Origin: a virus
Strand: one strand, 5' to 3'
IMG/VR virus record: IMGVR_UViG_3300025128_008224
Span: 1 to 60,277 of that record
Length of the DNA: 60,277 nucleotides
Shown: positions 1-60,277 of the stretch, piece after piece
Layout of the letters: each line of letters starts with the position of its first letter
How positions within the stretch are numbered: the stretch's first letter is position 1
The notes under the pieces: model-generated
Seen by the model: only the letters and a program-made list of their open reading frames with translations
Databases searched by the model: none
Told to the model about the DNA's origin: nothing
Made by a program: the position numbers and the translations under genes

Positions 1-3000
1 GGTAGAAGCTTCTTGACGCCCTTGCACCTAAGTGTAAGCCTCATTGGCTTACCTTTGCCGTTCTTCTCATGGTCCTCTTTGATCATTCCAAAGTATTTCA
101 TGAAATCAGTATGAGCGTAGGTTCTATAGAAAGACCCATTGATATCGCCAGATTCACTCTCAGCGCTGGCAGAAAGGGAGCCGCTGGCTCCTTCGAGAGT
201 TAGGAATTTGTTGTTTTTCGCGCTGAATCCATTAAGAACATAGTGATCCATGTGTTCCGAAATTCTAAATTCTGGAATGATGGAGTAGTCTTTTGCCATG
301 GCGCGAATGTCAATCGAATAGTCTTCGTAAGAATCATACCACGGGTTTTTGCCGGCTAGCAGGTTTGTGGTCCACTTCGGAACACAATGAGTAAGGATCT
401 CAGTAGAACCAGTCGCGGCCAATCCGAGGGATGCACCGAGGGCATGAATATAATTGCCGTATTCGTATTGCATGGAGGCTGTTGCCGGCTGTCCTCGTGA
501 GTATGCGCTCTTCACAATCATGGGATCAGACCAGTGACCCAGTTCTCCATTGAGAGCCGGGACTGGACAAGATTCCGAAGCTAGCCCACCGGTTACCGTT
601 GCAATGATTGATGCAGAGGGCGTCACAATGTAGTTAGCGAACCCAACCTCTGGCCAATAGTTGTTGCAATCCAGCGGCCAAACGCTCAATGCGGCGCTTC
701 CCGTGGTGTAACCTATCTCAGATGCTGATATTGCGTTGTTTCCAACATTCGCGGTGTAATCGCCAGTATTCTGCTGTTTGTGATATACATATCCAAACGA
801 GTTGATTCCGCCTGCGGCGGCGTCGGTGCTGCCGTGTCTCGATCTGTCAATCGGGTTATCTCTCCAGAAAGTCTTAAGCTGGTCAACCCTATCCTTAAGG
901 AGTGAATCCTCTGTATCTGCATAACTTTCCCTACCTCGAACCTTGCCCAGGAAAGTGTTTGAGCCCTTCGGGAACACCGTTTCCTTGTAATCCATGTAGT
1001 GCATTTTCTCAATTGGATTGGCCTCTGAAGAAGCTGGTCCAAACTTATCAAGAAGGTATATACCCTTGAGGTCGTTGTAGACCTGCTCATTGTGATCCTT
1101 TTCTGGGTATTGAACACCCAACTCTGTGTGAATTGCTCTATTTTGGCTTCCCTGCGATGCATCGTTAACGACATTGTAAGTGAATTTGGAAATATTGTTT
1201 CCATATGTGTGCACCATTGTAATCGTGTCTGACATTGGTACTTCGTCTTGATCATAGTTGAGCGGTTTGACATCCAGCTTGTGCACGAACGGCATATATT
1301 TTGAGGTTACTGCCGGCTCGGTAAAGTGTCGGATTTCTTTTCTAGTTGTTCCTTTGAAGCCGGCATTGCCGCCAACCAAATCATTAAACTCCTTTACATA
1401 GGAGATCATGTTGTTCTTTCTGTGGAATCTCGCAATAGGATGCTGCCAACCTCTAATCTGTTTCCAAGATGGATGTTGGTATGGGCCGTTTCTGTTAAGC
1501 AGTACTGCGTTTAATACGGGGACGTAGCCTCTTCCCAAATTGTCGCTTCCTGCGGGAGATGGGGGTGGATTGTTTCTGTTAGAATAAGAATCAATATGGT
1601 GATTGGCTCGATATACAAATCGGTCGCCATCGGGTTTAGAATACAACGGAGTTCCATCTGATTCATCAACATATCCCAAAATATTGGCACTAGCTGAAAT
1701 TGCGTCGACGACATTGCCGTTCATTCCAACAAAGTCAGTTGCTAAAAAATCACCCTTGTTGTTTGTTCTATCCGAGCCGAAAACTCTCTCGCCGGAAGCT
1801 ATGTAGCTACCTACGTGGCTGGAGCTTTCAAAAGTGATGTCCGATGAGGCTCCGCCGGCGTTGGAACTATCTGGCTCCGAGTAGCCGTACGGACCAGATT
1901 GAGCAGAGGCCGTAATCCACCTGTAGCTCAGTTCCTGCCTTGGAATGGCATGCTGTATGAACCAGTTGTCCTTTAAAGAGGAGGTTTCAGAATAGGGGGC
2001 GTGGCCCTGCTCGCTTCCCGGGCTATGGCCGTCATTGAACTTGTGCGGGTTGATTCTCTTCAGCGGGTTCTTGTTTATCTTGTGATACGAAGCGGATCTG
2101 TGCAAAATCAAGATTCCTTCAGAGGAAGTGATTTGCCCAGTGTGCTCGCTGTCTACGCCAAACTGCCCACAGTGCTTCGTTAACAATTCATCCAGTGGGG
2201 CGCGAATGGTTGCGTTTCTCCATGGAAGAGCGTTGTATAGTGAATATTCTTCCGCAGCGGCGTCTAAGAAGCCGCGGCTGTTGATCTCAGGGCCGCCTGG
2301 GGCAGAGAACCTGCTTACAATTACCGATTCGTGTCGCTGCCTTGTGGGAAGCTCAAAATCGATTGTCCCAGAGACCGCGAATGATTGGGAGTGAGAAGCA
2401 CTGAAGCCTCCGCTCAATACAAACTGTTTGTTTTGGGTTGATCTGCCGCCAGCAGTTTGTACAACTTGCCAGTTCTTTTCGTAGTTACCAATGGTGGTCA
2501 AACCCCTGGAGCCAGTAGACTGCTTGATGTTGCGAATGTTAACCGGCCGCTTTGCAATCTCGTCTCTATAATACTGCGCTCTTGGGTAGTGAACGTTGTT
2601 GGCCGAGGGGCTCTTAAGAGAAATCTGTGCGCTGATGGTCGAGTCAGTAGACCCAACATTGTCAAGAATCCATGCCTCGGGGCGGTTCAAACTGCTGTCG
2701 CTGCCGGTGTTGATTTCAACGTGTCTGTGTTGCGAACCTCCAACGTATTTCTCAGTAAACAATCCCTGCATCGGGACTCCAACATTGCCGGCGGATCCAT
2801 ATGAATCATCGTGGAAGTTGGTTATGATAAACTTGTAATTCGCGCTGGAAGTAATATCTGGGGCAGCAGAGGCACTATAAATGCTAAATGGCGTTACCAA
2901 ATCTCCGTGCGAAAAGTCTTTACTCAATGCACTGGAAGAAGCATGGAAGCCTATTCTTTCTTTTCTTTCGTTTTCTTTGGCATCCAGAGCATCAAACAGA

Positions 3001-6000
3001 TCATTTCTTTTAATGGTCTCAACATCAATTGTGAGAGATTCATCAGATCCAAATCTAATAATTGGCTTATAAGCGGCGACAGACTTGTTAACAAACTGAT
3101 TTGAGCCGCCGCGAAGTTCAAGGCTTTTTTGAACAGAGTAATTATATGGCTTTGCAACCCTTTTCGAGAAATAAGCGGAAGCAGTAAATGCTGTATTGTC
3201 CGACGCTCTTAGGTTAATCTTTTTACCCTTGGTTGTTCCTACGACAACTTGGCGAATCTTTTCTCTGTGCTCATTTGTAATTTCATGAATCGGGTCTGCA
3301 TGGCTTGAGCTAAGTGGGGAATCTGAGCGGATTGCCCTTTCTTTCCACCACAAACCATTTTCGCTCTGGTCCAAAGTGACTGGGGCGTGTCCTTGTTTCC
3401 AATTATATCCAGCATTTTGAATACTAGATGGATTGTTCGCTTGGCCAAATTGTGATTGTCCGAAACCAATATTGCCAGGAGTTTGGGCCGGGGACATCAA
3501 TGTGGCTTCCGGATCAATTGTCTCTTTTTTCCTCTCCATTGTAGGAACTTTGGTGTGATATTTGTTCCTTTCCAAAACATGACTTTCAATTACAGTCTGC
3601 ATTGTTTCTGAGAAATTAGCCGATGCAGGAATTAACTCTGCAATCATCTTTGTCAAAGACGAATCAAGCCATTTGTAAAAATCAATGTACCTATCCAAGT
3701 CCGGTGTGTTCTGAACCCGGTCGAAGAACATTTGTCTCAGCTTTGTAAGGTCTTTATATCCAGGTCGGTAACGGTTAACTGGTTCGCCGATGAGATTGTT
3801 GAAGTCCATGATTGTGGAAAAGATCTTTATCATTTCATCGGAAATAACCGAATACATGCTTTTTTCCACAGCAAAGTAATAATTTAAAGGCTCTGTGTCT
3901 CTTGTAAACACCTGGTCATCTGAGCTTTGAGATATAACCGTAACCATATCGGTGCTTGTTGCAATTTCAGGTTGTCGCTTTTTCGCAGTGTATACATATT
4001 CATTGGCAATTGACCCTGTGTTGTTGGCATCGAAATCATATCCGAGACCCGTGTACTGCCTGTTTAGTAAGTGAAGGCCGAGGACGCCATAATTGGGATT
4101 GATCCTTGTAGTGGCGCCGGCGCCGGTATTTCCAGAATACGAACCTGAAGATCTGTCTTGTACGACAAATTGGCCGCTACTGTCTGAACCAGTTAAAGTT
4201 TGAAAGTCCCAATCCCAAAGCAAAGTTTCTATTTGTGGGATGTGTTTTGCTTTTAAATACTGCGAAAGAGCAGTACCAGTTGGAGTTTTGTATGGACTAT
4301 ATACACCATGGTTTTCTACATCCGCTGCATGCGCTTTGATAACACTATTATCAATTTGACTAGCCCAGCCTCTGAACGAAGAAATCTTGATATCACTGCT
4401 AACCAGCGTTGATCCAGTGAATCCGGTCTTGTGCGCTCCAACATAAAATCTTTTTGGGTTCGCGAAGAAGTTGGCAGTTACATTTTGTTTTCCAATGGTG
4501 CCGGAAACATGGAACTCGTTCTGAGGATGATCCAATTCCATGTTGACGCCGTAAAACTCAACATTAATTGTGAAATCATCAGTACTTCCAGATACACCAC
4601 TATAAAGAGAACCAGAGCCCGGTATTACTCGCACTGCAAAATTCCACTTCTCATTCTCATACACGTTTCTGTATACAGAACTAGTAAGATTCGGGAACAG
4701 CCCACCAGTTGTTCCAGTTAGCTTGAAGTATGTGTTCTTCGAACCCTCTGAATCTCTGATTGCATACACCTGAAAGTTAAAGTCATCTCTTGTTTTGTTC
4801 CACTGAAAATCGTTTGGATCAGCTTGGGCAGAGTGGGCGCCGAATAATGAAGACGAAAGGTTGGTGAACTGACTTTGCTCTATCGTTCCTCCAGCAGTTG
4901 CTTGATGCGGGAATAATACTTCTGCTTCAAATGTGTAACCATCTGGCGCTACTCTGGAGTTTCCTCCAGAAAGATAAGACATAGAGGGTGTATCGACAGA
5001 TGAACTTCTCATGAACACGGTTGCGTCATGATTTCCGCTCAACTGGAAAGAGGCATACTTTTTCTTGACTGAAGTTGAACGATAGTTATCCTTAAGAGTA
5101 TATGTCGCCCCATCTGTATACATGTTGATGCGGATAAGTTCGTCATCAACACCAAAGCACCTCACCAAGTTTCTTATCGATTGCTCGGTACCCTTTGTTT
5201 TATAAATATGCGACAAGTTGTTGTAGATATTTTGGTAAATGAGGTTCTTAATGTCATGAAGTTCGTTTTCAAACTTCTTATCTGTTGATCTCGCTAAGAA
5301 TTTCTCAAGCACATCTGCATCGGCAAAAATATCTGGAGCGATGAACCCGCGGGATTCGATCATCTGCCTAACAAACGGAAGGGGCTTAAAGCTACTGCTT
5401 CCATACGAAATATCGCCAATTCGTGGGAGATACATTGTCTGCATGTGAAGCGTATCAAAGTAACTGGATATAATCTGTACCAGCTTCTTTAGGGTATCTC
5501 TCTCATTTTTCTCGTCGTCTTCTAGGATCCAGCCCGGGAGCGAATGGTAAATAGCGGCCGGGTTTCTTGAATCCCATTCTCTTCCTAAACGCTTCTTGGA
5601 GTCCATCAGGTTCGCCACATCTGCATGTGAAGAATAGATGATCGGATCCTTGAATTCTGCTGCCGACGCTGAAGATTCAATAATGGCAGACCCAGTGTTT
5701 CTAGAATCTGAACTGTAACCTATCCAACCACCATTTGAAACTCTTCCCGCATAGTCCAAAACCACTGAGTCAACAGAACTTGTGCCGATAATTCCTTCGT
5801 TGAATTTATAATAAACACCCAGTTGTGCGTTGGCCAAATCTGTATTTGTGCCTCCGCCGATTTGATCATTCCAGAATATACCAACATCTCTCGCGGATCT
5901 TGCCTTTTTCCAATAACGGAACTCATCCAGAGATCCAGACAACTTTCCGTATTTGAACAAGTCGGTCGTGCTTCCACCAGCAGAGTGGCCAGGGAAGCCA

Positions 6001-7016
6001 GAGCCAGACGGAGAGGTGATAAGACAGCCGATTGCCGCCTTCAAATTGCCGCTAACATAGTCGATGGTAGATCCGGTATGAATCGTCTGGTTGTGTTTAC
6101 CATCAATGTATAGGCTTGCTTCGATACTGCTTCCAGAGTTCTGGAATGTGAAGGCATAATGGTGCCACGCATCATCGGCAATTGAAGATGTCGTTAGGCT
6201 GGTTCCAATCGATTGAGAAGCAAAACCCTTGGTACCAGACATGTAGGTCACCAAGAAGGGGGATGCTCCATCAGTTGCAGTACCCGTCATTTCGACGGTT
6301 AAACGGCCGTAATCGGCGCTGGAAGACATTGTTCCTGTTGTCCAGACATCGACGATGACTTCTCTGTCGGTTAAGTTCAGGCCGGCGGTGTTCGTGGGAA
6401 TGTGAGTAAGGGCAGAAAGAAACTGTGATTTCTTTAGCCAAAACTCAACAGTGTTGCCATCTTCGCCGCCAATCTTTAAGTTGGACTCACGGTTGTTTAC
6501 TTGATCCCAAACGTTTGCCTTGGAACCAGTTGTCTTGAAGTTAACACCGCTTTCTACATGTGGACCACCAGAAGCCGTAATGTACTCGACGATACTTGGC
6601 AATCCATATTGGGCGTTGAGCGGAGCAAATGTGTGAGATGATTTTGTGGAAGTTCCCCAACCTGCGTCTTGGGGCGCGAATATAATGTACCCAGTGGTTC
6701 TGGGGTATAAGTTATCAAATACGTGCTTGTCTACATAAGAGGAGCTATTTTCCCAACTTACCTTTTCATACAGCGAACCGTCATACGGGTATGTCTTATA
6801 AATTCTCTTGATGGAATCTTCATAATACATCTCCGCAAGGCCGTAGCGTGCAAAGTTTTCGGGCTTTTCTAGATTGATATGAGGGATGAACCTCTGCATA
6901 TCGGAGAGCTTGGCGTCGACATACCGGTACGACTCAGCATCAGCAGAAGCATCGTTGATACTAGAACTATTTAGTGGACTGATTTTTGCATTATAAAAGT
7001 AATCTTTTATACCCAT
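1..7016 (-). CDS. Giant LamG-containing virion/tail protein (C-terminus outside window)
   Basis: An open frame of at least 2338 codons starts at ATG 7016 and has no stop before the left edge, so the C-terminus is missing. Seen: a laminin-G/concanavalin-like domain at about residues 190-380, with the typical EFWLKK strand, an AWHHYAFTF strand followed by SLYIDGK, and a final DEFRYWKKAR segment. It is followed by a block containing LPGWILEDDE and SSYFDTLHMQ and then a long Ser/Thr/Gly-rich region. LamG domains usually bind carbohydrate or protein. The place downstream of the baseplate genes suggests a tail-associated or adhesin protein (inference). It starts 5 nt after the stop of the previous gene, and both proteins begin MGIK. 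No better name can be given without profile searches. Confidence 0.88.
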   Translation of the reverse strand, partial: MGIKDYFYNAKISPLNSSSINDASADAESYRYVDAKLSDMQRFIPHINLEKPENFARYGLAEMYYEDSIKRIYKTYPYDGSLYEKVSWENSSSYVDKHVFDNLYPRTTGYIIFAPQDAGWGTSTKSSHTFAPLNAQYGLPSIVEYITASGGPHVESGVNFKTTGSKANVWDQVNNRESNLKIGGEDGNTVEFWLKKSQFLSALTHIPTNTAGLNLTDREVIVDVWTTGTMSSSADYGRLTVEMTGTATDGASPFLVTYMSGTKGFASQSIGTSLTTSSIADDAWHHYAFTFQNSGSSIEASLYIDGKHNQTIHTGSTIDYVSGNLKAAIGCLITSPSGSGFPGHSAGGSTTDLFKYGKLSGSLDEFRYWKKARSARDVGIFWNDQIGGGTNTDLANAQLGVYYKFNEGIIGTSSVDSVVLDYAGRVSNGGWIGYSSDSRNTGSAIIESSASAAEFKDPIIYSSHADVANLMDSKKRLGREWDSRNPAAIYHSLPGWILEDDEKNERDTLKKLVQIISSYFDTLHMQTMYLPRIGDISYGSSSFKPLPFVRQMIESRGFIAPDIFADADVLEKFLARSTDKKFENELHDIKNLIYQNIYNNLSHIYKTKGTEQSIRNLVRCFGVDDELIRINMYTDGATYTLKDNYRSTSVKKKYASFQLSGNHDATVFMRSSSVDTPSMSYLSGGNSRVAPDGYTFEAEVLFPHQATAGGTIEQSQFTNLSSSLFGAHSAQADPNDFQWNKTRDDFNFQVYAIRDSEGSKNTYFKLTGTTGGLFPNLTSSVYRNVYENEKWNFAVRVIPGSGSLYSGVSGSTDDFTINVEFYGVNMELDHPQNEFHVSGTIGKQNVTANFFANPKRFYVGAHKTGFTGSTLVSSDIKISSFRGWASQIDNSVIKAHAADVENHGVYSPYKTPTGTALSQYLKAKHIPQIETLLWDWDFQTLTGSDSSGQFVVQDRSSGSYSGNTGAGATTRINPNYGVLGLHLLNRQYTGLGYDFDANNTGSIANEYVYTAKKRQPEIATSTDMVTVISQSSDDQVFTRDTEPLNYYFAVEKSMYSVISDEMIKIFSTIMDFNNLIGEPVNRYRPGYKDLTKLRQMFFDRVQNTPDLDRYIDFYKWLDSSLTKMIAELIPASANFSETMQTVIESHVLERNKYHTKVPTMERKKETIDPEATLMSPAQTPGNIGFGQSQFGQANNPSSIQNAGYNWKQGHAPVTLDQSENGLWWKERAIRSDSPLSSSHADPIHEITNEHREKIRQVVVGTTKGKKINLRASDNTAFTASAYFSKRVAKPYNYSVQKSLELRGGSNQFVNKSVAAYKPIIRFGSDESLTIDVETIKRNDLFDALDAKENERKERIGFHASSSALSKDFSHGDLVTPFSIYSASAAPDITSSANYKFIITNFHDDSYGSAGNVGVPMQGLFTEKYVGGSQHRHVEINTGSDSSLNRPEAWILDNVGSTDSTISAQISLKSPSANNVHYPRAQYYRDEIAKRPVNIRNIKQSTGSRGLTTIGNYEKNWQVVQTAGGRSTQNKQFVLSGGFSASHSQSFAVSGTIDFELPTRQRHESVIVSRFSAPGGPEINSRGFLDAAAEEYSLYNALPWRNATIRAPLDELLTKHCGQFGVDSEHTGQITSSEGILILHRSASYHKINKNPLKRINPHKFNDGHSPGSEQGHAPYSETSSLKDNWFIQHAIPRQELSYRWITASAQSGPYGYSEPDSSNAGGASSDITFESSSHVGSYIASGERVFGSDRTNNKGDFLATDFVGMNGNVVDAISASANILGYVDESDGTPLYSKPDGDRFVYRANHHIDSYSNRNNPPPSPAGSDNLGRGYVPVLNAVLLNRNGPYQHPSWKQIRGWQHPIARFHRKNNMISYVKEFNDLVGGNAGFKGTTRKEIRHFTEPAVTSKYMPFVHKLDVKPLNYDQDEVPMSDTITMVHTYGNNISKFTYNVVNDASQGSQNRAIHTELGVQYPEKDHNEQVYNDLKGIYLLDKFGPASSEANPIEKMHYMDYKETVFPKGSNTFLGKVRGRESYADTEDSLLKDRVDQLKTFWRDNPIDRSRHGSTDAAAGGINSFGYVYHKQQNTGDYTANVGNNAISASEIGYTTGSAALSVWPLDCNNYWPEVGFANYIVTPSASIIATVTGGLASESCPVPALNGELGHWSDPMIVKSAYSRGQPATASMQYEYGNYIHALGASLGLAATGSTEILTHCVPKWTTNLLAGKNPWYDSYEDYSIDIRAMAKDYSIIPEFRISEHMDHYVLNGFSAKNNKFLTLEGASGSLSASAESESGDINGSFYRTYAHTDFMKYFGMIKEDHEKNGKGKPMRLTLRCKGVKKLL

Positions 7017-7021
7017 TATCG

Positions 7022-8620
7022 TTACTCTACTCTAAATTTGAATGATTCCGGCTGCTCGACCCACTTTCCATTGACGCGGTATACCAGCTTAATACCATAT
7101 GCATAATCTGGCTGCAGCATTGACATATCCAAATCAAAATAGCTACCAGACATATCATATGATAGTTGTGTGTGCATGTCGCTTCCGGTACCATATGGAA
7201 TAACATCCATATCATCAACGAGCCTATATACCTTAAAGGATGCGCTTTCCACCATGGTTGTCTCTATATCTGTAGAGGCGACGGTGTGCAAAGTCGGATT
7301 CCAATCTTTCGCCCTAGCATAGACTCTAAATCTCGCAGTTTCATTAGACACATATGTGTCTCTCAAGTTCTTAATATTTGTGTAGTAGGTTTGATCCGGG
7401 CTTTTATTAGATGCTTCAAAAGTCTTCGGAGTTATTGCTGCGCCTGTGTGATAAAATGTAGGGCTCGTTATATCATGTAATTGCGCTGCGGTGCCGCTCA
7501 ACCAAACATCATACAAATAAGTACTGCTGGCAACAGACGATGTTGTGGCAAACGAAGCCGAATATGTACCTGTGGCGACATAGCCGCCTGTAATGTATTG
7601 TGTTTGCTGGGTTGTTGTGCTATAAACCCCGCCGCCCTTGGGTAAGTGTAGTGCGTGACTGGTCGGACCACTTGTGCCGCTATGAATCTGAACATAAATC
7701 GGATCACCGTTATCAATATTTGGAATGTTTTTAAGCTCGCCTCGCACATAGTTGTACAAATACAGTGTATTCAAGTTGTCAACTGCAGGGGCCATTGCGG
7801 CACTCAAATAACAATTTGCCCGGTTGTCCTTTGTAGCAGAATCCCAACGGGCTTCAATTATAGGGCGTTTGAAGAAATACTCCGTTCCCCTGCCGAAAAA
7901 TAGCTTTGTGTAATAGGAAGATGTCAGCGTACCAACAGTGTTTTGGACCACTTCGTGGTCGGAAGCGCCTGCCCAATATGCCTCTTGGGCGCCCGTAAGG
8001 TGGATACCAATTCCATGATTTCTCTTTCCTGGCCAGGCGCTGCTATATGCTTCTCCAACAATCCATTCCTCTACCAAGTTTGTAATATCCAATTCCAAGT
8101 CTTCGTTGCCTTTTTCAAAGTAAAAACTGGAGGAGGGTAAGGTGTTGCTGGCCAAGTTGGTGTATGTTGCACTGTGATAGTCACCACCAGCACTGTCCCA
8201 TTTTTTCGCCGTGGAAGCCGAGAGCCAGCTTGCATACCCTTCGTCGGTATAACCTTCCATATCCAAGCCTGTTCCCTCGGACCATGAATTAGATACTGGC
8301 ATCACCATTAGCGTGTAAGTTGATGGCAGTGTTCTGCCGTGTGCAACATTGGACATTTTCAAGTAAAAAGATACGTTTCCACTAACAGGGAGATCTCCAT
8401 TGTACCTTGATGCAGAGATGTGGTTAACGGGGAACTTGAGCAAGATACGAGATAGTTCTTGAGAGGCTCCGGAGGTTCCAGACACCTGGCCATAAATGGA
8501 AAAAGTTTCCAATATATCAGAAGCTCCCATGTTTGAACCGGTGCCGCGAGTTGTCAAATCTTGCTTAAAGGCGTTTGTTATCGTTGTATCAAACGATGCT
8601 GTATATCTTTTAATACCCAT
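7022..8620 (-). CDS. Virion structural protein with DNRLRE-like beta domain
   Basis: This is a 532-residue protein starting with ATG in a TAATG overlap with the upstream gp6-like gene, so it is probably translationally coupled. The N-terminal 230 residues resemble DNRLRE-type beta-sandwich domains: a regular LLKFPV strand, a W-SEGTG turn, WDSAGGDY, an LDITNLVEEWI segment and a final NHGIGIHL strand. Such domains are found in large extracellular and virion proteins. The rest is beta-rich with no catalytic motif I recognise. Its position between the baseplate wedge gene and the LamG giant protein suggests a baseplate-distal or tail decoration role. The family assignment is from pattern only. 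Confidence 0.82.
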   Translation of the reverse strand: MGIKRYTASFDTTITNAFKQDLTTRGTGSNMGASDILETFSIYGQVSGTSGASQELSRILLKFPVNHISASRYNGDLPVSGNVSFYLKMSNVAHGRTLPSTYTLMVMPVSNSWSEGTGLDMEGYTDEGYASWLSASTAKKWDSAGGDYHSATYTNLASNTLPSSSFYFEKGNEDLELDITNLVEEWIVGEAYSSAWPGKRNHGIGIHLTGAQEAYWAGASDHEVVQNTVGTLTSSYYTKLFFGRGTEYFFKRPIIEARWDSATKDNRANCYLSAAMAPAVDNLNTLYLYNYVRGELKNIPNIDNGDPIYVQIHSGTSGPTSHALHLPKGGGVYSTTTQQTQYITGGYVATGTYSASFATTSSVASSTYLYDVWLSGTAAQLHDITSPTFYHTGAAITPKTFEASNKSPDQTYYTNIKNLRDTYVSNETARFRVYARAKDWNPTLHTVASTDIETTMVESASFKVYRLVDDMDVIPYGTGSDMHTQLSYDMSGSYFDLDMSMLQPDYAYGIKLVYRVNGKWVEQPESFKFRVE

Positions 8621-10425
8621 TATCTAATCGTCCCCACAATATCATTTCTCGGATACTTCACCTCAAGGATTACGCTTTCTGCAGAAGCCAAATATCTTCC
8701 ATCGGCAGACATGTTTTCTTTGATGTCATAAAAGGCATCAGAGTATACTCCCCCTGCTTTGTTGACAAATTTTACATCAATCGTGTCAACGACGCCTGGA
8801 ACAGCGTTTAATACCTGATATATATTTGTGACATGCATTGGTTCGCCAATATCTCTGGTAAATGTCAGGGCATCGGCAATTGCAGAATAACAACTGTTCA
8901 AAAGTTCATACTTATTATAGCCGACCTTGCCGACTGCTACAAAATTAACGCCTATGTTTATAATTGTTGCATCCAAAATATCAACCGTATCATTAATCAT
9001 CTTATGTTGATTGATCCAAGTTCTTAGGTTTTGTTTAATTGTGCCGTTTGTTGCAGTTAAAAGACCATCGGTGTCCTCGGAAACAACATATAAATTCAAG
9101 TTTCTCTTAAACGAATCTATATCTTGCAGCACATTGCATCTCTTAATCGCTCCAAATTGTTGCGGCATACGGTATACGAGGCCTACATAATCGTTTCTAG
9201 TTACGGCTCTTTGCTGGGATGCAAACTGGGATGTGATTCGGTGTTTGATTTCGTCCGGTGAGGGGATGGAAACATCTCCGACAATCGGTTCATCATTTGT
9301 ACATTCAAGGCTGCTTCTGACCGTTGCGATCTTGGAAGCGTCGGTTGCATCTGCGTCTAGAAAGTCAAAAAGGCTTTGAGCGGGGCGATTCACCGTCGCT
9401 ACGGCTGCGTTTACCTCGCTTGTCAAGTTGGACCTGTATTTGATGGTTAAAGTTGTATTAACCGGAGTGACTCCAAATTTGTCTGATTGGTTTAACACGG
9501 TTGGGTCAAATGATGTGTCGCTAATATAATCTCTCGCATGCTGTTTCATTATAACATCATTTGGGTTTGTAATAAACCTTTTACTTAATTGATCTTCTGA
9601 ACCATATCCGAACTGCAAGAACGTTGCATTGCCGAATCTTTCTATTGTAAATCTGCGAGGAACTGAAATTGTTTTTAGGATTCTAGGTGCCAAGTTTTTG
9701 TCGGCGCCGGTATTTTGCACCGGAATGTGGATGCTGTCTTGCGATAAGTGCTCCACCTCAAACCATTGGTTTCCGTTTGAGTCAAACACAGATACAACTT
9801 CAGATATGTTAGAGTTGGAGAGGGGCACCTTTCGAAACCTCTCATAGCTTCCAACTGATACATTCTCTTGGAAGTATTTTCCAGAAATAGCCTTTCCGTA
9901 GGCCTTATAGGCATAGGAGGTTGGTAAACCAGGGTCAGATGTACTAACCTCTCCGACCACAATCTCAACAGAGTTGGAAAAATCTACATCCTCAATCAGG
10001 GTATAAATATTGCCTGCATCGGAATTGAACTTGCTTCCCCTTTTTAATACGGGAACATACGCTGAATCAGGACCAACTTCGCCGTCCTTGGCTGGTACTA
10101 AAATATAAAAAGTGAGCAAGCCGCTAGCAGAAGGAGCCCATTGGAATTTATATCCCATTTGGCGACCCAACTTGATAACATTTGAAAATTCATTTGCGGT
10201 GGATAAAAAGCTCTCATTTGCCTGATAATCAACATAAAATGATAAGATATCACCGACATATGCAACGGTGTCAAGCATCAAGGAGCCGAATGATGGTGAA
10301 CTAAAATCCTTGAACGTGTCCGGATAATAAGTTTTTGCGTAAGTTACCAGATCTCCCTTGATAGTCTGGAAATCTCTGCTCGTGTATTTGATAGGTACGA
10401 TTTCTTTATCTTTGTTCGCCGGCAT
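8620..10425 (-). CDS. Baseplate wedge protein, T4 gp6 / gpJ-like
   Basis: This 601-residue protein has the N-terminal signature of T4 gp6-type baseplate wedge proteins: YTSRDF then a segment around residues 25-75 with YAKTYYPDTFKDF, DTVAYVGDILSFYVDYQANE and FLSTANEF, followed by a GYK motif. The C-terminal part has the ITSQFASQQRAVTRNDY segment typical of the baseplate J family, where a gp6-like core joins wedges into the ring. It follows the gp25-like gene, the same order as in T4-like phages. The next gene overlaps its stop by one base. A TATAAATG element at 10490-10497, reading on the minus strand, lies 65 bases upstream of the start and might be a late-type promoter. Confidence 0.9.
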   Translation of the reverse strand: MPANKDKEIVPIKYTSRDFQTIKGDLVTYAKTYYPDTFKDFSSPSFGSLMLDTVAYVGDILSFYVDYQANESFLSTANEFSNVIKLGRQMGYKFQWAPSASGLLTFYILVPAKDGEVGPDSAYVPVLKRGSKFNSDAGNIYTLIEDVDFSNSVEIVVGEVSTSDPGLPTSYAYKAYGKAISGKYFQENVSVGSYERFRKVPLSNSNISEVVSVFDSNGNQWFEVEHLSQDSIHIPVQNTGADKNLAPRILKTISVPRRFTIERFGNATFLQFGYGSEDQLSKRFITNPNDVIMKQHARDYISDTSFDPTVLNQSDKFGVTPVNTTLTIKYRSNLTSEVNAAVATVNRPAQSLFDFLDADATDASKIATVRSSLECTNDEPIVGDVSIPSPDEIKHRITSQFASQQRAVTRNDYVGLVYRMPQQFGAIKRCNVLQDIDSFKRNLNLYVVSEDTDGLLTATNGTIKQNLRTWINQHKMINDTVDILDATIINIGVNFVAVGKVGYNKYELLNSCYSAIADALTFTRDIGEPMHVTNIYQVLNAVPGVVDTIDVKFVNKAGGVYSDAFYDIKENMSADGRYLASAESVILEVKYPRNDIVGTIR

Positions 10426-10475
10426 ATTTGCATTCCTACTTTAAATTAAGATAAACTTACAATTGTTCAAAATAA

Positions 10476-10850
10476 TTAGTTTGTATTTGCATTTATATCT
10501 AGAATGTCCTTTAAAGAAAGGGAGGGGATAGAATATTTTATGGAGATGTTTAGGGTCGATTCATCGTCCGAAGGATTCATGTCAATCTGTTCAATTTGAA
10601 CATGGGGCATATATTTTTTTGCCTGTCTCCTTATTCTTGTATTAATCGCTCCGTAAGTATCTTGAGCCGCGGGTTCAAACAAAAAAGTCCTTATACCAAC
10701 CCCAAAATTTGGATCCATTATTCTTTCACCAGGAGAGGTCAGCACCAACATTTTAAAGTTTTGCTTGATAACCTCTTTCATGGTTTGATTTAAAGAATAG
10801 CCATAACTAGCGTCAAGGCTTAAGGGAAGTTTTGGTGAGTATCCTGGCAT
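10476..10850 (-). CDS. Baseplate wedge protein, gp25/GPW family
   Basis: The protein has 124 residues, the usual size for the gp25/gpW-like lysozyme-related baseplate family. The motifs are LLTSPGER-like (LVLTSPGERIMDPNFG) around residues 35-50, the following IRTFLFEP, and an INTRIRRQAKKYMP helix. In T4-like phages this protein links the wedge to the tube/sheath initiation site and is structural rather than enzymatic. It starts with ATG behind an AGGAGA ribosome-binding site and lies just upstream of the gp6-like gene, as in other contractile tails. Confidence 0.92.
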   Translation of the reverse strand: MPGYSPKLPLSLDASYGYSLNQTMKEVIKQNFKMLVLTSPGERIMDPNFGVGIRTFLFEPAAQDTYGAINTRIRRQAKKYMPHVQIEQIDMNPSDDESTLNISIKYSIPSLSLKDILDINANTN

Positions 10851-10883
10851 TAAATGTCTCCTAGGTTATAAATAGAAATTAAC

Positions 10884-13800
10884 TTAATTATCTGCCGCGT
10901 ATTCAACTAAGTTGTTAATATATTGCGCAAGATCGCCGTGGGCCTTTTCAAGGAACTCAACATATGCCGCTTTTGCATCTTTGGGGAGGTCTTCGCCAAT
11001 GTCGGTAGTGAGGGCATGCATATAAAGCCAGTCTTTGAATTCCTGCATTGCGGAATTGTGGTTGGTGCCATCGTCGACGTATATTCCGATTGCGTCGAAT
11101 CCGGGGGGGCTTTTCAGATATGCTTCCATCGTGACGCTGGCGAAGTATAGGCTTGTGGCCCAAGATGGTGTCCATACGGGCATCCCAAACATCGCGGATC
11201 CCACGTAACGGCCTGGGCCTGGAGTGAACCCGGCCGGGGAATTGGTAACGAGCCACGGGGCGTCGGCGAAGGGATCGCTGGTATCAAGGGGGGCCCAAAG
11301 GTCTGGCGAATTCGAAGGGGCGGAGGTGCCACCCTCTGCTTCGAAGAACCACTTGGCCCAGTCTTTGTACGTTGAGGAGTTGTACCCCAACTGCACTGCT
11401 CTCATTTTTGCAGCTAGCTTGAGGTTTTGCCCTGACTCAGTTGGATGATTAACAAAGTCCATTACCATGGCTCCGTTTTCTTTGAAGTTCATTGACTGTG
11501 GGGCCTTTTGCACCTGGCCCTGGGTGATGCCATCATTGGCCATGGCGGCCGAGTTCCAGACCCAGAATTTATGGCCGCCATAAACAGCCTTACAGGTGTT
11601 TGACAAGCTTTCGACAAGGGCCGTGTCCCAGTTGCTAGTTTGTAAGGTGCCGAATACATCGTTGCTAGCTAGCATAGTCTGGTAGATGTCGTCTGCACTG
11701 TAACCCTCGCCTAGATCAAGATAGGTCTTGAATTCATCTCTTGCCTTCTCTGCAGAGGGGGCGTTGTAAATCAAGTGGGCCGAATCGTGAAGAAGATCTG
11801 TGCAACCTTTCTGTAGTGCCTTGGTCGTGAGCGCGGAGACAATCGTTACAAGCTGATCGTACGCTGTGGCTGTTCCGGAGCCATATGGAATCTCCTCTAG
11901 AGCCTCTTTGCCATCTTTGGCCGTGGCATTGTAAAAGGCCAGGAGCAGGAGGATCTCTTCACACCCATATTCTTCGGGGGGCCACGGGGCGCCATCTTTT
12001 TCAATCAAAAAGTCCGTTCCATCTGAATTTGCCGCGGTGCCGTCTCCGGTTAGCCATGGAAGGGCAGGGTCAATTCCATATTTGAACGTTGCATTAAATG
12101 GGTCCTCTTCGATATCAGCAAGAACCGAAGCTATGTCCAACTCGGATGGGCTCGAACCCCCCACTTCCTCGGGGAGTGCAAGAAGGTCGCTTGCGGCCGT
12201 GCCCCCAACTACGTTGTCAGGATTATCTTCACAAGCCTCGCTGCTCTTCTTGTCACTGTCGAACATTTTCTCCATGTCGTCATACCAAGAGAAGTCTAGG
12301 AAAACCAAAACCCAGCCCATTGGGGTATACGGGAACGCATATGGGTGCTTGCCGAACGGTGTGAAGTTGAAATCGCTTCCGTTATCCTTATACTTCTTGT
12401 AACCCGGATCTATCAGTGCGACGATACCTGCAATCATCTTAAGTGGCGTTGAATAGAAAAGTGCCATGAGATTGAAAGGAAAGCCACTCAGCGCTGTCGC
12501 TGGGAATGGCGGAACTCCTTGTGCGCATGCTGTTTCGTAAGGATCCTCTGCTGTAAAATCTGCGTTGTCTCGCAAAGCTGTAAAGAATAACATAACTAGC
12601 GCCTCTTTCGTTGCATCAAACAACGTGCCGAGCGCTGGAATATTATTCATTGACGTCGATGTGTATAACGACAACAGGGAGGCAACCCTGTTGGCATTGA
12701 ATATGGCGTTTTGTGGATCCTGGCCAACCAGCTTCATGTACCTTGGGTCCAGTCTCATGAGCTTCTTTAGTCCATTGGGGCCATCGGGGCCGGTACCGGA
12801 CGACCATGAAGGTGTGTTGCTCATAGACCAGGCTGGAAAGTTGTCCCGAGCTTGTTCAATAGTCATGCTGGGGAGCAGATCTGCCTCTTTCTCAACATCT
12901 ATCAAGGGCAAGACATAATAAGTTCTTTTCAAGGTTTCTTTCTCGCCGATTTGAACCATCGTCGGGTTGTTCGGATTGGCAGTCGCGCCGAGGACCACTT
13001 GCCGCTCTGTAAGTTTGTATGCCTTGCTAAGGAAGGCGGCTCTTTCTGCTGAATCGCGAGTTGCCGAATTGGCTCCCTGGATATCCAAATCCGCAGGGGT
13101 GAGTGCAGAAAGCCCGGGGTCGCCGGTTAAAAGAGCGTCCAGATTCTTTTGCGCCTGTTCAAAGGCGGGAGATGCCGTATTTTCCAAAGAAGGCAATACA
13201 TACGAAAGCCTGTATCCAAATTTTATTGGTCCGAAGCCCAGAGCGCTGAATTCCATGTTTGGTGGAAATGATCCGTTTTCCAAAATCTTTCCTAGGAACT
13301 CTTCCATTCTTTCTCTGACCTTGTAGTCATTGCATTTTCCCACAAGAGAAGCTTTCCCCCAGCCGACGAGTGGATATTCTTCACCGAGAACAACAGAGGA
13401 CTCATTGTCATCATCGAACCCAAAGAGGGCTCCGGCGTTCACAGGAATCAGCGCTGCAGGCTCGGGGGCCCACTTTTCTGTATCTCCATAGATGGATGAG
13501 TTAACCAATTTTCCATTTTCTTCGCCGTCAACACCTTCTGGGTCGATGTAGATATATTTCTCCAATATAAAGCCGCCATGGTTGGCACGCTCCATTTCCA
13601 AGTAACCGAGATCGTTGTCATTTTCAAGTGCTTCGGGATCGGTAAAGTACTGGCGTCCAAGTTCTGTTAGTCTGTTGTTAAAGGTTCCGCCGGCTTCCTT
13701 GTCCAAAGCATAGGGTTGGTAAAACCGGTTTTCTGTTATGTATGTTCCACCGGTATCGACGTCTCCATCCACAATTCGGGCTATTTGAACGACCGGGATA

Positions 13801-16800
13801 GCATTCATGAAATCTTTTTCAATATTGTTTTGGGAAAAGGTGTAGCCCCCCAGAGATGTGCTAATCACTTCCTTCAAAGTGTCCGACATTGAAGGGATCT
13901 GTTCAGCCATCAAGTAGGCCAGCTTCTGCTTTTCTGTCTTAACAACTATCGGCTCTTTTGTAAGCGGATGAAGAAGGGGCTGGCCTTTTGGGATGGTGGC
14001 CTCCAGGTCCTTGAACATTCGATTAACTTCATCCAAGAACAGTCTTAAAAACTGAGGATATTTGGAATTCCATCTAGTCTGATTGTAAAAATCTTTGATG
14101 ATTGCGTTGGCGAAATATTTTAGCACCACATTGTTCTTGAACACCTCATCCATGGGGTATTTTGCCAGCATGAACACGTTTCTCAAAGCATATTCACAAG
14201 CGATAGTGCGAAAGAAACACCTAATGACTCCGTTAATAAGCGCTCTTTTAACTGGGGGCACTCCCGAGGAATCTGGAATGCATGCCATTTTTTCATAATC
14301 TTCCATGCTCTGTTCGATGATCTTATCGATGCCAAGAAGGCTTCTAGGGGCGCTAGCTTTTGGATTGCAAACCTGTTCTGCTGATATGTTTGGTACCAGG
14401 GCTTTGTCGAGCTTTCGAAGAGTTGGGGAGTGAAAGAAGCTCTTTTTATAGCCGGCGCCGGTCTCACCATAACTCATATTGTCAAGCTCATCAAAGGTGA
14501 TATATTTCAAATGATCTGTGTTTACATCCTCTGAGAAGTCGTATTGAATTTCATCATTCGCGGTAGTTCCTTCTGGGATGTAATTCGCAGCGGAGAGCAG
14601 CATTGAGGCTGGCTTTGTGCTCTTGCCTCCCGCGGTTTCGTCGGCGGTCCACAGGTGGTAACCGTAATTCTCTGAATATCCTCTTTGGGTAATCCTTGCG
14701 GCGAACTCTCTTATTAGCTTTTCGTGTGCTAAATTGAATAGAGTGCCGGCGAAGAACGTTTTGAGTTCTTCCTGCCAGAAAGGGTTTGTTATATCTGGTG
14801 CGTTAATGTCCTCCTGCCATGCCGATATAGCCAGTTCTGCGAACCTTTCGGCTTGGTGCGAATCGTAATATGACTCCCCAGGAGTGTTTTGAGCCGAAGC
14901 ATTGTTGACGAATTCGCCAAGATCCTCTACAAAATCAGAATATACATCGCCAGATGGCAAAGTTATGTGGCCGGTCATCAAACTATTGTTGCCATCTCCG
15001 GCATCTATGTAAACCAACTTATTGGCATCTGTAACATATATTATGTATGGATCTCCAGAGGATCCTTCTTTCAACTTGTTTCTAGGTAGAATGTAGTTGA
15101 TTTTGGGCGCGCCGCCATATCCAGGATACAATAGTACAAAATGACTGGCTGGGTTGGTAGCTGTCACGCCTGCAGCCTGCAATAAGTCTGAAATTGCAGG
15201 AATCTTTGAGGAGGCTACATTCGGCATCCATTTAAAATTCCCAGGATCCATCAGGGCCAATCTCAAAGCTTTCGCTGCTCCGGCTTGCTGGGCTTCGAGG
15301 GATCCCTGGACACCGCTCAGGTCATCGCCTGCGTCTTCATTTGGTGCCGCCTTAAGCACCCTGTTCATCGCCTTGTCGCCCGGCATTGCAGTGTTTTGTA
15401 CAGCACCCTGTATACTCGACAAGCTGTTAATAGCTGGTACAAATTGTTTAATGTCTGTGTTGAAGCACATGATGACATTTGTAAAAGCCTGCTCCATCAC
15501 CTTTCTATGCATGTGAGAATATACAGGGATGTCCGACATCTTAAGTTGAGGAATGGATGGTGTCTTTCTAGAGGCCATTTCTTCTGGTGTCGTGCCTACC
15601 GGCGCGATGCCACAGATAGGAGAAGGCATCTTCGTGTTTGCATCGGAGGCCAGCAGATCAGCCAACTGATTAAGCGTGTTGATTCTGTCTTCTTTTGCTC
15701 GATCAAGTTGCGCCTGCAAATCCTCTTCAAATCTTTCGGGTGGACAAAGCTCGCTGAACGGGGTTGCATCACAGGGTTTGGCTGCGACTGCTTCGCAAAT
15801 ATCAAGGGGAATAAGTTTGCCAAGCGTCTTAAACAAGTCACTAATATCCGATGGAGATGAGAAGCAGTCAGACAACTGCGGGTATTTGGTGTCAACAATG
15901 CGTTTAAGCATGGGGAGAAGCTCGGGAAAATCTTTTCTTGCATCTCCGCGGAGGAGAGCGCACAACTCTCTATTGGTCAGCACCAGCGAAAGGTCGTCCA
16001 TCAGCCTTCTCATCAAATCAGAGAATTCTGCTTGCGTAAGATTTCCACAGCTATCTTCTAAAATGCTCGGAGCTAAAGGACTTGAGTTAATCAAGTCGTT
16101 TAGATCAAAGTTTCCGAAGTCTTCGGCTGCCTCCTTATCTCCCATACAACGTTTGAGAAGCTCTTTAAAGATGAACTTTACAAGTTGTGAAAGAAGTATT
16201 CCGATGGCGTCTTTTAGCGTCTTGTAAAGCAGAGACTTCACTGCTGCAAGAAGATCTATTGTTGGCAACTTGGGCCACTCAAATGTGTATTCTTCCGGAA
16301 GTCTCTTTATGCCATCGGGAATGAATGCCTCAACGAGGCCTTCTCGCGCATTGATAACATCGTCCAATGTTTTCAGCAGATCTGCAGAAGTTCCAATTAG
16401 GTCTCGGCAAATCAAAGTTTCGCCATTTTTGATGGCCCATAAGATTTTGTCTTTGACCAATCCAACATATGAGCCGGGGCCGGCCAATGGAGCAGTGCCT
16501 AGGATCTGGGCTGTCTTGGCATAATCACTCCCATAAGAAAAATGATCGACGTTCAGCTCTTGCAATTGCGTCAAAGAAGTGTTCCGGGCTTCGGACTTCG
16601 TGCACAGGTCTACCAAGTTGGCTTTCGTTGGATTAACTTTATAATATGTTTGAGCTTGCTTGAGAGCCTTTTCTTTGGCCATCAAATCAAATTTTGCTTC
16701 TTTTGCTTCTATACTCAAGTCTATGTTTGTATCAAGAGCGGCATTGGATTCTGCGCTAATGTAGTCTATGTATGCCAAAAGAGGAACCCAAGTTTCCTGG

Positions 16801-19661
16801 TCTTCGCCAGGCATGTTGGATTTTGCCGGAGGCGGTTTCTTCTGGTATGCTGGGGAAGATGCTAGCAAAGTCTGTGCTTCGGATTCTGATAGGCCCAGTT
16901 GCGTGGCTGGTAAGAAGATACTATCAGCATATTTCATTATTATGTCAGAGATCTTATCTAAACCCTGTGGGTCGTCTAATAACTTTTCGAAAGCTGTGCG
17001 ACAAAGAGATTCCATGATCTCGTTCAGGGACATGTCGATGCTCAGGCAGCGTGCGATTTCAAGAGCCACAGTCTTGGGGTCTGCCCTCACAAGGAACTCT
17101 CTGTAAAGTTGGCTGATTCCCAAGATGTCGATCTTTTCCAACTTCGGGGGCAGTTGTCGCATGAACACATCACCAATGAAGTCCTGGCCTCGCATATCCT
17201 TGTATTGCATCATGATATCTGCAGTATCTCTTAGGATTGTGGACTCTTGCTTTTGTTTTTTTGTCATCGCGCCGGAAGGTTTATCTTGTGATTTGCCAGC
17301 TTTGGCTTTTTGTTCAACCTTCTTTGCAGACTCTTTTGACTTGTGTTGTTCGACAAACTTATCATATGAAGATTTCTCTGCTTTTGCCTGAGCCTTGTCT
17401 GCGTAGTGAGATTCAGGAGTAGTCGTCGCAGGGGGGACAGGGTAAAAATAGGGCACCGGGAAGGTGTAGGCGGCGGCCCATTCCAACCAAGAGTCGTTGG
17501 CAACTGCTGGCTCGCTCTTCAGCATGTTTGGAATGTGAAACAAAAATGAATTGGTAGTCGGACTATCAAAATATAATTCTTTGTAACACTCAAATCCAAT
17601 ATACAAGACTTTTGCACCCTCGCACACAGCGATGCTTTTAGAGGACTCTGCCGTTGCATTCTTAAGTTTCTCGTGTGAGTCTTTGCTTACTATGACTGCA
17701 TGAGTTAGCTTGTATTCATTCGTGAATCCAAGTTCAATGATGTAGTCCTTTGTATTGGTGCCAGTAGAAAATATGTCTGCCCCATATCCGTTTGCTTTGA
17801 CCAACATCTTAAGACCGTCAAATGTATCAACAACCCCCTCGTATTCAGCGCGATAATTTACTGGTCGTGATGCGATTGAGCCGGGAGGTGCCCACAGGGC
17901 TGTGAAGTTCTTTGAATTCTCGGCATCAGTTTGCTGGAATTCGAAGGGCACAAGCGCAAGATCGACTTGCTCCTGGAAATCCTTTGCCTCAAAAACCAAA
18001 ATCTTTGTGGCTGTAGTTTCAACACCTCCTTCTTCATTAACATAAATGTCGCACGGCGTCGTGTTGTCTACGGTAGAGGCATTCGGAAGAGAATCAAATA
18101 TCCTAGCTGGGACGCGGACGAGGACAAGCAGGTTGCCGCCCTCTCCCACTCCGTCTTCGGTCTCAACAGAAGGTCGGGGTTCTTGATACCAAGAACACCA
18201 CTTCAAGTTGCCCATGGAGATCGGGCCTTTGCCCACAGCGATAGATTGTTTAGAATCGTTGCTGGCTACCTTGACATTTTCCCATATTAAGGTCTTACCA
18301 TCAACACTTGGCTGAATTGCTATAAGTTTATGGCTAATCAGATATGAAGCTATGAGTTTCCTCTTTTCGTTCTTTGTTAACGTGCCGGCGTTGATCAAAA
18401 TATCTTTTAATGTCTTGTCTGTATAGCTCTTGTTATAATACTTCAACAAGTTGGCTACGCCGTCAACAGTAGCCTCCATTATTTGAGCTTCCAGAGACAC
18501 TTCACCAGCGGCAGGATTTAAAGGCGCCGCCTTGCTCCATTTTGTTCGAACGGTGGTCCAATATTCTGGGCCCGAATTGAAGCTGTTGTTTGCATATCCC
18601 AAACACGCCTTTCGGGTTCGCCAATCTTCAAAAGGTGTGACCTGGGGCGTGGTGTCGGATGTTACATCCGGGGCTGGAGCCCAACTAATAGAGTCGGCGA
18701 AGATGGGCGCCTTGAGGTTGGCCGCGGCGAGGCCTGCGTTGGCCTTGCTGTCAGCTTGATTTGCTGTTGCGTATTTTTCCTCAATAGGAGTTATGCTGTC
18801 TGCCGGGACGAGCCACCCGGGGAAGTTTGCATCGAAAGGGTTGATTGTTTTCGAATGAAGGGTAGCTTTTGTCGCGATTGCGTTCATTCCCGGGATTTCA
18901 ACTATATCGACATAACTGTATTTTTTAGAAAGGGCTATATCTGATTCGTGGCTTACGACCCAATAGTCAGCGCGGAGGAGTTTAAACGTTGTACCGGGTG
19001 GTAAAGGTTCATCGATTTTTGCCTTGTCCAATATACCAGCAAGGGCCGTGGGGGGGCCGGAAAACACTTGTGGCATTCGCGAAGGGTCATATAAAGTTAT
19101 GTTTGGGTGAGTTGCTGTACCCTTGTGCACATGTGTGCCAATTAAAATTTCTTCTCCAAGCTGCTGAGTGGCTGCGATTGTTTCCGAAGTTTCTGGTATC
19201 AAACCAATTTCTGCCATGACTGCTCGGAAGGCATCGATATCAACCATGAAATTGGCTTGAAACTTTGTTTTGTATACTTTTGTTGAAGTCACTTCGCCGG
19301 CGATGTTGGAGGTGTCCACGGTGGTGTAAAAATGCAAATAATCGTAACCCCAATCGCTGTTTCCAGTGCCTTCAGGGGTACAAGACCCAAACTCTTCTCT
19401 TTTGACAATAAGCTTTACTTGGTACTCCGGCTGCAAAAATGCGGGGGTTCCATCGGTGTGCAACTGCATGAACGACTTAGGTATTTCATCCCCCTGCATA
19501 ACAGCCGGATCTTTAACAAGTGTGCTGATGGCGACACCCCAGGCGGAGGCGAACGCCTCTTGTCTGTACGGCTGGAGATCATTTCCTTCGGGTTGATTAT
19601 CGGCAGGGTAGTATTTTTTTGAGTGCCCGGTGATTTCTTGTTGCCAAATGTTGTCAGCCAT
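10884..19661 (-). CDS. Giant (2925-residue) baseplate/tail structural protein of unknown fold
   Basis: A single uninterrupted frame encodes 2925 residues between a spike-region gene and gp25. I recognise no named domain across its length. Seen: an N-terminal region rich in beta segments (residues 1-250); a Lys/Ala/Glu-rich coiled stretch with KAQAKAEKSSYDKFVEQ and EQKAKAGKSQDK near residue 750; long helical segments around 1000-1200 (SLLYKTLKDAIGILLSQL and KFIFKELLKRC); and many Cys, Pro and Trp residues spread through the C-terminal half. It begins 8 bases after its upstream neighbour's stop. Position argues for a baseplate hub, wedge or tail-associated protein; a tape measure is less likely because there is no sustained helical repeat. 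Local GC looks higher around 11-12 kb. Confidence 0.85.
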   Translation of the reverse strand: MADNIWQQEITGHSKKYYPADNQPEGNDLQPYRQEAFASAWGVAISTLVKDPAVMQGDEIPKSFMQLHTDGTPAFLQPEYQVKLIVKREEFGSCTPEGTGNSDWGYDYLHFYTTVDTSNIAGEVTSTKVYKTKFQANFMVDIDAFRAVMAEIGLIPETSETIAATQQLGEEILIGTHVHKGTATHPNITLYDPSRMPQVFSGPPTALAGILDKAKIDEPLPPGTTFKLLRADYWVVSHESDIALSKKYSYVDIVEIPGMNAIATKATLHSKTINPFDANFPGWLVPADSITPIEEKYATANQADSKANAGLAAANLKAPIFADSISWAPAPDVTSDTTPQVTPFEDWRTRKACLGYANNSFNSGPEYWTTVRTKWSKAAPLNPAAGEVSLEAQIMEATVDGVANLLKYYNKSYTDKTLKDILINAGTLTKNEKRKLIASYLISHKLIAIQPSVDGKTLIWENVKVASNDSKQSIAVGKGPISMGNLKWCSWYQEPRPSVETEDGVGEGGNLLVLVRVPARIFDSLPNASTVDNTTPCDIYVNEEGGVETTATKILVFEAKDFQEQVDLALVPFEFQQTDAENSKNFTALWAPPGSIASRPVNYRAEYEGVVDTFDGLKMLVKANGYGADIFSTGTNTKDYIIELGFTNEYKLTHAVIVSKDSHEKLKNATAESSKSIAVCEGAKVLYIGFECYKELYFDSPTTNSFLFHIPNMLKSEPAVANDSWLEWAAAYTFPVPYFYPVPPATTTPESHYADKAQAKAEKSSYDKFVEQHKSKESAKKVEQKAKAGKSQDKPSGAMTKKQKQESTILRDTADIMMQYKDMRGQDFIGDVFMRQLPPKLEKIDILGISQLYREFLVRADPKTVALEIARCLSIDMSLNEIMESLCRTAFEKLLDDPQGLDKISDIIMKYADSIFLPATQLGLSESEAQTLLASSPAYQKKPPPAKSNMPGEDQETWVPLLAYIDYISAESNAALDTNIDLSIEAKEAKFDLMAKEKALKQAQTYYKVNPTKANLVDLCTKSEARNTSLTQLQELNVDHFSYGSDYAKTAQILGTAPLAGPGSYVGLVKDKILWAIKNGETLICRDLIGTSADLLKTLDDVINAREGLVEAFIPDGIKRLPEEYTFEWPKLPTIDLLAAVKSLLYKTLKDAIGILLSQLVKFIFKELLKRCMGDKEAAEDFGNFDLNDLINSSPLAPSILEDSCGNLTQAEFSDLMRRLMDDLSLVLTNRELCALLRGDARKDFPELLPMLKRIVDTKYPQLSDCFSSPSDISDLFKTLGKLIPLDICEAVAAKPCDATPFSELCPPERFEEDLQAQLDRAKEDRINTLNQLADLLASDANTKMPSPICGIAPVGTTPEEMASRKTPSIPQLKMSDIPVYSHMHRKVMEQAFTNVIMCFNTDIKQFVPAINSLSSIQGAVQNTAMPGDKAMNRVLKAAPNEDAGDDLSGVQGSLEAQQAGAAKALRLALMDPGNFKWMPNVASSKIPAISDLLQAAGVTATNPASHFVLLYPGYGGAPKINYILPRNKLKEGSSGDPYIIYVTDANKLVYIDAGDGNNSLMTGHITLPSGDVYSDFVEDLGEFVNNASAQNTPGESYYDSHQAERFAELAISAWQEDINAPDITNPFWQEELKTFFAGTLFNLAHEKLIREFAARITQRGYSENYGYHLWTADETAGGKSTKPASMLLSAANYIPEGTTANDEIQYDFSEDVNTDHLKYITFDELDNMSYGETGAGYKKSFFHSPTLRKLDKALVPNISAEQVCNPKASAPRSLLGIDKIIEQSMEDYEKMACIPDSSGVPPVKRALINGVIRCFFRTIACEYALRNVFMLAKYPMDEVFKNNVVLKYFANAIIKDFYNQTRWNSKYPQFLRLFLDEVNRMFKDLEATIPKGQPLLHPLTKEPIVVKTEKQKLAYLMAEQIPSMSDTLKEVISTSLGGYTFSQNNIEKDFMNAIPVVQIARIVDGDVDTGGTYITENRFYQPYALDKEAGGTFNNRLTELGRQYFTDPEALENDNDLGYLEMERANHGGFILEKYIYIDPEGVDGEENGKLVNSSIYGDTEKWAPEPAALIPVNAGALFGFDDDNESSVVLGEEYPLVGWGKASLVGKCNDYKVRERMEEFLGKILENGSFPPNMEFSALGFGPIKFGYRLSYVLPSLENTASPAFEQAQKNLDALLTGDPGLSALTPADLDIQGANSATRDSAERAAFLSKAYKLTERQVVLGATANPNNPTMVQIGEKETLKRTYYVLPLIDVEKEADLLPSMTIEQARDNFPAWSMSNTPSWSSGTGPDGPNGLKKLMRLDPRYMKLVGQDPQNAIFNANRVASLLSLYTSTSMNNIPALGTLFDATKEALVMLFFTALRDNADFTAEDPYETACAQGVPPFPATALSGFPFNLMALFYSTPLKMIAGIVALIDPGYKKYKDNGSDFNFTPFGKHPYAFPYTPMGWVLVFLDFSWYDDMEKMFDSDKKSSEACEDNPDNVVGGTAASDLLALPEEVGGSSPSELDIASVLADIEEDPFNATFKYGIDPALPWLTGDGTAANSDGTDFLIEKDGAPWPPEEYGCEEILLLLAFYNATAKDGKEALEEIPYGSGTATAYDQLVTIVSALTTKALQKGCTDLLHDSAHLIYNAPSAEKARDEFKTYLDLGEGYSADDIYQTMLASNDVFGTLQTSNWDTALVESLSNTCKAVYGGHKFWVWNSAAMANDGITQGQVQKAPQSMNFKENGAMVMDFVNHPTESGQNLKLAAKMRAVQLGYNSSTYKDWAKWFFEAEGGTSAPSNSPDLWAPLDTSDPFADAPWLVTNSPAGFTPGPGRYVGSAMFGMPVWTPSWATSLYFASVTMEAYLKSPPGFDAIGIYVDDGTNHNSAMQEFKDWLYMHALTTDIGEDLPKDAKAAYVEFLEKAHGDLAQYINNLVEYAADN

Positions 19662-19669
19662 TTAAATAC

Positions 19670-20719
19670 CTAGTTAACGTTGTTATATTTGCTGTTGATA
19701 TACTTGGGTCCGTAATCTTCCAAGTAATTACTCTGGAAAGCGCCTAAGTTGTTTTTATTTTTTACCAAATCAGATAAAGTTACAGAAAGATGTTCAAACC
19801 CACAAGCCGTACCAGCCGGGACGACCGTTGGTGATGGCGTAGTGGGAATGCCGAAAAAGGGAGAGTGGTGAAAATGGGCGGTTAGCGCGATGTTTAACTT
19901 CATCTGATTGACCAAAAGCGTGCCAACAATCCCACTCAGTTCATCAACCAGCCCCATCAACTCTTCGAGAGCATGGCGGAGGTTGTGTCCCTTTGGGATA
20001 GGTTGCAGATTGCTTGGGTCGTTGCCTGCCACCAAATCAATACCATGAGGGGTAAAAACATCCATTCCTCCGCGGGAGTTCTTGACCTCTGGTACACCAG
20101 TTACTATTTTAACCCCTCCGGTTCTCGCCATGATTCTAACTGCGTCTGCCTTAAGACCAATTGCAGGCATTGCCTCCATGTTCGGGATCCCGGCTGAAAC
20201 AGAATCGTTTCCCTTTTCGTTGCTTCTTATCTGAAAGTTGTTGTCTATGTCTGTTTTTTGACTGATGTAGATTCTAGCCGGGTCTCTTCCGAAATTAGGC
20301 TCTTGTGTTAATTTTTCGCCATTTTCATCGATCTCTCTTGGCCAGGAATCTTCTGGTCGAAGACCACCTCCGACGACCAAATCAATTGCTGCTGCTTGAG
20401 ATTGCCCCAGAGGGCCGTATCCCAACATCAATCCGGTTTCAGGATTGACGCCGGTGCGGTCGCGAGTTAAAACTATCCTTGCATTGTTTTCGTTTGCAAG
20501 TACTTTATCCCCCTCCATTGGTTCGAAGTGGGGAACGGCTTCGATCTTTTTCTTGCCTCCGGCTCCGGTGAGCAACCTTAGAGTATTGGCGCGTTCATTG
20601 CGGGAAGCGGAGCGCCAATTAGTTAGAAGCTTGATAAGTTCTTTTTGTTTTGTGGCGCTTAAACCAGCGTTTTCAAGGTCACTTTCGACCATTTTTGGAG
20701 TATAATTTCTGCCTACCAT
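19670..20719 (-). CDS. Baseplate/spike-region structural protein
   Basis: This is a 349-residue protein whose start lies 3 bases after the stop of the large spike protein. The N-terminal part is helical with LSATKQKELIKLL. The middle contains a beta-rich segment, AVRIMARTGGVKIVTG, of the kind seen in gp5-like spike or OB/beta-helix proteins, then GGMDVFTPHGIDLVAG. The C-terminal third has a helix with ALEELMGLVDELSGIVG and a His pair (AHFHHSP). No enzyme motif is seen. It probably sits with the spike in the centre of the baseplate, but the exact role is unknown. Confidence 0.8.
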   Translation of the reverse strand: MVGRNYTPKMVESDLENAGLSATKQKELIKLLTNWRSASRNERANTLRLLTGAGGKKKIEAVPHFEPMEGDKVLANENNARIVLTRDRTGVNPETGLMLGYGPLGQSQAAAIDLVVGGGLRPEDSWPREIDENGEKLTQEPNFGRDPARIYISQKTDIDNNFQIRSNEKGNDSVSAGIPNMEAMPAIGLKADAVRIMARTGGVKIVTGVPEVKNSRGGMDVFTPHGIDLVAGNDPSNLQPIPKGHNLRHALEELMGLVDELSGIVGTLLVNQMKLNIALTAHFHHSPFFGIPTTPSPTVVPAGTACGFEHLSVTLSDLVKNKNNLGAFQSNYLEDYGPKYINSKYNNVN

Positions 20720-20722
20720 CTT

Positions 20723-23700
20723 CTAACCTTTACTCTTTATCCACTCACAACTCAAGACCTGTTCTATGTTGGGTACCTCTCCGGTGACGATGGCAGCCAA
20801 TGAAGAGGCGCCCTTGCCGTGATGAAGCAGAAATCGATTTCTCCAATAACTTGTGGCTCCTGGGTCAAAACTTTTTGGAGCATAATGTCGACCCAGTTTG
20901 CCGCCAATGGCAGGGAAGTATTCTCCAAGGATCTCATGCCACTCCGGATAGTTATCTCGTATGTACTTGGCTGTTTTACTACCTTCGGTTTTGCCGTCGC
21001 CGTTCACATCAATCCAAACCCACCTAGCTTTTGTGCTACCGTTTTCTTTGTTGAAACCCCCTGTTCCTCGCCAATCGTAGTGCACGTTGCTTCCAGATGC
21101 TCCTGGGGCGCGCCATTTATGTGAGGAGGGGGCCGTGATCGCGAGGAGATCTCCTGCAGAGTTTCGCTTTCCATTCAAATATATTCCCGAGCCGCCGAAA
21201 GGGAGGCGGCCGGTTTCGACCAAAAGTTGAATACCAAAGAACGTTTCCCAAGCTCCCAAGTATACACCCTGGCGTGCGGGAGATTCCTTTTCGCTATACA
21301 TGGGGACAAAACTTGCAGCGTCTTTGCCCGAAAGTTCAATGAGAAAATCAAAAGCACAGCAGTTAGTATGGTTTCCACTGGACCCTCCGTGTGATCTGTG
21401 AGTGCTGGTGAACTTTATTTTTGCTGTCGGATAAATTGTTTTCCAAAACTCTTCAATAACAACTGCGGCTGCCATCGTTCTTGTAATATTTTGCCTGTAT
21501 GTTCCCATAGTGCCAGGGGTCTTTTTGTCAAGGTTAGCCGGGCCGGGGATTTTCATGTGAGCTAGTTTCATATAATTCTCTAACCGCAAGCCGGCTGGCA
21601 GACGTGGACTGATTTTCTCACCTGGCTTAATGTCAGGAGGAGTCTTAGAAAACACAGTAGTTGGTCTTCCAAAGAATTTGTTTTTTCCTTCTGGAGAATC
21701 GTCGGTCAAACACGTCACTCCCGAGCAGCCAAGCTTTGGCGCTGGTGGGCCGCCGGGGGAGGATGGAGGGGTAGCTCGTGATGGCGTCGGTGTTTGTGAC
21801 CCTCCTTGCGTGCCAGAGGGGTCGCCGGTGCCGGCTTGAAGATGTTGTATTTCCTTGTTGAGGGTTGCCTGAACTTTTTCGAGCCTTTGTTCCTCTTGTG
21901 TGTAGTGTGCGTCCAATTGTTCGGACGTAAGATTATCCCCAGTGGCCGGATTGATTTCGGTCGGAAGTAAAATCGAGAGTGCCATGTCAGAGTGCTTGGC
22001 CGGATTGGCGAGGTCGTTACGGACACCGGGGGTTCTCAGAGCGTTAAGGGCCTGATTCACGCGGAAAAGAACTTGTTCTTTTAGCAAAAGCTTTGCCTTC
22101 TGTTCTTCGCTCATTTTATAAGGAGCAGGGGCCTCATTTCCTGCGGTGAAGGGGGTATAGGCCCGCGGGGAGCCGGGGAGCGTGTTTACCTTCTTTGGAC
22201 GAGGATTCTTCTTTTTGTTTTCAGACTTCTTTGTCTTCTCTGGATTGGCCCAAGTAATGGCTCGGGTGACCCAGTGGGCGAAATCGGACTTGTTTTGTGG
22301 ATCTGTTTCTACTTTAAAGCAGTCCCCGAGGCCGAGAAGAGGAGGGTCTCCTGCAGGGTGAAATTGTTTTTGCGAATCAGAATCCAGAACAACAAAGTCT
22401 TCTGCGTTTTTGAATGCACAATTGCCGCTTTTTCCAAAATTAGAATTCAAATACTTTTCCAGATCTTCTTTGTCCGGGATTGCTGCGATGAAAGTACATT
22501 TCCCGGGGGTATTGGCAAGTACAGTTAATTTATTAGCAGTATTGGCCAATACTGTTGCTCCTCCGGGGCCTACACCAATAAAAGAATGATTGAAATCTTT
22601 TATACTTTTCTTTGTGTAGTCACCTCCATTATCAGCCCAAGTTTTTAAAATCGCATAATCAACATTATTGTAGAAAGTGTTAAAATCAGAATCAGTTATC
22701 TCGCCCAGTCCAGCCCACATTAGATTTTCTTTTACCTTACCCTGGTTTGATGCGCGCCTTTCCGAGGGCTTAATGCTAGCAGAGTTAGGAAGCGTTTCAT
22801 CGACTGGTGGACTTGAATATGGCATTTCTGGATAAACGAATATGAAGTTTTCTTCATTCTCTTCTAACTTCTTTAATGCTTTGGTTATGTTGTTAAACTC
22901 AAGCTTGTTATAGCTAGCCCCGGATTCATCTGTGTGGAAATAGAAAATGATTCGTGGACTCTTGTTCAGATTAGTATATTGTGAAAAGTAAACAATTGTT
23001 TCCCTTCCAACAACATTTCTTTGAAAGCCATCGTTATCTCCATTTCCTGATATTCTCTCAACGTAGGTGCCGCCTCCAAGTTGTGACTGATTACAGGACT
23101 TTACCCAATCAGCGACAATTCTAGTATTTGATGTGCGGCCGCCGTATATTACAAACTTGCCCATTGGCGAACAGTCTGCCATGGCTGGTCTTTCTTTTCC
23201 AACAAAGTTGATCGATGCATTTTTTCCTTCGAAAAGGTCGCCGGGGGAAGGGCCGCAGCCTATGTCTGAGCAGATTTTCATATGCTTTTCAATCGGATCA
23301 CATTTTGCCGGTAGGATGGGACCGGTGCCTAATTTCCCCAGGTATACGCCATCCTCTTTTAGCTGAATATTGCCGCGGTAACCAACCCAAACCAACTCTC
23401 CAGGCTTTGGCAGTGGTGGAAGGGTGCCTTGCTCGTCTGGCCAGGCTGTAAACTCGCCTCCAGCTTGAGATATCATACTGATGATTCCCTGATGGAAACC
23501 AACCTCTTTGTCGCCCAAAAGACATGGGGTGGGAAGTTCTGGGAATAGGATTGGTGCCCATGCTACAATCTTGTGTACGCTAAGCGAGTTTTGACTTAAA
23601 TTATTCCCTCCTGTTGCGGTCATTTCCGGCCCGTGGGGCACGCCCGTGCCTGCGTGGGTTCCGTGTCCATTCAAATCGACTCGAAGGCAAATGGCTAAGA

Positions 23701-23950
23701 CCTTGTGACCCTTACCTTCTAGAACATTGTTGCTATCGAAACCTTCGAAATAACCCCGGGTGAGTGCTCCAAGAACGGCCATTCCGCTGCCCGGGACGGA
23801 GTGTTTGTTGGGGTCGTAATGCTTCTCAAACGGATTCTTTCCGATTTTGTTTAAGGTGCCTACTGGATATAATTTATCTAGAAGCGGGGCTCCATCGTCG
23901 CAACAATCGATTGATGTGTGAAGAATATTATCGGGTTTGTTGGTTGCCAT
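20723..23950 (-). CDS. gp5-like tail spike protein with OB-like and M15 peptidase domains
   Basis: This 1075-residue multidomain protein has an N-terminal part (about 60-210) that looks like an OB-type spike domain, with a KPGELVWVGYRGN segment. Residues about 300-560 resemble an alpha/beta hydrolase core (RIIFYFHTDES, FIFVYPEMPY, then GVGPGGATV at the elbow), but the nucleophile Ser is absent. A Pro/Gly/Thr-rich linker follows near 700. The C-terminal domain looks like an M15-type DD-peptidase: candidate zinc ligands His861 (in GNHTN), Asp868 (AFDF) and His957 (VHYDW). A DVNGDGKTEG loop resembles a calcium-binding loop. Peptidoglycan cleavage during penetration is the likely role, like the lysozyme domain of T4 gp5. 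The start directly abuts the preceding stop (TAAATG). Confidence 0.82.
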   Translation of the reverse strand: MATNKPDNILHTSIDCCDDGAPLLDKLYPVGTLNKIGKNPFEKHYDPNKHSVPGSGMAVLGALTRGYFEGFDSNNVLEGKGHKVLAICLRVDLNGHGTHAGTGVPHGPEMTATGGNNLSQNSLSVHKIVAWAPILFPELPTPCLLGDKEVGFHQGIISMISQAGGEFTAWPDEQGTLPPLPKPGELVWVGYRGNIQLKEDGVYLGKLGTGPILPAKCDPIEKHMKICSDIGCGPSPGDLFEGKNASINFVGKERPAMADCSPMGKFVIYGGRTSNTRIVADWVKSCNQSQLGGGTYVERISGNGDNDGFQRNVVGRETIVYFSQYTNLNKSPRIIFYFHTDESGASYNKLEFNNITKALKKLEENEENFIFVYPEMPYSSPPVDETLPNSASIKPSERRASNQGKVKENLMWAGLGEITDSDFNTFYNNVDYAILKTWADNGGDYTKKSIKDFNHSFIGVGPGGATVLANTANKLTVLANTPGKCTFIAAIPDKEDLEKYLNSNFGKSGNCAFKNAEDFVVLDSDSQKQFHPAGDPPLLGLGDCFKVETDPQNKSDFAHWVTRAITWANPEKTKKSENKKKNPRPKKVNTLPGSPRAYTPFTAGNEAPAPYKMSEEQKAKLLLKEQVLFRVNQALNALRTPGVRNDLANPAKHSDMALSILLPTEINPATGDNLTSEQLDAHYTQEEQRLEKVQATLNKEIQHLQAGTGDPSGTQGGSQTPTPSRATPPSSPGGPPAPKLGCSGVTCLTDDSPEGKNKFFGRPTTVFSKTPPDIKPGEKISPRLPAGLRLENYMKLAHMKIPGPANLDKKTPGTMGTYRQNITRTMAAAVVIEEFWKTIYPTAKIKFTSTHRSHGGSSGNHTNCCAFDFLIELSGKDAASFVPMYSEKESPARQGVYLGAWETFFGIQLLVETGRLPFGGSGIYLNGKRNSAGDLLAITAPSSHKWRAPGASGSNVHYDWRGTGGFNKENGSTKARWVWIDVNGDGKTEGSKTAKYIRDNYPEWHEILGEYFPAIGGKLGRHYAPKSFDPGATSYWRNRFLLHHGKGASSLAAIVTGEVPNIEQVLSCEWIKSKG

Positions 23951-24256
23951 TTATCCTGTATTCTCCTTGATGAGATCAAATAACTCTTCTCTATCTTTTT
24001 CGGTCAAGCTCTCGTCGCCGTCGACCTTTTTACTCAAAATGGCAGTTATTTTTACTAGTTGTTCGTTGGATCTTTGAAGGGTCTCAACGTATTTGGCGGC
24101 GATGGGGCCGACATCCCTATGTTGATCACCTGACTTCTGTAGCATAACCAGGATGTCGGTTAAAAGTGTTTTGGTTATTGCCCGATCATGTCTTATGTTT
24201 TTGATGGCTTCATCTAAAAAATCATCTAGTTCATCTACTTTATTTCTTCGTCCCAT
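23951..24256 (-). CDS. Small helical phage protein, unknown function
   Basis: A 101-residue, strongly charged, helical protein (VDELDDFLDEAIKNIRHDR, then KYVETLQRSNEQLVKITAIL). It overlaps the end of the sigma-factor gene by 22 bases and its stop directly abuts the start of the spike gene, so it bridges the transcription and tail blocks. No family is recognised. The size and charge would fit a small assembly chaperone or a regulator, but nothing in the sequence decides this. Confidence 0.75.
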   Translation of the reverse strand: MGRRNKVDELDDFLDEAIKNIRHDRAITKTLLTDILVMLQKSGDQHRDVGPIAAKYVETLQRSNEQLVKITAILSKKVDGDESLTEKDREELFDLIKENTG

Positions 24257-24915
24257 TTTTTCTTAAAACTCCTGTACTTAAAACGCATCTTGTTTAGATT
24301 GTTGACGACCTGCTTGGTGTTTAGGCCGGTCATCTCTCTTATGTACAGGTAAATAGCTTTTTTATTAAAAATTTCGATATTGTCGGCCTGAGAAAGTAAC
24401 TCTTTTACTGCTTCTAGTACTTTCTTTTCGTTTGGCTTTAGCTTTTCACTATCCCAAGTGTCAATTTCCTTCCAAAGATACATCCAGAACTCTTTTTGCT
24501 CCCGCAAAGTGTCGTATTTGTTGCTGATTGAAAGTTGTTCTTGTTCTATACTCTTGGGAAGGTGGTCGTATTGAAGTTCTCTTCTAGTTTTTTGCGAGTT
24601 TTTCTTAACCTTGTGGATAAACCAATTCTTTGTGATGACGCTAAAATATGAAAATGCCTTTGATCCTTTGCTGGCATCATATTTATCAAGGACTGTCGTG
24701 AGCCAGATTTTGCACTCGTCTCTCAATGAATCGATATTCGGCAAGGAAGTGAACTTATAAGTATAAGTTATTTTGTCAACCATCTCATCTAAGGCCGGGC
24801 CGATGAGTTCAACATATAGGATTGTTCGTTCTTTCTGATCTTCAGATGCGACATATTGAATAATTGCATCTTCGTGTACTTTTGTAAAATAGTAGTTCTT
24901 TTTACGTCGGGCCAT
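24235..24915 (-). CDS. T4 gp55-like late sigma factor
   Basis: This protein resembles the minimal sigma factor that directs RNA polymerase to late promoters in T4-like phages. The frame is open upstream to 24951, but I choose the ATG at 24915 (MARRKKNYYF), giving 226 residues; the extra 12 residues overlap the previous gene more and look like readthrough. The sigma region-2 signature is visible mid-protein: KYDASKGSKAFSYF, then ITKNWFIHKVKK. The C-terminal NKMRFKYRSFKKKW could be a helix-turn-helix-like or clamp-binding end. T4 gp55 recognises TATAAATA, and copies of that octamer occur between genes in this window. Confidence 0.83.
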   Translation of the reverse strand: MARRKKNYYFTKVHEDAIIQYVASEDQKERTILYVELIGPALDEMVDKITYTYKFTSLPNIDSLRDECKIWLTTVLDKYDASKGSKAFSYFSVITKNWFIHKVKKNSQKTRRELQYDHLPKSIEQEQLSISNKYDTLREQKEFWMYLWKEIDTWDSEKLKPNEKKVLEAVKELLSQADNIEIFNKKAIYLYIREMTGLNTKQVVNNLNKMRFKYRSFKKKWDEEIK

Positions 24916-25252
24916 CGTCTTCGAACTCCTCATCTTCAGGCTCATTCTCATCTTCTGTCAACTCCTCTTCATCGTTCGCGAATGGGATAAGATTATAGAC
25001 ATCCTCGTATTCCTCTAGTTCTTGCGAAAGGTGGTTTGTGTGAGCTAATAGATTCTTTAAAGTCTCGTCGCCATAATACATCTCCAGGCCGTAGACCTTT
25101 TCCAGATGCTGTCTATAGATTTCCACGGCGTCGACTAGGTTTTCGACACTCTCAGAAATAAATAAAAGGCGGGAAAGTATGTTTCTGCAATACCATGCTG
25201 CAAAAATATTAATGGCTATCGACACAACCAGTATTATTGATAAAGTTATCAT
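24902..25252 (-). CDS. Small membrane-anchored phage protein with acidic tail
   Basis: This 116-residue protein starts with a clear transmembrane segment (ITLSIILVVSIAINIFAAWY, residues 2-21). A helical region with YRQHLEKVYGLEMYYGDETL follows, then a very acidic tail. From memory, proteins with this layout occur next to similar small genes in T4-like cyanophages; I could not check this. It overlaps the FmdB-like gene by an ATGA junction and the sigma gene by 14 bases, so all three are probably made together. Function unknown. Confidence 0.8.
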   Translation of the reverse strand: MITLSIILVVSIAINIFAAWYCRNILSRLLFISESVENLVDAVEIYRQHLEKVYGLEMYYGDETLKNLLAHTNHLSQELEEYEDVYNLIPFANDEEELTEDENEPEDEEFEDDGPT

Positions 25253-25512
25253 TCCTCATATTCCTTGTTCTTAATCTTTTCCTTTTCCACCTTCAACTCC
25301 TCTTTCGATTCATTTATAAAATTTTCCACAAGCGACCCCACTTTTGCTTTTTTTGGGGCTTCTTTTTTATTAAATGAAAGAAAACTATACGGAACCCTTC
25401 TCAAGGTGCCCTTCTTATCACACGCCTCACAATCTGTTTTCTTTTCGCTGATTGAGTGAATTGTTTCAAAAGATTCCTCACAGCCGTCACAGACGTAATA
25501 GTATTTTGGCAT
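25249..25512 (-). CDS. FmdB-type zinc-ribbon protein
   Basis: The protein has 87 residues. Its N-terminus has the FmdB zinc-ribbon pattern: YYVCDGCEESFE, then CEAC about 20 residues on, giving two CxxC pairs, followed by an aromatic/basic end (RRVPYSFLSF). The C-terminal half is Lys/Glu-rich. Family members are putative regulators and occur in T4-like phages. The neighbouring gp55-like sigma factor fits a role in transcription control, but this is inference from context. Confidence 0.8.
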   Translation of the reverse strand: MPKYYYVCDGCEESFETIHSISEKKTDCEACDKKGTLRRVPYSFLSFNKKEAPKKAKVGSLVENFINESKEELKVEKEKIKNKEYEE

Positions 25513-25524
25513 GATTCTTGCACC

Positions 25525-25755
25525 CTACTCTTTGGCTTCAGCCTCAATTTCTTTCCTGTGTCGCTCTTCTTCGCGGGCGGCAAGTTCTGCATCCTTGTAA
25601 AGAATTGGTGGGTTCCTCACAAATAGTTCGCCCTGGTTGGGGGCCTCAGTGTAAAGCTCAAATCCCTTTAGGAATTCCGTTACATCCACCATATCCATAA
25701 TACTTCTTTGCACTGCCAACATAATTGAAGCCACTGCTTGATCAGACAATTTCAT
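25525..25755 (-). CDS. Small conserved-type phage protein, unknown function
   Basis: A 76-residue protein beginning MKLSDQAVASIMLAVQRSI, with a helix and then a short beta part (GELFVRNPPIL) and a Glu/Arg-rich helical tail. From memory, T4-like cyanophages carry a similar small protein in the same neighbourhood; this needs a search. It overlaps the end of the GDP-mannose dehydratase gene by 14 bases, so it marks the junction between the glycan cluster and the phage core genes. Confidence 0.75.
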   Translation of the reverse strand: MKLSDQAVASIMLAVQRSIMDMVDVTEFLKGFELYTEAPNQGELFVRNPPILYKDAELAAREEERHRKEIEAEAKE

Positions 25756-26761
25756 TTCTATCCTCCATGTTTCTGTATCTATTGGGGTTCTTCCCTCGTT
25801 TTATAGTTCTGTGATCATGATCATACATCATCTTTGCCAACTCTTCAAAAGAGGTCTTGGGCTTCCAGCCCAATTCTTTTTTTGCTTTTGAGCTATCTCC
25901 AAGCAGGAGCGGCACCTCATGTGGTCTATAATATTTTGGGTCGATTTTTATATGCTGCTCATAGTTTCTTATTCCAGCGTGTTTAAAGACAACCTCTAAA
26001 AATTCTCGCACAGAATGTGTCTCTCCGGTTGAGATCACATAATCATCCGGATTGTCCTGCTGCATCATCAACCACATTGCCTCAACATAATCACCTGCGA
26101 AACCCCAATCTCTTTTTGCGTCCAAGTTGCCCAAAGACAAGGTATCTTGCAGCCCTAGCTTAATTTTGGCGGCCGCCATGGTGATCTTTCTTGTAACAAA
26201 GGTCTCCCCTCGAAGTGGAGACTCATGGTTAAATAGAATTCCACCGCATGCATAAAGCCCATAAGCCTGCCTGTAGTTTCTTATAAGATTGTGGGCAAAT
26301 ACTTTCGCGCATGCATATGGGGATGCTGGTTGAAACACCGACTCTTCATTAAATGGGTAATTCGTGTTGTCTCCAAACATTTCCGATGAAGACGCTTGGT
26401 AGAACCTTGTTTTAGGGGACACTTCTTTGATGACATTCAGGAATCTCATCGTTCCCATGGCAATACCATCCACCGTGTGCTCGGGGATCTCAAAAGAAAC
26501 TTTAACATGAGATTGAGCTGCCAAATTATAAACTTCATCAGGCTTGTGCTTGACAATCTTACTAAGCATACAACTAGTGTCATTTAGGTCAAAATATTCA
26601 ACACTAAACCTGGGATGCACGAAATAACTATCAATTCGATCTGTGCAAATAATAGATGTGCGGCGTTTGAGGCCAACAACCTTGTAGCCTTTTTGTAAAA
26701 GAAGGCCAGTCAAATAAGCACCGTCTTGGCCAGTAATTCCGGTTATCAATGCAGTTTTCAA
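25742..26761 (-). CDS. gmd: GDP-mannose 4,6-dehydratase
   Basis: Converts GDP-D-mannose to GDP-4-keto-6-deoxy-D-mannose, the branch point for fucose, rhamnose and perosamine. The 339-residue length is typical. The family-specific Rossmann motif GITGQDGAYLTG is at residues 8-19, and the SDR catalytic Tyr-x3-Lys lies in SPYACAKVF at about residue 150, with SSSEMFG before it. The start is TTG at 26761 behind an AAGGGAA ribosome-binding site. It is followed in the pathway by the neighbouring epimerase/reductase and aminotransferase genes upstream. Confidence 0.93.
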   Translation of the reverse strand: MKTALITGITGQDGAYLTGLLLQKGYKVVGLKRRTSIICTDRIDSYFVHPRFSVEYFDLNDTSCMLSKIVKHKPDEVYNLAAQSHVKVSFEIPEHTVDGIAMGTMRFLNVIKEVSPKTRFYQASSSEMFGDNTNYPFNEESVFQPASPYACAKVFAHNLIRNYRQAYGLYACGGILFNHESPLRGETFVTRKITMAAAKIKLGLQDTLSLGNLDAKRDWGFAGDYVEAMWLMMQQDNPDDYVISTGETHSVREFLEVVFKHAGIRNYEQHIKIDPKYYRPHEVPLLLGDSSKAKKELGWKPKTSFEELAKMMYDHDHRTIKRGKNPNRYRNMEDRNEIV

Positions 26762-26763
26762 GT

Positions 26764-27702
26764 TTATTCCCTTATTCCTTTTATATCCGGATAATTCATT
26801 TTATACCAATTACAAGTTTTTTTTAATGATTCTTTGATATTAGAATAATTCTCTTGGCGCCAGCCAAGTTGTATAAACTTTGAATTATCAGACGGCTTTC
26901 TATGTTGTCCAGACGGCTTTTCTGTATCCCATATTATACCACCATCATAGTCCATTAGTGAAGATATTATTTCAGCTAGCTCTTTTATACTAGTCTCGTT
27001 TGTATTCCCAACGTTCAACGGGCCGACTCCTTCATAGTGCTGCAGTAAAAATAAAATAACATCAGCCACGTCTTCCGAAAAAGTAAACTCTCTCAGCGCT
27101 GTTCCATCGCCCCACAGTGTTACATCTCTACCCGTCATTCTACATTCGTGTATCTTTCTTATTAGCGCTGGGATAACGTGAGAACTGTTTAAGTCAAAAT
27201 TATCATAAGGTCCAAATGTGTTGCTTGGAATCGCTGTTATAAAATTACAGCCATGCTGTTGTCTATAGGCCCTAGATTGTATATCCAACATTCTCTTAGC
27301 ATATGAATAACCAAAGCTCGTTTTATGTGGTTCGCCATTATGTATTTGGTCTTCCGTCAATGGAAAGGTGCTATTTTCTGGATATACACAAGTACTTAGG
27401 AGCGACACCAGCTTCTTTGTTTTGAAGCGACGGGCTGCTTCTAGTACGTTAGTGTTGATAAGAATGTTATCTGTGTAAAACTCAGCGATGTGTTTTGTGT
27501 TAGATGCAACACCTCCAACCCTTGCAGCGAGGTGAATCACATACTCCGGTTCATAATAGGTAAATAAACTTTCCACCTCTTTCATATTTCTCAAATCACA
27601 TTGTCGAGAAGGTAGAAACACTGCTTCAGGGATTATCTTTTGGAGAGCGTGACCGATCATTCCAGAACCACCAGTCACCAACACATTACTTTCAAATATC
27701 AA
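26764..27702 (-). CDS. GDP-L-fucose synthase-like epimerase/reductase
   Basis: This is a 312-residue short-chain dehydrogenase of the WcaG/Fcl type. It has the cofactor loop LVTGGSGMIGHAL near the N-terminus, VIHLAARVGG, and the catalytic YSYAKR. In the family it takes GDP-4-keto-6-deoxymannose through 3,5-epimerisation and 4-reduction to GDP-L-fucose; here the product could be fucose or a related deoxysugar. The start codon is TTG with a GGGAG site upstream, in a 4-base overlap with the aminotransferase gene. Confidence 0.88.
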   Translation of the reverse strand: MIFESNVLVTGGSGMIGHALQKIIPEAVFLPSRQCDLRNMKEVESLFTYYEPEYVIHLAARVGGVASNTKHIAEFYTDNILINTNVLEAARRFKTKKLVSLLSTCVYPENSTFPLTEDQIHNGEPHKTSFGYSYAKRMLDIQSRAYRQQHGCNFITAIPSNTFGPYDNFDLNSSHVIPALIRKIHECRMTGRDVTLWGDGTALREFTFSEDVADVILFLLQHYEGVGPLNVGNTNETSIKELAEIISSLMDYDGGIIWDTEKPSGQHRKPSDNSKFIQLGWRQENYSNIKESLKKTCNWYKMNYPDIKGIRE

Positions 27703-28817
27703 TTATAATACTCCCAAATGCAACGACAAATGTATTCAATTTGATCGTCTTGCAGAGATGGGTAAGTGGGCAAGCAGATCCCCCCCTCATATGCATATAC
27801 AGAGTTGGGGTATTGCTCATCGCTCAAATCGTATCTATCTTTGAGGTAACTAAAACAAGGTTGTTTGTGCATTGGGTAAAAAAAGGTTCTAGGTTCGACA
27901 CCCTTTCTGCTTAGATACTCCTCCAAATCTGCCTTTCTAGAAGACGGAATTATTGCAAACCTGAATGGAACAAAGGTTGAATCGGATTGCGGCTTGATTA
28001 TTTTAATCTTATCTTCCCCAATTCCATACTTATCTCGCAAACAATTTTCATATAAATCAAAGATCTTTTGTTTTCTATCAATGATTTGCGGGAGCTTTTT
28101 CAATTGTTCCAAGCCAATGGCTGAGTGGATATCTGTTAGTCTAAAGTTCCATCCCATTTGCGGATGGACGAATGAACCACTCTTTACTCTTCCATGGTTT
28201 CTCAAATGAAGCAGATCACTATAAATCTTCTTGCTATTAGTTACAATGAGGCCACCCTCAACTGTTGTGATTGTTTTATCAGCAAAGAAAGAGAAAGACC
28301 CTATATCCCCAAAGGTGCCGCAATGCTTGCCCTTCCAATAAACGCCAATCGCCTGGGCAGCGTCTTCGATGATTTTAATCTTGTGCTTCTTGGCGAACTT
28401 TACAATCTTTGTCATATCACATGACATACCATACATGTGGGCAGGCATAATTGCCTTTGTGTTCTTGGTAATCTTGTCATCGCAATTGTCCACATTCATT
28501 TGCAGCGTTTCTTTGTCACAATCCACAAACACAGGGGTTGCTCCAACCATATGAACAGACGTAGCAGAAGCAATGAAAGTAAAGTCTGGTACCAATACTT
28601 CGTCTCCTGGGCCGATTCCCATTGCCTTTAATCCAAGATAGAGTGATAAAGTTCCGTTGGGTACCAGGACACCGTATTTTGCACCCGTGTAATCCAGAAG
28701 CTTTTGTACAAACTCTTTTGACTTTGGCCCTTCTGTAAACCAATTTGTGTCAAAACAGTCTTTAATTGATTCATATTCCCTGTCGTCAAGGAATGGTACG
28801 AACTGAGGTACTTTCAT
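27699..28817 (-). CDS. DegT-family sugar aminotransferase (perosamine-synthase-like)
   Basis: A PLP-dependent sugar aminotransferase of 372 residues. The PLP lysine is Lys181 in SFFADKTITTVEGG; the EDAAQAIG motif holds the ring-stacking Asp at about 152. Members closest in layout (RfbE/Per) convert GDP-4-keto-6-deoxymannose to GDP-perosamine, and the adjacent Gmd would supply that substrate. So this cluster may make GDP-perosamine as well as, or instead of, GDP-fucose. The substrate is inferred from context only. Confidence 0.87.
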   Translation of the reverse strand: MKVPQFVPFLDDREYESIKDCFDTNWFTEGPKSKEFVQKLLDYTGAKYGVLVPNGTLSLYLGLKAMGIGPGDEVLVPDFTFIASATSVHMVGATPVFVDCDKETLQMNVDNCDDKITKNTKAIMPAHMYGMSCDMTKIVKFAKKHKIKIIEDAAQAIGVYWKGKHCGTFGDIGSFSFFADKTITTVEGGLIVTNSKKIYSDLLHLRNHGRVKSGSFVHPQMGWNFRLTDIHSAIGLEQLKKLPQIIDRKQKIFDLYENCLRDKYGIGEDKIKIIKPQSDSTFVPFRFAIIPSSRKADLEEYLSRKGVEPRTFFYPMHKQPCFSYLKDRYDLSDEQYPNSVYAYEGGICLPTYPSLQDDQIEYICRCIWEYYN

Positions 28818-30805
28818 TATACTCCACCAATGCCAACTGACTTATTATATTCTTCTTCACTTGAGTCGACTGTTTCTTTCTTCTCGGTTGTGCGAAGGTG
28901 CTCCGGGTAGAATTTGTATTTCTTTGAGCCGCGGCCCCACCATGCGCATTTCCAACCCCACAGAACTTTATCTTTTTCTATGACCAAGTTGTCATAGTAA
29001 TATTTCTTGTCAAATTTTTCGATGTTTTCGTTTTTTCCAACGAGATACCCCTTCCAATCATATTTAAAGTGGCGTGATTTAATTTCGTCTTGATGATCTC
29101 TCGTTGTAATAAGGAAGGTTTGAAAGCTGATTAGATCCCTCAACATATCTTTGGACGTGTTGAATCCATTTTTATTTTCCAAAAAGTTTAAAAACTTCTC
29201 AGTCTCAGCAAACAATCTTTTTTCATCTGATGCAAAACGAATCCATGTTGCCTCTTCCATTGGCCAATAAATGTCACCCAGATCTTCATCGTAATGGTTC
29301 CATCCCTTACCGTCATACCCTTTCTCAATGTAATTAACAACCATGTTGTACTCTTTCGAAAAGAAGGAATCCTCTGCTTTACAATACTCTATGAACTCGC
29401 CATAGAAATCAACGAATTTCATTCCAAGTGTCTGATTGTAATATTTGGAAACGTATTCGAAGATTCCCAAGCTGTGGAATGTCTGAATCATCCAGCCGTA
29501 CAGATACTTGATTTTCAAGTCATCCTTTGAGAATGTCTCTGCGCTGATCACGATATCTTCATACTCCTTCATTCCCCTATCATGAATTGATGAATGAGCT
29601 AGGAAGATGGGAGATTGAATTTTCTCTATCTTGTGCTCTGCAACATATTCGGGAACGTTCATTGGAGCATTGGGAAAGACACCACAATTGTAGATATAGA
29701 TAACTGGGCGCGGGTACAAGGTGGCCAACTCTTCCAGGCCGCGCTTGTAGCTACTCAAAGTTTCGCCTGGGAGGCCTAGAATAATCTCAGTATAGGTTGG
29801 AATCTTGTTATCCCTAAATGTCTTTGTCAGGTCAGAGAATCTATCGAACTTTATATTTTTTCTTTTAATCGTCTTCAACGTATGATCATCCAGGGACTGC
29901 ACAGCCAACGTGACAGCACGGAGGAGGTCTACTGATTGCAACTCTTTTGCAATAGGAATGATCTTTTCCGAAGATGCCTTTGCCCAGGCTGGTCGGATCC
30001 GTTCCGGGTAATTCTTTTTAATCTTCTCTTCTTTCAACTTCTGAGCCAATCGGAAATCTCTATCAGCAAATATACCAAAGTTGGCGTCACAGCAGTCAAC
30101 GTATGGAATCTTGTTGTCTGCAAACCACTCAATCTCTTTAAACAAACGCTCTTCTGGGTTCTTTCTTACTTTTGTTTTTGTTGCACTTCCCCAGTCGCAG
30201 AATGTACATTGAAATGGGCAGCCCCTGTTTGTTTCCCAAGATGCAATATATTTGACGCCTTCGACCGGCTCTACCAAATCCCAAACCAAGTTGGACAAAT
30301 ATGGGGAAGGAATAGATTCCAGATCGCGGATTCGCTCCTCAGAAGGCGTCCTAAATGTGGGAACCTCAATACCGTTGATGCTGCTGTAATCCTTGTTTCC
30401 AAGATATTCTTTCAAAACATTGGAAATGACCCTTTCGCCTTCGCCGTGGACAAGCATATCTACAAATGGATAGGAATCAAAAAAGCCTTCAGAATAATTT
30501 GGAACTTGGGGGCCGCCGAAAATGATGAAGCAGTTGGGGTTAATTTGCCTTACTTTTTTCGCCAACGAAGTTGTAACTTCCCAGTTCCAAACATAGCAGG
30601 AACAAAGCAGAACGTCAATATCCTTACACCTATCCGCATATTCATCAAGCTTATCTCTAAACACGAAGGTTTTCTGAAATTCGAAAGAGTCGGTTAATTC
30701 CGGCTGATCTTGAATGTAAGAAACAAGCATAGCAATGCTGTATGGGAAATGAATTTGATCCCCATATTGATAATTAAATTGTGAACTAGCTACTTTTATC
30801 TTCAT
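28817..30805 (-). CDS. B12-binding-domain radical SAM protein
   Basis: A 662-residue protein with an N-terminal cobalamin-binding-like Rossmann domain (FIIFGGPQVP, then DMLVHGEGE at about 117-125). The radical SAM CxxxCxxC cluster is Cys196/Cys200/Cys203 in RGCPFQCTFCDWG. Such enzymes use a 4Fe-4S cluster and SAM, often with cobalamin, for methyl transfer or difficult carbon chemistry. The frame opens at TTG 30811, but the ATG two codons on (30805) is preferred. It overlaps the HAD gene by 20 bases. It has a long C-terminal extension (about 250 residues) of unknown fold. Substrate unknown; a nucleotide sugar or glycolipid is plausible from context. Confidence 0.85.
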   Translation of the reverse strand: MKIKVASSQFNYQYGDQIHFPYSIAMLVSYIQDQPELTDSFEFQKTFVFRDKLDEYADRCKDIDVLLCSCYVWNWEVTTSLAKKVRQINPNCFIIFGGPQVPNYSEGFFDSYPFVDMLVHGEGERVISNVLKEYLGNKDYSSINGIEVPTFRTPSEERIRDLESIPSPYLSNLVWDLVEPVEGVKYIASWETNRGCPFQCTFCDWGSATKTKVRKNPEERLFKEIEWFADNKIPYVDCCDANFGIFADRDFRLAQKLKEEKIKKNYPERIRPAWAKASSEKIIPIAKELQSVDLLRAVTLAVQSLDDHTLKTIKRKNIKFDRFSDLTKTFRDNKIPTYTEIILGLPGETLSSYKRGLEELATLYPRPVIYIYNCGVFPNAPMNVPEYVAEHKIEKIQSPIFLAHSSIHDRGMKEYEDIVISAETFSKDDLKIKYLYGWMIQTFHSLGIFEYVSKYYNQTLGMKFVDFYGEFIEYCKAEDSFFSKEYNMVVNYIEKGYDGKGWNHYDEDLGDIYWPMEEATWIRFASDEKRLFAETEKFLNFLENKNGFNTSKDMLRDLISFQTFLITTRDHQDEIKSRHFKYDWKGYLVGKNENIEKFDKKYYYDNLVIEKDKVLWGWKCAWWGRGSKKYKFYPEHLRTTEKKETVDSSEEEYNKSVGIGGV

Positions 30806-31166
30806 TGTCAATTATATTGTCGTCGACCCGGGGCAAATACTCGCTTCTATATTTGTCAAAGTCATTAAAAAAATCAGTCGTATTTATGTTTCTATCATCG
30901 ATAAATATATCATATAGGGGCTTCTTGAGAATAAGTTTGTGATATTTAACGCCCCAGTCTTCAAACTGCTTTTCCGTTACTTCTCTCCAGTCCATGCCGG
31001 TACCAGAGCCGCGGGCTGTCCAATAAACAATTTTGTGACCATCGTCATATAAACGATTAACCTTGTCAATGTTTTCCTGCCATGGTTCGGCGCCGGTGTA
31101 GTCCGAATAGTCGGGGCCGGCGTCGACTTCACAGATTGTGTGGTCTATATCAACATAAATAATCAT
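30786..31166 (-). CDS. Small HAD-superfamily phosphatase
   Basis: A 126-residue HAD-fold protein. Motif I is DIDHT (Asp5 nucleophile), motif II is the T in YWTARGS, and motif IV is FIDDRN. No cap domain is present, which suits small capsule-type sugar-phosphate phosphatases. I place the start at ATG 31166 (MIIYVDIDHT), with GAGAG upstream, rather than at the longer frame start at 31241 that runs into the cupin gene. It probably dephosphorylates a sugar intermediate of the cluster. Confidence 0.83.
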   Translation of the reverse strand: MIIYVDIDHTICEVDAGPDYSDYTGAEPWQENIDKVNRLYDDGHKIVYWTARGSGTGMDWREVTEKQFEDWGVKYHKLILKKPLYDIFIDDRNINTTDFFNDFDKYRSEYLPRVDDNIIDNEDKSS

Positions 31167-31167
31167 C

Positions 31168-31509
31168 TTACTCTCTCTTGTAATCATCCTCAAGTCGCAC
31201 GATATCGTCTTCTCCAAAATAAGTTCCGTGCTGCACTTCAATGAAAATCAACTCTTCATCTGAGTCATTTCCGATTCTGTGTTTGCCGCCTGCAGGAATC
31301 ATAATAACTGTTCCTGGTCGGACTTCTTTTTCCTCGTCGTCCAGGACAGCCTTTCCAGATCCCTTTACAACGGACCAAACTTCATTTCTGTTCTCATGGT
31401 ATTGGTAACTCAACCTGTGGCCCGGATTGACAAAGATCCTCTTTACCTTGCAGTAATCTTCATCGACCAGTACCTCGTATCTTCCCCACGGTCTTTCGTT
31501 CTCGCTCAT
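31168..31509 (-). CDS. Cupin, mannose-6-phosphate isomerase type II-like
   Basis: A 113-residue single cupin with ERPWGRYEVL, the metal-binding motif YQYHENRNEVWSV, and the second motif IPAGGKHRIGN. It matches the C-terminal isomerase domain of ManC/AlgA-type enzymes but lacks the GDP-mannose pyrophosphorylase part. It could supply mannose-6-phosphate for Gmd, or act as another sugar isomerase. It overlaps the NeuB-like gene by 4 bases. Confidence 0.85.
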   Translation of the reverse strand: MSENERPWGRYEVLVDEDYCKVKRIFVNPGHRLSYQYHENRNEVWSVVKGSGKAVLDDEEKEVRPGTVIMIPAGGKHRIGNDSDEELIFIEVQHGTYFGEDDIVRLEDDYKRE

Positions 31510-32351
31510 TTCTTCTCCTGAGTGCCTCGCAGTGAGACTAACTTATCCCACTCTCCGCCGCCGATAGAGCGGGGGCCGCCGTCGCCCATCGATCTCTCAA
31601 TGTCGCGGATTCCTTTTACCAACTTGATGAGACCCTGGGGCTCAACAGAAGCCATCTGATCGCTGCCCCACATTGTTCTATCCAAGGTGATGTGTCGTTC
31701 AATCCAAGTGGCTCCCATGGGAATCGTAGCAAAGGTCGTCACGAGTCCAAACTCGTGGCCGCTGTATCCAACTTCGGTGTCTGGGTACTTTTCCTTGAGG
31801 TGGTTGATGTAGTTAAGATTCAATTCATTGATCTTCGAAGGGTAAGACGAGTTCGTGTGAAAAATGACATCAGGTTTCCCAATCCTTACTGCTTCTTCAA
31901 TATCCTTTTCGGTGCTCATTCCAGTCGAGATGAGTAGAAAATCAAACTTGTCTCTCGCATATTCCAGAAGCGGGAGATTCGTGATCAGAGCAGAGGGGAT
32001 CTTTCCAATCCTATTGTATTTTGTCATGAAGTCAACAGAGGGGATATCCCAAACAGAGGCAAACCAGCCGATGCCCACGCTGTTACAGTAATCCTCAATT
32101 GCAGAGTATTCATCTTCCCAGAACTCTGTTCTCTCTTTGTATTCAATATAAGTCATGTCTCCCCACGGAGTTGACTTGTTTTTGTTCTTCTGCGCTTCAG
32201 GAACACAAATGGCCGGCGTTCTCTTCTGAAACTTTACGTAATTGCACCCCGCGACCTTTGCAACATCAATCAAATCCTTGGCAGTCTGTAAGCTGCCATT
32301 GTGATTGATGCCTATTTCTGCAATTACCTTAGTTGTCTTTTTGCCCGTCAT
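31506..32351 (-). CDS. neuB: N-acetylneuraminate synthase-like (NeuB) nonulosonate synthase
   Basis: A 281-residue TIM-barrel sialic-acid-type synthase, condensing phosphoenolpyruvate with a hexosamine. Seen: AEIGINHNGSLQTAKDLI at residues 11-28, KFQKRTP, LISTGMST, and GYSGHEFGL. These match the NeuB barrel. It is about 60-70 residues shorter than usual and lacks the C-terminal SAF (antifreeze-like) domain, though the catalytic barrel looks whole. The next gene is the matching CMP-sugar synthetase. No NeuC-type epimerase is present, so the host may supply the hexose substrate. Confidence 0.88.
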   Translation of the reverse strand: MTGKKTTKVIAEIGINHNGSLQTAKDLIDVAKVAGCNYVKFQKRTPAICVPEAQKNKNKSTPWGDMTYIEYKERTEFWEDEYSAIEDYCNSVGIGWFASVWDIPSVDFMTKYNRIGKIPSALITNLPLLEYARDKFDFLLISTGMSTEKDIEEAVRIGKPDVIFHTNSSYPSKINELNLNYINHLKEKYPDTEVGYSGHEFGLVTTFATIPMGATWIERHITLDRTMWGSDQMASVEPQGLIKLVKGIRDIERSMGDGGPRSIGGGEWDKLVSLRGTQEKK

Positions 32352-32988
32352 TTTCTAGAAACCTCTCAAAATCCTTTTTTGTATCCACATCAATTATATC
32401 ATCAATCGGATGAAACATTGTATTCTTATTATACAACTGATTGTTTAGTTTTTTTACCTCTGATGCTTTAAATATGCAAATAAAGTGACTTAATTCAAAA
32501 CATTCTGGGTATTCTTGGCGGCGATATAACTCATGCTCCACCACCTGCTTTCCTTTGCCCCCTTCTTTTTTATAGAGAGTCATATAAGGATGAGTCTTTG
32601 GCCTCTTGCTGCACAAAAGAGAGTTTGCTCTTGAATTTGCAAACAAGGAATAAATAAATGTAATGTTGTCATAAGTTCTTTCTGGATAAGTCATATAAAG
32701 TACCACCACTGTGTCGTCTTTACCTATCTTCTTTTCCTTGATTACATTTTGTACCACGTCTTTCATTGAGGTTTCGTCTTGAGATAATTCCTCTGAACGT
32801 TTTAATATGTTCATTTTGTGTTTCTTGGCCTCGCCTAGGATAAAATCATCATTGGTTGTCACGATAACTTTTGACGCAAAATACCAAGGAATTTGTTCGA
32901 ACGCATAACTGCACAACTTCCTGTTCTTGCGAGGGAACCCTCTAGAATCTTTCCTAGCTGGAATTATAAACCAAGTATTATCAAACAC
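32329..32988 (-). CDS. CMP-nonulosonate cytidylyltransferase-like protein (NeuA family)
   Basis: A 219-residue nucleotidyltransferase. The N-terminal IIPARKDSRGFPRKN is the CTP-binding motif of NeuA/KdsB enzymes, followed by VTTNDD and the SQDETSMKDVV helix. It would activate the NeuB product as the CMP sugar. The start is GTG at 32988 behind GGAG, and the gene overlaps neuB by 23 bases. The protein is at the short end for the family. Confidence 0.85.
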   Translation of the reverse strand: MFDNTWFIIPARKDSRGFPRKNRKLCSYAFEQIPWYFASKVIVTTNDDFILGEAKKHKMNILKRSEELSQDETSMKDVVQNVIKEKKIGKDDTVVVLYMTYPERTYDNITFIYSLFANSRANSLLCSKRPKTHPYMTLYKKEGGKGKQVVEHELYRRQEYPECFELSHFICIFKASEVKKLNNQLYNKNTMFHPIDDIIDVDTKKDFERFLENDGQKDN

Positions 32989-32990
32989 TT

Positions 32991-34709
32991 TTACATCTCC
33001 AAAATGTTTTCTAACTGATCAGCATCAATATGTTCTCTCGCCTTAAGAAAGGTATCCATGGGCATGGCTCCAAAGTTCAGCGGAACACCATCTTCGTTGT
33101 GAAGCACCTTTGTGGCATCATCTAATTCCAAAACATAGGTGTGAAATGCATCGTCGATCAGAGGATCTCCGTTCGGATCAAACGAGATTCCAAAGTTATC
33201 TGTCAGCAGCTTTCTAACGCGGCGGTCTTTAAACATTGCAGTTCCAGGATATGCTGTCGCTGTAAACATCTTTCTGTTTACAGAGTCGAACATTATATTA
33301 TACTCATCTGAGCCCGGTGTCAACCCTTTTGTCATATATTGCTGTTGCCATGTAATAAATGCGACACTGGTCTTAAGGTGTTCTAGGGCTTCACCAGGAT
33401 ATGCCATGATCCAAGTACAGTTCGCATGGATGTTTGCTGCGTTACAATTCTTGACTGCATTGACCATTGTCGTGGGGAATTGATAAGTCTTTCCATTTAC
33501 TTTTGTCGGAGTCATTCCGTTCTTTAGAATAAACCCACCCTTCTTCATTTCCGTTAACGTGTGTTCAGATGCGGATTCAGCCCCAAAACCAATATATACA
33601 CAGCCGGCTTCGGCCATCTTGAACGCCCTCTCGTCTGCCTCATCCATTCTGGTGTGAGTACCCCACGTAATGTCTAGGCCGTAATCCTTGAACACTTTCG
33701 GTAGAAGATCGATTCTCCTCTTGTCAACTGCGAAATTATCGTCAACAAAACCAAGAAAATCAATATTGTATTTATCAACATACTCTCTGGCTTGTGTGGC
33801 CACATGTTCTGCAGACCTCATCCCATAGTTTCTCTCACCTTGGGCACCTCTGTAGCAAAAGGCGCATGCATAGGGGCAGCCTCGACTGCTCACGGTCGAC
33901 AAGCTTCTGTCCATTGTAAACGGAGTGGCCGAACTATTGTTGGCCGCTGTGCCCCAGATTGGTACATTGATATACCATTCCAAAAGGTTGTTTCCATATG
34001 GATCATTTTCAAGCAGGTCCCATGCCGCGAACGGGAGGCTGTCTAAATACTTTGGTCTATTGCCGCCGTACACAAATCTGTGTCGGCCGTCAAGCTCACC
34101 TTTATAATAGGGCGTAAGTGAATCTGTGTCAATCGCTCTTTGGAGTCCCTTCTCTTTGATTACCTTACCGTCCTTGCAGATGGCCAGGATTACGTCGTCG
34201 CCTTCTGAATGAGCAACGGCATCCAACTCTGGGATCCACTTGAACAAACCTTCTTTGATTTCTGTGGCTAGGCCGTTTCCCGATACCAAAAGACAATTTG
34301 GAAGATGTTTCTTTACAATCTTGGCCATCTGTTCTTGCCAGCGCAAGGTTGTGATGATACCAGAGAAGGCAACGACGTCAACTTCACCAACTTGTTCCAA
34401 GTGAGTTAGAAACAAATCTTCTACCTCTTTGTAAGACATGTGCCTGCCGTTGGACAGCTTTTGTTTTATAGATCTACCATCTACAATTCTATATGCATTC
34501 AAATCCAGAATATAAGGATCTGCGCCATAGTCCCTTACAATGGAAGCCAGGATGCCGGGGCCTTCGGGGGCAACATTGGGCTTTGCGTTTTCACGGAGAG
34601 GCATGTTAATAAACGTTACCTTGAGCCCCTTGAGAGAGTTGGAGCCCATGTCCGAAACAACATCTGCCGGATGTGAAACTTTGTTACCAATAATTGGAAT
34701 ACTAGACAC
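32991..34709 (-). CDS. Second B12-binding-domain radical SAM protein
   Basis: A 572-residue protein with a cobalamin-binding-like N-terminal domain (PEGPGILASIVRDYG, then VVAFSGIITT and LLVSGNG) and a radical SAM core with Cys278/Cys282/Cys285 in RGCPYACAFCYRG. GFVDDNFAVDKRR and GFGAESASE further on are typical of this class. It starts at GTG 34709 behind GGAG and overlaps the next gene upstream by 8 bases. It is unlike the 28.8-30.8 kb protein in its C-terminal part, so the two probably carry out different steps. Confidence 0.85.
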   Translation of the reverse strand: MSSIPIIGNKVSHPADVVSDMGSNSLKGLKVTFINMPLRENAKPNVAPEGPGILASIVRDYGADPYILDLNAYRIVDGRSIKQKLSNGRHMSYKEVEDLFLTHLEQVGEVDVVAFSGIITTLRWQEQMAKIVKKHLPNCLLVSGNGLATEIKEGLFKWIPELDAVAHSEGDDVILAICKDGKVIKEKGLQRAIDTDSLTPYYKGELDGRHRFVYGGNRPKYLDSLPFAAWDLLENDPYGNNLLEWYINVPIWGTAANNSSATPFTMDRSLSTVSSRGCPYACAFCYRGAQGERNYGMRSAEHVATQAREYVDKYNIDFLGFVDDNFAVDKRRIDLLPKVFKDYGLDITWGTHTRMDEADERAFKMAEAGCVYIGFGAESASEHTLTEMKKGGFILKNGMTPTKVNGKTYQFPTTMVNAVKNCNAANIHANCTWIMAYPGEALEHLKTSVAFITWQQQYMTKGLTPGSDEYNIMFDSVNRKMFTATAYPGTAMFKDRRVRKLLTDNFGISFDPNGDPLIDDAFHTYVLELDDATKVLHNEDGVPLNFGAMPMDTFLKAREHIDADQLENILEM

Positions 34710-35583
34710 TTTCTATTTCTCCGATCTCGAAGATATTATACCATGAATCTTTGTTTAGGTTTATGATTTTAATATTTTTCTTCTTGGCGCTTTCGGCAAT
34801 TATACGCAGATCGTTTAAAAGATTTTCGCGGACTCCATCCAACTTGAAACCAAGAGAGGGGACGTGTCTCGATTCATCTGCATATCCTTTATGATAGTCC
34901 AGGTCGGCGCCGGTTACATAAATGGGATTACACCCCATTATAATAGCAAACGAAAGCATGTGGAACAATACTGTGTCACCAGTGCTGTAATGTTCTTCGT
35001 GGTCTGTGTACTTTTGTAGTTCTTCTTGGATTGTTAATCTGTTTTTGGAAGCCCTCTTACAGCAGTTTCCTTGGCGGCCAATGCCATGGCTTAGAATACC
35101 AGAAAACCCTGCGCCATCTTTGTAGCGAGGGGAAGCCCACATGGTCTTGTTATTTCCGTATGCGTCGAAATCAAAGTTCTTATTCTCCATTACATGATTT
35201 CTAAAGGCGGTAACAATATCTTTACAGGCATGCCCATTGAAGTGTCTTTGGTCATATCCATGGTATTCGCACTTTATGTTCTTCTTGATAAATGAATAAT
35301 CTGTGAGATCTACTGAATCGGCAAAAAGAACTGGGACATTGAAGCGGTTGATGTGCTCTTCCATGCTACGCATTGTTCTCTCTGTGTTTGCCAGGATCCA
35401 ATAGTCTGGAGCATTATCGAAGATACCAAGCCAGTCATTGGGAGAAAATCTAAGAAGTTTATTCTCGGCTTGAAGATTTAGTATTTGTTCTTTAACTGGA
35501 TTTAAGCTTGGGCCATGGCAGGCGATGACTGCTGGCTTATCTTTCTCTCTATCAATGAGGTTATCAATCTTGATCTCGGGCAT
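34702..35583 (-). CDS. DUF115/Maf- or GT42-like glycosyltransferase
   Basis: A 293-residue protein with a VIACHGPSLN N-terminal motif (like the GxGPSL nucleotide-sugar loop of DUF115/Maf and GT42 proteins), DYWILANTE, a central Cys/His-rich part, and the C-terminal pair STGDTVLFHMLSFAI then PIYVTGADLDYH. The last motif resembles the corresponding segment of bacterial sialyltransferases. With NeuB and NeuA-like enzymes two genes away, transfer of a nonulosonic acid is a natural guess. Confidence 0.72.
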   Translation of the reverse strand: MPEIKIDNLIDREKDKPAVIACHGPSLNPVKEQILNLQAENKLLRFSPNDWLGIFDNAPDYWILANTERTMRSMEEHINRFNVPVLFADSVDLTDYSFIKKNIKCEYHGYDQRHFNGHACKDIVTAFRNHVMENKNFDFDAYGNNKTMWASPRYKDGAGFSGILSHGIGRQGNCCKRASKNRLTIQEELQKYTDHEEHYSTGDTVLFHMLSFAIIMGCNPIYVTGADLDYHKGYADESRHVPSLGFKLDGVRENLLNDLRIIAESAKKKNIKIINLNKDSWYNIFEIGEIESV

Positions 35584-35584
35584 T

Positions 35585-36550
35585 CTACCACCTGAAGTTA
35601 TACCACTTTTTACAATGCTCTACAATCTTTTGGACCTCTTCATCGAAGTTCTTTTCAGGCTTCCACCCCAAGCTTCTAAGTTTTGAGTCGTCCAAAGAAT
35701 ATCTTACATCCTGGCCTTTTCTGGAATATGTAAAGTCAACGTAATCTTTCCAATCGGACTCAAGCATTGGTCCGTAATAAGATTTGATGATCTTCTCTAC
35801 TGTGTCGCGGTTACTTTGCTCAAAGCCGCCGGCCACATTATAAATCTCGTTGACGTTGCCGGAGTCGATAATGGAAAGAACCGCTTCGGCTGTGTCAGAT
35901 GCATGTAGCCAGTTTCTAATTGGATCACCATTGTCATGCAGGCGAATCTTCTTTCCTCTCTGTAGAAGCTTTACAGAAAGAGGTACCAGCTTCTCGGGAT
36001 ACTGGCCAATACCATAGTTGTTTGTTGGCCGCAGGATAATGTATTCCAGATCATAAGTTCTTGCCCAAGCAAACACCAACATGTCAGCGGCCGCTTTGGC
36101 GGCTGAGTACGGATTGCTGGGCTCTAGAAGGTCTTTCTCGGTGTGTGCCCCTTCTGTAATGTCTCCATATACCTCGTCTGTGCTGAAGTGAAAGAAGATT
36201 GGGCGCTTGGAACAGTTTGCCTGCTTGAATCTAATCAGATCCAGGAGATTCTTTGTGCCAACAATATTGCTGTCGATAAAAGAATCGCTATTGACAATAC
36301 TGTTCCCCACATGAGACTCGGCGGCGGTGTTGATTACATAATCACAATCATACAAGTGATCCAAGTCTTTGATGTCACATTCCTTGAATGCAAAGTTGCG
36401 ATGCTTCTTAAGTTCATCAAGCATTTCCATGTTGGCGGCATATGTGCATTTATCAATACCATACACCTTCCAACCTCTTTTCAAGCACTTCTTGGCCACG
36501 TATGATCCAATGAAGCCCAAACATCCAGTAACATATACAATCTTGTTCAT
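35585..36550 (-). CDS. Nucleotide-sugar 4,6-dehydratase (RfbB/RfbG-like)
   Basis: A 321-residue extended SDR. Seen: YVTGCLGFIGSYVAKK, the DKCTYAANMEML segment characteristic of dTDP/CDP-glucose 4,6-dehydratases, HFSTDEVYGD (the TDE active-site triad part) and YSAAKAAADML (Tyr-x3-Lys). It makes the 4-keto-6-deoxy sugar used by the adjacent E1-type dehydrase. The neighbour suggests CDP-glucose, but the sequence motif is closer to dTDP-glucose dehydratases. The ORF is followed at 36547 by an overlapping stop. Confidence 0.9.
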   Translation of the reverse strand: MNKIVYVTGCLGFIGSYVAKKCLKRGWKVYGIDKCTYAANMEMLDELKKHRNFAFKECDIKDLDHLYDCDYVINTAAESHVGNSIVNSDSFIDSNIVGTKNLLDLIRFKQANCSKRPIFFHFSTDEVYGDITEGAHTEKDLLEPSNPYSAAKAAADMLVFAWARTYDLEYIILRPTNNYGIGQYPEKLVPLSVKLLQRGKKIRLHDNGDPIRNWLHASDTAEAVLSIIDSGNVNEIYNVAGGFEQSNRDTVEKIIKSYYGPMLESDWKDYVDFTYSRKGQDVRYSLDDSKLRSLGWKPEKNFDEEVQKIVEHCKKWYNFRW

Positions 36551-37893
36551 CTAACCTTTTCCTCAAAGAAGACGTCTACAACCTTCTTGATGTAGTCAAG
36601 CTTTTCGTCTGTTATGCCGGCAAAAGTTCCCAAGAAGAAAGAATTGGTGGTTACCAAGTGGGCAACCGGGAATGTTTTATCAAGGCTTCCATATGGGCCA
36701 CGAAGGGCGTGATATCCAGGGTGGTACAGAATGTTTCCAGAAAAGTATGACCGCGTTTGAATCTTGCAGTCTTCCAAGAAGGAAACAATATCCTGTCGGC
36801 TGAACGGCGCGTCTTCTTTGATTGTCAGCAAGAATGCAAACCAATTCGGATCTGACTTATCATTTGCCTTTGGAAGATGGAAGTTTTCGTTGTATGGTTC
36901 GAATATGGCCGAGAGCTTTGCAAAGTTGTCTCGCCTTGCTTGATCAAGCTCAGGGAGCTTTTTGATTTGTTCTAAACCCATGGCAGCCTGAAGCTCTAGG
37001 GGCTTGAGGTTGAATCCGATTTCATCAAAGACATAGCGATGGTCGTATGTGAAATCAGGAAGGTCGGGGAGCCATGCTTGGAATCTGTTTCCACAAGCAG
37101 AGGCAGCCGTAACGTTGCCTGGCCTTCCTGTGTTGCAATAGCATGCACGACCCCAGTCTCTAAAACTAGCAATTGCTTTTCTAACCTTTGGGTCATCTGT
37201 TGCAATGAAACCGCCCTCGCCCAAGGTCATGTGGTGGGCAGGGAAGAAAGAGCAAGTGGAAATGTGCCCAAATGAACCAAGCGGTTTGCCATCGTATTCT
37301 GATCCGAGGCCATCGCAAGTATCCTCAATGAAAATGAGATCATGGTCTTTTACAATTTGCATTACACGATCCATGTCAGGTGGATTACCCAGAACGTGTG
37401 CAAAAACAATTCCTCTGATCGAAGGATCCTTCTTAAGTACAGCCTCAACCTGATCCAAATCCAAGTTTAGATCTGGCAAAGTCACGTCGACGAATACTGG
37501 TTCAAAGCCGTTTTGAATTAGCGGATTGACCGTGGTCGGGAAGCACACGACCGGAGTGATGAACTTCGCTCCAGGCTGGAGGTCATAAAGGTATCGTGAT
37601 TTCAAAGCAGAAATGGCCAAAAGATTAGCCGAGCTACCTGAGTTTGTTAGTGAGCCGAATCTCTTACCCATGAGGTGGGGGAATTCCATCTCAAACTCTC
37701 TTGCCTTCTTTCCGAAGATCAACCACTCATCAAGCAGATTATCAATGGCGGCCACATATTCGTCACCATCGAAGACAGGGCCGGAATAAGCTAGCCAATC
37801 TTCTCCAGCTTTCCAGCTTGAAGCGTCTCTCTTTTCTGTAACGTACTCTCTTACGAGATTCAAAATTTGTTGTTTCTTTTCTTCAATTGACAT
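36547..37893 (-). CDS. E1-type CDP-4-keto-6-deoxyglucose 3-dehydrase (RfbH/AscC-like)
   Basis: A 448-residue DegT-fold enzyme that uses PMP rather than a Schiff-base lysine. The usual PLP lysine is replaced by His in SFFPAHHMTLGEGG (His220/221), as in E1. The cysteines Cys193, Cys251, Cys253 and Cys267 match the known E1 2Fe-2S pattern (C-x57-C-x1-C-x7-C) for the first three exactly; the last spacing is longer (x13). It removes the C3 hydroxyl to give a 3,6-dideoxy-4-ketose. A partner reductase (E3) is not visible nearby and may come from the host. Confidence 0.9.
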   Translation of the reverse strand: MSIEEKKQQILNLVREYVTEKRDASSWKAGEDWLAYSGPVFDGDEYVAAIDNLLDEWLIFGKKAREFEMEFPHLMGKRFGSLTNSGSSANLLAISALKSRYLYDLQPGAKFITPVVCFPTTVNPLIQNGFEPVFVDVTLPDLNLDLDQVEAVLKKDPSIRGIVFAHVLGNPPDMDRVMQIVKDHDLIFIEDTCDGLGSEYDGKPLGSFGHISTCSFFPAHHMTLGEGGFIATDDPKVRKAIASFRDWGRACYCNTGRPGNVTAASACGNRFQAWLPDLPDFTYDHRYVFDEIGFNLKPLELQAAMGLEQIKKLPELDQARRDNFAKLSAIFEPYNENFHLPKANDKSDPNWFAFLLTIKEDAPFSRQDIVSFLEDCKIQTRSYFSGNILYHPGYHALRGPYGSLDKTFPVAHLVTTNSFFLGTFAGITDEKLDYIKKVVDVFFEEKVR

Positions 37894-38737
37894 TTTGTGC
37901 CTCTACGATACTATCATACACTTCTTTTATGCCTTTTTTTAGTCCAATTAATTCTAAATCAAGTGCTTCAAGCTTTTTGCCGCATCCAGTATACGAAGAA
38001 GCTTTTTCCTTATCATTAACGGTTATTTTTATATGGTTGTCACCAACTCTATCGATTGTGTTTGCCACATCCATTAAGCTGTACTTACGACTATAACATA
38101 GATTTAGATCCTTCGGAAGGTTTTTACCTAGGTTTTCAATATAGTGGGTAACAACTTTATACAGATCCTTGACATAAAAGAAGTCCATTTCTCTATCCTG
38201 GTGGATTTCTATTGGTTTTCCGTCCAAAGCCTTAAGAATAGAGGCCTTGATCATTCTATCACTGTCTTCCTTAGCGCCGAAGCAGCCAAAAAGCCTAAAG
38301 TTTATAATGTTTGTATACATTTCCGCGATTTGTTTCGCTATAATACTTTTCGACAAACCATAATAGTCCTTGGGATATCTTTCATGTATTTGCTCCTCTG
38401 TCATGTTTGATATGTCCTGAGTTCTATCAAACTCTGCCCCGGATCCGAAGTTAATCATTAACTTATATTTGCTGCAGTTTTTTCTAAGGTTTTCAAACAT
38501 GGTTATGTTTTTGAACATGTTGATATGAGTATCCGGCTGGTTGCGCCTTCCGCCCTTTACGGCTGTGTGGATAACAACATCGACATCGCGATCATTTAGG
38601 AATGAAGCTACCTGTTCAGGATCCATTACATCCAGATTATCTCTGTTCGTCGCAATTACATTATAACCATCGCTCTCAAAGAGAGGGATCAACTCTCTTC
38701 CTAGAAAACCATTGCATCCAGTGATTAATATATTCAT
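37883..38737 (-). CDS. NAD(P)-dependent sugar epimerase/reductase
   Basis: A 284-residue short-chain dehydrogenase with the cofactor loop NILITGCNGFLGREL at the N-terminus and YYGLSKSI as the catalytic Tyr-x3-Lys. The start is ATG 38737 (MNILITG); the longer frame from 38758 lacks any ribosome-binding site. It could reduce or epimerise the 4-keto product of the dehydrase that follows it in the operon. It overlaps the dehydrase gene by 11 bases and the transketolase C-terminal gene by 4. Confidence 0.83.
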   Translation of the reverse strand: MNILITGCNGFLGRELIPLFESDGYNVIATNRDNLDVMDPEQVASFLNDRDVDVVIHTAVKGGRRNQPDTHINMFKNITMFENLRKNCSKYKLMINFGSGAEFDRTQDISNMTEEQIHERYPKDYYGLSKSIIAKQIAEMYTNIINFRLFGCFGAKEDSDRMIKASILKALDGKPIEIHQDREMDFFYVKDLYKVVTHYIENLGKNLPKDLNLCYSRKYSLMDVANTIDRVGDNHIKITVNDKEKASSYTGCGKKLEALDLELIGLKKGIKEVYDSIVEAQNVN

Positions 38738-39210
38738 CTTTTCAAGTTCAAATAACAAGGAGAGTCACCATATAAAAACTCAGGCAACAAATCCTTTAGC
38801 TCCTCTTCGGTTTCCGGATGATATGTTGTTATGTTATCAAAACAAGACATGATTTTCTTATCATCCTCGGCCCAGTGGGAGAAGCCAAGATATCCATAAT
38901 CTTGGTCTCTTCCGCCACCTACTAACTTAACAGGGATCTTTTCATGGTTCAAGTAATTTCTAATCAACTCAAACGGACGGTAAAGTAAAAACGGAGTAAT
39001 TGAGTAAACCACGGGGATCTTGTTTTCCATCGCTAATCCAACTGACGTTCCAATCATCAACTGTTCAGCAGAGCCAACATTGTGGTAGCGATCCTGATAT
39101 CTTCCTCTTATTTTGTCCCAGAGACCATAGCCTAAGTCGCCGGTGAGCAGATAGATATCCTGGTTTTTAGACATCTCCTCATGCAGAAGTTTAGCGAATG
39201 ACTTTCTCAT
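38734..39210 (-). CDS. Transketolase, C-terminal (pyrimidine-binding) subunit
   Basis: A 158-residue protein corresponding to the pyrimidine domain of a split transketolase. The visible features are IYLLTGDLGYG, the YHNVGSAEQLMIGTSVGLA segment holding the catalytic Glu, and YSITPFLLYRPFELI. The start is ATG 39210 (MRKSFAKLL) behind GGGAG. It is shorter than the usual C-terminal subunit (about 300 residues) and lacks the third transketolase domain. With the N-terminal subunit next door, it should make a functional TPP enzyme. Confidence 0.86.
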   Translation of the reverse strand: MRKSFAKLLHEEMSKNQDIYLLTGDLGYGLWDKIRGRYQDRYHNVGSAEQLMIGTSVGLAMENKIPVVYSITPFLLYRPFELIRNYLNHEKIPVKLVGGGRDQDYGYLGFSHWAEDDKKIMSCFDNITTYHPETEEELKDLLPEFLYGDSPCYLNLKR

Positions 39211-39847
39211 CGAACTCCCGGTATCTTTTGAGGCCTGCTTTTGCCAAGTTGTAATCCTCTTCACTCATTATGTGATAATGTGCGTTCAACCCTCTCAAAA
39301 ACGGAAACTGCTCTACGGAAGTGTATCTCAGATTAATCTTGGGATGAAATGCCTTCAATCTTTTTGTCAAGTACTTTACATCAACTTCATCATAAGCCGC
39401 GTACCCATTTATATTAACATAAACTTTTAGATTTGTCAATTTATTTTCTTCAATAAATCTCAACGCTTCCCAGATTGAACCCTCTGCGCTTTCGCCATCA
39501 CTTATCAGGCAGTAAACATCTCTGTCGGGGTTGGCCAATGCTCTACCGACAGCTACCGTTAATCCCATTCCCAGGCTTCCAGTGGAGCAATAAAGTTTGT
39601 TTTCCTCGTCGCGATGCGGATGGCCGCCGTGCTTTTTAAAGAGTTTTTCTGCGTCTATCCCATGATATTTTTCAACCACAACGTAAAGAGCTAGAGCAGC
39701 GTGGCCTGAAGATAGAATGAATATGTCGTCTTCTTTCATGTTTGAATACATTTCATCTATTATTTCCAACGCTGAAAAGTAGCTTCCCAAGTGGGATAAA
39801 CGGTTGGAGTGCGCTATGTCTAAAACTCTTTCTTTTAAAGATTCCAC
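39191..39847 (-). CDS. Transketolase, N-terminal (TPP-binding) subunit
   Basis: The TPP diphosphate-binding half of a split transketolase. Seen: HLGSYFSALEII, SSGHAALALY, HPHRDEENKLYCSTGSLG, and the TPP motif SDGESAEGSIWEAL followed by the NINGYAAYD part. I prefer GTG 39847, behind GGAGAG, over TTG 39859 (which overlaps that site), giving 218 residues. The gene overlaps the C-terminal subunit by 20 bases. In a sugar cluster such pairs can transfer a two-carbon unit onto a keto sugar; this use is inferred. Confidence 0.86.
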   Translation of the reverse strand: MESLKERVLDIAHSNRLSHLGSYFSALEIIDEMYSNMKEDDIFILSSGHAALALYVVVEKYHGIDAEKLFKKHGGHPHRDEENKLYCSTGSLGMGLTVAVGRALANPDRDVYCLISDGESAEGSIWEALRFIEENKLTNLKVYVNINGYAAYDEVDVKYLTKRLKAFHPKINLRYTSVEQFPFLRGLNAHYHIMSEEDYNLAKAGLKRYREFDEKVIR

Positions 39848-40569
39848 TTTTCTCTCCAATAATCTTGAATCATCTTATCATAGTTTGTGGGTTCTTTTAT
39901 AACATTCCATGTAGCCTGACCTTCGTGCCATCGATAGTAATAGCCAGTCCAGCGATTGCCTGGCCAAATAAACACCTCTTTGTCAGCCAATCTACAATAT
40001 AGGTCGTAGTCTGCGGCGCCTCCGTATTTTTCAGGGTGAGTTACCAGGAGGCCATCGTCGAACAGTTTTCTGTTGAAAACCACGGTGGGACTATTGGCCG
40101 GGCACTTCTCCATTGTTGCTGATTTAAACTCAGCGAGGGAGGAATAAGAGTGAGACATGTCTGCCATGCTTTGTAGGGTGGCGCCAAGGTCGTTAATGTT
40201 TCTAATTGGACTTTGGAACGCAAAGATCTTATCTGGTGCACTCATTATAAACTTTAAACAGTCACTCACATAATCTTTGTCCAAAACATCATCTGCCGCC
40301 AAAGTGAACAAATACTGCCCCGTGGACAACTCAAACCCCTTGCCGCGTGCCTCATCCCAACAGTTTGGGTAAATATTGGGAGCGGAGTCCAGCTTGAGAT
40401 TGGGATGTATCTTTTGTAACTCTTCTAACATGGCGACGGTCGAGTCCGTACTCTCATTATCAACTGCGATTACCTCCACGTCTTCGTGGGTCTGATTTAG
40501 GGCAGACATAACACATTCGTTAATCCATTTTTCCGCGTTATAACAAGGTATGATTATGCTAGCTTTCAA
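39835..40569 (-). CDS. Family 2 glycosyltransferase
   Basis: A 244-residue GT-A fold enzyme. It has SIIIPCYNAEKWINECV, AVDNESTDST and the DxD-like AADDVLD (for nucleotide-sugar/metal binding), then a C-terminal part with an AADYDLYCRL segment. It would add one sugar to the growing glycan. It starts at TTG 40569, behind GGAG, in a 4-base overlap with the previous gene. Donor and acceptor are unknown. Confidence 0.88.
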   Translation of the reverse strand: MKASIIIPCYNAEKWINECVMSALNQTHEDVEVIAVDNESTDSTVAMLEELQKIHPNLKLDSAPNIYPNCWDEARGKGFELSTGQYLFTLAADDVLDKDYVSDCLKFIMSAPDKIFAFQSPIRNINDLGATLQSMADMSHSYSSLAEFKSATMEKCPANSPTVVFNRKLFDDGLLVTHPEKYGGAADYDLYCRLADKEVFIWPGNRWTGYYYRWHEGQATWNVIKEPTNYDKMIQDYWREKWNL

Positions 40570-41480
40570 GACTTCAACTCCAACAATTCTTTTACTCGAT
40601 TAATGTATGTGTGGTTTTCCAATATATTTGTTTTATTTGCTTCTTTAATAGAATCTAGATCAAAGTCCATGTACTTCGTAATCAACTCTGCCATTTCTAT
40701 TGGGTTTTCGGCCATGGGTACTTCTGGGAATTCTTCTACCAAGATGTTTGTTCTATCGCTAACAACAAAACCATTCAATCCTAAAGTCTTGTATGTTCGC
40801 TCATTATGTTCCAAGCCGAGGATTCTCTGATAATTGTCGTGAAGGTTGATAGGCAGTTTTGAATTGAATATCATCTTTGCCTCGTCCTCGATGGAGAGGG
40901 AATCCACCCCTTTGTGAATAAAGATTCCGCATTTTAAGTTCAGCTTCTTGATTTCAGAGAAGTGATCGATCATGATCTTTCTCTTTTCATTGAAGCCGTT
41001 GTTGGCCCAGCTACCAATGTAGCAAATATCAAAAGCATACTTCGAATCTTCAACTGGCTTGTAGCTAAAATGATCGAATGCCATCGACACCCTGTTAACC
41101 TTCTTCCATTTGTTCCAATAGTCTGTCCTGTCGGCATTAATAAAAGCCCACAGATAAACATTGTCCATTTGATTTATTTTCTCGATTACACCATCTGGTT
41201 GTGGCGTGAGCCAGTTTGGATGTGAACCCCATGGTTGTACAAAGTGGTTCGGCGATACAAACATATATGCACGGCGGGCCTTTGACAGAATATCCAAGTG
41301 TTCTTCTTTTTGCACCTCGATATCATAAGTCATCACATCAAACTCTGCACTGGTATCAATATCATCCAGAGTGTCGTAAAACTCCGTCTCATACCCTTCG
41401 TGCCTCCACGCCTCATCATACCCTTTATAGATCCAATACCACGCTCCGTAGATTTTAGAATTCTTAATGTATACCTTCAT
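40566..41480 (-). CDS. CgeB-like/family 1-type glycosyltransferase
   Basis: A 304-residue GT-B-like protein. Seen: an N-terminal Rossmann half (MTYDIEVQKEEH), FDICYIGSW mid-protein, and a C-terminal RTYKTLGLNGFVVSDRT stretch as in CgeB/DUF3880-type transferases. The ATG at 41480 (MKVYIKNSK) is preferred over the frame's upstream start. Acceptor unknown. It sits between two other transferases. Confidence 0.78.
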   Translation of the reverse strand: MKVYIKNSKIYGAWYWIYKGYDEAWRHEGYETEFYDTLDDIDTSAEFDVMTYDIEVQKEEHLDILSKARRAYMFVSPNHFVQPWGSHPNWLTPQPDGVIEKINQMDNVYLWAFINADRTDYWNKWKKVNRVSMAFDHFSYKPVEDSKYAFDICYIGSWANNGFNEKRKIMIDHFSEIKKLNLKCGIFIHKGVDSLSIEDEAKMIFNSKLPINLHDNYQRILGLEHNERTYKTLGLNGFVVSDRTNILVEEFPEVPMAENPIEMAELITKYMDFDLDSIKEANKTNILENHTYINRVKELLELKS

Positions 41481-41481
41481 A

Positions 41482-42330
41482 TCAACTGCCTTGGAAAAAA
41501 TCAAACACCATGTTGGGGATGTCTATTCTCTTCTGTTTCATTACCTTGATGAGGTCGTCGCCCTTCTTCTCGAACCATGGCTCCTGAGAGGCTCCAACCT
41601 TGTCGTTGGTTATAACCTTCATTCCCATCATTCTGGCCTCAACAACCACTCGGGAAAGAGTTTCTGGAGTTTGTGGGAAAAAGACGAATTTATCATTTGC
41701 ACCAAGAAGCTCCAAAAACTTTAAATATGAATCCTCCTGGATTAGATCATAATCCCACTTTTTATAATCGCAGAAACGAACTGCGTCAATTGTATTCTTG
41801 TGGGGAATATTGGATTGCATAACAGAACACTTGTCCTGCTTTGACTTGTTACACATCTCCTGCAACTTTTTCAAGCTTTCGGTTGACCATAGATTGCCGC
41901 CGACACTGTGGATATTTGTTATATCTAAGTTGGCACGAGCGATATTTGCGTGAAACGTGGATTGACACAAGACTGCTTTTGCGTTCTTGTAAAAATCATA
42001 ATTTATAATACGATCTTTTGGTGCTCTATAATTTGGATATTTGGCTGGATCTCTTAAGGGGAGGTATTTATGGTCGTGCTCATAAATAATGTAATTTGCA
42101 TTATCGGCGAGTTGGGCCTTTGTCTCTTCATTCAACTGAACAAAGTTGGCTACAATGAACTTGGCATCCTTGTTTTCAAGGATCATTCTAGGTGTAACGT
42201 GTCTTGAATTGATCTTTGTGACGTCATGGCCAGCAGAATCAGCTATGCGGATAAACTCTTCGTTATTGAGTTCTCCTCCCCCCAGTATACCGTCTTCTAC
42301 AAATAGGTCTGCTATAAATATGATTTTCAT
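41482..42330 (-). CDS. GT-B fold glycosyltransferase
   Basis: A 282-residue protein with the N-terminal GT-B pattern IIFIADLFVEDGILGGGELNNE (first part), a central NAKAVLCQSTFHANIA, and the C-terminal VFFPQTPETLSRVVVEARMMGM segment with the E-x7-E-like nucleotide-sugar site. It is shorter than typical GT4 enzymes (about 350-400). It starts one base after its neighbour's last base and overlaps the next. Donor unknown. Confidence 0.82.
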   Translation of the reverse strand: MKIIFIADLFVEDGILGGGELNNEEFIRIADSAGHDVTKINSRHVTPRMILENKDAKFIVANFVQLNEETKAQLADNANYIIYEHDHKYLPLRDPAKYPNYRAPKDRIINYDFYKNAKAVLCQSTFHANIARANLDITNIHSVGGNLWSTESLKKLQEMCNKSKQDKCSVMQSNIPHKNTIDAVRFCDYKKWDYDLIQEDSYLKFLELLGANDKFVFFPQTPETLSRVVVEARMMGMKVITNDKVGASQEPWFEKKGDDLIKVMKQKRIDIPNMVFDFFQGS

Positions 42331-43613
42331 TATGCATGAACTTGCGGATCCAAGTTTGATAGCCAGTCTTCTATCTCTTGCTCCTCTTCCTTGTATACGG
42401 CGTCTGCGAATTTAGCATACATATCTTCTTCTTTAAAGTTATTCAAGATATACTTTTTAAGCGACACAGCGGTTTCCAAGTACTGATCATGATTTTTATA
42501 GACATCACGCAGGCGCATTTTGTAACTTCCCTGGTCTGGGTAAGCCCACATGGACTCTTGCATCAAAACGCCATCCCAGACTGCTTCCGGCTGAATAGGT
42601 TGGAGGGTGAATTCCACCTTTGCGAAATGAGCCTTCATAACAGTGGTTGTCTTTTTACCCTTGCCCTTCTTTCTCTCCTTGACGGGAGCAAACAAGAAGT
42701 CGCACTGGCCGCTCCAGCCGGCCGTGATCACTGGGAGACCGTTGTATGCCGCTTCGAACATTGGTAGTCCGTAGCCCTCGCCGTGGGACAGCGAAACTAG
42801 AGCCTTGATACGCTTGTCTCTGTAAAGTGATGTCATCTCACCATCTGACATGTCTCCATGGACAAGATAGATCTTGCACTTTCTCTGAGGATAATCCTTT
42901 AACAAATTACCCAACCTTCTCTCTGTGTGCATCCTATCAATGATGGCGTCGCATGCGATGGAAGTCTTCACAATTAACCCGACCTCAACGTCAATGAATT
43001 CTTCGACAAACCAGCGGATTGTATTCTCCAGGTTCTTCCTGGGGCCCCACTGCATTACTGTCAAAAAGTTGAAATCAGTAGAGAGATCCAACTCGATCTT
43101 CTCTGGCTTTGGGTTTCGTACTGGATAATTTACAACCTCAATTGGCGTGGTGCACCGGAAGTTGTCAATCATTTTGCCGGTTTTGTTGTCTTGCGCTTGA
43201 TAAACGGTTTCCTCAAAGATGTTCTTTGCATGGTTCGACACAACTACAATCTGATTCATTAATTTTGACTTCTCAATCCAAGCAGGGGCTACCGCAGTTG
43301 TTTCGATTCCTGCTGTGTATCCGATATTTATCGGAGCCATCGGCTCCCATTCGTTAGGAATAGTAACCTGCAATGAAATATCATATTGGCCGCCGGCTTG
43401 CTGATGTTCAACGGTCTTTGTCACCAATTCATCAATCCAGCGGCGCTCCTCTGTGTCTTCATGGATCCAACTAGATTGACCCCAACCAACCGGGTGGATG
43501 TAAATATCAAACCTATCTTCGTGTGCTCTCAGTGAGCGTAGCGCAAAGCGAGCTTGCTCACCATAACCGGACCTTGAAAGAAGCGGTCCACGAACTAATA
43601 TTCTCTTCTTCAT
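42330..43613 (-). CDS. Family 4-type glycosyltransferase
   Basis: A 427-residue GT-B enzyme. Seen: RILVRGPLLSRSGYGEQARF at the N-terminus, WIDELVTKT, GYTAGIETT and the C-terminal SLSHGEGYGLPMFEAAYNGLPVIT segment (E-x7-E). It resembles transferases I recall from T4-like cyanophages (unverified). The ATG at 43613, behind GGAG, is chosen over the frame's upstream start. It overlaps the next transferase gene by 4 bases. Confidence 0.87.
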   Translation of the reverse strand: MKKRILVRGPLLSRSGYGEQARFALRSLRAHEDRFDIYIHPVGWGQSSWIHEDTEERRWIDELVTKTVEHQQAGGQYDISLQVTIPNEWEPMAPINIGYTAGIETTAVAPAWIEKSKLMNQIVVVSNHAKNIFEETVYQAQDNKTGKMIDNFRCTTPIEVVNYPVRNPKPEKIELDLSTDFNFLTVMQWGPRKNLENTIRWFVEEFIDVEVGLIVKTSIACDAIIDRMHTERRLGNLLKDYPQRKCKIYLVHGDMSDGEMTSLYRDKRIKALVSLSHGEGYGLPMFEAAYNGLPVITAGWSGQCDFLFAPVKERKKGKGKKTTTVMKAHFAKVEFTLQPIQPEAVWDGVLMQESMWAYPDQGSYKMRLRDVYKNHDQYLETAVSLKKYILNNFKEEDMYAKFADAVYKEEEQEIEDWLSNLDPQVHA

Positions 43614-44890
43614 TTTATCTCCGTCAGGGCCCAAGACTTGTAGTTCTTTCTTGTATCCCAGGAACCTTGGTTTTCAATAATATCGGTAAAAATCCTATCC
43701 CACGAATCAACAAACTTGTCCATGGAGTAATTGTTCAGAACATGTTGTCTGCCAAGTTTGCCCATATTCTGTCTCTCTTCCTTCGGAAGGTGGTAAAACT
43801 TTTCCATTGTATCGAGAAATTGTTCCTTTCCAACCCTATCTTCATAAATCCAGGGGATTTCCTGGGAACCAATAATAGCTTTTGAATCCGGATCCAGACC
43901 AAAGCCAAACCAATTCTCACCGTCGGTCACTTGTTCTTGAAGTCCGCCGGTCATATTAACGATAATTGGAGTCTCGCAAGATAGCGATTCGAACGTGGCC
44001 AATCCGAAACCCTCTGCATCAGAAATGTTGATTGTGCAATCCACCATATTGTAGAGCATCGCAATGCTTTCTGGGGGGAGCTTATCCTTGGAAATAACAA
44101 CTTCTCTGTTATCCAAACCCAAGTGGTTGATAACTTGATATAAGTCCTGCCCATGTACATCGTGGGGATCTGTGTGCATAACAAGTGTTGCTTTGTCCCT
44201 ACCAATACGATTTAAGAACTCGTCAAACCAGAAAATCAAAGTACCGCTTTGCTTTCTTCTTGCGTTTCTGTTGTTCCAGAAGAAGATCATCTTTTCATTT
44301 CCATCATTGTCGACTTCAGGGAAGTGATCCTTCTTGAATTTCTCTACGACAGGGTTATCATAGCGTGTGAACATCTCTGTATTGACAGCGTGAGGCAAGT
44401 ATTCCGATTGTACATCGGGGACAACCTCTTTGATAATCCTGTCTGTTACTTTCGAAATACAGGCAATGAAATCATTTGACTGGTACCACGGACGGTTGAA
44501 CGTCGGGGCGGGAAAGTTATCCCAAACATGGTAGTAGACCATTGGAACTAGAGGTCGGATTTCATTTTCCATCTGCCACAACCAGGCCCAGAAGCGGGGG
44601 TCTGTCATAAACCAAAGAATGTCGGGCTTTTCTGTTCGAAGAAGAGAGCGAATCATATCTGGATTACCGTATCCATCAACTGGGTGCATAACCCAATCCT
44701 CTCCCCACTCCTCAGTCTTCACAGGGTTGTAGTCTTGATGTTTGATTGCTCCGCAGAGACAGATGAAGCTGTATTTGCCAGTCTTCAGCATCCCCTCAAT
44801 CATGTATCGTGTTTGAATCCCTACACCAGAAGGGTGTAAGGGGTGATCGCTCAAAACGAGGATCTTAGTCTTTTTATCTTTATCTACCAC
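43610..44890 (-). CDS. Family 4-type glycosyltransferase
   Basis: A 426-residue GT-B enzyme. Seen: ILVLSDHPLHPSGVGIQTRY (N-terminal loop), DNFPAPTFNRPWYQSNDFIA, then the C-terminal ISDAEGFGLATFESLSCETPII (E-x7-E) site. It starts at GTG 44890 behind GAGAGG. It is the first glycan gene in transcription order, overlapping the nuclease gene by 7 bases, so the glycan cluster is fused directly to the replication/recombination genes without a promoter gap. Confidence 0.88.
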   Translation of the reverse strand: MVDKDKKTKILVLSDHPLHPSGVGIQTRYMIEGMLKTGKYSFICLCGAIKHQDYNPVKTEEWGEDWVMHPVDGYGNPDMIRSLLRTEKPDILWFMTDPRFWAWLWQMENEIRPLVPMVYYHVWDNFPAPTFNRPWYQSNDFIACISKVTDRIIKEVVPDVQSEYLPHAVNTEMFTRYDNPVVEKFKKDHFPEVDNDGNEKMIFFWNNRNARRKQSGTLIFWFDEFLNRIGRDKATLVMHTDPHDVHGQDLYQVINHLGLDNREVVISKDKLPPESIAMLYNMVDCTINISDAEGFGLATFESLSCETPIIVNMTGGLQEQVTDGENWFGFGLDPDSKAIIGSQEIPWIYEDRVGKEQFLDTMEKFYHLPKEERQNMGKLGRQHVLNNYSMDKFVDSWDRIFTDIIENQGSWDTRKNYKSWALTEIK

Positions 44891-45696
44891 GTTTTACCTC
44901 TCGGGCATTCATCTGTTTGATAAAATTCGCATCGTTGACAAGAAGTTTTCTTCTTCAAGTAGTTCTGTTTATCAATATTATACAACCCTGTCTTCAATAA
45001 GTTAACCGCATTCTGCATTTTTCTGCTGCCGTTTCTAACTTTAACCATTTCAATCTTATTTTTCTTCGCTGTTCTTTTTAACAATGCGAAATAAGTTTCA
45101 ATCTTATCGGGTTTGATGTTGTGTTTTATTGCAAAATAATGCTTATACAGCGTTAATTGATAAGTAGTCATTGTATCGGCCTTTCTTCTGGCATCCCAAC
45201 CCCAAGAACATGACTTCCAATCAATGATGTGATACTTGCCGTCTTTGGTCTTGAGAACTAGATCAATATAACCTTTAAAATTATACTCGCCCTTTGTATA
45301 TTCTTTGATTGGGACATAGAGCATTTCTTCTGCTGATATAAAATCATACTCCTTGAAGTACTTTGACAGTTTTGAATAAACAAGAGAAGCTAACTCCTTG
45401 CCTTGCTCCTTCATATCTTCAACCATCTTCTTGTTGACCTTGATATCTTTTAGATCTGCGACCTCATCTTCAAAGTAGATCTCAAAAAGTTTCTTTTCAT
45501 CAACATTATGATTATTGTTCTTTTTCTTTTCTACCAGAAGCTTCTCACATGTGTTGTGGATTGCAGTGCCGAAAGCAGTATATTCATTTCCGCGGAAATG
45601 TTTCATACCGTCAACATACATTAGCTTGTGTGAGAATGGGCATTTTTCCCACTCCTTCAACTCAGAAAATGAGATGTGTTTTTTTTCTTCTGTCAT
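44884..45696 (-). CDS. Cas4/AddB-like PD-(D/E)XK nuclease with Fe-S cysteines
   Basis: A 270-residue exonuclease-type protein. Active-site residues: His47 (GTAIH), Glu124, Asp145 (GYIDLVL) and Asp159-x-Lys161 (IIDWKS). Four cysteines, Cys19 at the N-terminus and Cys253/Cys256/Cys264 at the C-terminus, match the iron-staple layout of Cas4, AddB and Dna2. The Fe-S cluster is inferred. It probably processes DNA ends in phage recombination or packaging. No cas genes or CRISPR repeats are nearby. Confidence 0.88.
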   Translation of the reverse strand: MTEEKKHISFSELKEWEKCPFSHKLMYVDGMKHFRGNEYTAFGTAIHNTCEKLLVEKKKNNNHNVDEKKLFEIYFEDEVADLKDIKVNKKMVEDMKEQGKELASLVYSKLSKYFKEYDFISAEEMLYVPIKEYTKGEYNFKGYIDLVLKTKDGKYHIIDWKSCSWGWDARRKADTMTTYQLTLYKHYFAIKHNIKPDKIETYFALLKRTAKKNKIEMVKVRNGSRKMQNAVNLLKTGLYNIDKQNYLKKKTSCQRCEFYQTDECPRGKTW

Positions 45697-45705
45697 GGTA
45701 ATGCT

Positions 45706-46458
45706 CTATTCGCGACCTTGGTTTTTGTAAGTTATTTCTTCTAATTTATTATAAAGCATTGGGCTGATATTTTTGAGGTAATTTTTGTCCCCCAAGAAAT
45801 ATTCTTCAAATCCGTTTGCGTAGTATTCTCTTAAACTTGTCGCGCCATATGGAGAAACAAAAAGCCCCATTGTCAAAGTTGTTAAAACTGGATACCCTAC
45901 TGTTTCATATAGGAACTCATCGATATCAGCGGAGTATTCTGGGGATTCTGTTGGATGTGAAAATTCCTCTGGGACATTATATCCATTGCCCGATAAAATT
46001 GAATGTAGCCTTGTTCTCTTTCCAACAAACTCTTCTTCTATAGAACCATCAACGTAAATGTCCATTCCGTAAGTTTGTTCAGCGACATGTGCGACTTCGT
46101 GTACGAGATCGTCGATCATGTCTTCTTCGTTGAATTGATCGTTTGTAACATAAATGGCGCCGTCTTGATAAAAAGCATTGGTATCTGTTTCTTCAAAGAA
46201 ATCAAACTGACCAACCATAACTGAATCGAGGCCATGGGCAAACTTGGCCGGCACTGTCGACTCAATGGCGCTGATAACGTTTATTATATTAACGGAATCC
46301 GGCAAAGGATCTTTGATATAAACCAATATATTGCCAAACAAGTGATGTTCTTTGCTTTGTTGTTTCACTGTCCCATCAGAGCTTTTAACGTACTCAGATA
46401 TATTAGATGTCGTTTCCGTCTTCTTCAACGTCAGAATCCTCTGTTGCTTCCTCTTCAT
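45706..46458 (-). CDS. Zinc metallopeptidase (HExxH zincin)
   Basis: About 250 residues. The catalytic motif is HEVAH at His120-Glu121-x-x-His124, with a likely third ligand in SLREYYANGFEEYFLGD (Glu211). This Glu-Tyr-x-Ala-Asn-x-Phe layout resembles ATLF/anthrax-toxin-lethal-factor-like zincins. The start is uncertain: the ATG at 46458 overlaps the acidic gene by 56 bases, and its first 20 residues are a frame-shifted low-complexity copy, so translation may begin further in. No signal peptide. The target could be host or phage protein. Confidence 0.75.
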   Translation of the reverse strand: MKRKQQRILTLKKTETTSNISEYVKSSDGTVKQQSKEHHLFGNILVYIKDPLPDSVNIINVISAIESTVPAKFAHGLDSVMVGQFDFFEETDTNAFYQDGAIYVTNDQFNEEDMIDDLVHEVAHVAEQTYGMDIYVDGSIEEEFVGKRTRLHSILSGNGYNVPEEFSHPTESPEYSADIDEFLYETVGYPVLTTLTMGLFVSPYGATSLREYYANGFEEYFLGDKNYLKNISPMLYNKLEEITYKNQGRE

Positions 46459-46735
46459 CTTCGATTTCGCTGTCAGTTTCTAGCTCGTTGGAAATCTTCT
46501 GCCCCTCATCAACATCGGCGAGAGCCTGGTGGTAACCTCTGATCCAATTTTCTTCAGCCACAACCATCAAGAAGTCTGGAAACTCGTTGGCGACGACATC
46601 AACAATCATTTCGACTGTGATCTTTTCGTCCTCTGGTTGTTTCTTTTCCCCAACATAGTTTACAAGCCATTCCTTCAACTCGGAATCCGGGTCGACTTCC
46701 TTTTCAAGTAGTGGGTTTGTTGTTTCAATTGTCAT
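46403..46735 (-). CDS. Acidic conserved-type phage protein, unknown function
   Basis: A 110-residue protein with a central NEFPDFLMVVAEENWIRGYHQAL motif region (shown in part) and a very acidic C-terminal tail. It is similar to what I recall of small hypothetical proteins from T4-like cyanophages; this is unverified. The start ATG lies just downstream of tRNA-Ile, so it probably shares the promoter at 46839-46867. Note that ENW in this protein is unrelated to the N-terminal LENW leader at 54-59 kb. Confidence 0.8.
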   Translation of the reverse strand: MTIETTNPLLEKEVDPDSELKEWLVNYVGEKKQPEDEKITVEMIVDVVANEFPDFLMVVAEENWIRGYHQALADVDEGQKISNELETDSEIEDEEEATEDSDVEEDGNDI

Positions 46736-46755
46736 GATATATCTCCTTTATCATT

Positions 46756-46832
46756 TGGTTGGCAGTACGGGAGTTGAACCCGCCTCCAGGATGCTTATAA
46801 GACACCCTATGACTACCGGCCATCCACTGCCA
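46756..46832 (-). tRNA. tRNA-Ile (anticodon UAU)
   Basis: A 77-base cloverleaf. The acceptor stem TGGCAGT/ACTGCCA pairs fully, the T-arm has GCGGG-TTCAACT-CCCGT, and the anticodon loop CTTATAA gives UAU (codon AUA). The anticodon stem contains G-U pairs. The 3' CCA is encoded. It reads a rare isoleucine codon, fitting a phage that differs from its host in codon use. Confidence 0.88.
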
Positions 46833-46838
46833 GTCTTT

Positions 46839-46867
46839 AATATACTAGAAGTGCTTCCGATTGTCAA
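46839..46867 (-). promoter_or_regulatory. Sigma70-type promoter before tRNA-Ile
   Basis: On the minus strand, TTGACA (46867-46862), exactly 17 bases, then TATATT (46844-46839). The start would fall within a few bases of the tRNA 5' end. It overlaps no gene and lies in the gap after PhoH. It probably drives tRNA-Ile and the acidic protein, metallopeptidase and nuclease genes beyond. Confidence 0.75.
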
Positions 46868-46875
46868 CTCTTTTT

Positions 46876-48198
46876 TTATAATATTTTGGCTGCCAGGGTG
46901 GCCACTTTGCTTCGTTCGCCTTTTTGCAATGTAATGTGTCCCGCGAGGCCATATTCTTTAAATTTCTCTACTGCGTATGTAAGGCCGTTGGTTGTTTCAT
47001 CAATGTAGACATTATCAATTTGTTCCACATCTCCGGTTAAAACAATCTTTGTTCCTTCACCTACTCTAGTAATGATAGTCTTTAATTCGTGACTTGTTAA
47101 GTTTTGTGCTTCATCGATGATAATAAAAGCGTTGGAAATTGATCTACCTCTAATATATGTTAACGCCTCAATTTCAATTGTACCATCTTCTACGTACATG
47201 TCAAGCGTTGTTTTGTCGTTACCCATCAAAAACTTCAGGTTATCTTCCATTGGAGCCAACCATGGTGTCATCTTTTCTTCCATGGTTCCCGGGAGGAAGC
47301 CAATATCTTTACCCATTGGTTGAATTGGTCTAGATACCAACAATTGCTTATATTTATTATCGTGTGCGCCTTCTCCCAGAACTTGTTCTAAGCCGGCTGC
47401 GAGAGCCATTAGAGTTTTTCCTGATCCAGCTTTGCCAACCAATGTAACAATTGGTATATCTTGATTCATCAATAGGCTAAGTGCAAACGTTTGTTCTTTG
47501 TTTCTAGGGCGAACTCCCCATATTCCGTTCTTATATTCGCCTATCCTTTGAAGCGGGGTGTTATAAGCAACGAACCGGCTCAAAGCGGTCTTCTTTTCAT
47601 TTGAATTAGATACAAGCATCACAAATTGATTTGGTTGTACTTTGACCTCATCCGGGTCGAGAAACACATCGTTTTTCTCATAAAACCTATCTATCACCTC
47701 GTCATCTATCAAATGAGTTATAAATCCTGTGTAGATCGACTGAGAATCGTCTACTATTTGGCCGGCTATATAGTCCTCAGAAAGCAAGCCGAGGGAATCA
47801 CATATTACGCGCATGTTGATGTCGCGGGAGACCACTATAACTTTTCTTTTGGGATTGGCTTCTTTTTCTGCTAGCGCAGTGCCTATGATTTGATTATCTG
47901 GTGTTGTTGCGTCTAGAGACTTGGGCAGTAAAGAACTGTCAAATGGTTTAACAGATAATATCCCCTTTCCTCTGCCTATTCGCACACCCTTGCTCAAACT
48001 TCCTTTGGCTCTGAGCAGATCAAGATAGCGGATAACATTTCTAGCGTTTAGACCTACGCCATCCTGTCTTTTTTTGTGATTGTCTATTTCTTCGAGTACT
48101 TTTAGCGGTAACACTATATCGTTGTTTTTGAATGATTTTATAGATGTGGCATCCGTTAGGCAGACGCTGGTATCTACAACATAGATTTTTTTAGTCAT
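46876..48198 (-). CDS. phoH: PIN-PhoH ATPase
   Basis: A 440-residue PhoH2-type protein. The N-terminal PIN domain starts YVVDTSVCL (Asp9) with VVSRDINMR at about 122-130. The C-terminal PhoH ATPase has Walker A GKAGSGKT (255-262) and Walker B FIIIDEAQN (359-367). PhoH is common in marine and T4-like phages; PIN-PhoH2 proteins act as RNA helicase-RNases in bacteria. Its role in infection is not established. No close ribosome-binding site is strong; GGATAGAGA precedes ATG. Confidence 0.93.
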   Translation of the reverse strand: MTKKIYVVDTSVCLTDATSIKSFKNNDIVLPLKVLEEIDNHKKRQDGVGLNARNVIRYLDLLRAKGSLSKGVRIGRGKGILSVKPFDSSLLPKSLDATTPDNQIIGTALAEKEANPKRKVIVVSRDINMRVICDSLGLLSEDYIAGQIVDDSQSIYTGFITHLIDDEVIDRFYEKNDVFLDPDEVKVQPNQFVMLVSNSNEKKTALSRFVAYNTPLQRIGEYKNGIWGVRPRNKEQTFALSLLMNQDIPIVTLVGKAGSGKTLMALAAGLEQVLGEGAHDNKYKQLLVSRPIQPMGKDIGFLPGTMEEKMTPWLAPMEDNLKFLMGNDKTTLDMYVEDGTIEIEALTYIRGRSISNAFIIIDEAQNLTSHELKTIITRVGEGTKIVLTGDVEQIDNVYIDETTNGLTYAVEKFKEYGLAGHITLQKGERSKVATLAAKIL

Positions 48199-48217
48199 TC
48201 TCTATCCGATAATGTAA

Positions 48218-48517
48218 TTATGGTTTTTCTTCTTTTTTGTCAGAGCTATTCTCTTTCTTCGTGCTGTTATCGCCCCTCTCAATGACCTCAACTTCACCTG
48301 TCGGGATCCAATAGTAGCACGGCGCCGATGAGGTTTCGTGGTTGCGGAAGAAAGGGATTTCTTTTTCTGCATCGGGTGATGTTAAATATTGAGACTCTGG
48401 AGTTTGTTGTACACTTGTTGTTTCTACATCAATGACTTCGTGATTTAGCCCTGAAGTTACGCTAGCACAGCTCATGGATAGCAACAAAACAAATGTTAAC
48501 ATGGCAAAATATTTCAT
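48218..48517 (-). CDS. Small lipoprotein
   Basis: A 99-residue predicted lipoprotein: a Lys-containing hydrophobic signal (MKYFAMLTFVLLL) and lipobox SMSCA, with Cys17 as the lipidation site. The mature part is polar, ends Lys/Glu-rich, and contains APCYYWIPTGEVEV. An AAGGA site precedes ATG. A late-promoter-like octamer at 48608-48615 points at it. No family recognised. Confidence 0.8.
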   Translation of the reverse strand: MKYFAMLTFVLLLSMSCASVTSGLNHEVIDVETTSVQQTPESQYLTSPDAEKEIPFFRNHETSSAPCYYWIPTGEVEVIERGDNSTKKENSSDKKEEKP

Positions 48518-48573
48518 TTTTTTTCCTTAAATAAGACTTGGGTTAAATGTCCTTTCGGTTCGAATTTCTTACT

Positions 48574-48581
48574 TATAAATA
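48574..48581 (+). promoter_or_regulatory. T4-late-type promoter element (TATAAATA), plus direction
   Basis: TATAAATAG lies 62 bases before the GTG start of the only plus-strand gene. It equals the T4 late -10 box recognised by gp55-type factors, one of which is encoded at 24.2-24.9 kb. Confidence 0.55.
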
Positions 48582-48607
48582 GAGTTTCTTTTTGAAACTG
48601 ACCTAGT

Positions 48608-48615
48608 TATTTATA
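48608..48615 (-). promoter_or_regulatory. T4-late-type promoter element (TATAAATA), minus direction
   Basis: On the minus strand the octamer TATAAATA (followed by AC) sits 91 bases before the lipoprotein start. It faces the plus-strand element at 48574-48581, so the two transcripts would overlap at their 5' ends by about 10-20 bases. Confidence 0.5.
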
Positions 48616-48642
48616 GATAATCAATATATATGAGGGCTTTAA

Positions 48643-49434
48643 GTGTTTAAAAAGTTATTTTTTGTTGCCTTTTTGTTGGTTTTTGCAGTATTAACCAACT
48701 CATGTGCAACGTCGCATAGAAACAGTCAACAAAAAATACTGCCTAGAGAATCCTTTGTAAAAATCCACAAACTATTAACAGTGTATATTTGTTCAGAAGA
48801 GGACAAAACATGCCAGAAAGGATCATTTGTTTCTTCGGCGTCCGGTGCTGTGACAACCAATGGAGTCGATGGATCCTACGTTTTGACCGCAGAACATGTT
48901 TGTGATGAATCTTACTTGAAACAATTCGCCGAAGAGGTCAATGCAACAAAATATGAATTAGAGTTCAAAGTCATTGATATTGATGGTAATAGATATGATA
49001 TAGAAATTGTGGCAGAAGATGCCGGTAGCGATATATGTCTGCTTTGGGTTCAAGACCTACACAAAAAATCAATACAGTTTTCCCCAAAAGAGCCAACGCC
49101 GGGGGATCGTCTCTATAATGTTGCAGCACCTCTTGGCATTTTTGCACCAAATATGATTCCTATACAAGAAGGTTTTTACAACGGCTATCATAAAGATATG
49201 GCGTTTTATTCAATTCCTGCTGCTGGGGGTAGTTCCGGGAGTCCGGTTCTCAACCACAAGGGAGAACTAGTGGGGATGATTCACTCAACGTACACAAGAT
49301 TCCACCATGTGTCTCTTGGCCCTACTTATGATAATCTTAAGAAATTTCTACAAAAAGAGACCAAGAGACACTCTGCGCAACATGCGATTGATGTTTACAT
49401 CAGAGTCTTGGTGGGAATGCGGGATAGCAAGTAA
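48643..49434 (+). CDS. Trypsin-like serine protease, lipoprotein
   Basis: The only plus-strand gene here. It encodes 263 residues: a signal peptide with lipobox ending at Cys21 (LTNSCA), then a chymotrypsin-fold protease with catalytic His85 (TAEHV), Asp130 (SDICLL) and Ser198 (GGSSGSPV). It is probably anchored in the outer membrane or periplasmic face. The start is GTG behind GAGGG. Its stop and that of the next gene converge 2 bases apart. A phage-encoded surface protease could serve superinfection exclusion or envelope remodelling; this is inference. Confidence 0.88.
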   Translation: MFKKLFFVAFLLVFAVLTNSCATSHRNSQQKILPRESFVKIHKLLTVYICSEEDKTCQKGSFVSSASGAVTTNGVDGSYVLTAEHVCDESYLKQFAEEVNATKYELEFKVIDIDGNRYDIEIVAEDAGSDICLLWVQDLHKKSIQFSPKEPTPGDRLYNVAAPLGIFAPNMIPIQEGFYNGYHKDMAFYSIPAAGGSSGSPVLNHKGELVGMIHSTYTRFHHVSLGPTYDNLKKFLQKETKRHSAQHAIDVYIRVLVGMRDSK

Positions 49435-49436
49435 TC

Positions 49437-49898
49437 CTATTCGTGGTACTCGTCAATCGAATTAAACACAAACGGCCAATTCACAACACAAGTCCCTGGT
49501 GTCGAAGGTGCCTCAAACCCAATATTTTGAAGCGTGCGAACAACACATTGCTCGACCGCGGTATTGTTCAAGGTTGAACCAGTGACCTTAGCGGATGAAA
49601 CCTTTCCACCAGTTGAAATGGTGAACTGTGTGTCAATTCGACCTGCAAGATTCGGATTTTCAACTAGCTGCTTCTCATAGCAGACCTGAAGCTCCAAGCT
49701 AACAGAATTCACCTTGGAACGAATGTCGCTCTGTGAACAACGAAGGGGTGATAAGGTGGCATCTGCATCCGGAGTAACAGACGTGGTTGTCTTTGTGTTA
49801 TCAGCAGTTGCTGACGAATCCGTGGTGTTTGATGCCGTGCTATTACAGCCCATGGCAATAAGTGAAATAATAAAAATATTTGCAATAATGTTCTTCAT
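49437..49898 (-). CDS. AgmX/PglI C-terminal-domain-like lipoprotein
   Basis: A 153-residue lipoprotein (signal peptide, lipobox AMGCNS with Cys18) with a Thr/Ser/Ala-rich linker and a C-terminal domain: SDIRSKVNSVSLELQVCYEK, then NPNLAGRIDTQFTIS, GGKVSSAKV, VEQCVVRTLQNIGFEAP. This conserved Cys pair and beta pattern match the AgmX/PglI (TonB-like) C-terminal family of myxobacteria and relatives. AAGGAG lies 7 bases before ATG. It looks host-derived and hints at a deltaproteobacterial host. Confidence 0.8.
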   Translation of the reverse strand: MKNIIANIFIISLIAMGCNSTASNTTDSSATADNTKTTTSVTPDADATLSPLRCSQSDIRSKVNSVSLELQVCYEKQLVENPNLAGRIDTQFTISTGGKVSSAKVTGSTLNNTAVEQCVVRTLQNIGFEAPSTPGTCVVNWPFVFNSIDEYHE

Positions 49899-49997
49899 TT
49901 TCTTCTCCTTTCTTTGTTTTGTTTTGATAAAAAACGATGCAATTTGTAAACAACTAATCTATTATATAAACCCTCCAATGTTAAGCTTTATTTTTAG

Positions 49998-50080
49998 TGC
50001 CTCCTCCCGGAGTCGAACCGGGATGCCTGGAAGGCAACAGATTTTAAGTCTGTCGTGTCTACCTATTCCACCAAGGAGGC
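49998..50080 (-). tRNA. tRNA-Leu (anticodon UAA)
   Basis: About 83 bases with a long variable arm as expected for Leu. The acceptor GCCTCCT pairs with AGGAGGC, the anticodon stem ACAGA/TCTGT encloses CTTAAAA (anticodon UAA, codon UUA), and the T-arm is CCCGG-TTCGACT-CCGGG. CCA is not encoded (the genome reads CTA after the discriminator A). Confidence 0.9.
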
Positions 50081-50083
50081 TAA

Positions 50084-50461
50084 TTAGACGTTGAGATTGT
50101 ATGGGTTGGCGTCTCTTCTTCTCCATATGATTAATCCAAGTATCGTCTCCACTCTAGATAAGTAATCCGAACAACGAGCTACTGTGTTATCTGAGCTTCT
50201 ATTACCATTATGAATCAAATCGTTGCAAAAGTCAACAACTTTTTTCCTTATTTCTGCATTTGTTAGTTCTGTTTTTCTTGTGGAGGGATATGTGCTTCTT
50301 TTAACTCTAACAATTCCTTCTTCCTTTGTTAGCAGCTTTATGAACAGAGTTCTGTCGGTGTTATTATAATCAACATGAATAACCATCCAGTTAGGATCAC
50401 ATATGAATCTCATCGGGAAACGTCTTTGCTTCGTTTTTCCTCTTCCTCGATAAGATGGCAT
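50084..50461 (-). CDS. Hypothetical basic protein
   Basis: A 125-residue basic protein (MPSYRGRGKTKQRRF...). The middle has WMVIHVDYNNTDRTLF and the C-terminal part SRVETILGLIIWRRRDA. No family recognised. Its basic N-terminus would fit nucleic-acid binding. It starts at ATG with GGAG 9 bases upstream and is followed 3 bases later by tRNA-Leu. Confidence 0.72.
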   Translation of the reverse strand: MPSYRGRGKTKQRRFPMRFICDPNWMVIHVDYNNTDRTLFIKLLTKEEGIVRVKRSTYPSTRKTELTNAEIRKKVVDFCNDLIHNGNRSSDNTVARCSDYLSRVETILGLIIWRRRDANPYNLNV

Positions 50462-50529
50462 GCATTGGGTCTCCTATATTATAATTAATTTCTCACTAGC
50501 TATTTTTCAAAAGAAAAAGAAAAAAGATA

Positions 50530-50606
<77 letters not shown>

Positions 50607-50611
50607 GTTTT

Positions 50612-50812
50612 TTAAAGATATTGCCATCTAGAGATCTTGCCCAATTCTTTGATGGCATGAACTCTGTATTTACCGGGGTTTGATTTATTCTGTACAACGT
50701 AGGCATGGGATGCCGCTTCGGCAAAGCTAAGTTTGAAGACACTTACTGTTTTCAGATCTCCAGTATCATTATTTACTAGGTCGATTTGATATCTACGAGA
50801 GTTACTGTTCAT
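50612..50812 (-). CDS. Small hypothetical protein
   Basis: A 66-residue basic protein, with FKLSFAEAASHAYVVQNK and GKYRVHAIKELGK. It overlaps the previous gene by 11 bases and ends 5 bases before tRNA-Arg. The ribosome-binding site is weak (AAGAAGA). The pattern of a short beta-alpha-beta segment resembles its upstream neighbour (FASFEEADQFRN and KVRCYS), so the pair may be related. Function unknown. Confidence 0.7.
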   Translation of the reverse strand: MNSNSRRYQIDLVNNDTGDLKTVSVFKLSFAEAASHAYVVQNKSNPGKYRVHAIKELGKISRWQYL

Positions 50813-51050
50813 TCTTCTTACCTTTCTTTTTACCTTTCTTCGCCTTCGGGGGGGCTAAGGCGGGGTTGGGGCGACCCTTTACTGCGAAGCAATCTGAATA
50901 ACAGCGCACTTTAACTTGCTTATCGGGGTTTTCAGAAATGTGATTGTTACGAAATTGATCTGCCTCTTCAAACGAAGCAAACTTTTTGATGATCTTCCAA
51001 GGGGGGCCTGCGGGGATGACCACTTTCTCTTCATTATTTTGATTTTCCAA
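50802..51050 (-). CDS. Small hypothetical protein with Lys-rich tail
   Basis: About 82 residues. The frame opens at TTG 51062, but GGAGG lies inside that first codon's neighbourhood, so TTG 51050 (5 bases after the site) is the better start. It has IIKKFASFEEADQFRNN and a KVRCYSDCFAV segment with two Cys, then a Lys/Gly tail with basic residues. A promoter at 51076-51104 lies directly upstream. Confidence 0.7.
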   Translation of the reverse strand: MENQNNEEKVVIPAGPPWKIIKKFASFEEADQFRNNHISENPDKQVKVRCYSDCFAVKGRPNPALAPPKAKKGKKKGKKNEQ

Positions 51051-51075
51051 CTTATCCTCCAATGAATATAGTAAT

Positions 51076-51104
51076 ACTATACATTCATTTTAGCGGATAG
51101 TCAA
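51076..51104 (-). promoter_or_regulatory. Sigma70-type promoter overlapping the end of the tubulin gene
   Basis: Minus-strand TTGACT (51104-51099), 17 bases, TATAGT (51081-51076). It overlaps the tubulin stop codon at 51090-51092. It should start transcription near 51069 and serve the two small proteins and tRNA-Arg. Confidence 0.7.
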
Positions 51105-52244
51105 GAACTTTTTCAACTCTTCTAGTCTTTTCTGAGGAGGTTCGAGACCTCCGACAACTGTGTAAGCTACGAGTTTGTCTTTACCTGAGTCTTCGTAAAT
51201 TCCTCTATGGATGATTGCACCACCTGTCAAGGCAGCGAGGGTATCAAATCCATACTCAATGGAGTCCATGAGGCCGGGGATCTCTTCGTACTGCTTTGTT
51301 CCGCCGACAACGATGCTGGCAGCACCAGTAGCTGTAGTTAGATCAAAGCCACTAGCCAAAAGAGTCTTTCCTAGGTTTCTCTTGAGCGCAGATGAAATTG
51401 AAGTTTCGTCTTCGATGTTCTTTACAGATGTAGCTCCGAAGATCATACACCCCTTTGATTTCATTATAGTATTATAATCGGCTGGATCGAAGGCAGTGTA
51501 GTTTGAGTTCTTTGTCGATAAAAGATTGAAGACGTGAAAGAGGCCGGCGACTGTGCTGTTCAGAGTGGGCCAAAACTGCTTGACAGTAAGCTGTGGATAT
51601 AGCTTTCTGATTTTGTCGTTATCGACGATGATGAGGGGGGCATAATCCCCATTCTCAGCAGCTACACATAATTCTGTGATTCTATTATAGGCATTTTTGG
51701 CGACAACCGGAGATGCGACTTCGCCAGTTGTGGGAAGTGAAGCAACAACGCCCACTCGCTCGCTAGCGTCATCTTTACCAACATAAGTGAAATAGCGCTT
51801 TGCTGTGTCAATTAACGTCTGTACAGAGCCGCCTCCGGTTCCGCCGGCTACTCCAACACAAACAAGGATTCTATCAATGTTCTCTCCAAAGATTTGACGC
51901 ATCTTGTTGAATATTTCAGGATTCTGTGCTTCATATGCTTGTCTAGCTCTCTCTTGATTTTTGCCTGCTCCATCCTCGCCAAAGTGATTTACGAAGAACT
52001 TATGTTCTTCTGGCAATTCAAGTAGAGCCAAATCGGACTTTGCTGTGTTAAATGCAATTGTTTTCTTATATCCCAAGTCGTAGAAGGCCTTTGCAATTCT
52101 ACCTCCGCCCTGGCCTGAACCGATAATGGCATAAGTAAGTGCTCCACCGCTTTCATCCTCAACGGAATCCTTCTTTTCGTTATCAATGGCATCCGGATCG
52201 AAATCCTCAATATCCAAAGTTGGTATGTTTAGGTCAATTGACAT
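51090..52244 (-). CDS. FtsZ/tubulin-superfamily GTPase
   Basis: A 384-residue protein with a complete FtsZ/tubulin GTPase core. The N-terminal nucleotide loop IIGSGQGGGRI is at 40-50, the tubulin signature AGGTGGGS at 133-140, and the T7 catalytic loop FDPADYNTIM at 252-261 keeps both acidic residues, so it should hydrolyse GTP on polymerising. A 35-residue acidic N-terminal tail precedes the core. AGGAG precedes ATG. Phage tubulins such as PhuZ form spindles or segregate DNA, but their T7 and C-terminal features differ; this one looks closer to FtsZ. Filament function is inferred. Confidence 0.92.
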   Translation of the reverse strand: MSIDLNIPTLDIEDFDPDAIDNEKKDSVEDESGGALTYAIIGSGQGGGRIAKAFYDLGYKKTIAFNTAKSDLALLELPEEHKFFVNHFGEDGAGKNQERARQAYEAQNPEIFNKMRQIFGENIDRILVCVGVAGGTGGGSVQTLIDTAKRYFTYVGKDDASERVGVVASLPTTGEVASPVVAKNAYNRITELCVAAENGDYAPLIIVDNDKIRKLYPQLTVKQFWPTLNSTVAGLFHVFNLLSTKNSNYTAFDPADYNTIMKSKGCMIFGATSVKNIEDETSISSALKRNLGKTLLASGFDLTTATGAASIVVGGTKQYEEIPGLMDSIEYGFDTLAALTGGAIIHRGIYEDSGKDKLVAYTVVGGLEPPQKRLEELKKFLTIR

Positions 52245-52296
52245 CTTATTCTCCTGTTTTATGCGTTAAAAGTCACTATAAGTAGTATGTTTTCAA

Positions 52297-52608
52297 TCAT
52301 TCGTCATCGTCGTCATCATTTTCGCCGGTATACCATGCACACTGTTCTGGGCGTTCGACGAGTAATCCAAGATTCCAACGTGGGTTAACTTCTTTTTGAA
52401 TTCTTTTGGCAATATGCTTCACAATCTCGTGTGTAACTCTAACTTTTGTATTTCTATTTTCTTTAAGGAATATAGTTTTAACATCTGGGGAATAGTGGTG
52501 GTATTGTACGTCGATATCCTCTTCCATATAAAGTTTGTCGCACTCTTCCTTACAAATCTTTTTTACCTTTTTTAACATTTGCTTAATCTCGGTTTTCTTA
52601 TTAGCCAT
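52297..52608 (-). CDS. Small hypothetical protein with acidic tail
   Basis: A 103-residue protein, basic N-terminal (KQMLKKVKKICKEECDKLY) and very acidic C-terminal (NDDDDDE). The middle has VRVTHEIVKHIAKRIQ. No family recognised. It starts 10 bases after its upstream neighbour's stop, and 52 bases separate it from the tubulin gene. Confidence 0.72.
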   Translation of the reverse strand: MANKKTEIKQMLKKVKKICKEECDKLYMEEDIDVQYHHYSPDVKTIFLKENRNTKVRVTHEIVKHIAKRIQKEVNPRWNLGLLVERPEQCAWYTGENDDDDDE

Positions 52609-52617
52609 CGTTTTCCA

Positions 52618-53088
52618 TCACTTTGAGTGTTTATCAGCAATTGATGCTGCGGCGAAAGCGTATGGTTTTATCTTACATTCGAAGCCCGAGCCTTTTATAT
52701 ACCCAACCAACATTTTAGCCAAATGACTGGTTCCTTCTTCTTTTTCTGTGTTACTTATGTCCAAATGTAGTTCCAACTTTGCCCAGGAGCATTTGTCGAC
52801 AACCTTACGAGCTATGCCTATGGTTATCTCGGCTTCCTTTAACATTCTAACAGAAAGGCTGGGGAATTGTTTCTTGGAAATTTTGATTTTTTTAAAGAAA
52901 TACCTGCCGCCGGGCTGGTTATCTGCTCCATACAGACATATGGCCGTGGAGAGTACACAATCTTGTTTTTTAAAAAAGGAATCGCTGCCAATATATACCG
53001 TGCCGTTGATGAAGGAGTGTTCTTTAATTTGGTATATAATATCATCAAATTCTACTTCATCGCCGGCGCCGGTAAACCATTGAACCAT
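52618..53088 (-). CDS. YkuK-like (DUF458) RNase H-fold protein
   Basis: A 156-residue protein with GTVYIGSDSFF (first Asp), the central RMLKEAEITIGIARKV helix, LELHLDISNTEKEEGTS (second Asp), and KIKPYAFAAASIADKHSK at the C-terminus. These match the YkuK/DUF458 RNase H-like family, known from firmicutes and phages. Catalytic activity is unproven in the family. No clear ribosome-binding site precedes the ATG at 53088. A TATAAATAG element on the other strand fills the gap upstream. Confidence 0.82.
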   Translation of the reverse strand: MVQWFTGAGDEVEFDDIIYQIKEHSFINGTVYIGSDSFFKKQDCVLSTAICLYGADNQPGGRYFFKKIKISKKQFPSLSVRMLKEAEITIGIARKVVDKCSWAKLELHLDISNTEKEEGTSHLAKMLVGYIKGSGFECKIKPYAFAAASIADKHSK

Positions 53089-53107
53089 ACAGTATAAATA
53101 GTTTCAA

Positions 53108-53743
53108 CTAGTAAATGATTTCATCAACGAGACCATATTTAAGGCAAGTTTCTGCATCCCACCATAGGTCGTGTTTTAGAATCTCATTGAGTTTTTTAGC
53201 CGGGATTTTTGTACGCTCTTCGTAGATTTCTCTAATGCGCTTCATTAGAATCTCGCTATTCTTCATATCATCTTTTAACTCTTCGTATTTCCCCCACATA
53301 CCAGAAGAAAGCTGGTGGATTAACATATAAGCGTTTTTATTGATTTTTCTGTGGGCGCCCACGACGCTCATGATTGTCGCAGCAGAAGCAGCACAGCCAT
53401 CGATGATCGTGGTGATTGGAACCTTTGACTGAAGAATATAATCAACAGAAGAAAACCCTGCGAAAACGCTCCCCCCATATGAATTGATATGAAGGTTGAT
53501 CGGAATGCAGGGTTCAATGTTTAACGAATTTGAAATATTTGAATATTTGTTGGCAGCTTCTATAATCTTCTTGTTCAGAGTAAGATTGTTGGTCCTCTTG
53601 ACTTCTGCATAAAAGTAGATATCGTTGTTATAAACTTCTATTCTATCCTTTGAGTCGCTCCCTGCGTTGGCTTCATAATCATCATCGTCTTTCTTTTTAT
53701 CTTTTTTCTTGGCTTTCGAATACCAGATATCTATATCACTCAT
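53108..53743 (-). CDS. clpP: ClpP-like serine protease
   Basis: A 211-residue S14-family protease with the triad Ser120 (CAASAATIM), His143 (MLIHQL) and Asp192 (HDLWWDAE), and the NSYGGSVFAGF oxyanion region at 88-97. The N-terminal 30 residues are a Lys/Asp-rich extension. In phages ClpP-like proteins serve as host-type proteases or capsid-maturation proteases. It overlaps the nucleotidyltransferase gene by 8 bases. No Clp ATPase is visible in the window. Confidence 0.92.
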   Translation of the reverse strand: MSDIDIWYSKAKKKDKKKDDDDYEANAGSDSKDRIEVYNNDIYFYAEVKRTNNLTLNKKIIEAANKYSNISNSLNIEPCIPINLHINSYGGSVFAGFSSVDYILQSKVPITTIIDGCAASAATIMSVVGAHRKINKNAYMLIHQLSSGMWGKYEELKDDMKNSEILMKRIREIYEERTKIPAKKLNEILKHDLWWDAETCLKYGLVDEIIY

Positions 53744-54179
53744 CTATACTTCCTCGACTATCTTCCACTAATGTGCTGGAACTCTGGATTTTGATTCCTC
53801 CAACGCCCCAGACCAATTCAATATTTGTTTCTTCGGCTGTATATAATTCTGGTATATTATCCAGATTACGATCACCTCCGTTTCCAAATGCTATCTTTTC
53901 ATTTGGCCATTCGCTTCGGGCCCAATTCAAAAGTCCGCATGCGCTTCCGTCGCTATCATCAAAGTCAGTAGCTATGGATACCCCAGCTAACGACTCAACC
54001 ATTTCTTTGCGCTCTTCAAATGGCATGAAAATATAACCTTTCTTTCTCATCAGCCAGGCATCAGAATTGACGCCAATTACCAGCTTTTTCCCCAGGGTTG
54101 CCCCGTTGCGTATCATTCTAGCATGACCCACATGAAGAGGGTCGAATCCTCCACTTAAAAGCACTATATCATAAGACAT
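53736..54179 (-). CDS. Cytidylyltransferase-like nucleotidyltransferase
   Basis: A 147-residue nucleotidyltransferase. The HxGH motif is His16-Val-Gly-His19 in GGFDPLHVGHARM, and GGIKIQSSS near the C-terminus is the usual second motif (here following a VWGVGG strand). It resembles RfaE2/HldE-C and glycerol-phosphate cytidylyltransferases. Substrate unknown; it is well separated from the glycan cluster. Confidence 0.85.
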   Translation of the reverse strand: MSYDIVLLSGGFDPLHVGHARMIRNGATLGKKLVIGVNSDAWLMRKKGYIFMPFEERKEMVESLAGVSIATDFDDSDGSACGLLNWARSEWPNEKIAFGNGGDRNLDNIPELYTAEETNIELVWGVGGIKIQSSSTLVEDSRGSIDE

Positions 54180-54188
54180 GACTTACCC

Positions 54189-54314
54189 CTACAACCATGG
54201 AAGAAACCAGTCTGCTACGGAATAAATTGTAATATACAGCACTGTTTCTTTTCTAGTTGAACTTTGATTCCATTCGTAATTTGTTAACTTGTTCCAAGTA
54301 TCTTTTAATGACAT
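54189..54314 (-). CDS. 41-residue small membrane protein
   Basis: A short frame encoding a 41-residue peptide, behind AGGA 6 bases upstream. The N-terminal half is polar (SLKDTWNKLTNYEWNQ), the C-terminal half hydrophobic (VLYITIYSVADWFLPW), suggesting one membrane span. It fills most of the otherwise gene-free stretch 54180-54375. No family recognised; small membrane peptides in phages include holin- or exclusion-type proteins. Confidence 0.5.
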   Translation of the reverse strand: MSLKDTWNKLTNYEWNQSSTRKETVLYITIYSVADWFLPWL

Positions 54315-54332
54315 TTTATCCTCATCTCTCTA

Positions 54333-54346
54333 TAGACTATAGTCTA
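54333..54346. promoter_or_regulatory. Perfect 14-bp palindrome with possible promoter
   Basis: TAGACTATAGTCTA reads the same on both strands. On the minus strand its TATAGT could be a -10 box, 17 bases after a weak TTAAAA, before the 41-residue gene. A palindrome over a -10 box is typical of an operator. Confidence 0.45.
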
Positions 54347-54375
54347 CGGAGGTGAAACTTTTAAGCTTTATTTTA

Positions 54376-54582
54376 TCATTGATTGGTTTCTAATTTTTTG
54401 ATTCTTTTCGCCAAGTTCTGGATTTTCTTTTTCAATTGGTTAACCGGCTCGGAAGAATTACACTGAGCTATTTCTGACTCAAGAGAATCCAGTCTCAACT
54501 GAGTTGTGTAGTAAAAACCGCCTAGAGTTGTGGCGAATATTAAAAGCGTGATAAGCAACTTTATGTCTATTTTGAAATCCAT
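54376..54582 (-). CDS. Small membrane-anchored coiled-coil protein
   Basis: A 68-residue protein: a membrane span (IKLLITLLIFATTLGGFYYT, shown within residues 7-27) then a helical, coiled-coil-like C-terminal half (LRLDSLESEI, LKKKIQNLAKRIKKLE). One Cys. Possibly a spanin-like or membrane-associated partner. It lies 10 bases downstream of the tagged-protein operon. Confidence 0.7.
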   Translation of the reverse strand: MDFKIDIKLLITLLIFATTLGGFYYTTQLRLDSLESEIAQCNSSEPVNQLKKKIQNLAKRIKKLETNQ

Positions 54583-54592
54583 AATATATCTC

Positions 54593-55948
54593 TTAGTTTA
54601 TAAACTGAGCCCATCTCCTGTATGTTTCATTCAGGGCGGGTTCGGTGGGTATTGGAAGCTTTTCAAGCTCTCTTGCCTTTTGTAATTCTTGGTATGCTTT
54701 CTGATGTTCTCGTCCAAACTTATAATCTGTACCATGACTTGGAAGCATTGCAGCCGCTCCGCCCTGGTCGGCAAACTGCACGTCAAGATCGCCATAGAAC
54801 TTATCAAAGTCAAAATCAGGTAGCTCTTCTATGTCATGTACAAACCTTCCGGATCTGGTTTTGATCGGTGCAGGTGTCGGGAGAGGCTCCTCTGGTCTCT
54901 CAAAGCGTGGGGAGGCGATCTCTGGTTCGCTCGGCCTTCGCGTTGCTATCTCAGGCCTGTTGCTGGGCTCAGGCGGAGCTTGTGGTGGCGCCGGCTTTGG
55001 CAACTCTATTTCCGGCTTTGGTGCGGTAGCCACAGGAGAGGGTGTGTCCGTAGTAGGCGGAGTGGGCGCAGGGGGTTTATCTGGTACTTTTGTTTGCAAA
55101 GGTGTTTGAAATTGTTCCGGCTTAATATTGTCCTTGATGGCGCCCAGGGTCAAATCTTGTATTTTTGATCTCATTTTGCCGAGATCTCTGTCGGACTGGT
55201 CGGTATACAGTGACAAAACATATTTGTCGTTGATTACAACAGAATAGTTCAAAGTGCCTTTGTAATAGCCACCCTTACCATACATTGATTTAATAGAATC
55301 TTTACCATATCCTGCTTTTTCCAACTGCTTATTCAAGCGATCTTTCAACCCTTTAGCGCCGGTTCCACCTTGCCTCTTCTGGATATAAGACAAGACTTCA
55401 CTGGCCTCGTTGTGATATTCTGAATCTGGATCATTCTTCATGTTGACAAGAAGCGACATGAACTTGTTATAACCTTGTGGAGTTTGCTGATTGTATCTAC
55501 TTCCCCAGTGCACCCCTCCGATGGAATCTCCTAAGCCAAGCTTATTTAACACTTCTTTTGCCTGGTCTCTGCTAACTCCATATTGCTTGCTGTATTTTTT
55601 GTAATATCCTTGATTTTTGGGGTCTTTTCCTGGAACACTGGACATATCGCTCAAGGCTCTATTAACCCTGTTCGAACTTGAGGAGCCTCCGGCATAGCTT
55701 ATAAGCTTATCCAACTCTTCCGGGGACAGTCGACGAATCTTTTCACCTGTTCTATTGTGAAGGGCGCCTTCTTTTGCTAGTACAAGATTGATGAAAGCCA
55801 GAACCGGCTTGTTCATCGATGCGCCGTACATGGATTTGTTCTGGTCGATGCCAGCGATTGGATCTTTACCAATCTCTCCAATAGAATAGCCATGCTTAAG
55901 CTTGGCTTCGTTTAAAAACTCTTCCCAATTTTCTAATAACAGTTTCAT
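54593..55948 (-). CDS. Tagged internal-type protein with serine beta-lactamase/DD-peptidase-like domain
   Basis: The frame extends to 55966, but I choose ATG 55948, which overlaps the upstream stop (ATGA) and starts the shared leader MKLLLENWEEFLNE. Length 451. After the leader lie three motifs in the order seen in serine penicillin-recognising enzymes: SxxK at Ser44-Lys47 (ASMNK), SxN at 91-93 (in GGSSSSNR) and KxG at 225-227 (YGKGG), the last followed by a NYSVVINDKYVLSLY strand pair. Residues about 290-380 are a Pro-rich linker. The C-terminus has the second shared motif, ALNE then TYRRWAQFIN. The leader and C-terminal motif each end or begin at Leu-x-Glu, a T4-type prohead cleavage consensus. 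Hydrolase activity is inferred from three short motifs. Confidence 0.82.
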   Translation of the reverse strand: MKLLLENWEEFLNEAKLKHGYSIGEIGKDPIAGIDQNKSMYGASMNKPVLAFINLVLAKEGALHNRTGEKIRRLSPEELDKLISYAGGSSSSNRVNRALSDMSSVPGKDPKNQGYYKKYSKQYGVSRDQAKEVLNKLGLGDSIGGVHWGSRYNQQTPQGYNKFMSLLVNMKNDPDSEYHNEASEVLSYIQKRQGGTGAKGLKDRLNKQLEKAGYGKDSIKSMYGKGGYYKGTLNYSVVINDKYVLSLYTDQSDRDLGKMRSKIQDLTLGAIKDNIKPEQFQTPLQTKVPDKPPAPTPPTTDTPSPVATAPKPEIELPKPAPPQAPPEPSNRPEIATRRPSEPEIASPRFERPEEPLPTPAPIKTRSGRFVHDIEELPDFDFDKFYGDLDVQFADQGGAAAMLPSHGTDYKFGREHQKAYQELQKARELEKLPIPTEPALNETYRRWAQFIN

Positions 55949-57621
55949 TTTATAAGTTGAGCCCATCTTTTATACGATTCTTGTAAAGCCAATTCGCCTT
56001 GTTTTTCGATTTCTTCTGGATCTTGCCAATATTTAGCCTCGTGACCTTCCTGTGCTACCAAACCAACATCTATTAGAGCCTTTGATATTGCAGAATATCC
56101 TTTGGTACCGAAACTTTCATCAATACGAAGCATTTCATTGAGAAATACTCTAAGCTCATCTAGATCTTCAATATGGCTATAATCAACAACACCCTTGAAA
56201 TAGGGGCCTCCGCCGCGAACATCGTCAGGAACAGACTCTAGATCATATATATTCATTCCGGTGGGGGCGATTGCGTCTCGAATGATGGCGTTGATTTGTT
56301 TGAGTGTTTCCGGTTCTTCCCATGGCACAGTCCATTCCATGGTTTTTCTATGTCTTGCAAGGATTATGGGCAAATTAATCCAAATATAAGAGTTGAGTTC
56401 GATGTGACTTTCACCAGTTTCGTCGGGAAACTTCAATTCGAATTCCAAGTGTTCTACCTGATCTTGATAGCGCTCCATCATTTCTATGTAAGGTTCTTTG
56501 CCAATTGAAGGGTTTTCTTGTGCATCTTCTTGCGCTACGTCGATTATATACCTTAATGTACTCATGGCCCTTGTTTCGATGGCCTCTACACTTTCTTCAC
56601 GCTGTTGGTCAATTGTATCGTAATCTTCTGGTTCTGAGTTTATTTCAATGTCGGTATTATAATCAGCACCCAACTCTTTTACGGCTGCAGCGAATTCCAT
56701 TACGTCTTCTTTTGAAACGTCTTCACGACTTACCATATGGCCGCCCGTAATATGCTGATACCAAAGGAGGGCACCTTGAGTTACTTTTTGATTGAGAAGG
56801 TTCTGTACTATTGCTTGAGTTGTTTCATCAAAATCCATCGGCTCATCCCAAGCATTCCATGCGCGATTGAATGCTCCACCTGGCTCCATTTCAAGGGCAA
56901 TCTTCTTATATTTGTTATCATTGGAAAGGTTGGCTAGAAACACAAAATAGAACGTTTTGCCTTCTGCAGAGTACTCATCAAAATAGTTTGAAGATTCAGA
57001 TGCTGAGATACACCATTTTGTTCCTTTGCCATAATAACAAGAAGCTTCAGTGGTCTCTGGTCTGATCATAATATAGTCATCGTTTTCGTCGACTATTCTG
57101 GAACCTTCTTTTGCTTTTATTTTCTCTTGTTGTTTTCTGTCCTTCGCTGACTCAACAGATGCCTGCTTTGTAACTGCTGCGTTGACAGTTGAATTTAGTT
57201 CACCAAAATCTTTAATTCTATTAATGTCTCGTTGTTCTGGTTCAACATACTTCTGGAGAAGATGAAATGTTTCCAACTGTCCTGCAATATTGCTGGCGAT
57301 GCCCCAAGGAGATATGAGCTTGTCTATTTTTTCTGGCTCAATCTCTTCATCTTCTGGCCACTGCTTTCCCCAAAAAGGTTCTTTGCCTCTTTTAATGTGA
57401 CCATCAATAGTATTTTTCAAAATCCTAGCTGCGCCCATGAGATATTTTTGGTTTTCAGAAGGATCTCTTTGAACAAGAACATCAAGAAGACTTTCGCCAT
57501 CCAATTCTTCTCTTTTCTTAGCTAATTCAGGGAACTTTCTTTCAGCGTCTTGAATGCGGCCTTCAATGAGAAGTTGAGATTCTGTTAAGTATTTCCGCCA
57601 ATTTTCAAGTATGAGTTTCAT
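55945..57621 (-). CDS. Tagged internal-type protein with GTKWCIS module
   Basis: A 558-residue protein starting with the leader MKLILENWRKYLTE and ending ALQE-SYKRWAQLIK. The middle has SCYYGKGTKWCISASES and YFDEYSAEGKTFYFVFL, a module I have seen in phage proteins but cannot name, then a KKIALEME strand. The rest is helical and charged, with no membrane span or signal. The leader and C-terminal motif match those of the following gene, with which it overlaps by ATGA. Probably co-packaged or co-localised with it. Confidence 0.82.
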   Translation of the reverse strand: MKLILENWRKYLTESQLLIEGRIQDAERKFPELAKKREELDGESLLDVLVQRDPSENQKYLMGAARILKNTIDGHIKRGKEPFWGKQWPEDEEIEPEKIDKLISPWGIASNIAGQLETFHLLQKYVEPEQRDINRIKDFGELNSTVNAAVTKQASVESAKDRKQQEKIKAKEGSRIVDENDDYIMIRPETTEASCYYGKGTKWCISASESSNYFDEYSAEGKTFYFVFLANLSNDNKYKKIALEMEPGGAFNRAWNAWDEPMDFDETTQAIVQNLLNQKVTQGALLWYQHITGGHMVSREDVSKEDVMEFAAAVKELGADYNTDIEINSEPEDYDTIDQQREESVEAIETRAMSTLRYIIDVAQEDAQENPSIGKEPYIEMMERYQDQVEHLEFELKFPDETGESHIELNSYIWINLPIILARHRKTMEWTVPWEEPETLKQINAIIRDAIAPTGMNIYDLESVPDDVRGGGPYFKGVVDYSHIEDLDELRVFLNEMLRIDESFGTKGYSAISKALIDVGLVAQEGHEAKYWQDPEEIEKQGELALQESYKRWAQLIK

Positions 57622-57642
57622 TCTGTTCCTCTGCTATGGATT

Positions 57643-58860
57643 CTAGGATTCAAGTGACCAATCTCCCTGAGAGTTTGTGATCATCCAGAACCCAGACCCG
57701 GACCCAACGATGGTGATAAAGTGTCCAATGTCCGAACTTGTTCCAAGAATTAAGTCTTTGTCTACTCTCCCCACACCATTGCTCCCCAGAACTACCGTGC
57801 TTCCATCTTTGTCAAGCAGATTGCCCATGAACTTTTCGCCGGATGCTGGGTTAATTTGGAACCCCTGACCGGGTGTCCCTGCATACCAGAACGTATACGT
57901 TATGCCTGGTGCAGTGGAGGGCAGATTCACAACATGGTTAGATGGAGTAGCATTACCGGACTGGGGGATTAATATACCTGACTGTGATGTTGTAAGGGTT
58001 GCCCCGTTTGAAAGCGCGCTCCCGACGTACTGCTTGTGCCCGAGCATTCCGGTTGCCATGAGGCCTCCAGATGGGGTGATGGTCAGATAACCATTGTCAT
58101 CAACAGCAAAGGTCGCGGCGTCGGATCCGTTGTAGGACAATTTTAATTGGGTTCCGGCATTAAATACCTCCAATTGCGTATCCGGATCGCCAACGCCGAT
58201 TCCAACGTTGCCGTCCTGCTCTATGACCATCCTTATATCACTATTGGTTTTGAATGTGAGGTTGTCGTTAGTATAATTATTGTATGCAATCCACTTTCTT
58301 GTGCCGTTCTCGTAAAGTTCAAGACCGGGGTGGCTGTCCACGTCGCCGTCAATTTTAATTCTGGGGTCATTTCCAACAAGCTTGATATCGCCATCAACAT
58401 GTAGCTCTACATCGGGAGATCCTACGCCGTTGATCCCCACCCTGCCTGTGGATGCGTCTACCTTAAATGCGGGGTTGCCTTCGTTGGAACCGTTACCCTT
58501 AACAATAAAGTCAATATTGTTCGAACCATCGTTAAAAGTAAGCTCATGTGGAGCGGAGTTTTTTTTGTCTAAGTTAATGAATGATAGGTTGCCTGCCTTT
58601 AAAGTTACCGCATTGTCTCCGAACCTCATCCACGTATCGGCATCACCGTTGTGATAGATGTATTGATCGACCCCTATGTCTCCGGCTACGTCGAGAGTAT
58701 AATCTGGGCTCGTGGTGCCAATGCCCACCTTGTTTTGGTCTGCATCAACAAACAAGGTGTTGCTATCTAGATTGACGTCATCATCGCCGCTGCCTAAATC
58801 AATACTCCCGTCCACGTTTAGCGAACCCGTGATGCTAGCATTGCTTCCATATTCAGACAT
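57643..58860 (-). CDS. Tail-fibre-like protein with VGIG repeats
   Basis: A 405-residue protein. Repeats of a beta motif are spread along it: NKVGIGTTSPDYTLDVAGDI, GRVGINGVGSPDVELHVDGD and GNVGIGVGDPDTQLEVF, as in trimeric fibre shafts. The C-terminal part has GSGFWMITNSQGDW. The start is ATG 58860 (MSEYGSN), with GGAG 10 bases upstream; the frame's earlier ATG at 58869 is too close to that site. Its start overlaps the end of the 25-residue leader peptide gene. Confidence 0.82.
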   Translation of the reverse strand: MSEYGSNASITGSLNVDGSIDLGSGDDDVNLDSNTLFVDADQNKVGIGTTSPDYTLDVAGDIGVDQYIYHNGDADTWMRFGDNAVTLKAGNLSFINLDKKNSAPHELTFNDGSNNIDFIVKGNGSNEGNPAFKVDASTGRVGINGVGSPDVELHVDGDIKLVGNDPRIKIDGDVDSHPGLELYENGTRKWIAYNNYTNDNLTFKTNSDIRMVIEQDGNVGIGVGDPDTQLEVFNAGTQLKLSYNGSDAATFAVDDNGYLTITPSGGLMATGMLGHKQYVGSALSNGATLTTSQSGILIPQSGNATPSNHVVNLPSTAPGITYTFWYAGTPGQGFQINPASGEKFMGNLLDKDGSTVVLGSNGVGRVDKDLILGTSSDIGHFITIVGSGSGFWMITNSQGDWSLES

Positions 58861-58930
58861 TATTACCATTCTCCGCGGGGAAAGAATATTCTTTCATATA
58901 CTCTCGCCAATTTTCAAGTAGGAGTTTCAT
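58853..58930 (-). CDS. 25-residue stand-alone leader peptide (MKLLLENWREYMKE...)
   Basis: A short frame whose start overlaps the previous gene's stop (ATGA) and whose stop lies inside the start of the fibre gene. The product is the same 14-residue leader as its neighbours plus YSFPAENGNNV. The first 13 codons are identical in sequence to those of the upstream gene. Either it is made as a free peptide, or a +1 shift near the stop would fuse it to the fibre protein. Translation is not shown. Confidence 0.6.
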   Translation of the reverse strand: MKLLLENWREYMKEYSFPAENGNNV

Positions 58931-58932
58931 AT
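58890..58932 (-). repeat. 43-bp perfect direct repeat, copy 1
   Basis: Identical to 59258-59300 over 43 bases. It covers the ATG, the whole shared leader and two bases upstream. Related, one-mismatch copies of its first 26 coding bases start the gene at 57621. Confidence 0.9.
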
Positions 58933-59298
58933 TAATTCTTGTGCCTTTTCTTCTGCATACTCAAATTCCTCATCGCTGTATGTGCCAAATACCTTTTCTA
59001 CTTCTTCTGGAGATGTTTCACGATAGGTGTTGCTTTCACCACTTATATTGTCAAGCACGTTTTCCAATGGCATCCTGCCGCGGCAGTCAATCGCTTCTTT
59101 TGTTTGAGAATCATAAGCAAAAACATGATGCATGTCTCCTCGTTCATCAACGATGCCATACATGGGAAAATCAGAAATTCCACTAATGGCTTGTGCTAGC
59201 AACGAGCAGTCGCGCCTCATAAAATTAATATATTCGGAGGGATGGTGTTCCTCTTCCTCTTTCATATACTCTCGCCAATTTTCAAGTAGGAGTTTCAT
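58927..59298 (-). CDS. Tagged small protein, unknown function
   Basis: A 123-residue protein starting at ATG 59298 with the leader MKLLLENWREYMKE. The frame stays open upstream to 59442, but that part reads through the tmRNA and is rejected. The body has a MRRDCSLLAQAISG helix, FPMYGIVDERGDMHHVFAY (beta), and an acidic helical end (SPEEVEKVFG, EEFEYAEEKAQELI). The MHHVFAYD strand after GDMH resembles the fold of small phage proteins that bind or process other proteins, but I cannot name it. It follows the tmRNA by 39 bases. Confidence 0.78.
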   Translation of the reverse strand: MKLLLENWREYMKEEEEHHPSEYINFMRRDCSLLAQAISGISDFPMYGIVDERGDMHHVFAYDSQTKEAIDCRGRMPLENVLDNISGESNTYRETSPEEVEKVFGTYSDEEFEYAEEKAQELI

Positions 59299-59300
59299 AT
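59258..59300 (-). repeat. 43-bp perfect direct repeat, copy 2
   Basis: The second copy of the leader-coding repeat; see 58890-58932. Beyond it the two genes have no similarity. Confidence 0.9.
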
Positions 59301-59337
59301 ATGGTAAGTAGTCTAAAAGAAAGGATAAGAAAAAAAA

Positions 59338-59683
59338 TGGTGGAGGCGTCGGGAGTCGAACCCGAGTCCTAAATGCTTCCAAAAATTCGTCATTCACAAG
59401 GTTAGGTTGTTGTATATTGAAATCTGGCCACAACCAGTCCAAATTCCTGGCTAGTACTTATAGCACTAGGCCCAGCCACCACTCACCTTATTAAGGTAGT
59501 GAGAAACCTAAAAATGCCATTTTGGTTAACAAGGGATGGCTCCCCCGGATTACGCAGCTAGTGCGTATTCAGAAAAAGTGTCAGTATTGGCACTTATCAA
59601 GTTCAGCGTTTTTACAGAGACCGTCGCTGCCCTCTGCCCTGCACGAATAATCTTCGACACCCAGTCGATACCAATTCGCCCCC
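59338..59683 (-). ncRNA. ssrA: tmRNA (SsrA)
   Basis: A 346-base one-piece tmRNA. The 5' end GGGGGCGAATTGGTATCGAC matches the tmRNA consensus and pairs with CGCCTCC at the 3' end; the T-arm is CTCGGG-TTCGACT-CCCGA and CCA is encoded. The tag frame resumes at GCC and reads ANTDTFSEYALAA followed by TAA, with the usual YALAA end. Tagging would send stalled products to ClpXP-type proteases. It is preceded by a structured leader and a strong promoter. Confidence 0.95.
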
Positions 59684-59711
59684 ATATTTTAAAAGATCAA
59701 AAGAAAATGAA

Positions 59712-59864
59712 GGCAGGGGTTGGACGAGTTTCTCGATCATCGTCATACTAGCCTCTCTTCCACTGCTTACGTAGTAAGCCCTTCGTTAGAGGCATAGAAG
59801 GTTTCGCGCAACTCTTATTGGCTACACTTCCTGGCCGTTGTTAAATATCTTTGCAACCCCTGCC
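59712..59864 (-). ncRNA. Structured leader RNA upstream of tmRNA, unknown family
   Basis: The region is closed by an 11-bp perfect helix: GGCAGGGGTTG pairs with CAACCCCTGCC (plus-strand ends 59712-59722 and 59854-59864). Inside are nested hairpins: GCCTCT/AGAGGC (59751-59756 with 59788-59793) enclosing GCTTAC-GTA-GTAAGC (59765-59779), and CGAG-TTT-CTCG at 59725-59735. A CAAC/GTTG plus GGC/GCC pairing is possible near 59809-59840. No RNase P, SRP or 6S signature is seen. The 153-base size and closed shape suggest a separate RNA or regulatory leader. Confidence 0.6.
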
Positions 59865-59934
59865 ATTGTTATGTATTAAATCTGTCACGAATACATAGGA
59901 TGCCTCCGTTGTTAATTTTACCTCACTTAATATA

Positions 59935-59963
59935 ACTATATCGCTGCAGCTTCAAAATGTCAA
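59935..59963 (-). promoter_or_regulatory. Sigma70-type promoter for leader RNA and tmRNA
   Basis: On the minus strand, TTGACA (59963-59958), 17 bases, TATAGT (59940-59935), so transcription should begin near 59928. The -35 box overlaps the stop codon of the upstream Fis-like gene. The next 63 bases hold no gene. Confidence 0.8.
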
Positions 59964-60277
59964 GTTTTATCTTCGAAATAAGTGTCGGTGCCGTATTTTT
60001 TTTCTAATGCATGTAATCTAGGCCGGTCAAGACCTAAAAACCTGGCAGCTTCACCTTTTGTTCTGGTTATGGAAAGGGCTGTTTTGAGAAGAGCCTCTTT
60101 AACAATATTGTTGATTCCTTTCCACAGAGGAAATCCATATAGCTTATTGTTAATGGACTTGGCGGCTAACTCTAATTTAAGCGCAATTATCTCCTCTAGG
60201 GAAAGTGAGTTAAGAAGAACTTCAAATTCTTCTGTAATATCTTTATCATTTCTTAATTTTTTTGATATACTGTAGTT
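59960..60277 (-). CDS. Fis-type helix-turn-helix protein (N-terminus outside window)
   Basis: The frame enters from the right edge and runs 105 codons to TGA. The C-terminal half, ALLKTALSITRTKGEAARFL followed by GLDRPRLHALEKKYG, matches the Fis/NtrC-type DNA-binding domain (HTH_8). The N-terminal part visible is helical (EVLLNSLSLEEIIALKLEL). It is small and has no visible AAA+ domain, so it may act as a DNA-bending regulator. The true start is beyond the window. Confidence 0.8.
   Translation of the reverse strand, partial: NYSISKKLRNDKDITEEFEVLLNSLSLEEIIALKLELAAKSINNKLYGFPLWKGINNIVKEALLKTALSITRTKGEAARFLGLDRPRLHALEKKYGTDTYFEDKT

Follow-up and report, generated by a model that had tools for sequence, protein, structure and literature searches.

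The internal proteins IPI, IPII and IPIII of phage T4 carry a capsid-targeting sequence, MKTYQEFIAE, that is cut by gp21; T4 has three small internal proteins of this kind, plus Alt. In IPIII, residues 4 and 7 act in targeting and residues 8 and 10 in processing (PMC9026906). Cleavage by gp21 occurs after L/I-X-E, and Alt is processed at its C-terminus as well (PMC9026906). Here we describe a phage gene array with features of this system, found in a viral DNA stretch of 60,277 nucleotides (IMG/VR record IMGVR_UViG_3300025128_008224), referred to as the window.

A leader shared by adjacent genes

The back-translated leader matches the window at four sites and no more, each on the minus strand, with start codons at 55948, 57621, 58930 and 59298, and 100 dinucleotide shuffles of the window gave 0 matches, so that none is expected by chance. 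The consensus at the N-terminus of these frames is MKL[L/I]LENW, and their products are MKLLLENWEEFLNEA (451 aa), MKLILENWRKYLTES (558 aa), MKLLLENWREYMKEE (123 aa) and MKLLLENWREYMKEY (25 aa). A first-pass annotation had described four adjacent leader-bearing frames with unrelated bodies. All four matches are there, but only three represent proteins; the fourth frame, with only 25 codons, is a leader-only ORF (Table 1). The bodies are indeed unrelated, falling into separate clusters when bodies are clustered.

Table 1. Features of the leader gene array, in window coordinates
Feature	Position	Strand	Description
Leader protein 1	58927..59298	-	123 aa; MKLLLENWREYMKE and a small body
Leader-only ORF	58853..58930	-	25 codons
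Leader protein 2	55945..57621	-	558 aa; MKLILENWRKYLTE, GKGTKWC-family body and C-terminal tag
Leader protein 3	54593..55948	-	451 aa; MKLLLENWEEFLNE, serine-hydrolase-like body, Pro-rich linker and C-terminal tag
Leader segment, protein 1	59257..59298	-	residues 1-14; proposed cut after Met-Lys-Glu
Leader segment, protein 2	57580..57621	-	residues 1-14; proposed cut after Leu-Thr-Glu
Leader segment, protein 3	55907..55948	-	residues 1-14; proposed cut after Leu-Asn-Glu
C-terminal tail SYKRWAQLIK, protein 2	55948..55977	-	after Leu-Gln-Glu
C-terminal tail TYRRWAQFIN, protein 3	54596..54625	-	after Leu-Asn-Glu
Fibre-like ORF within the array	57643..58869	-	tail fibre PHROG 9942; without a leader of its own

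The leader-only ORF begins in an ATGA overlap with the stop codon of leader protein 1, and at its other end its own stop codon overlaps the probable start (MSEYG) of the fibre ORF. Over its first 41 nt it matches the leader at 59298 without a difference. Leader protein 1 has a homolog in contig L105 (53% identity) that also has the leader. The 451-aa body carries SxxK/SxN/KGG motifs and has a leader-bearing homolog in contig L031, with SMNK/SMPK, SSN/ASN and KGG kept between the two. Neither Pfam, PDB sequences nor a confident model supported a beta-lactamase or penicillin-binding-like fold for this body, its structure model being unusable (pLDDT 35, from a two-sequence alignment). The 558-aa protein was modeled with pLDDT 70 and had no match in the PDB.

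Distribution of the leader

Marine IMG/VR phages hold many other proteins that start with the leader. The 262 leader proteins fall into 114 body clusters with no detectable similarity past residue 20, a count that is a lower bound on the number of unrelated bodies. Kinase, Nudix, AAA, tRNA nucleotidyltransferase, exonuclease, M23 peptidase and methylase domains occur as cargo behind it. The possibility that the motif belongs mainly to bacterial proteins is contradicted by 0 matches in 84,980 bacterial and archaeal species genomes (257 Gb). Body searches found no leader-carrying isolate among 50,697 phage records, nor did pattern searches of nearby records, and neither a published report of the leader nor virion proteomics of a leader phage was found in the literature covered, which consisted mostly of papers outside subscription. 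The spread suggests that ocean phages inject with their DNA a large, swappable set of proteins.

Conservation ends at a cleavage-type site

The leader profile is MKL[LI][LFM]ENWRK[YF]LxE, and directly past E14 conservation falls to about 0.1-0.6 bits. The scan pattern fixed W8 and Y/F11, whose full conservation is in part an effect of how matches were selected, and left residues 12-14 free. [LIVM]xE ends at residues 14-16 in 99 of 114 leaders against 4.7% of internal windows; about 13% of leaders have no clear [LIVM]xE. With Glu at position 15, as in YLLTE and YLIKE, residue 13 is hydrophobic in 8 of 11 leaders versus 4 of 91 (Fisher p=3.3e-7), and because the hydrophobic residue shifts along with the Glu, the putative cleavage motif keeps its form as it moves.

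Several hallmarks of T4-type capsid targeting are present: a short N-terminal peptide common to unrelated bodies, a gp21-type L/I-x-E end at which conservation stops, and aromatics at both targeting positions (W8 and Y/F11 of the leader for Y4 and F7 of T4). W8, Y/F11, L12 and E14 align with the IPIII positions needed for targeting and processing. When the leader profile was compared with 258 T4 ORFs, gp68, IPIII, IPII, gp23 and gp21 all ranked in the top 11 (p=1.1e-5).

Relatives also carry the corresponding head genes. An S77 (gp21-family) protease and a gp23 capsid gene are found in 18 of 19 near-complete leader contigs >119 kb, with a high base rate in large phages: S77 occurs in 2 of 3 random viral contigs >119 kb, and because large random contigs so often have it, the co-occurrence is weak evidence. 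Only 5 of 46 leader fragments of 33-108 kb have S77, since the cassettes sit among tail and late genes, at a distance of tens of kb from head genes. The random-contig control and these fragments rule out the co-occurrence as strong proof. The annotated part of the window, a 60-kb fragment, holds no S77 or gp23 gene. ClpP-like proteins occur as ordinary proteases too, and the ClpP-like ORF at 53108-53743 was not assigned as the window's head protease: it matched head-maturation PHROGs, yet nothing links it to the leader site, and the S77 proteases of relatives also disfavor it. Seventeen gp23 precursors of leader phages carry LLENQAKELLRE (one ILENQAKELLRE), and judged by sequence this site is of the same specificity as the Glu site of the leader. 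The residue after LLRE in these precursors is A, S, N, Y or V; the position after Glu14, by contrast, is often acidic (37 of about 90 leaders), which speaks against the propeptide reading, as do the leaders with no clear [LIVM]xE and the distance of the cassettes from the head genes.

Sequence shows that the leader is shared and restricted to phages, that its conservation stops at E14, that L/I-x-E moves, that T4 head-core proteins match it, and that relatives have the protease and capsid genes. On these grounds we consider it likely that the leader represents a new T4-type family of capsid-targeting propeptides, whose cargo would be cut, kept in the head and injected. It is very improbable that the leader is instead an amphipathic helix directing proteins to the host membrane, RNA polymerase, the phage replication compartment or a non-head part of the virion. 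The leader is helical in the 558-aa model, and the placement of the cassettes far from head genes would agree with such a role, but such a helix would require no sharp stop of conservation at E14 and no Glu shifting together with its P3 residue, and the best T4 matches include prohead-core proteins.

The leader as DNA

The leader is, unexpectedly, conserved as DNA too, and in this it resembles a cassette seam. Its Leu codons are locked relative to usage in the bodies (Leu3 CTC, 46% versus 9%; Leu4 CTA, 53% versus 11%; Leu5 CTT, 95% versus 24%), and an exact 26-mer is common to 65 leader genes from 29 unrelated families. An ATGA overlap with the upstream ORF is present in 114 of 250 leader genes, 30 further upstream ORFs end at a TGA within the leader, and stops in the leader sequence close frame +1 in 250 of 252 cases and frame +2 in 218 of 252. 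One explanation for the locked codons, the common 26-mer, the overlaps and stops and the closed frames is that the leader works mainly at the DNA level, as a recombination seam or a device for translation coupling through which cargo genes are shuffled, with no part in protein sorting. We regard this as improbable, as codons 12-14 vary synonymously and L/I-x-E is nevertheless kept and moves as a unit, residue 5 swaps between Leu, Phe, Met and Ile, and the T4 head-core proteins match at the protein level. A DNA role and a protein role may also coexist.

A C-terminal tag on two of the proteins

The first-pass annotation had proposed targeting peptides at both ends, the second being a C-terminal motif common to two leader proteins. 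That motif is real: the C-termini ALNETYRRWAQFIN and ALQESYKRWAQLIK of the 451- and 558-aa proteins are identical at 9 of 14 positions, where the next best of 1128 pairs of window C-termini has 6 and 200,000 random C-terminal pairs never exceeded 7. Four of the nine identical residues are encoded by different codons, so the match is not shared DNA alone. LxE stands directly before the tail in 7 of 7 members of the 558-aa family that have the C-terminus, the tail itself varying, and LxE with a basic, aromatic tail behind it recurs in this family and in the neighboring 451-aa protein. Beyond the window the exact tag was found in no gene. As a general rule it was rejected, its sole other exact DNA match (L334) lying outside any gene on that strand; the general C-terminal enrichment of [WY][KR]x[FYW][LIVMA] is likewise weak (0.7% versus 0.33%). 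LxE near the C-terminus is not a general feature of leader families (14 of 93 versus 97 of 778 others, p=0.5). Two-ended targeting is well supported by sequence for the leader, whereas the support for its C-terminal half is local, and the tag appears weaker than the leader, confined as it is to one protein family and its neighbor.

By analogy with the C-terminus of T4 Alt, the tail of these two cargoes is probably a second removable propeptide. A serious possibility, if somewhat short of an even chance, is that the tails are a feature of the 558-aa gene family that was gene-converted onto the neighbor and do not target anything. The two genes adjoin and share an 11-nt identical stretch, AGATGGGCTCA, which together with the limited range of the tail and its lack of general enrichment fits gene conversion; the LxE retained before a varying tail and the four synonymous differences, which point to selection on the protein, speak against it, as do leader-like copies at the C-terminal end of four other proteins and the cutting of T4 Alt at both ends (PMC9026906).

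Proposed mechanism and implications

Unrelated cargo genes are arranged in head-to-tail overlapping cassettes with the leader at the start of each. Under the propeptide reading, the W8xxY/F11 face would dock the protein onto the scaffold core during prohead assembly, a gp21-type (S77) prohead protease would cut behind [L/I]-x-Glu14, and the enzyme released in this way would remain in the head and be injected with the DNA; two window cargoes also end in Leu-x-Glu and a short basic, aromatic tail. With more reserve still, and as less likely than not, we can envisage that large marine T4-like phages draw on a worldwide pool of exchangeable proteins for injection, the leader being both a packaging tag and a codon-locked seam that closes two frames, and a few cargoes being two-ended. 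If the seam reading is true, any new body could be joined behind the leader and then be expressed, packaged and delivered, and the way in which phages acquire injected proteins would become testable. A 14-residue tag would also permit a listing, from sequence only, of those ocean-phage unknowns that travel in the virion and reach the host at the very onset of infection, and could load proteins into other phages.

Comparison with known systems

Like T4 IPI, IPII and IPIII, the marine system has a short common N-terminal peptide on unrelated proteins, an L/I-x-E end, aromatics at the targeting positions, clustered and variable genes, and relatives with a T4-type protease and capsid. Unlike them, its leader is four residues longer and distinct in sequence (MKLLLENWRKYLNE), stands on at least 114 body types, many of them recognizable enzymes, rather than three, and is conserved as DNA too, with cassettes that overlap in arrays. 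For the 451- and 558-aa proteins the nearest parallel is T4 Alt, a packaged ADP-ribosyltransferase with two-ended processing at L/I-x-E, although their bodies are unrelated to Alt; we know of no tail that unrelated Alt-like proteins have in common. The capsid localization signal of P1 DarB and the ejection-protein propeptides of SPN3US and phiKZ are similarly N-terminal signals that load large proteins into heads, but are longer than the marine leader and different from it. SPN3US and phiKZ also have a Glu-specific prohead protease, that of SPN3US preferring A-x-E (PMC10052503).

Leader-bearing frames in the window

The 14-residue leader carried at the N-terminus by unrelated proteins in the window most likely represents a new family of capsid-targeting propeptides of the T4 type, in very wide use. 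The four leader-starting frames described in the first-pass annotation are real, as the back-translated leader pattern matches four times, all on the minus strand, and never in 100 dinucleotide shuffles. Three of these starts open genes, of 451, 558 and 123 aa, but the supposed fourth protein is a 25-codon ORF with little beyond the leader. This ORF overlaps a neighbour at either end, with its ATG on the stop of the 123-aa gene and its own stop on the likely start (MSEYG) of a fibre-like ORF. Over its first 41 nt it matches the leader at 59298 exactly; we read it as a recent leader copy, stranded ahead of a non-head gene. Leader-bearing homologs exist for the 123-aa body (locus L105) and for the 451-aa body (locus L031, whose genome has both S77, the gp21-family prohead protease, and gp23, the T4-type capsid protein).

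The window is a 60,277-bp fragment of a large myovirus from IMG/VR. Its baseplate protein is closest to those of Microcystis phage Mel-JY01, a 484-kb phage and Flavobacterium immuto phages, all of which have an S77 protease and a gp23-type capsid. In locus L003, a ClpP gene lies ~5 kb from a homolog of the 558-aa protein, adjoining a GroEL-like gene.

Features of the window, with the basis or position of each
Feature	Coordinates	Strand	Basis or position
Baseplate wedge genes	8.6-10.9 kb
Nucleotide-sugar/glycosylation block	25-44 kb
PhoH, RNase H-like gene, spanin
TubZ/FtsZ-like tubulin gene	51090-52244	-	Pfam Tubulin, TubZ-like_C
ClpP-like protease	53108-53743	-	PHROG matches to head maturation proteases
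451-aa leader gene	54593-55948	-	leader start 55948, back-translated pattern
558-aa leader gene	55945-57621	-	leader start 57621, back-translated pattern
Leader-only ORF, 25 codons	58853-58930	-	leader start 58930, back-translated pattern; scarcely longer than leader
123-aa leader gene	58927-59298	-	leader start 59298, back-translated pattern
Phage-encoded tmRNA, tag ANTDTFSEYALAA	59338-59683	-	just upstream of leader array

Spread of the leader and its cargo

The leader is common and restricted to phages. A degenerate pattern matches at least 120 IMG/VR stretches and has no match in 84,980 bacterial and archaeal species genomes (257 Gb), so the leader is not a mainly bacterial motif. In the IMG/VR loci listed, at least 262 leader proteins sort into at least 114 clusters that, past residue 20, have no detectable similarity to one another. 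Among the matches listed, 64 of 121 loci hold two or more leader genes (maximum seven), and neighbouring pairs are directly adjacent in 94 of 144 cases and on the same strand in 143. A relaxed pattern, run over 19 contigs longer than 119 kb, matched 58 times; the same pattern reversed, as a control, did not match at all. Recognisable domains, present in a minority of bodies, include protein kinase-like, Nudix, AAA/polynucleotide kinase, tRNA nucleotidyltransferase, exonuclease, M23 peptidase, acetyltransferase and methylase.

Single cargo proteins show further features. The leader protein at L018:7284-8474 (+) has a twin-arginine-like signal (RRSFLKKAATAAGAVAAS) past its first ~70 residues. 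The 451-aa protein has the stretch DFDFDKFY close to its C-terminus, and an unrelated, apparently lysin-like protein of 607 aa (L002:8399-10222, +) ends with it too. In actinophage DSL-LC01, a relative of CPPATQDLELN, a common leader cargo, adjoins a capsid maturation protease (L353:973-1707, +).

The leader also carries a signature as DNA. Its three leucine codons differ strongly from those of the bodies (CTC 46% versus 9%, CTA 53% versus 11%, CTT 95% versus 24%), with every Leu codon permitted in the scan pattern, and codons 12-14 show little bias of this kind. Among the matches listed, ATGAAACTCCTACTTGAAAATTGGCG is exact in 65 of 249 leader genes spanning 29 unrelated families, an ATGA overlap with the upstream ORF is found in 114 of 250, and stops fall within the leader in frame +1 (250/252) and frame +2 (218/252). 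A further 30 upstream ORFs run into the leader and stop at a TGA there, with NETPT among the resulting C-termini. One possible source of the codon bias could be common descent of the leader alone; the pattern as a whole fits a leader that would spread as DNA, acting as a joint for new bodies.

C-terminal tags

The proposed C-terminal motif was borne out on both proteins: ALNETYRRWAQFIN (451 aa) and ALQESYKRWAQLIK (558 aa) agree at 9 of 14 residues, four of the nine with different codons, whereas the runner-up among 1128 window pairs agrees at six. A GxGTxWC core marks the phage family of the 558-aa protein, and L-x-E directly precedes the tail in 7/7 of its members with a C-terminus. These tails vary, and are usually basic and aromatic: LQE-SYKRWAQLIK, LQE-NRKIIIKLKGVEI, LQE-RFKKFRIGIIK, LEE-RKTFKIKVLK, LAE-RWRRFIK, LCE-GWKRWAGK and LCE-SWKGWVKR. 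The L-x-E tail is absent from the more remote relatives in isolates Paride and SCTP-2. The neighbouring 451-aa protein ends LNE-TYRRWAQFIN. A leader-like copy forms the C-terminus of four further proteins (L025, L030, L032, L037); the 1134-aa one at L037:9854-13258 (-) has leader-like motifs at its start, at residue 551 and at its very C-terminus. Leader families show no enrichment of LxE close to the C-terminus (14/93 versus 97/778 others, p=0.5), and two-ended tagging is therefore an exception. T4 Alt, processed at both ends (PMC9026906), is a precedent for what is suggested for the 451- and 558-aa proteins, whose tails are plausible second propeptides, with about even chances of being so.

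Head genes and other N-terminal tags

The expected gp21-like protease accompanies the leader in large contigs: 18 of 19 over 119 kb have both S77 and gp23, and the remaining one has neither, though S77 is common in large phages and occurs in 2/3 random contigs of that size. Among 46 leader contigs of 33-108 kb, S77 is present in just 5, because of the long distance between the cassettes and the head genes; for this reason the window, a fragment, does not show its own protease. Seventeen gp23 precursors from leader contigs have [LI]LENQAKELLRE with A, S, N, Y or V as the next residue, another case of L-x-E. In the head gene regions L141, L143 and L148, gp23 precursors have the leader-like LL.KWE.TGLLEG and LLENQAKELLRE, and the leader may mimic the propeptide of the capsid protein.

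Body searches of 50,697 phage records found no leader-bearing isolate. Other N-termini are common to unrelated proteins: MENFDLKKFLVENKLTxNS and MKKSQLRQIIKEAL in Flavobacterium phage immuto (L172-L178), and MKIxxLLxEN and MxxIKxYxxLIENAEN in Salicola phage SCTP-2 (L191-L210). These are possible targeting tags in culturable isolates. An immuto homolog of a leader-bearing nucleotidase (L351:2504-3103, +) begins with another N-terminal extension, about as long and containing LLLEE (MKKVMGNLADLLLEESD), by sequence the same cargo under a different tag. In genome G010 (L152, L158-L159), about ten small proteins unrelated to one another carry a leader of a second class, MKLTKxKLKQIIKEEL, beside 14 first-leader proteins.

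The leader as a probable capsid-targeting propeptide

With one representative per body cluster, the consensus is MKL[LI][LFM]ENWRK[YF]LxE. Conservation collapses past E14 (2.26 bits, then 0.64 at residue 15 and 0.34 at 16). A point against the propeptide reading is that an acidic residue often follows Glu14. Since the scan pattern set residues 1-11 and left 12-14 free, conservation of L12 and E14 is an independent observation. [LIVM]-x-E ends at residues 14-16 in 99 of 114 leaders, versus 4.7% of internal windows. Where the glutamate sits at 15 (YLNE becoming YLLTE, YLIKE or YMLKE), residue 13 is hydrophobic in 8/11 leaders, versus 4/91 otherwise (p=3.3e-7). The p-values given here are computed on one representative per body cluster, and these share ancestry and are not fully independent samples. 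A plain amphipathic helix could be proposed instead, but does not account for a hydrophobic residue that moves with the shifted glutamate; a cleavage site explains it. Leader proteins would then dock, be cleaved, be packaged and be injected.

The leader profile, run over 258 T4 ORFs, places gp68, IPIII, IPII, gp23 and gp21 within the top 11 (hypergeometric p=1.1e-5 for a reference set of ten head proteins, either core or gp21-processed: gp21, 22, 23, 24, 67, 68, IPI-III and Alt), and the best-scoring ORF is not a head protein. Of the initial proposal that both ends are targeting peptides, the C-terminal half is not general, whereas the N-terminal half agrees with the T4 targeting sequence and its L-x-E site. 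In Black's T4 work, IPIII targeting depends on residues 4 and 7 and processing on 8 and 10, and gp21 specificity is L/I-X-E (reviewed in PMC9026906). Y4, F7, I8 and E10 of MKTYQEFIAE (T4 record) align with leader W8, Y/F11, L12 and E14, so that the two sequences are alike in their aromatics at targeting positions and in their terminal L/I-x-E.

Follow-up and report, generated by a model that had tools for sequence, protein, structure and literature searches.

Organization of the tagged gene array

The window, the whole stretch of 60,277 bases that was analyzed, is the record of a marine phage with baseplate, head-protease, PhoH, and tail-fiber genes. Four minus-strand frames near its end share an N-terminal tag (starts at 59298, 58930, 57621, and 55948), and the second of them is a tag-only mini-gene immediately before an untagged fiber gene (Table 1). 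Searches of the 123-amino-acid protein and the fiber against named phages gave no match, while the 558-amino-acid protein matched 10 phage records weakly, none over more than 45% of its length.

A tmRNA gene with the tag ANTDTFSEYALAA lies directly upstream of the tagged array (59338 to 59683, minus strand). A tag-like motif was also seen at the C terminus of the minus-strand frames at 55945 to 57621 and 54593 to 55966 and at loci L079, L228, L034, and L316; such ends read ...LQESYKRWAQLIK, ...LNETYRRWAQFIN, and ...LFENWRGFLKED, and a loose pattern matched 7 of 2,628 ORF ends. Elsewhere in the window, a long minus-strand block (25742 to 44890) holds many sugar genes, the seven scanned matching GDP-mannose dehydratase, NeuB, a cytidylyltransferase, a DegT aminotransferase, a radical SAM protein, part of a transketolase, and a glycosyltransferase. 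A tubulin/TubZ-like gene is located at 51090 to 52244 (minus strand), and at L028 a sequence that we take to be FtsZ-like follows a 33-amino-acid tag ORF.

Table 1. Features of the array and its junction in the window, with tag-only stubs from other loci
Feature	Position or locus	Strand	Remarks
Tagged 123-aa cargo gene, slot 1	58927..59298	-	Homologues 94% (L005) and 89% (L006) identical
Tag-only mini-gene, 25 aa	58853..58930	-	14-residue tag MKLLLENWREYMKE plus 11 residues, YSFPAENGNNV
Tag DNA, 42 nt	58889..58930	-	41/42 identical to tag of upstream gene
GGAG, SD-like (consensus match only)	58871..58874	-	Inside mini-gene, 10 nt before fiber ATG
Stop/start overlap ATGTCTGA	58853..58860	-	Mini-gene stop and fiber start; 8 nt
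Fiber gene, untagged, starts MSEYGSNASITGS	57643..58860	-	PHROG tail fiber, 1.5e-12; N terminus conserved
Tagged 558-aa gene, downstream of fiber	55945..57621	-	Fiber-then-558-family order also in L129/L142 and L136
Tagged 451-aa gene	54593..55948	-	Shares array tag
11-codon stubs	L094/L098, L118, L241, L242, L244		Next ATG directly after stop
Stub, 18 aa	L079		Overlap ATGTTAA
Stub, 22 aa	L246		20-nt overlap

The mini-gene and its junction with the fiber gene

The mini-gene ORF (58853 to 58930, minus strand; translation, MKLLLENWREYMKEYSFPAENGNNV) begins with an ATG (58930 to 58928) that overlaps the TGA of the tagged 123-amino-acid gene (58929 to 58927) as ATGA, and its own TGA (58855 to 58853) falls within the fiber start, ATG-TC-TGA (58860 to 58853). 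An earlier note on this DNA had described a frame consisting of little besides the tag, which starts in the ATGA overlap, stops inside the fiber start, and leaves a leader plus 11 residues; the description was right in its title and in every sequence statement. The tag and its flank form a 43-nt exact repeat between the mini-gene and the gene just upstream, and none of the other 116 tag pairs compared within loci (among the matches listed) is as close. With 41 of 42 tag bases identical to those of its neighbor, the mini-gene is beyond chance. Its junction with the fiber gene comes from one contig, and no second case emerged when IMG/VR was scanned for a tag 20 to 50 nt from this fiber start.

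As listed, the fiber ORF starts at 58869 (MVIMSEYG), but the start was placed at 58860 because homologues begin MSEYGS or MSRYGS. The N terminus MS-x-YG is kept in five fiber relatives, none of which is fused to the tag. The fiber search matched 96 loci, most of them over only part of the query, of which 80 were kept and eight were inspected upstream. The 11 residues that follow the tag are best read as the fiber gene's 5' leader, translated in the frame of the tag; codons 2 and 3 of the fiber itself (ATG TCT GAA) would supply the stop. At 10 nt, the spacing between the GGAG motif and the fiber ATG is on the long side. A hairpin over the fiber start was considered and rejected, as none of three folds across it was clearly above shuffled sequences (z = -0.26, 0.74, and -0.57).

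The same slot holds full cargo genes in relatives

The body of the 123-amino-acid gene is identical to its counterparts at 321 of 330 nt (L005) and 308 of 330 nt (L006), with identity reaching the next ATG, and slot 2 opens at the same ATGA in the window and both relatives, the preceding bases being almost alike. Slot 2 encodes a tagged 246-amino-acid protein in L005 and a tagged 238-amino-acid protein with a zeta-toxin/AAA-type kinase match in L006; homology between the window and these full cargo genes ends inside the mini-gene tag. Upstream of the fiber gene, L136 has a full tagged 169-amino-acid gene overlapping the fiber by ATGA, and L010 has one of 353 amino acids ending 3 nt before it. 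As full tagged cargo occupies the same slot or the same fiber-upstream position in these relatives, the mini-gene appears to be a cargo slot cut to its tag, a reading that the earlier note did not contain.

Other fiber genes have different neighbors: an untagged 68-amino-acid gene in L142/L129 and, in L155, a short ORF without a tag close to the end of the contig. The closest fiber relative is L135 (76% identity across the first 89 residues); upstream of its fiber gene lie a terminator-like repeat and an AT-rich leader, and no tag ORF. A second N-terminal motif (MKLTKTRLMKIIKEE / MKITKARLKQIIKEE) was seen beside a fiber gene or tag stub in L129 (1294 to 1500) and L324 (7220).

The 20 bases upstream of the 123-amino-acid gene differ up to its ATG among the window, L005, and L006. 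Since this flank differs as well as slot 2, the unit of exchange appears to extend from one tag start to the next. Identity of the stub tag to the slot-2 tags of the relatives is only 30/42 and 33/42, versus 41/42 to the tag of its neighbor, which points to its homogenization or duplication within the window lineage.

Tag-only stubs recur before untagged genes

Tag loci were collected by a codon-degenerate tag scan and later scans, with copies of other loci dropped before counting (L001, L002, L127 to L134, L137, and L142). At least 323 loci with at least 420 unique tag sites were obtained, comprising at least 361 ORFs of 45 amino acids or more, at least 42 that are open at contig ends, and at least 17 that are shorter. 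Nine rows among the 17 listed short ORFs, representing at least eight distinct sequences (L094 and L098 are the same and were counted once), are stubs that stop at or just past the start of the next ORF. The short ORFs set aside were L238 (a one-base difference), L225 (probably frameshifted), L264 (ambiguous, with a 14-amino-acid tag in front of an SNase gene), L324 and L028 (a gap to the next gene), and L064, L279, and L008 (not taken as tags or without a following ORF).

Among the matches listed, the stop of all eight distinct stubs lies directly before the next ATG or overlaps it by no more than 20 nt, and the following gene is of LamG type in six, an 81-amino-acid gene in one, and the fiber gene in one. 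Relative to the stub, the next gene is in frame 0 in five cases, +1 in two, and +2 in one. Five of these listed stubs measure exactly 36 nt from tag start to next ATG, before two gene families, and five stop at residue 11, without the ..xxE end of full tags. An SD-like motif lies inside seven of the eight listed stubs, L242 having none; in four of the five 11-codon stubs it is formed by CGA-GGN, the Arg-Gly codons of the tag, where L242 has CGA-TGG. The predicted SD region was less unpaired than the whole segment in seven of the eight stubs, an uncontrolled comparison that was set aside. Adjacency alone proves little, as overlapping or abutting genes are ordinary here: the next start lies within -8 to 0 nt in 105 of 267 full tagged genes among the matches listed, a count that also omits L232 to L240 except L238.

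The LamG-type family, in which both members scanned matched PF13385, comprises 12 distinct loci once copies (L235, L236, L238, and L239) and remote members (L247 to L249) are omitted. Six have a stub, one (L036) has a full tagged cargo gene overlapping by ATGA, two (L084 and L229) have another mini-ORF that ends at the LamG start, the tag being lost, and three (L018, L243, and L245) have neither stub, tagged cargo, nor mini-ORF. None of the 12 LamG genes is tagged in frame. Parsimony placed six changes of the stub on the LamG tree, at least four of them forced by well-supported branches; the stub before LamG genes is gained or lost often. Although the LamG proteins are only 46 to 79% identical, the same 24 nt occur in all four 11-codon stubs that precede them, in L094/L098, and in the window. 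A similar leader is retained by LamG genes that have no tag in front of them (AGGAGTATAAATG in L245 and AAGAGGTATAAATG in L084).

The tag is conserved as DNA across unrelated cargo

Of 186 unique tagged ORFs among the matches listed, the 183 that exceed 40 amino acids fell into 99 cargo clusters, whose representatives gave few and varied Pfam matches (NUDIX, GNAT, zeta toxin, M23 peptidase, and protein kinase). Only M1, K2, and E6 are invariant in the tag alignment (A3), with N7 and W8 nearly so. Codon statistics were drawn from the loci of the codon-degenerate scan only, those chosen on exact tag DNA being left out. The leucine codons read CTC-CTA-CTT in 27 of 32 full MKLLLENWR tags versus 0.08 expected from cargo-body usage, and 14 of the 81 cargo clusters from that scan contain the exact 24-mer (both among the matches listed). 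This codon bias, together with the sharing of the 24-mer across clusters, shows that the tag has spread as DNA. Repeated exchange through the tag would be the simplest cause, though the DNA or RNA may also have a function in itself. The 24-nt consensus is matched by six of eight stubs versus 26 of 142 full tags (Fisher's P = 0.0013; among the matches listed). GTDB genomes contained no exact 24-nt tag. In the literature, one short string of the tag peptide gave matches, all under unrelated titles, and no paper on the tag or on tag-only leaders was found in open-licence sources.

Origin and role of the mini-gene

The mini-gene is reasonably likely to be the tag end of a lost or replaced cargo cassette that now serves as a short coupling cistron for the fiber. 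The array would have been rearranged at tag DNA, with the body of a cassette lost or replaced and its 5' tag left, so that an untagged fiber gene ended up directly behind the remaining tag. Ribosomes finishing the 123-amino-acid gene would restart at the ATGA, translate the 25 codons, terminate at ATGTCTGA, and then restart on the fiber ATG, so that the fiber would be made unfused and cotranslated with the cargo set; the stub peptide itself would probably be a by-product. Coupling is suggested by the adjacency of stop and start, the SD-like motif inside the stub, and the recurrence of stubs before LamG genes. Both features expected of a coupled leader, a stop within a few nucleotides of the next start and an SD of the second gene inside the first, are present in the window as the 8-nt overlap and the GGAG at 58871 to 58874. 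The earlier note had offered a coupling leader, a free targeting peptide, and a programmed-frameshift fusion, and the first is the best supported of the three, through adjacency in 8/8 and an SD-like motif in 7/8 of the listed stubs; coupling itself is read from these sequence features. That note had also named two observations as telling against its proposals: a fiber gene in relatives without a leader, which is what L135 has, and a small frame that is not conserved, while tag-only frames do recur before other genes.

The main rival, possible though rather unlikely, is that the stub is a scar of recombination or deletion without a role and that the fiber uses its own ribosome-binding site. 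A young relic of this kind would look much like a coupling leader, the stub tag being so nearly identical to its neighbor's that it is too young for decay. The separate leader of L135, with no tag ORF upstream, and the patchy distribution of stubs on the LamG tree agree with a relic, and a tag joined at the GAGG of an untagged LamG leader would yield 11-codon stubs by short-homology deletion. Against it stand the five listed stubs with exactly 36 nt from tag start to next ATG in front of two gene families, the closer match of stubs than of full tags to the 24-nt consensus, whereas relics should drift, and the mini-ORFs of L229 and L084, which still end at the LamG start without a tag. An unlikely further reading is that 24 to 27 nt of tag mRNA, conserved synonymously across unrelated cargo, may act as a start module and, when a stop follows, as a portable leader cistron, which untagged fiber and LamG genes would keep with a stop before their own start.

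It is improbable that the tag is released as a peptide with a role in the head, such as that of a competitor or core filler. The stub does hold the whole 14-residue tag, and the text available from PMC9026906 states that the first 10 residues of T4 IPIII alone are needed for head incorporation, but five of the eight distinct stubs (matches listed) stop at residue 11, 25 residues would add little beside several tagged proteins, and the stubs do not form a separate conserved peptide family. Fusion of tag and fiber by a programmed +1 frameshift at GTC-TGA is most improbable. The fiber frame is indeed +1 to the tag frame, a +1 shift at GTC would give ...NNV-EYGSN as the earlier note had calculated, and the UGA stands at codon 26 as in Escherichia coli RF2. 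GTC-TGA is nevertheless not the conserved RF2 site, CUU_U, as given in the excerpted text of PMC5009743. The relatives likewise lack a conserved two-frame arrangement: none of the five fiber relatives is fused, no such junction was found in IMG/VR, and no LamG gene among the 12 is tagged in frame. A Val tRNA on GUC would need to re-pair with UCU. As stub frames are 0, +1, and +2, neither frameshifting nor read-through can be their common purpose, and the fusion proposal is left unsupported. It is just as improbable that the fiber is truly tagged in frame and one base was wrongly sequenced or assembled. Such errors do occur, as in L238, where a 32-amino-acid tag ORF differs by one homopolymer base from L237, L239, and L084, but MS-x-YG is the native start in fiber relatives, none of them tagged.

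Relation to known systems

The T4 capsid-targeting sequence (CTS) is the only part conserved among diverse internal proteins (PMC3012670 and PMC9026906, in the portions available). Like IPI, IPII, and IPIII, the array equips variable sets of unrelated proteins with one short, conserved tag at the N terminus, as expected of a T4-type capsid-targeting tag, so the system resembles the CTS, by analogy and with no claim of membership. The tag differs from the CTS in sequence, and in the window the head protease is encoded by a Clp-type gene. Many tags end in L-x-E, which presumably resembles the T4 prohead-protease site. Tag-only genes receive no mention in the accessible parts of the T4 internal-protein literature (PMC3012670, PMC9026906).

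In bicistronic designs, as outlined in the text available from PMC5995908, the first cistron is shorter than 20 amino acids and contains the second SD, and short upstream ORFs may serve only to deliver ribosomes, with small spacing needed (PMC12548453, in extract). Stubs share with both the short first cistron, the inner second SD, and a stop at the next start. Unlike engineered leaders, the stub is natural and derived from a phage protein tag, its coupling being inferred from sequence, and at 25 amino acids the window stub is longer and has no clear SD of its own. The RF2 shift, going by the same excerpt of PMC5009743, resembles the window in that a short first frame terminates at codon 26, a UGA, and the second frame is at +1; unlike RF2, the window has GTC for CUU, the end of its nearest SD-like motif is 15 nt from the stop, and its second frame, the fiber, has its own conserved start.

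In this phage cargo system, the DNA of an address tag appears to work as an exchangeable joint, and remnants consisting of the tag alone turn up repeatedly in front of untagged genes. If only the recombination seam holds, such phages would offer clear breakpoints for cargo swapping. If the tag mRNA is itself an element, a single leader would set translation for both kinds of gene, tagged and untagged, and if coupling is true, a protein-targeting tag would have been reused as a natural bicistronic leader.
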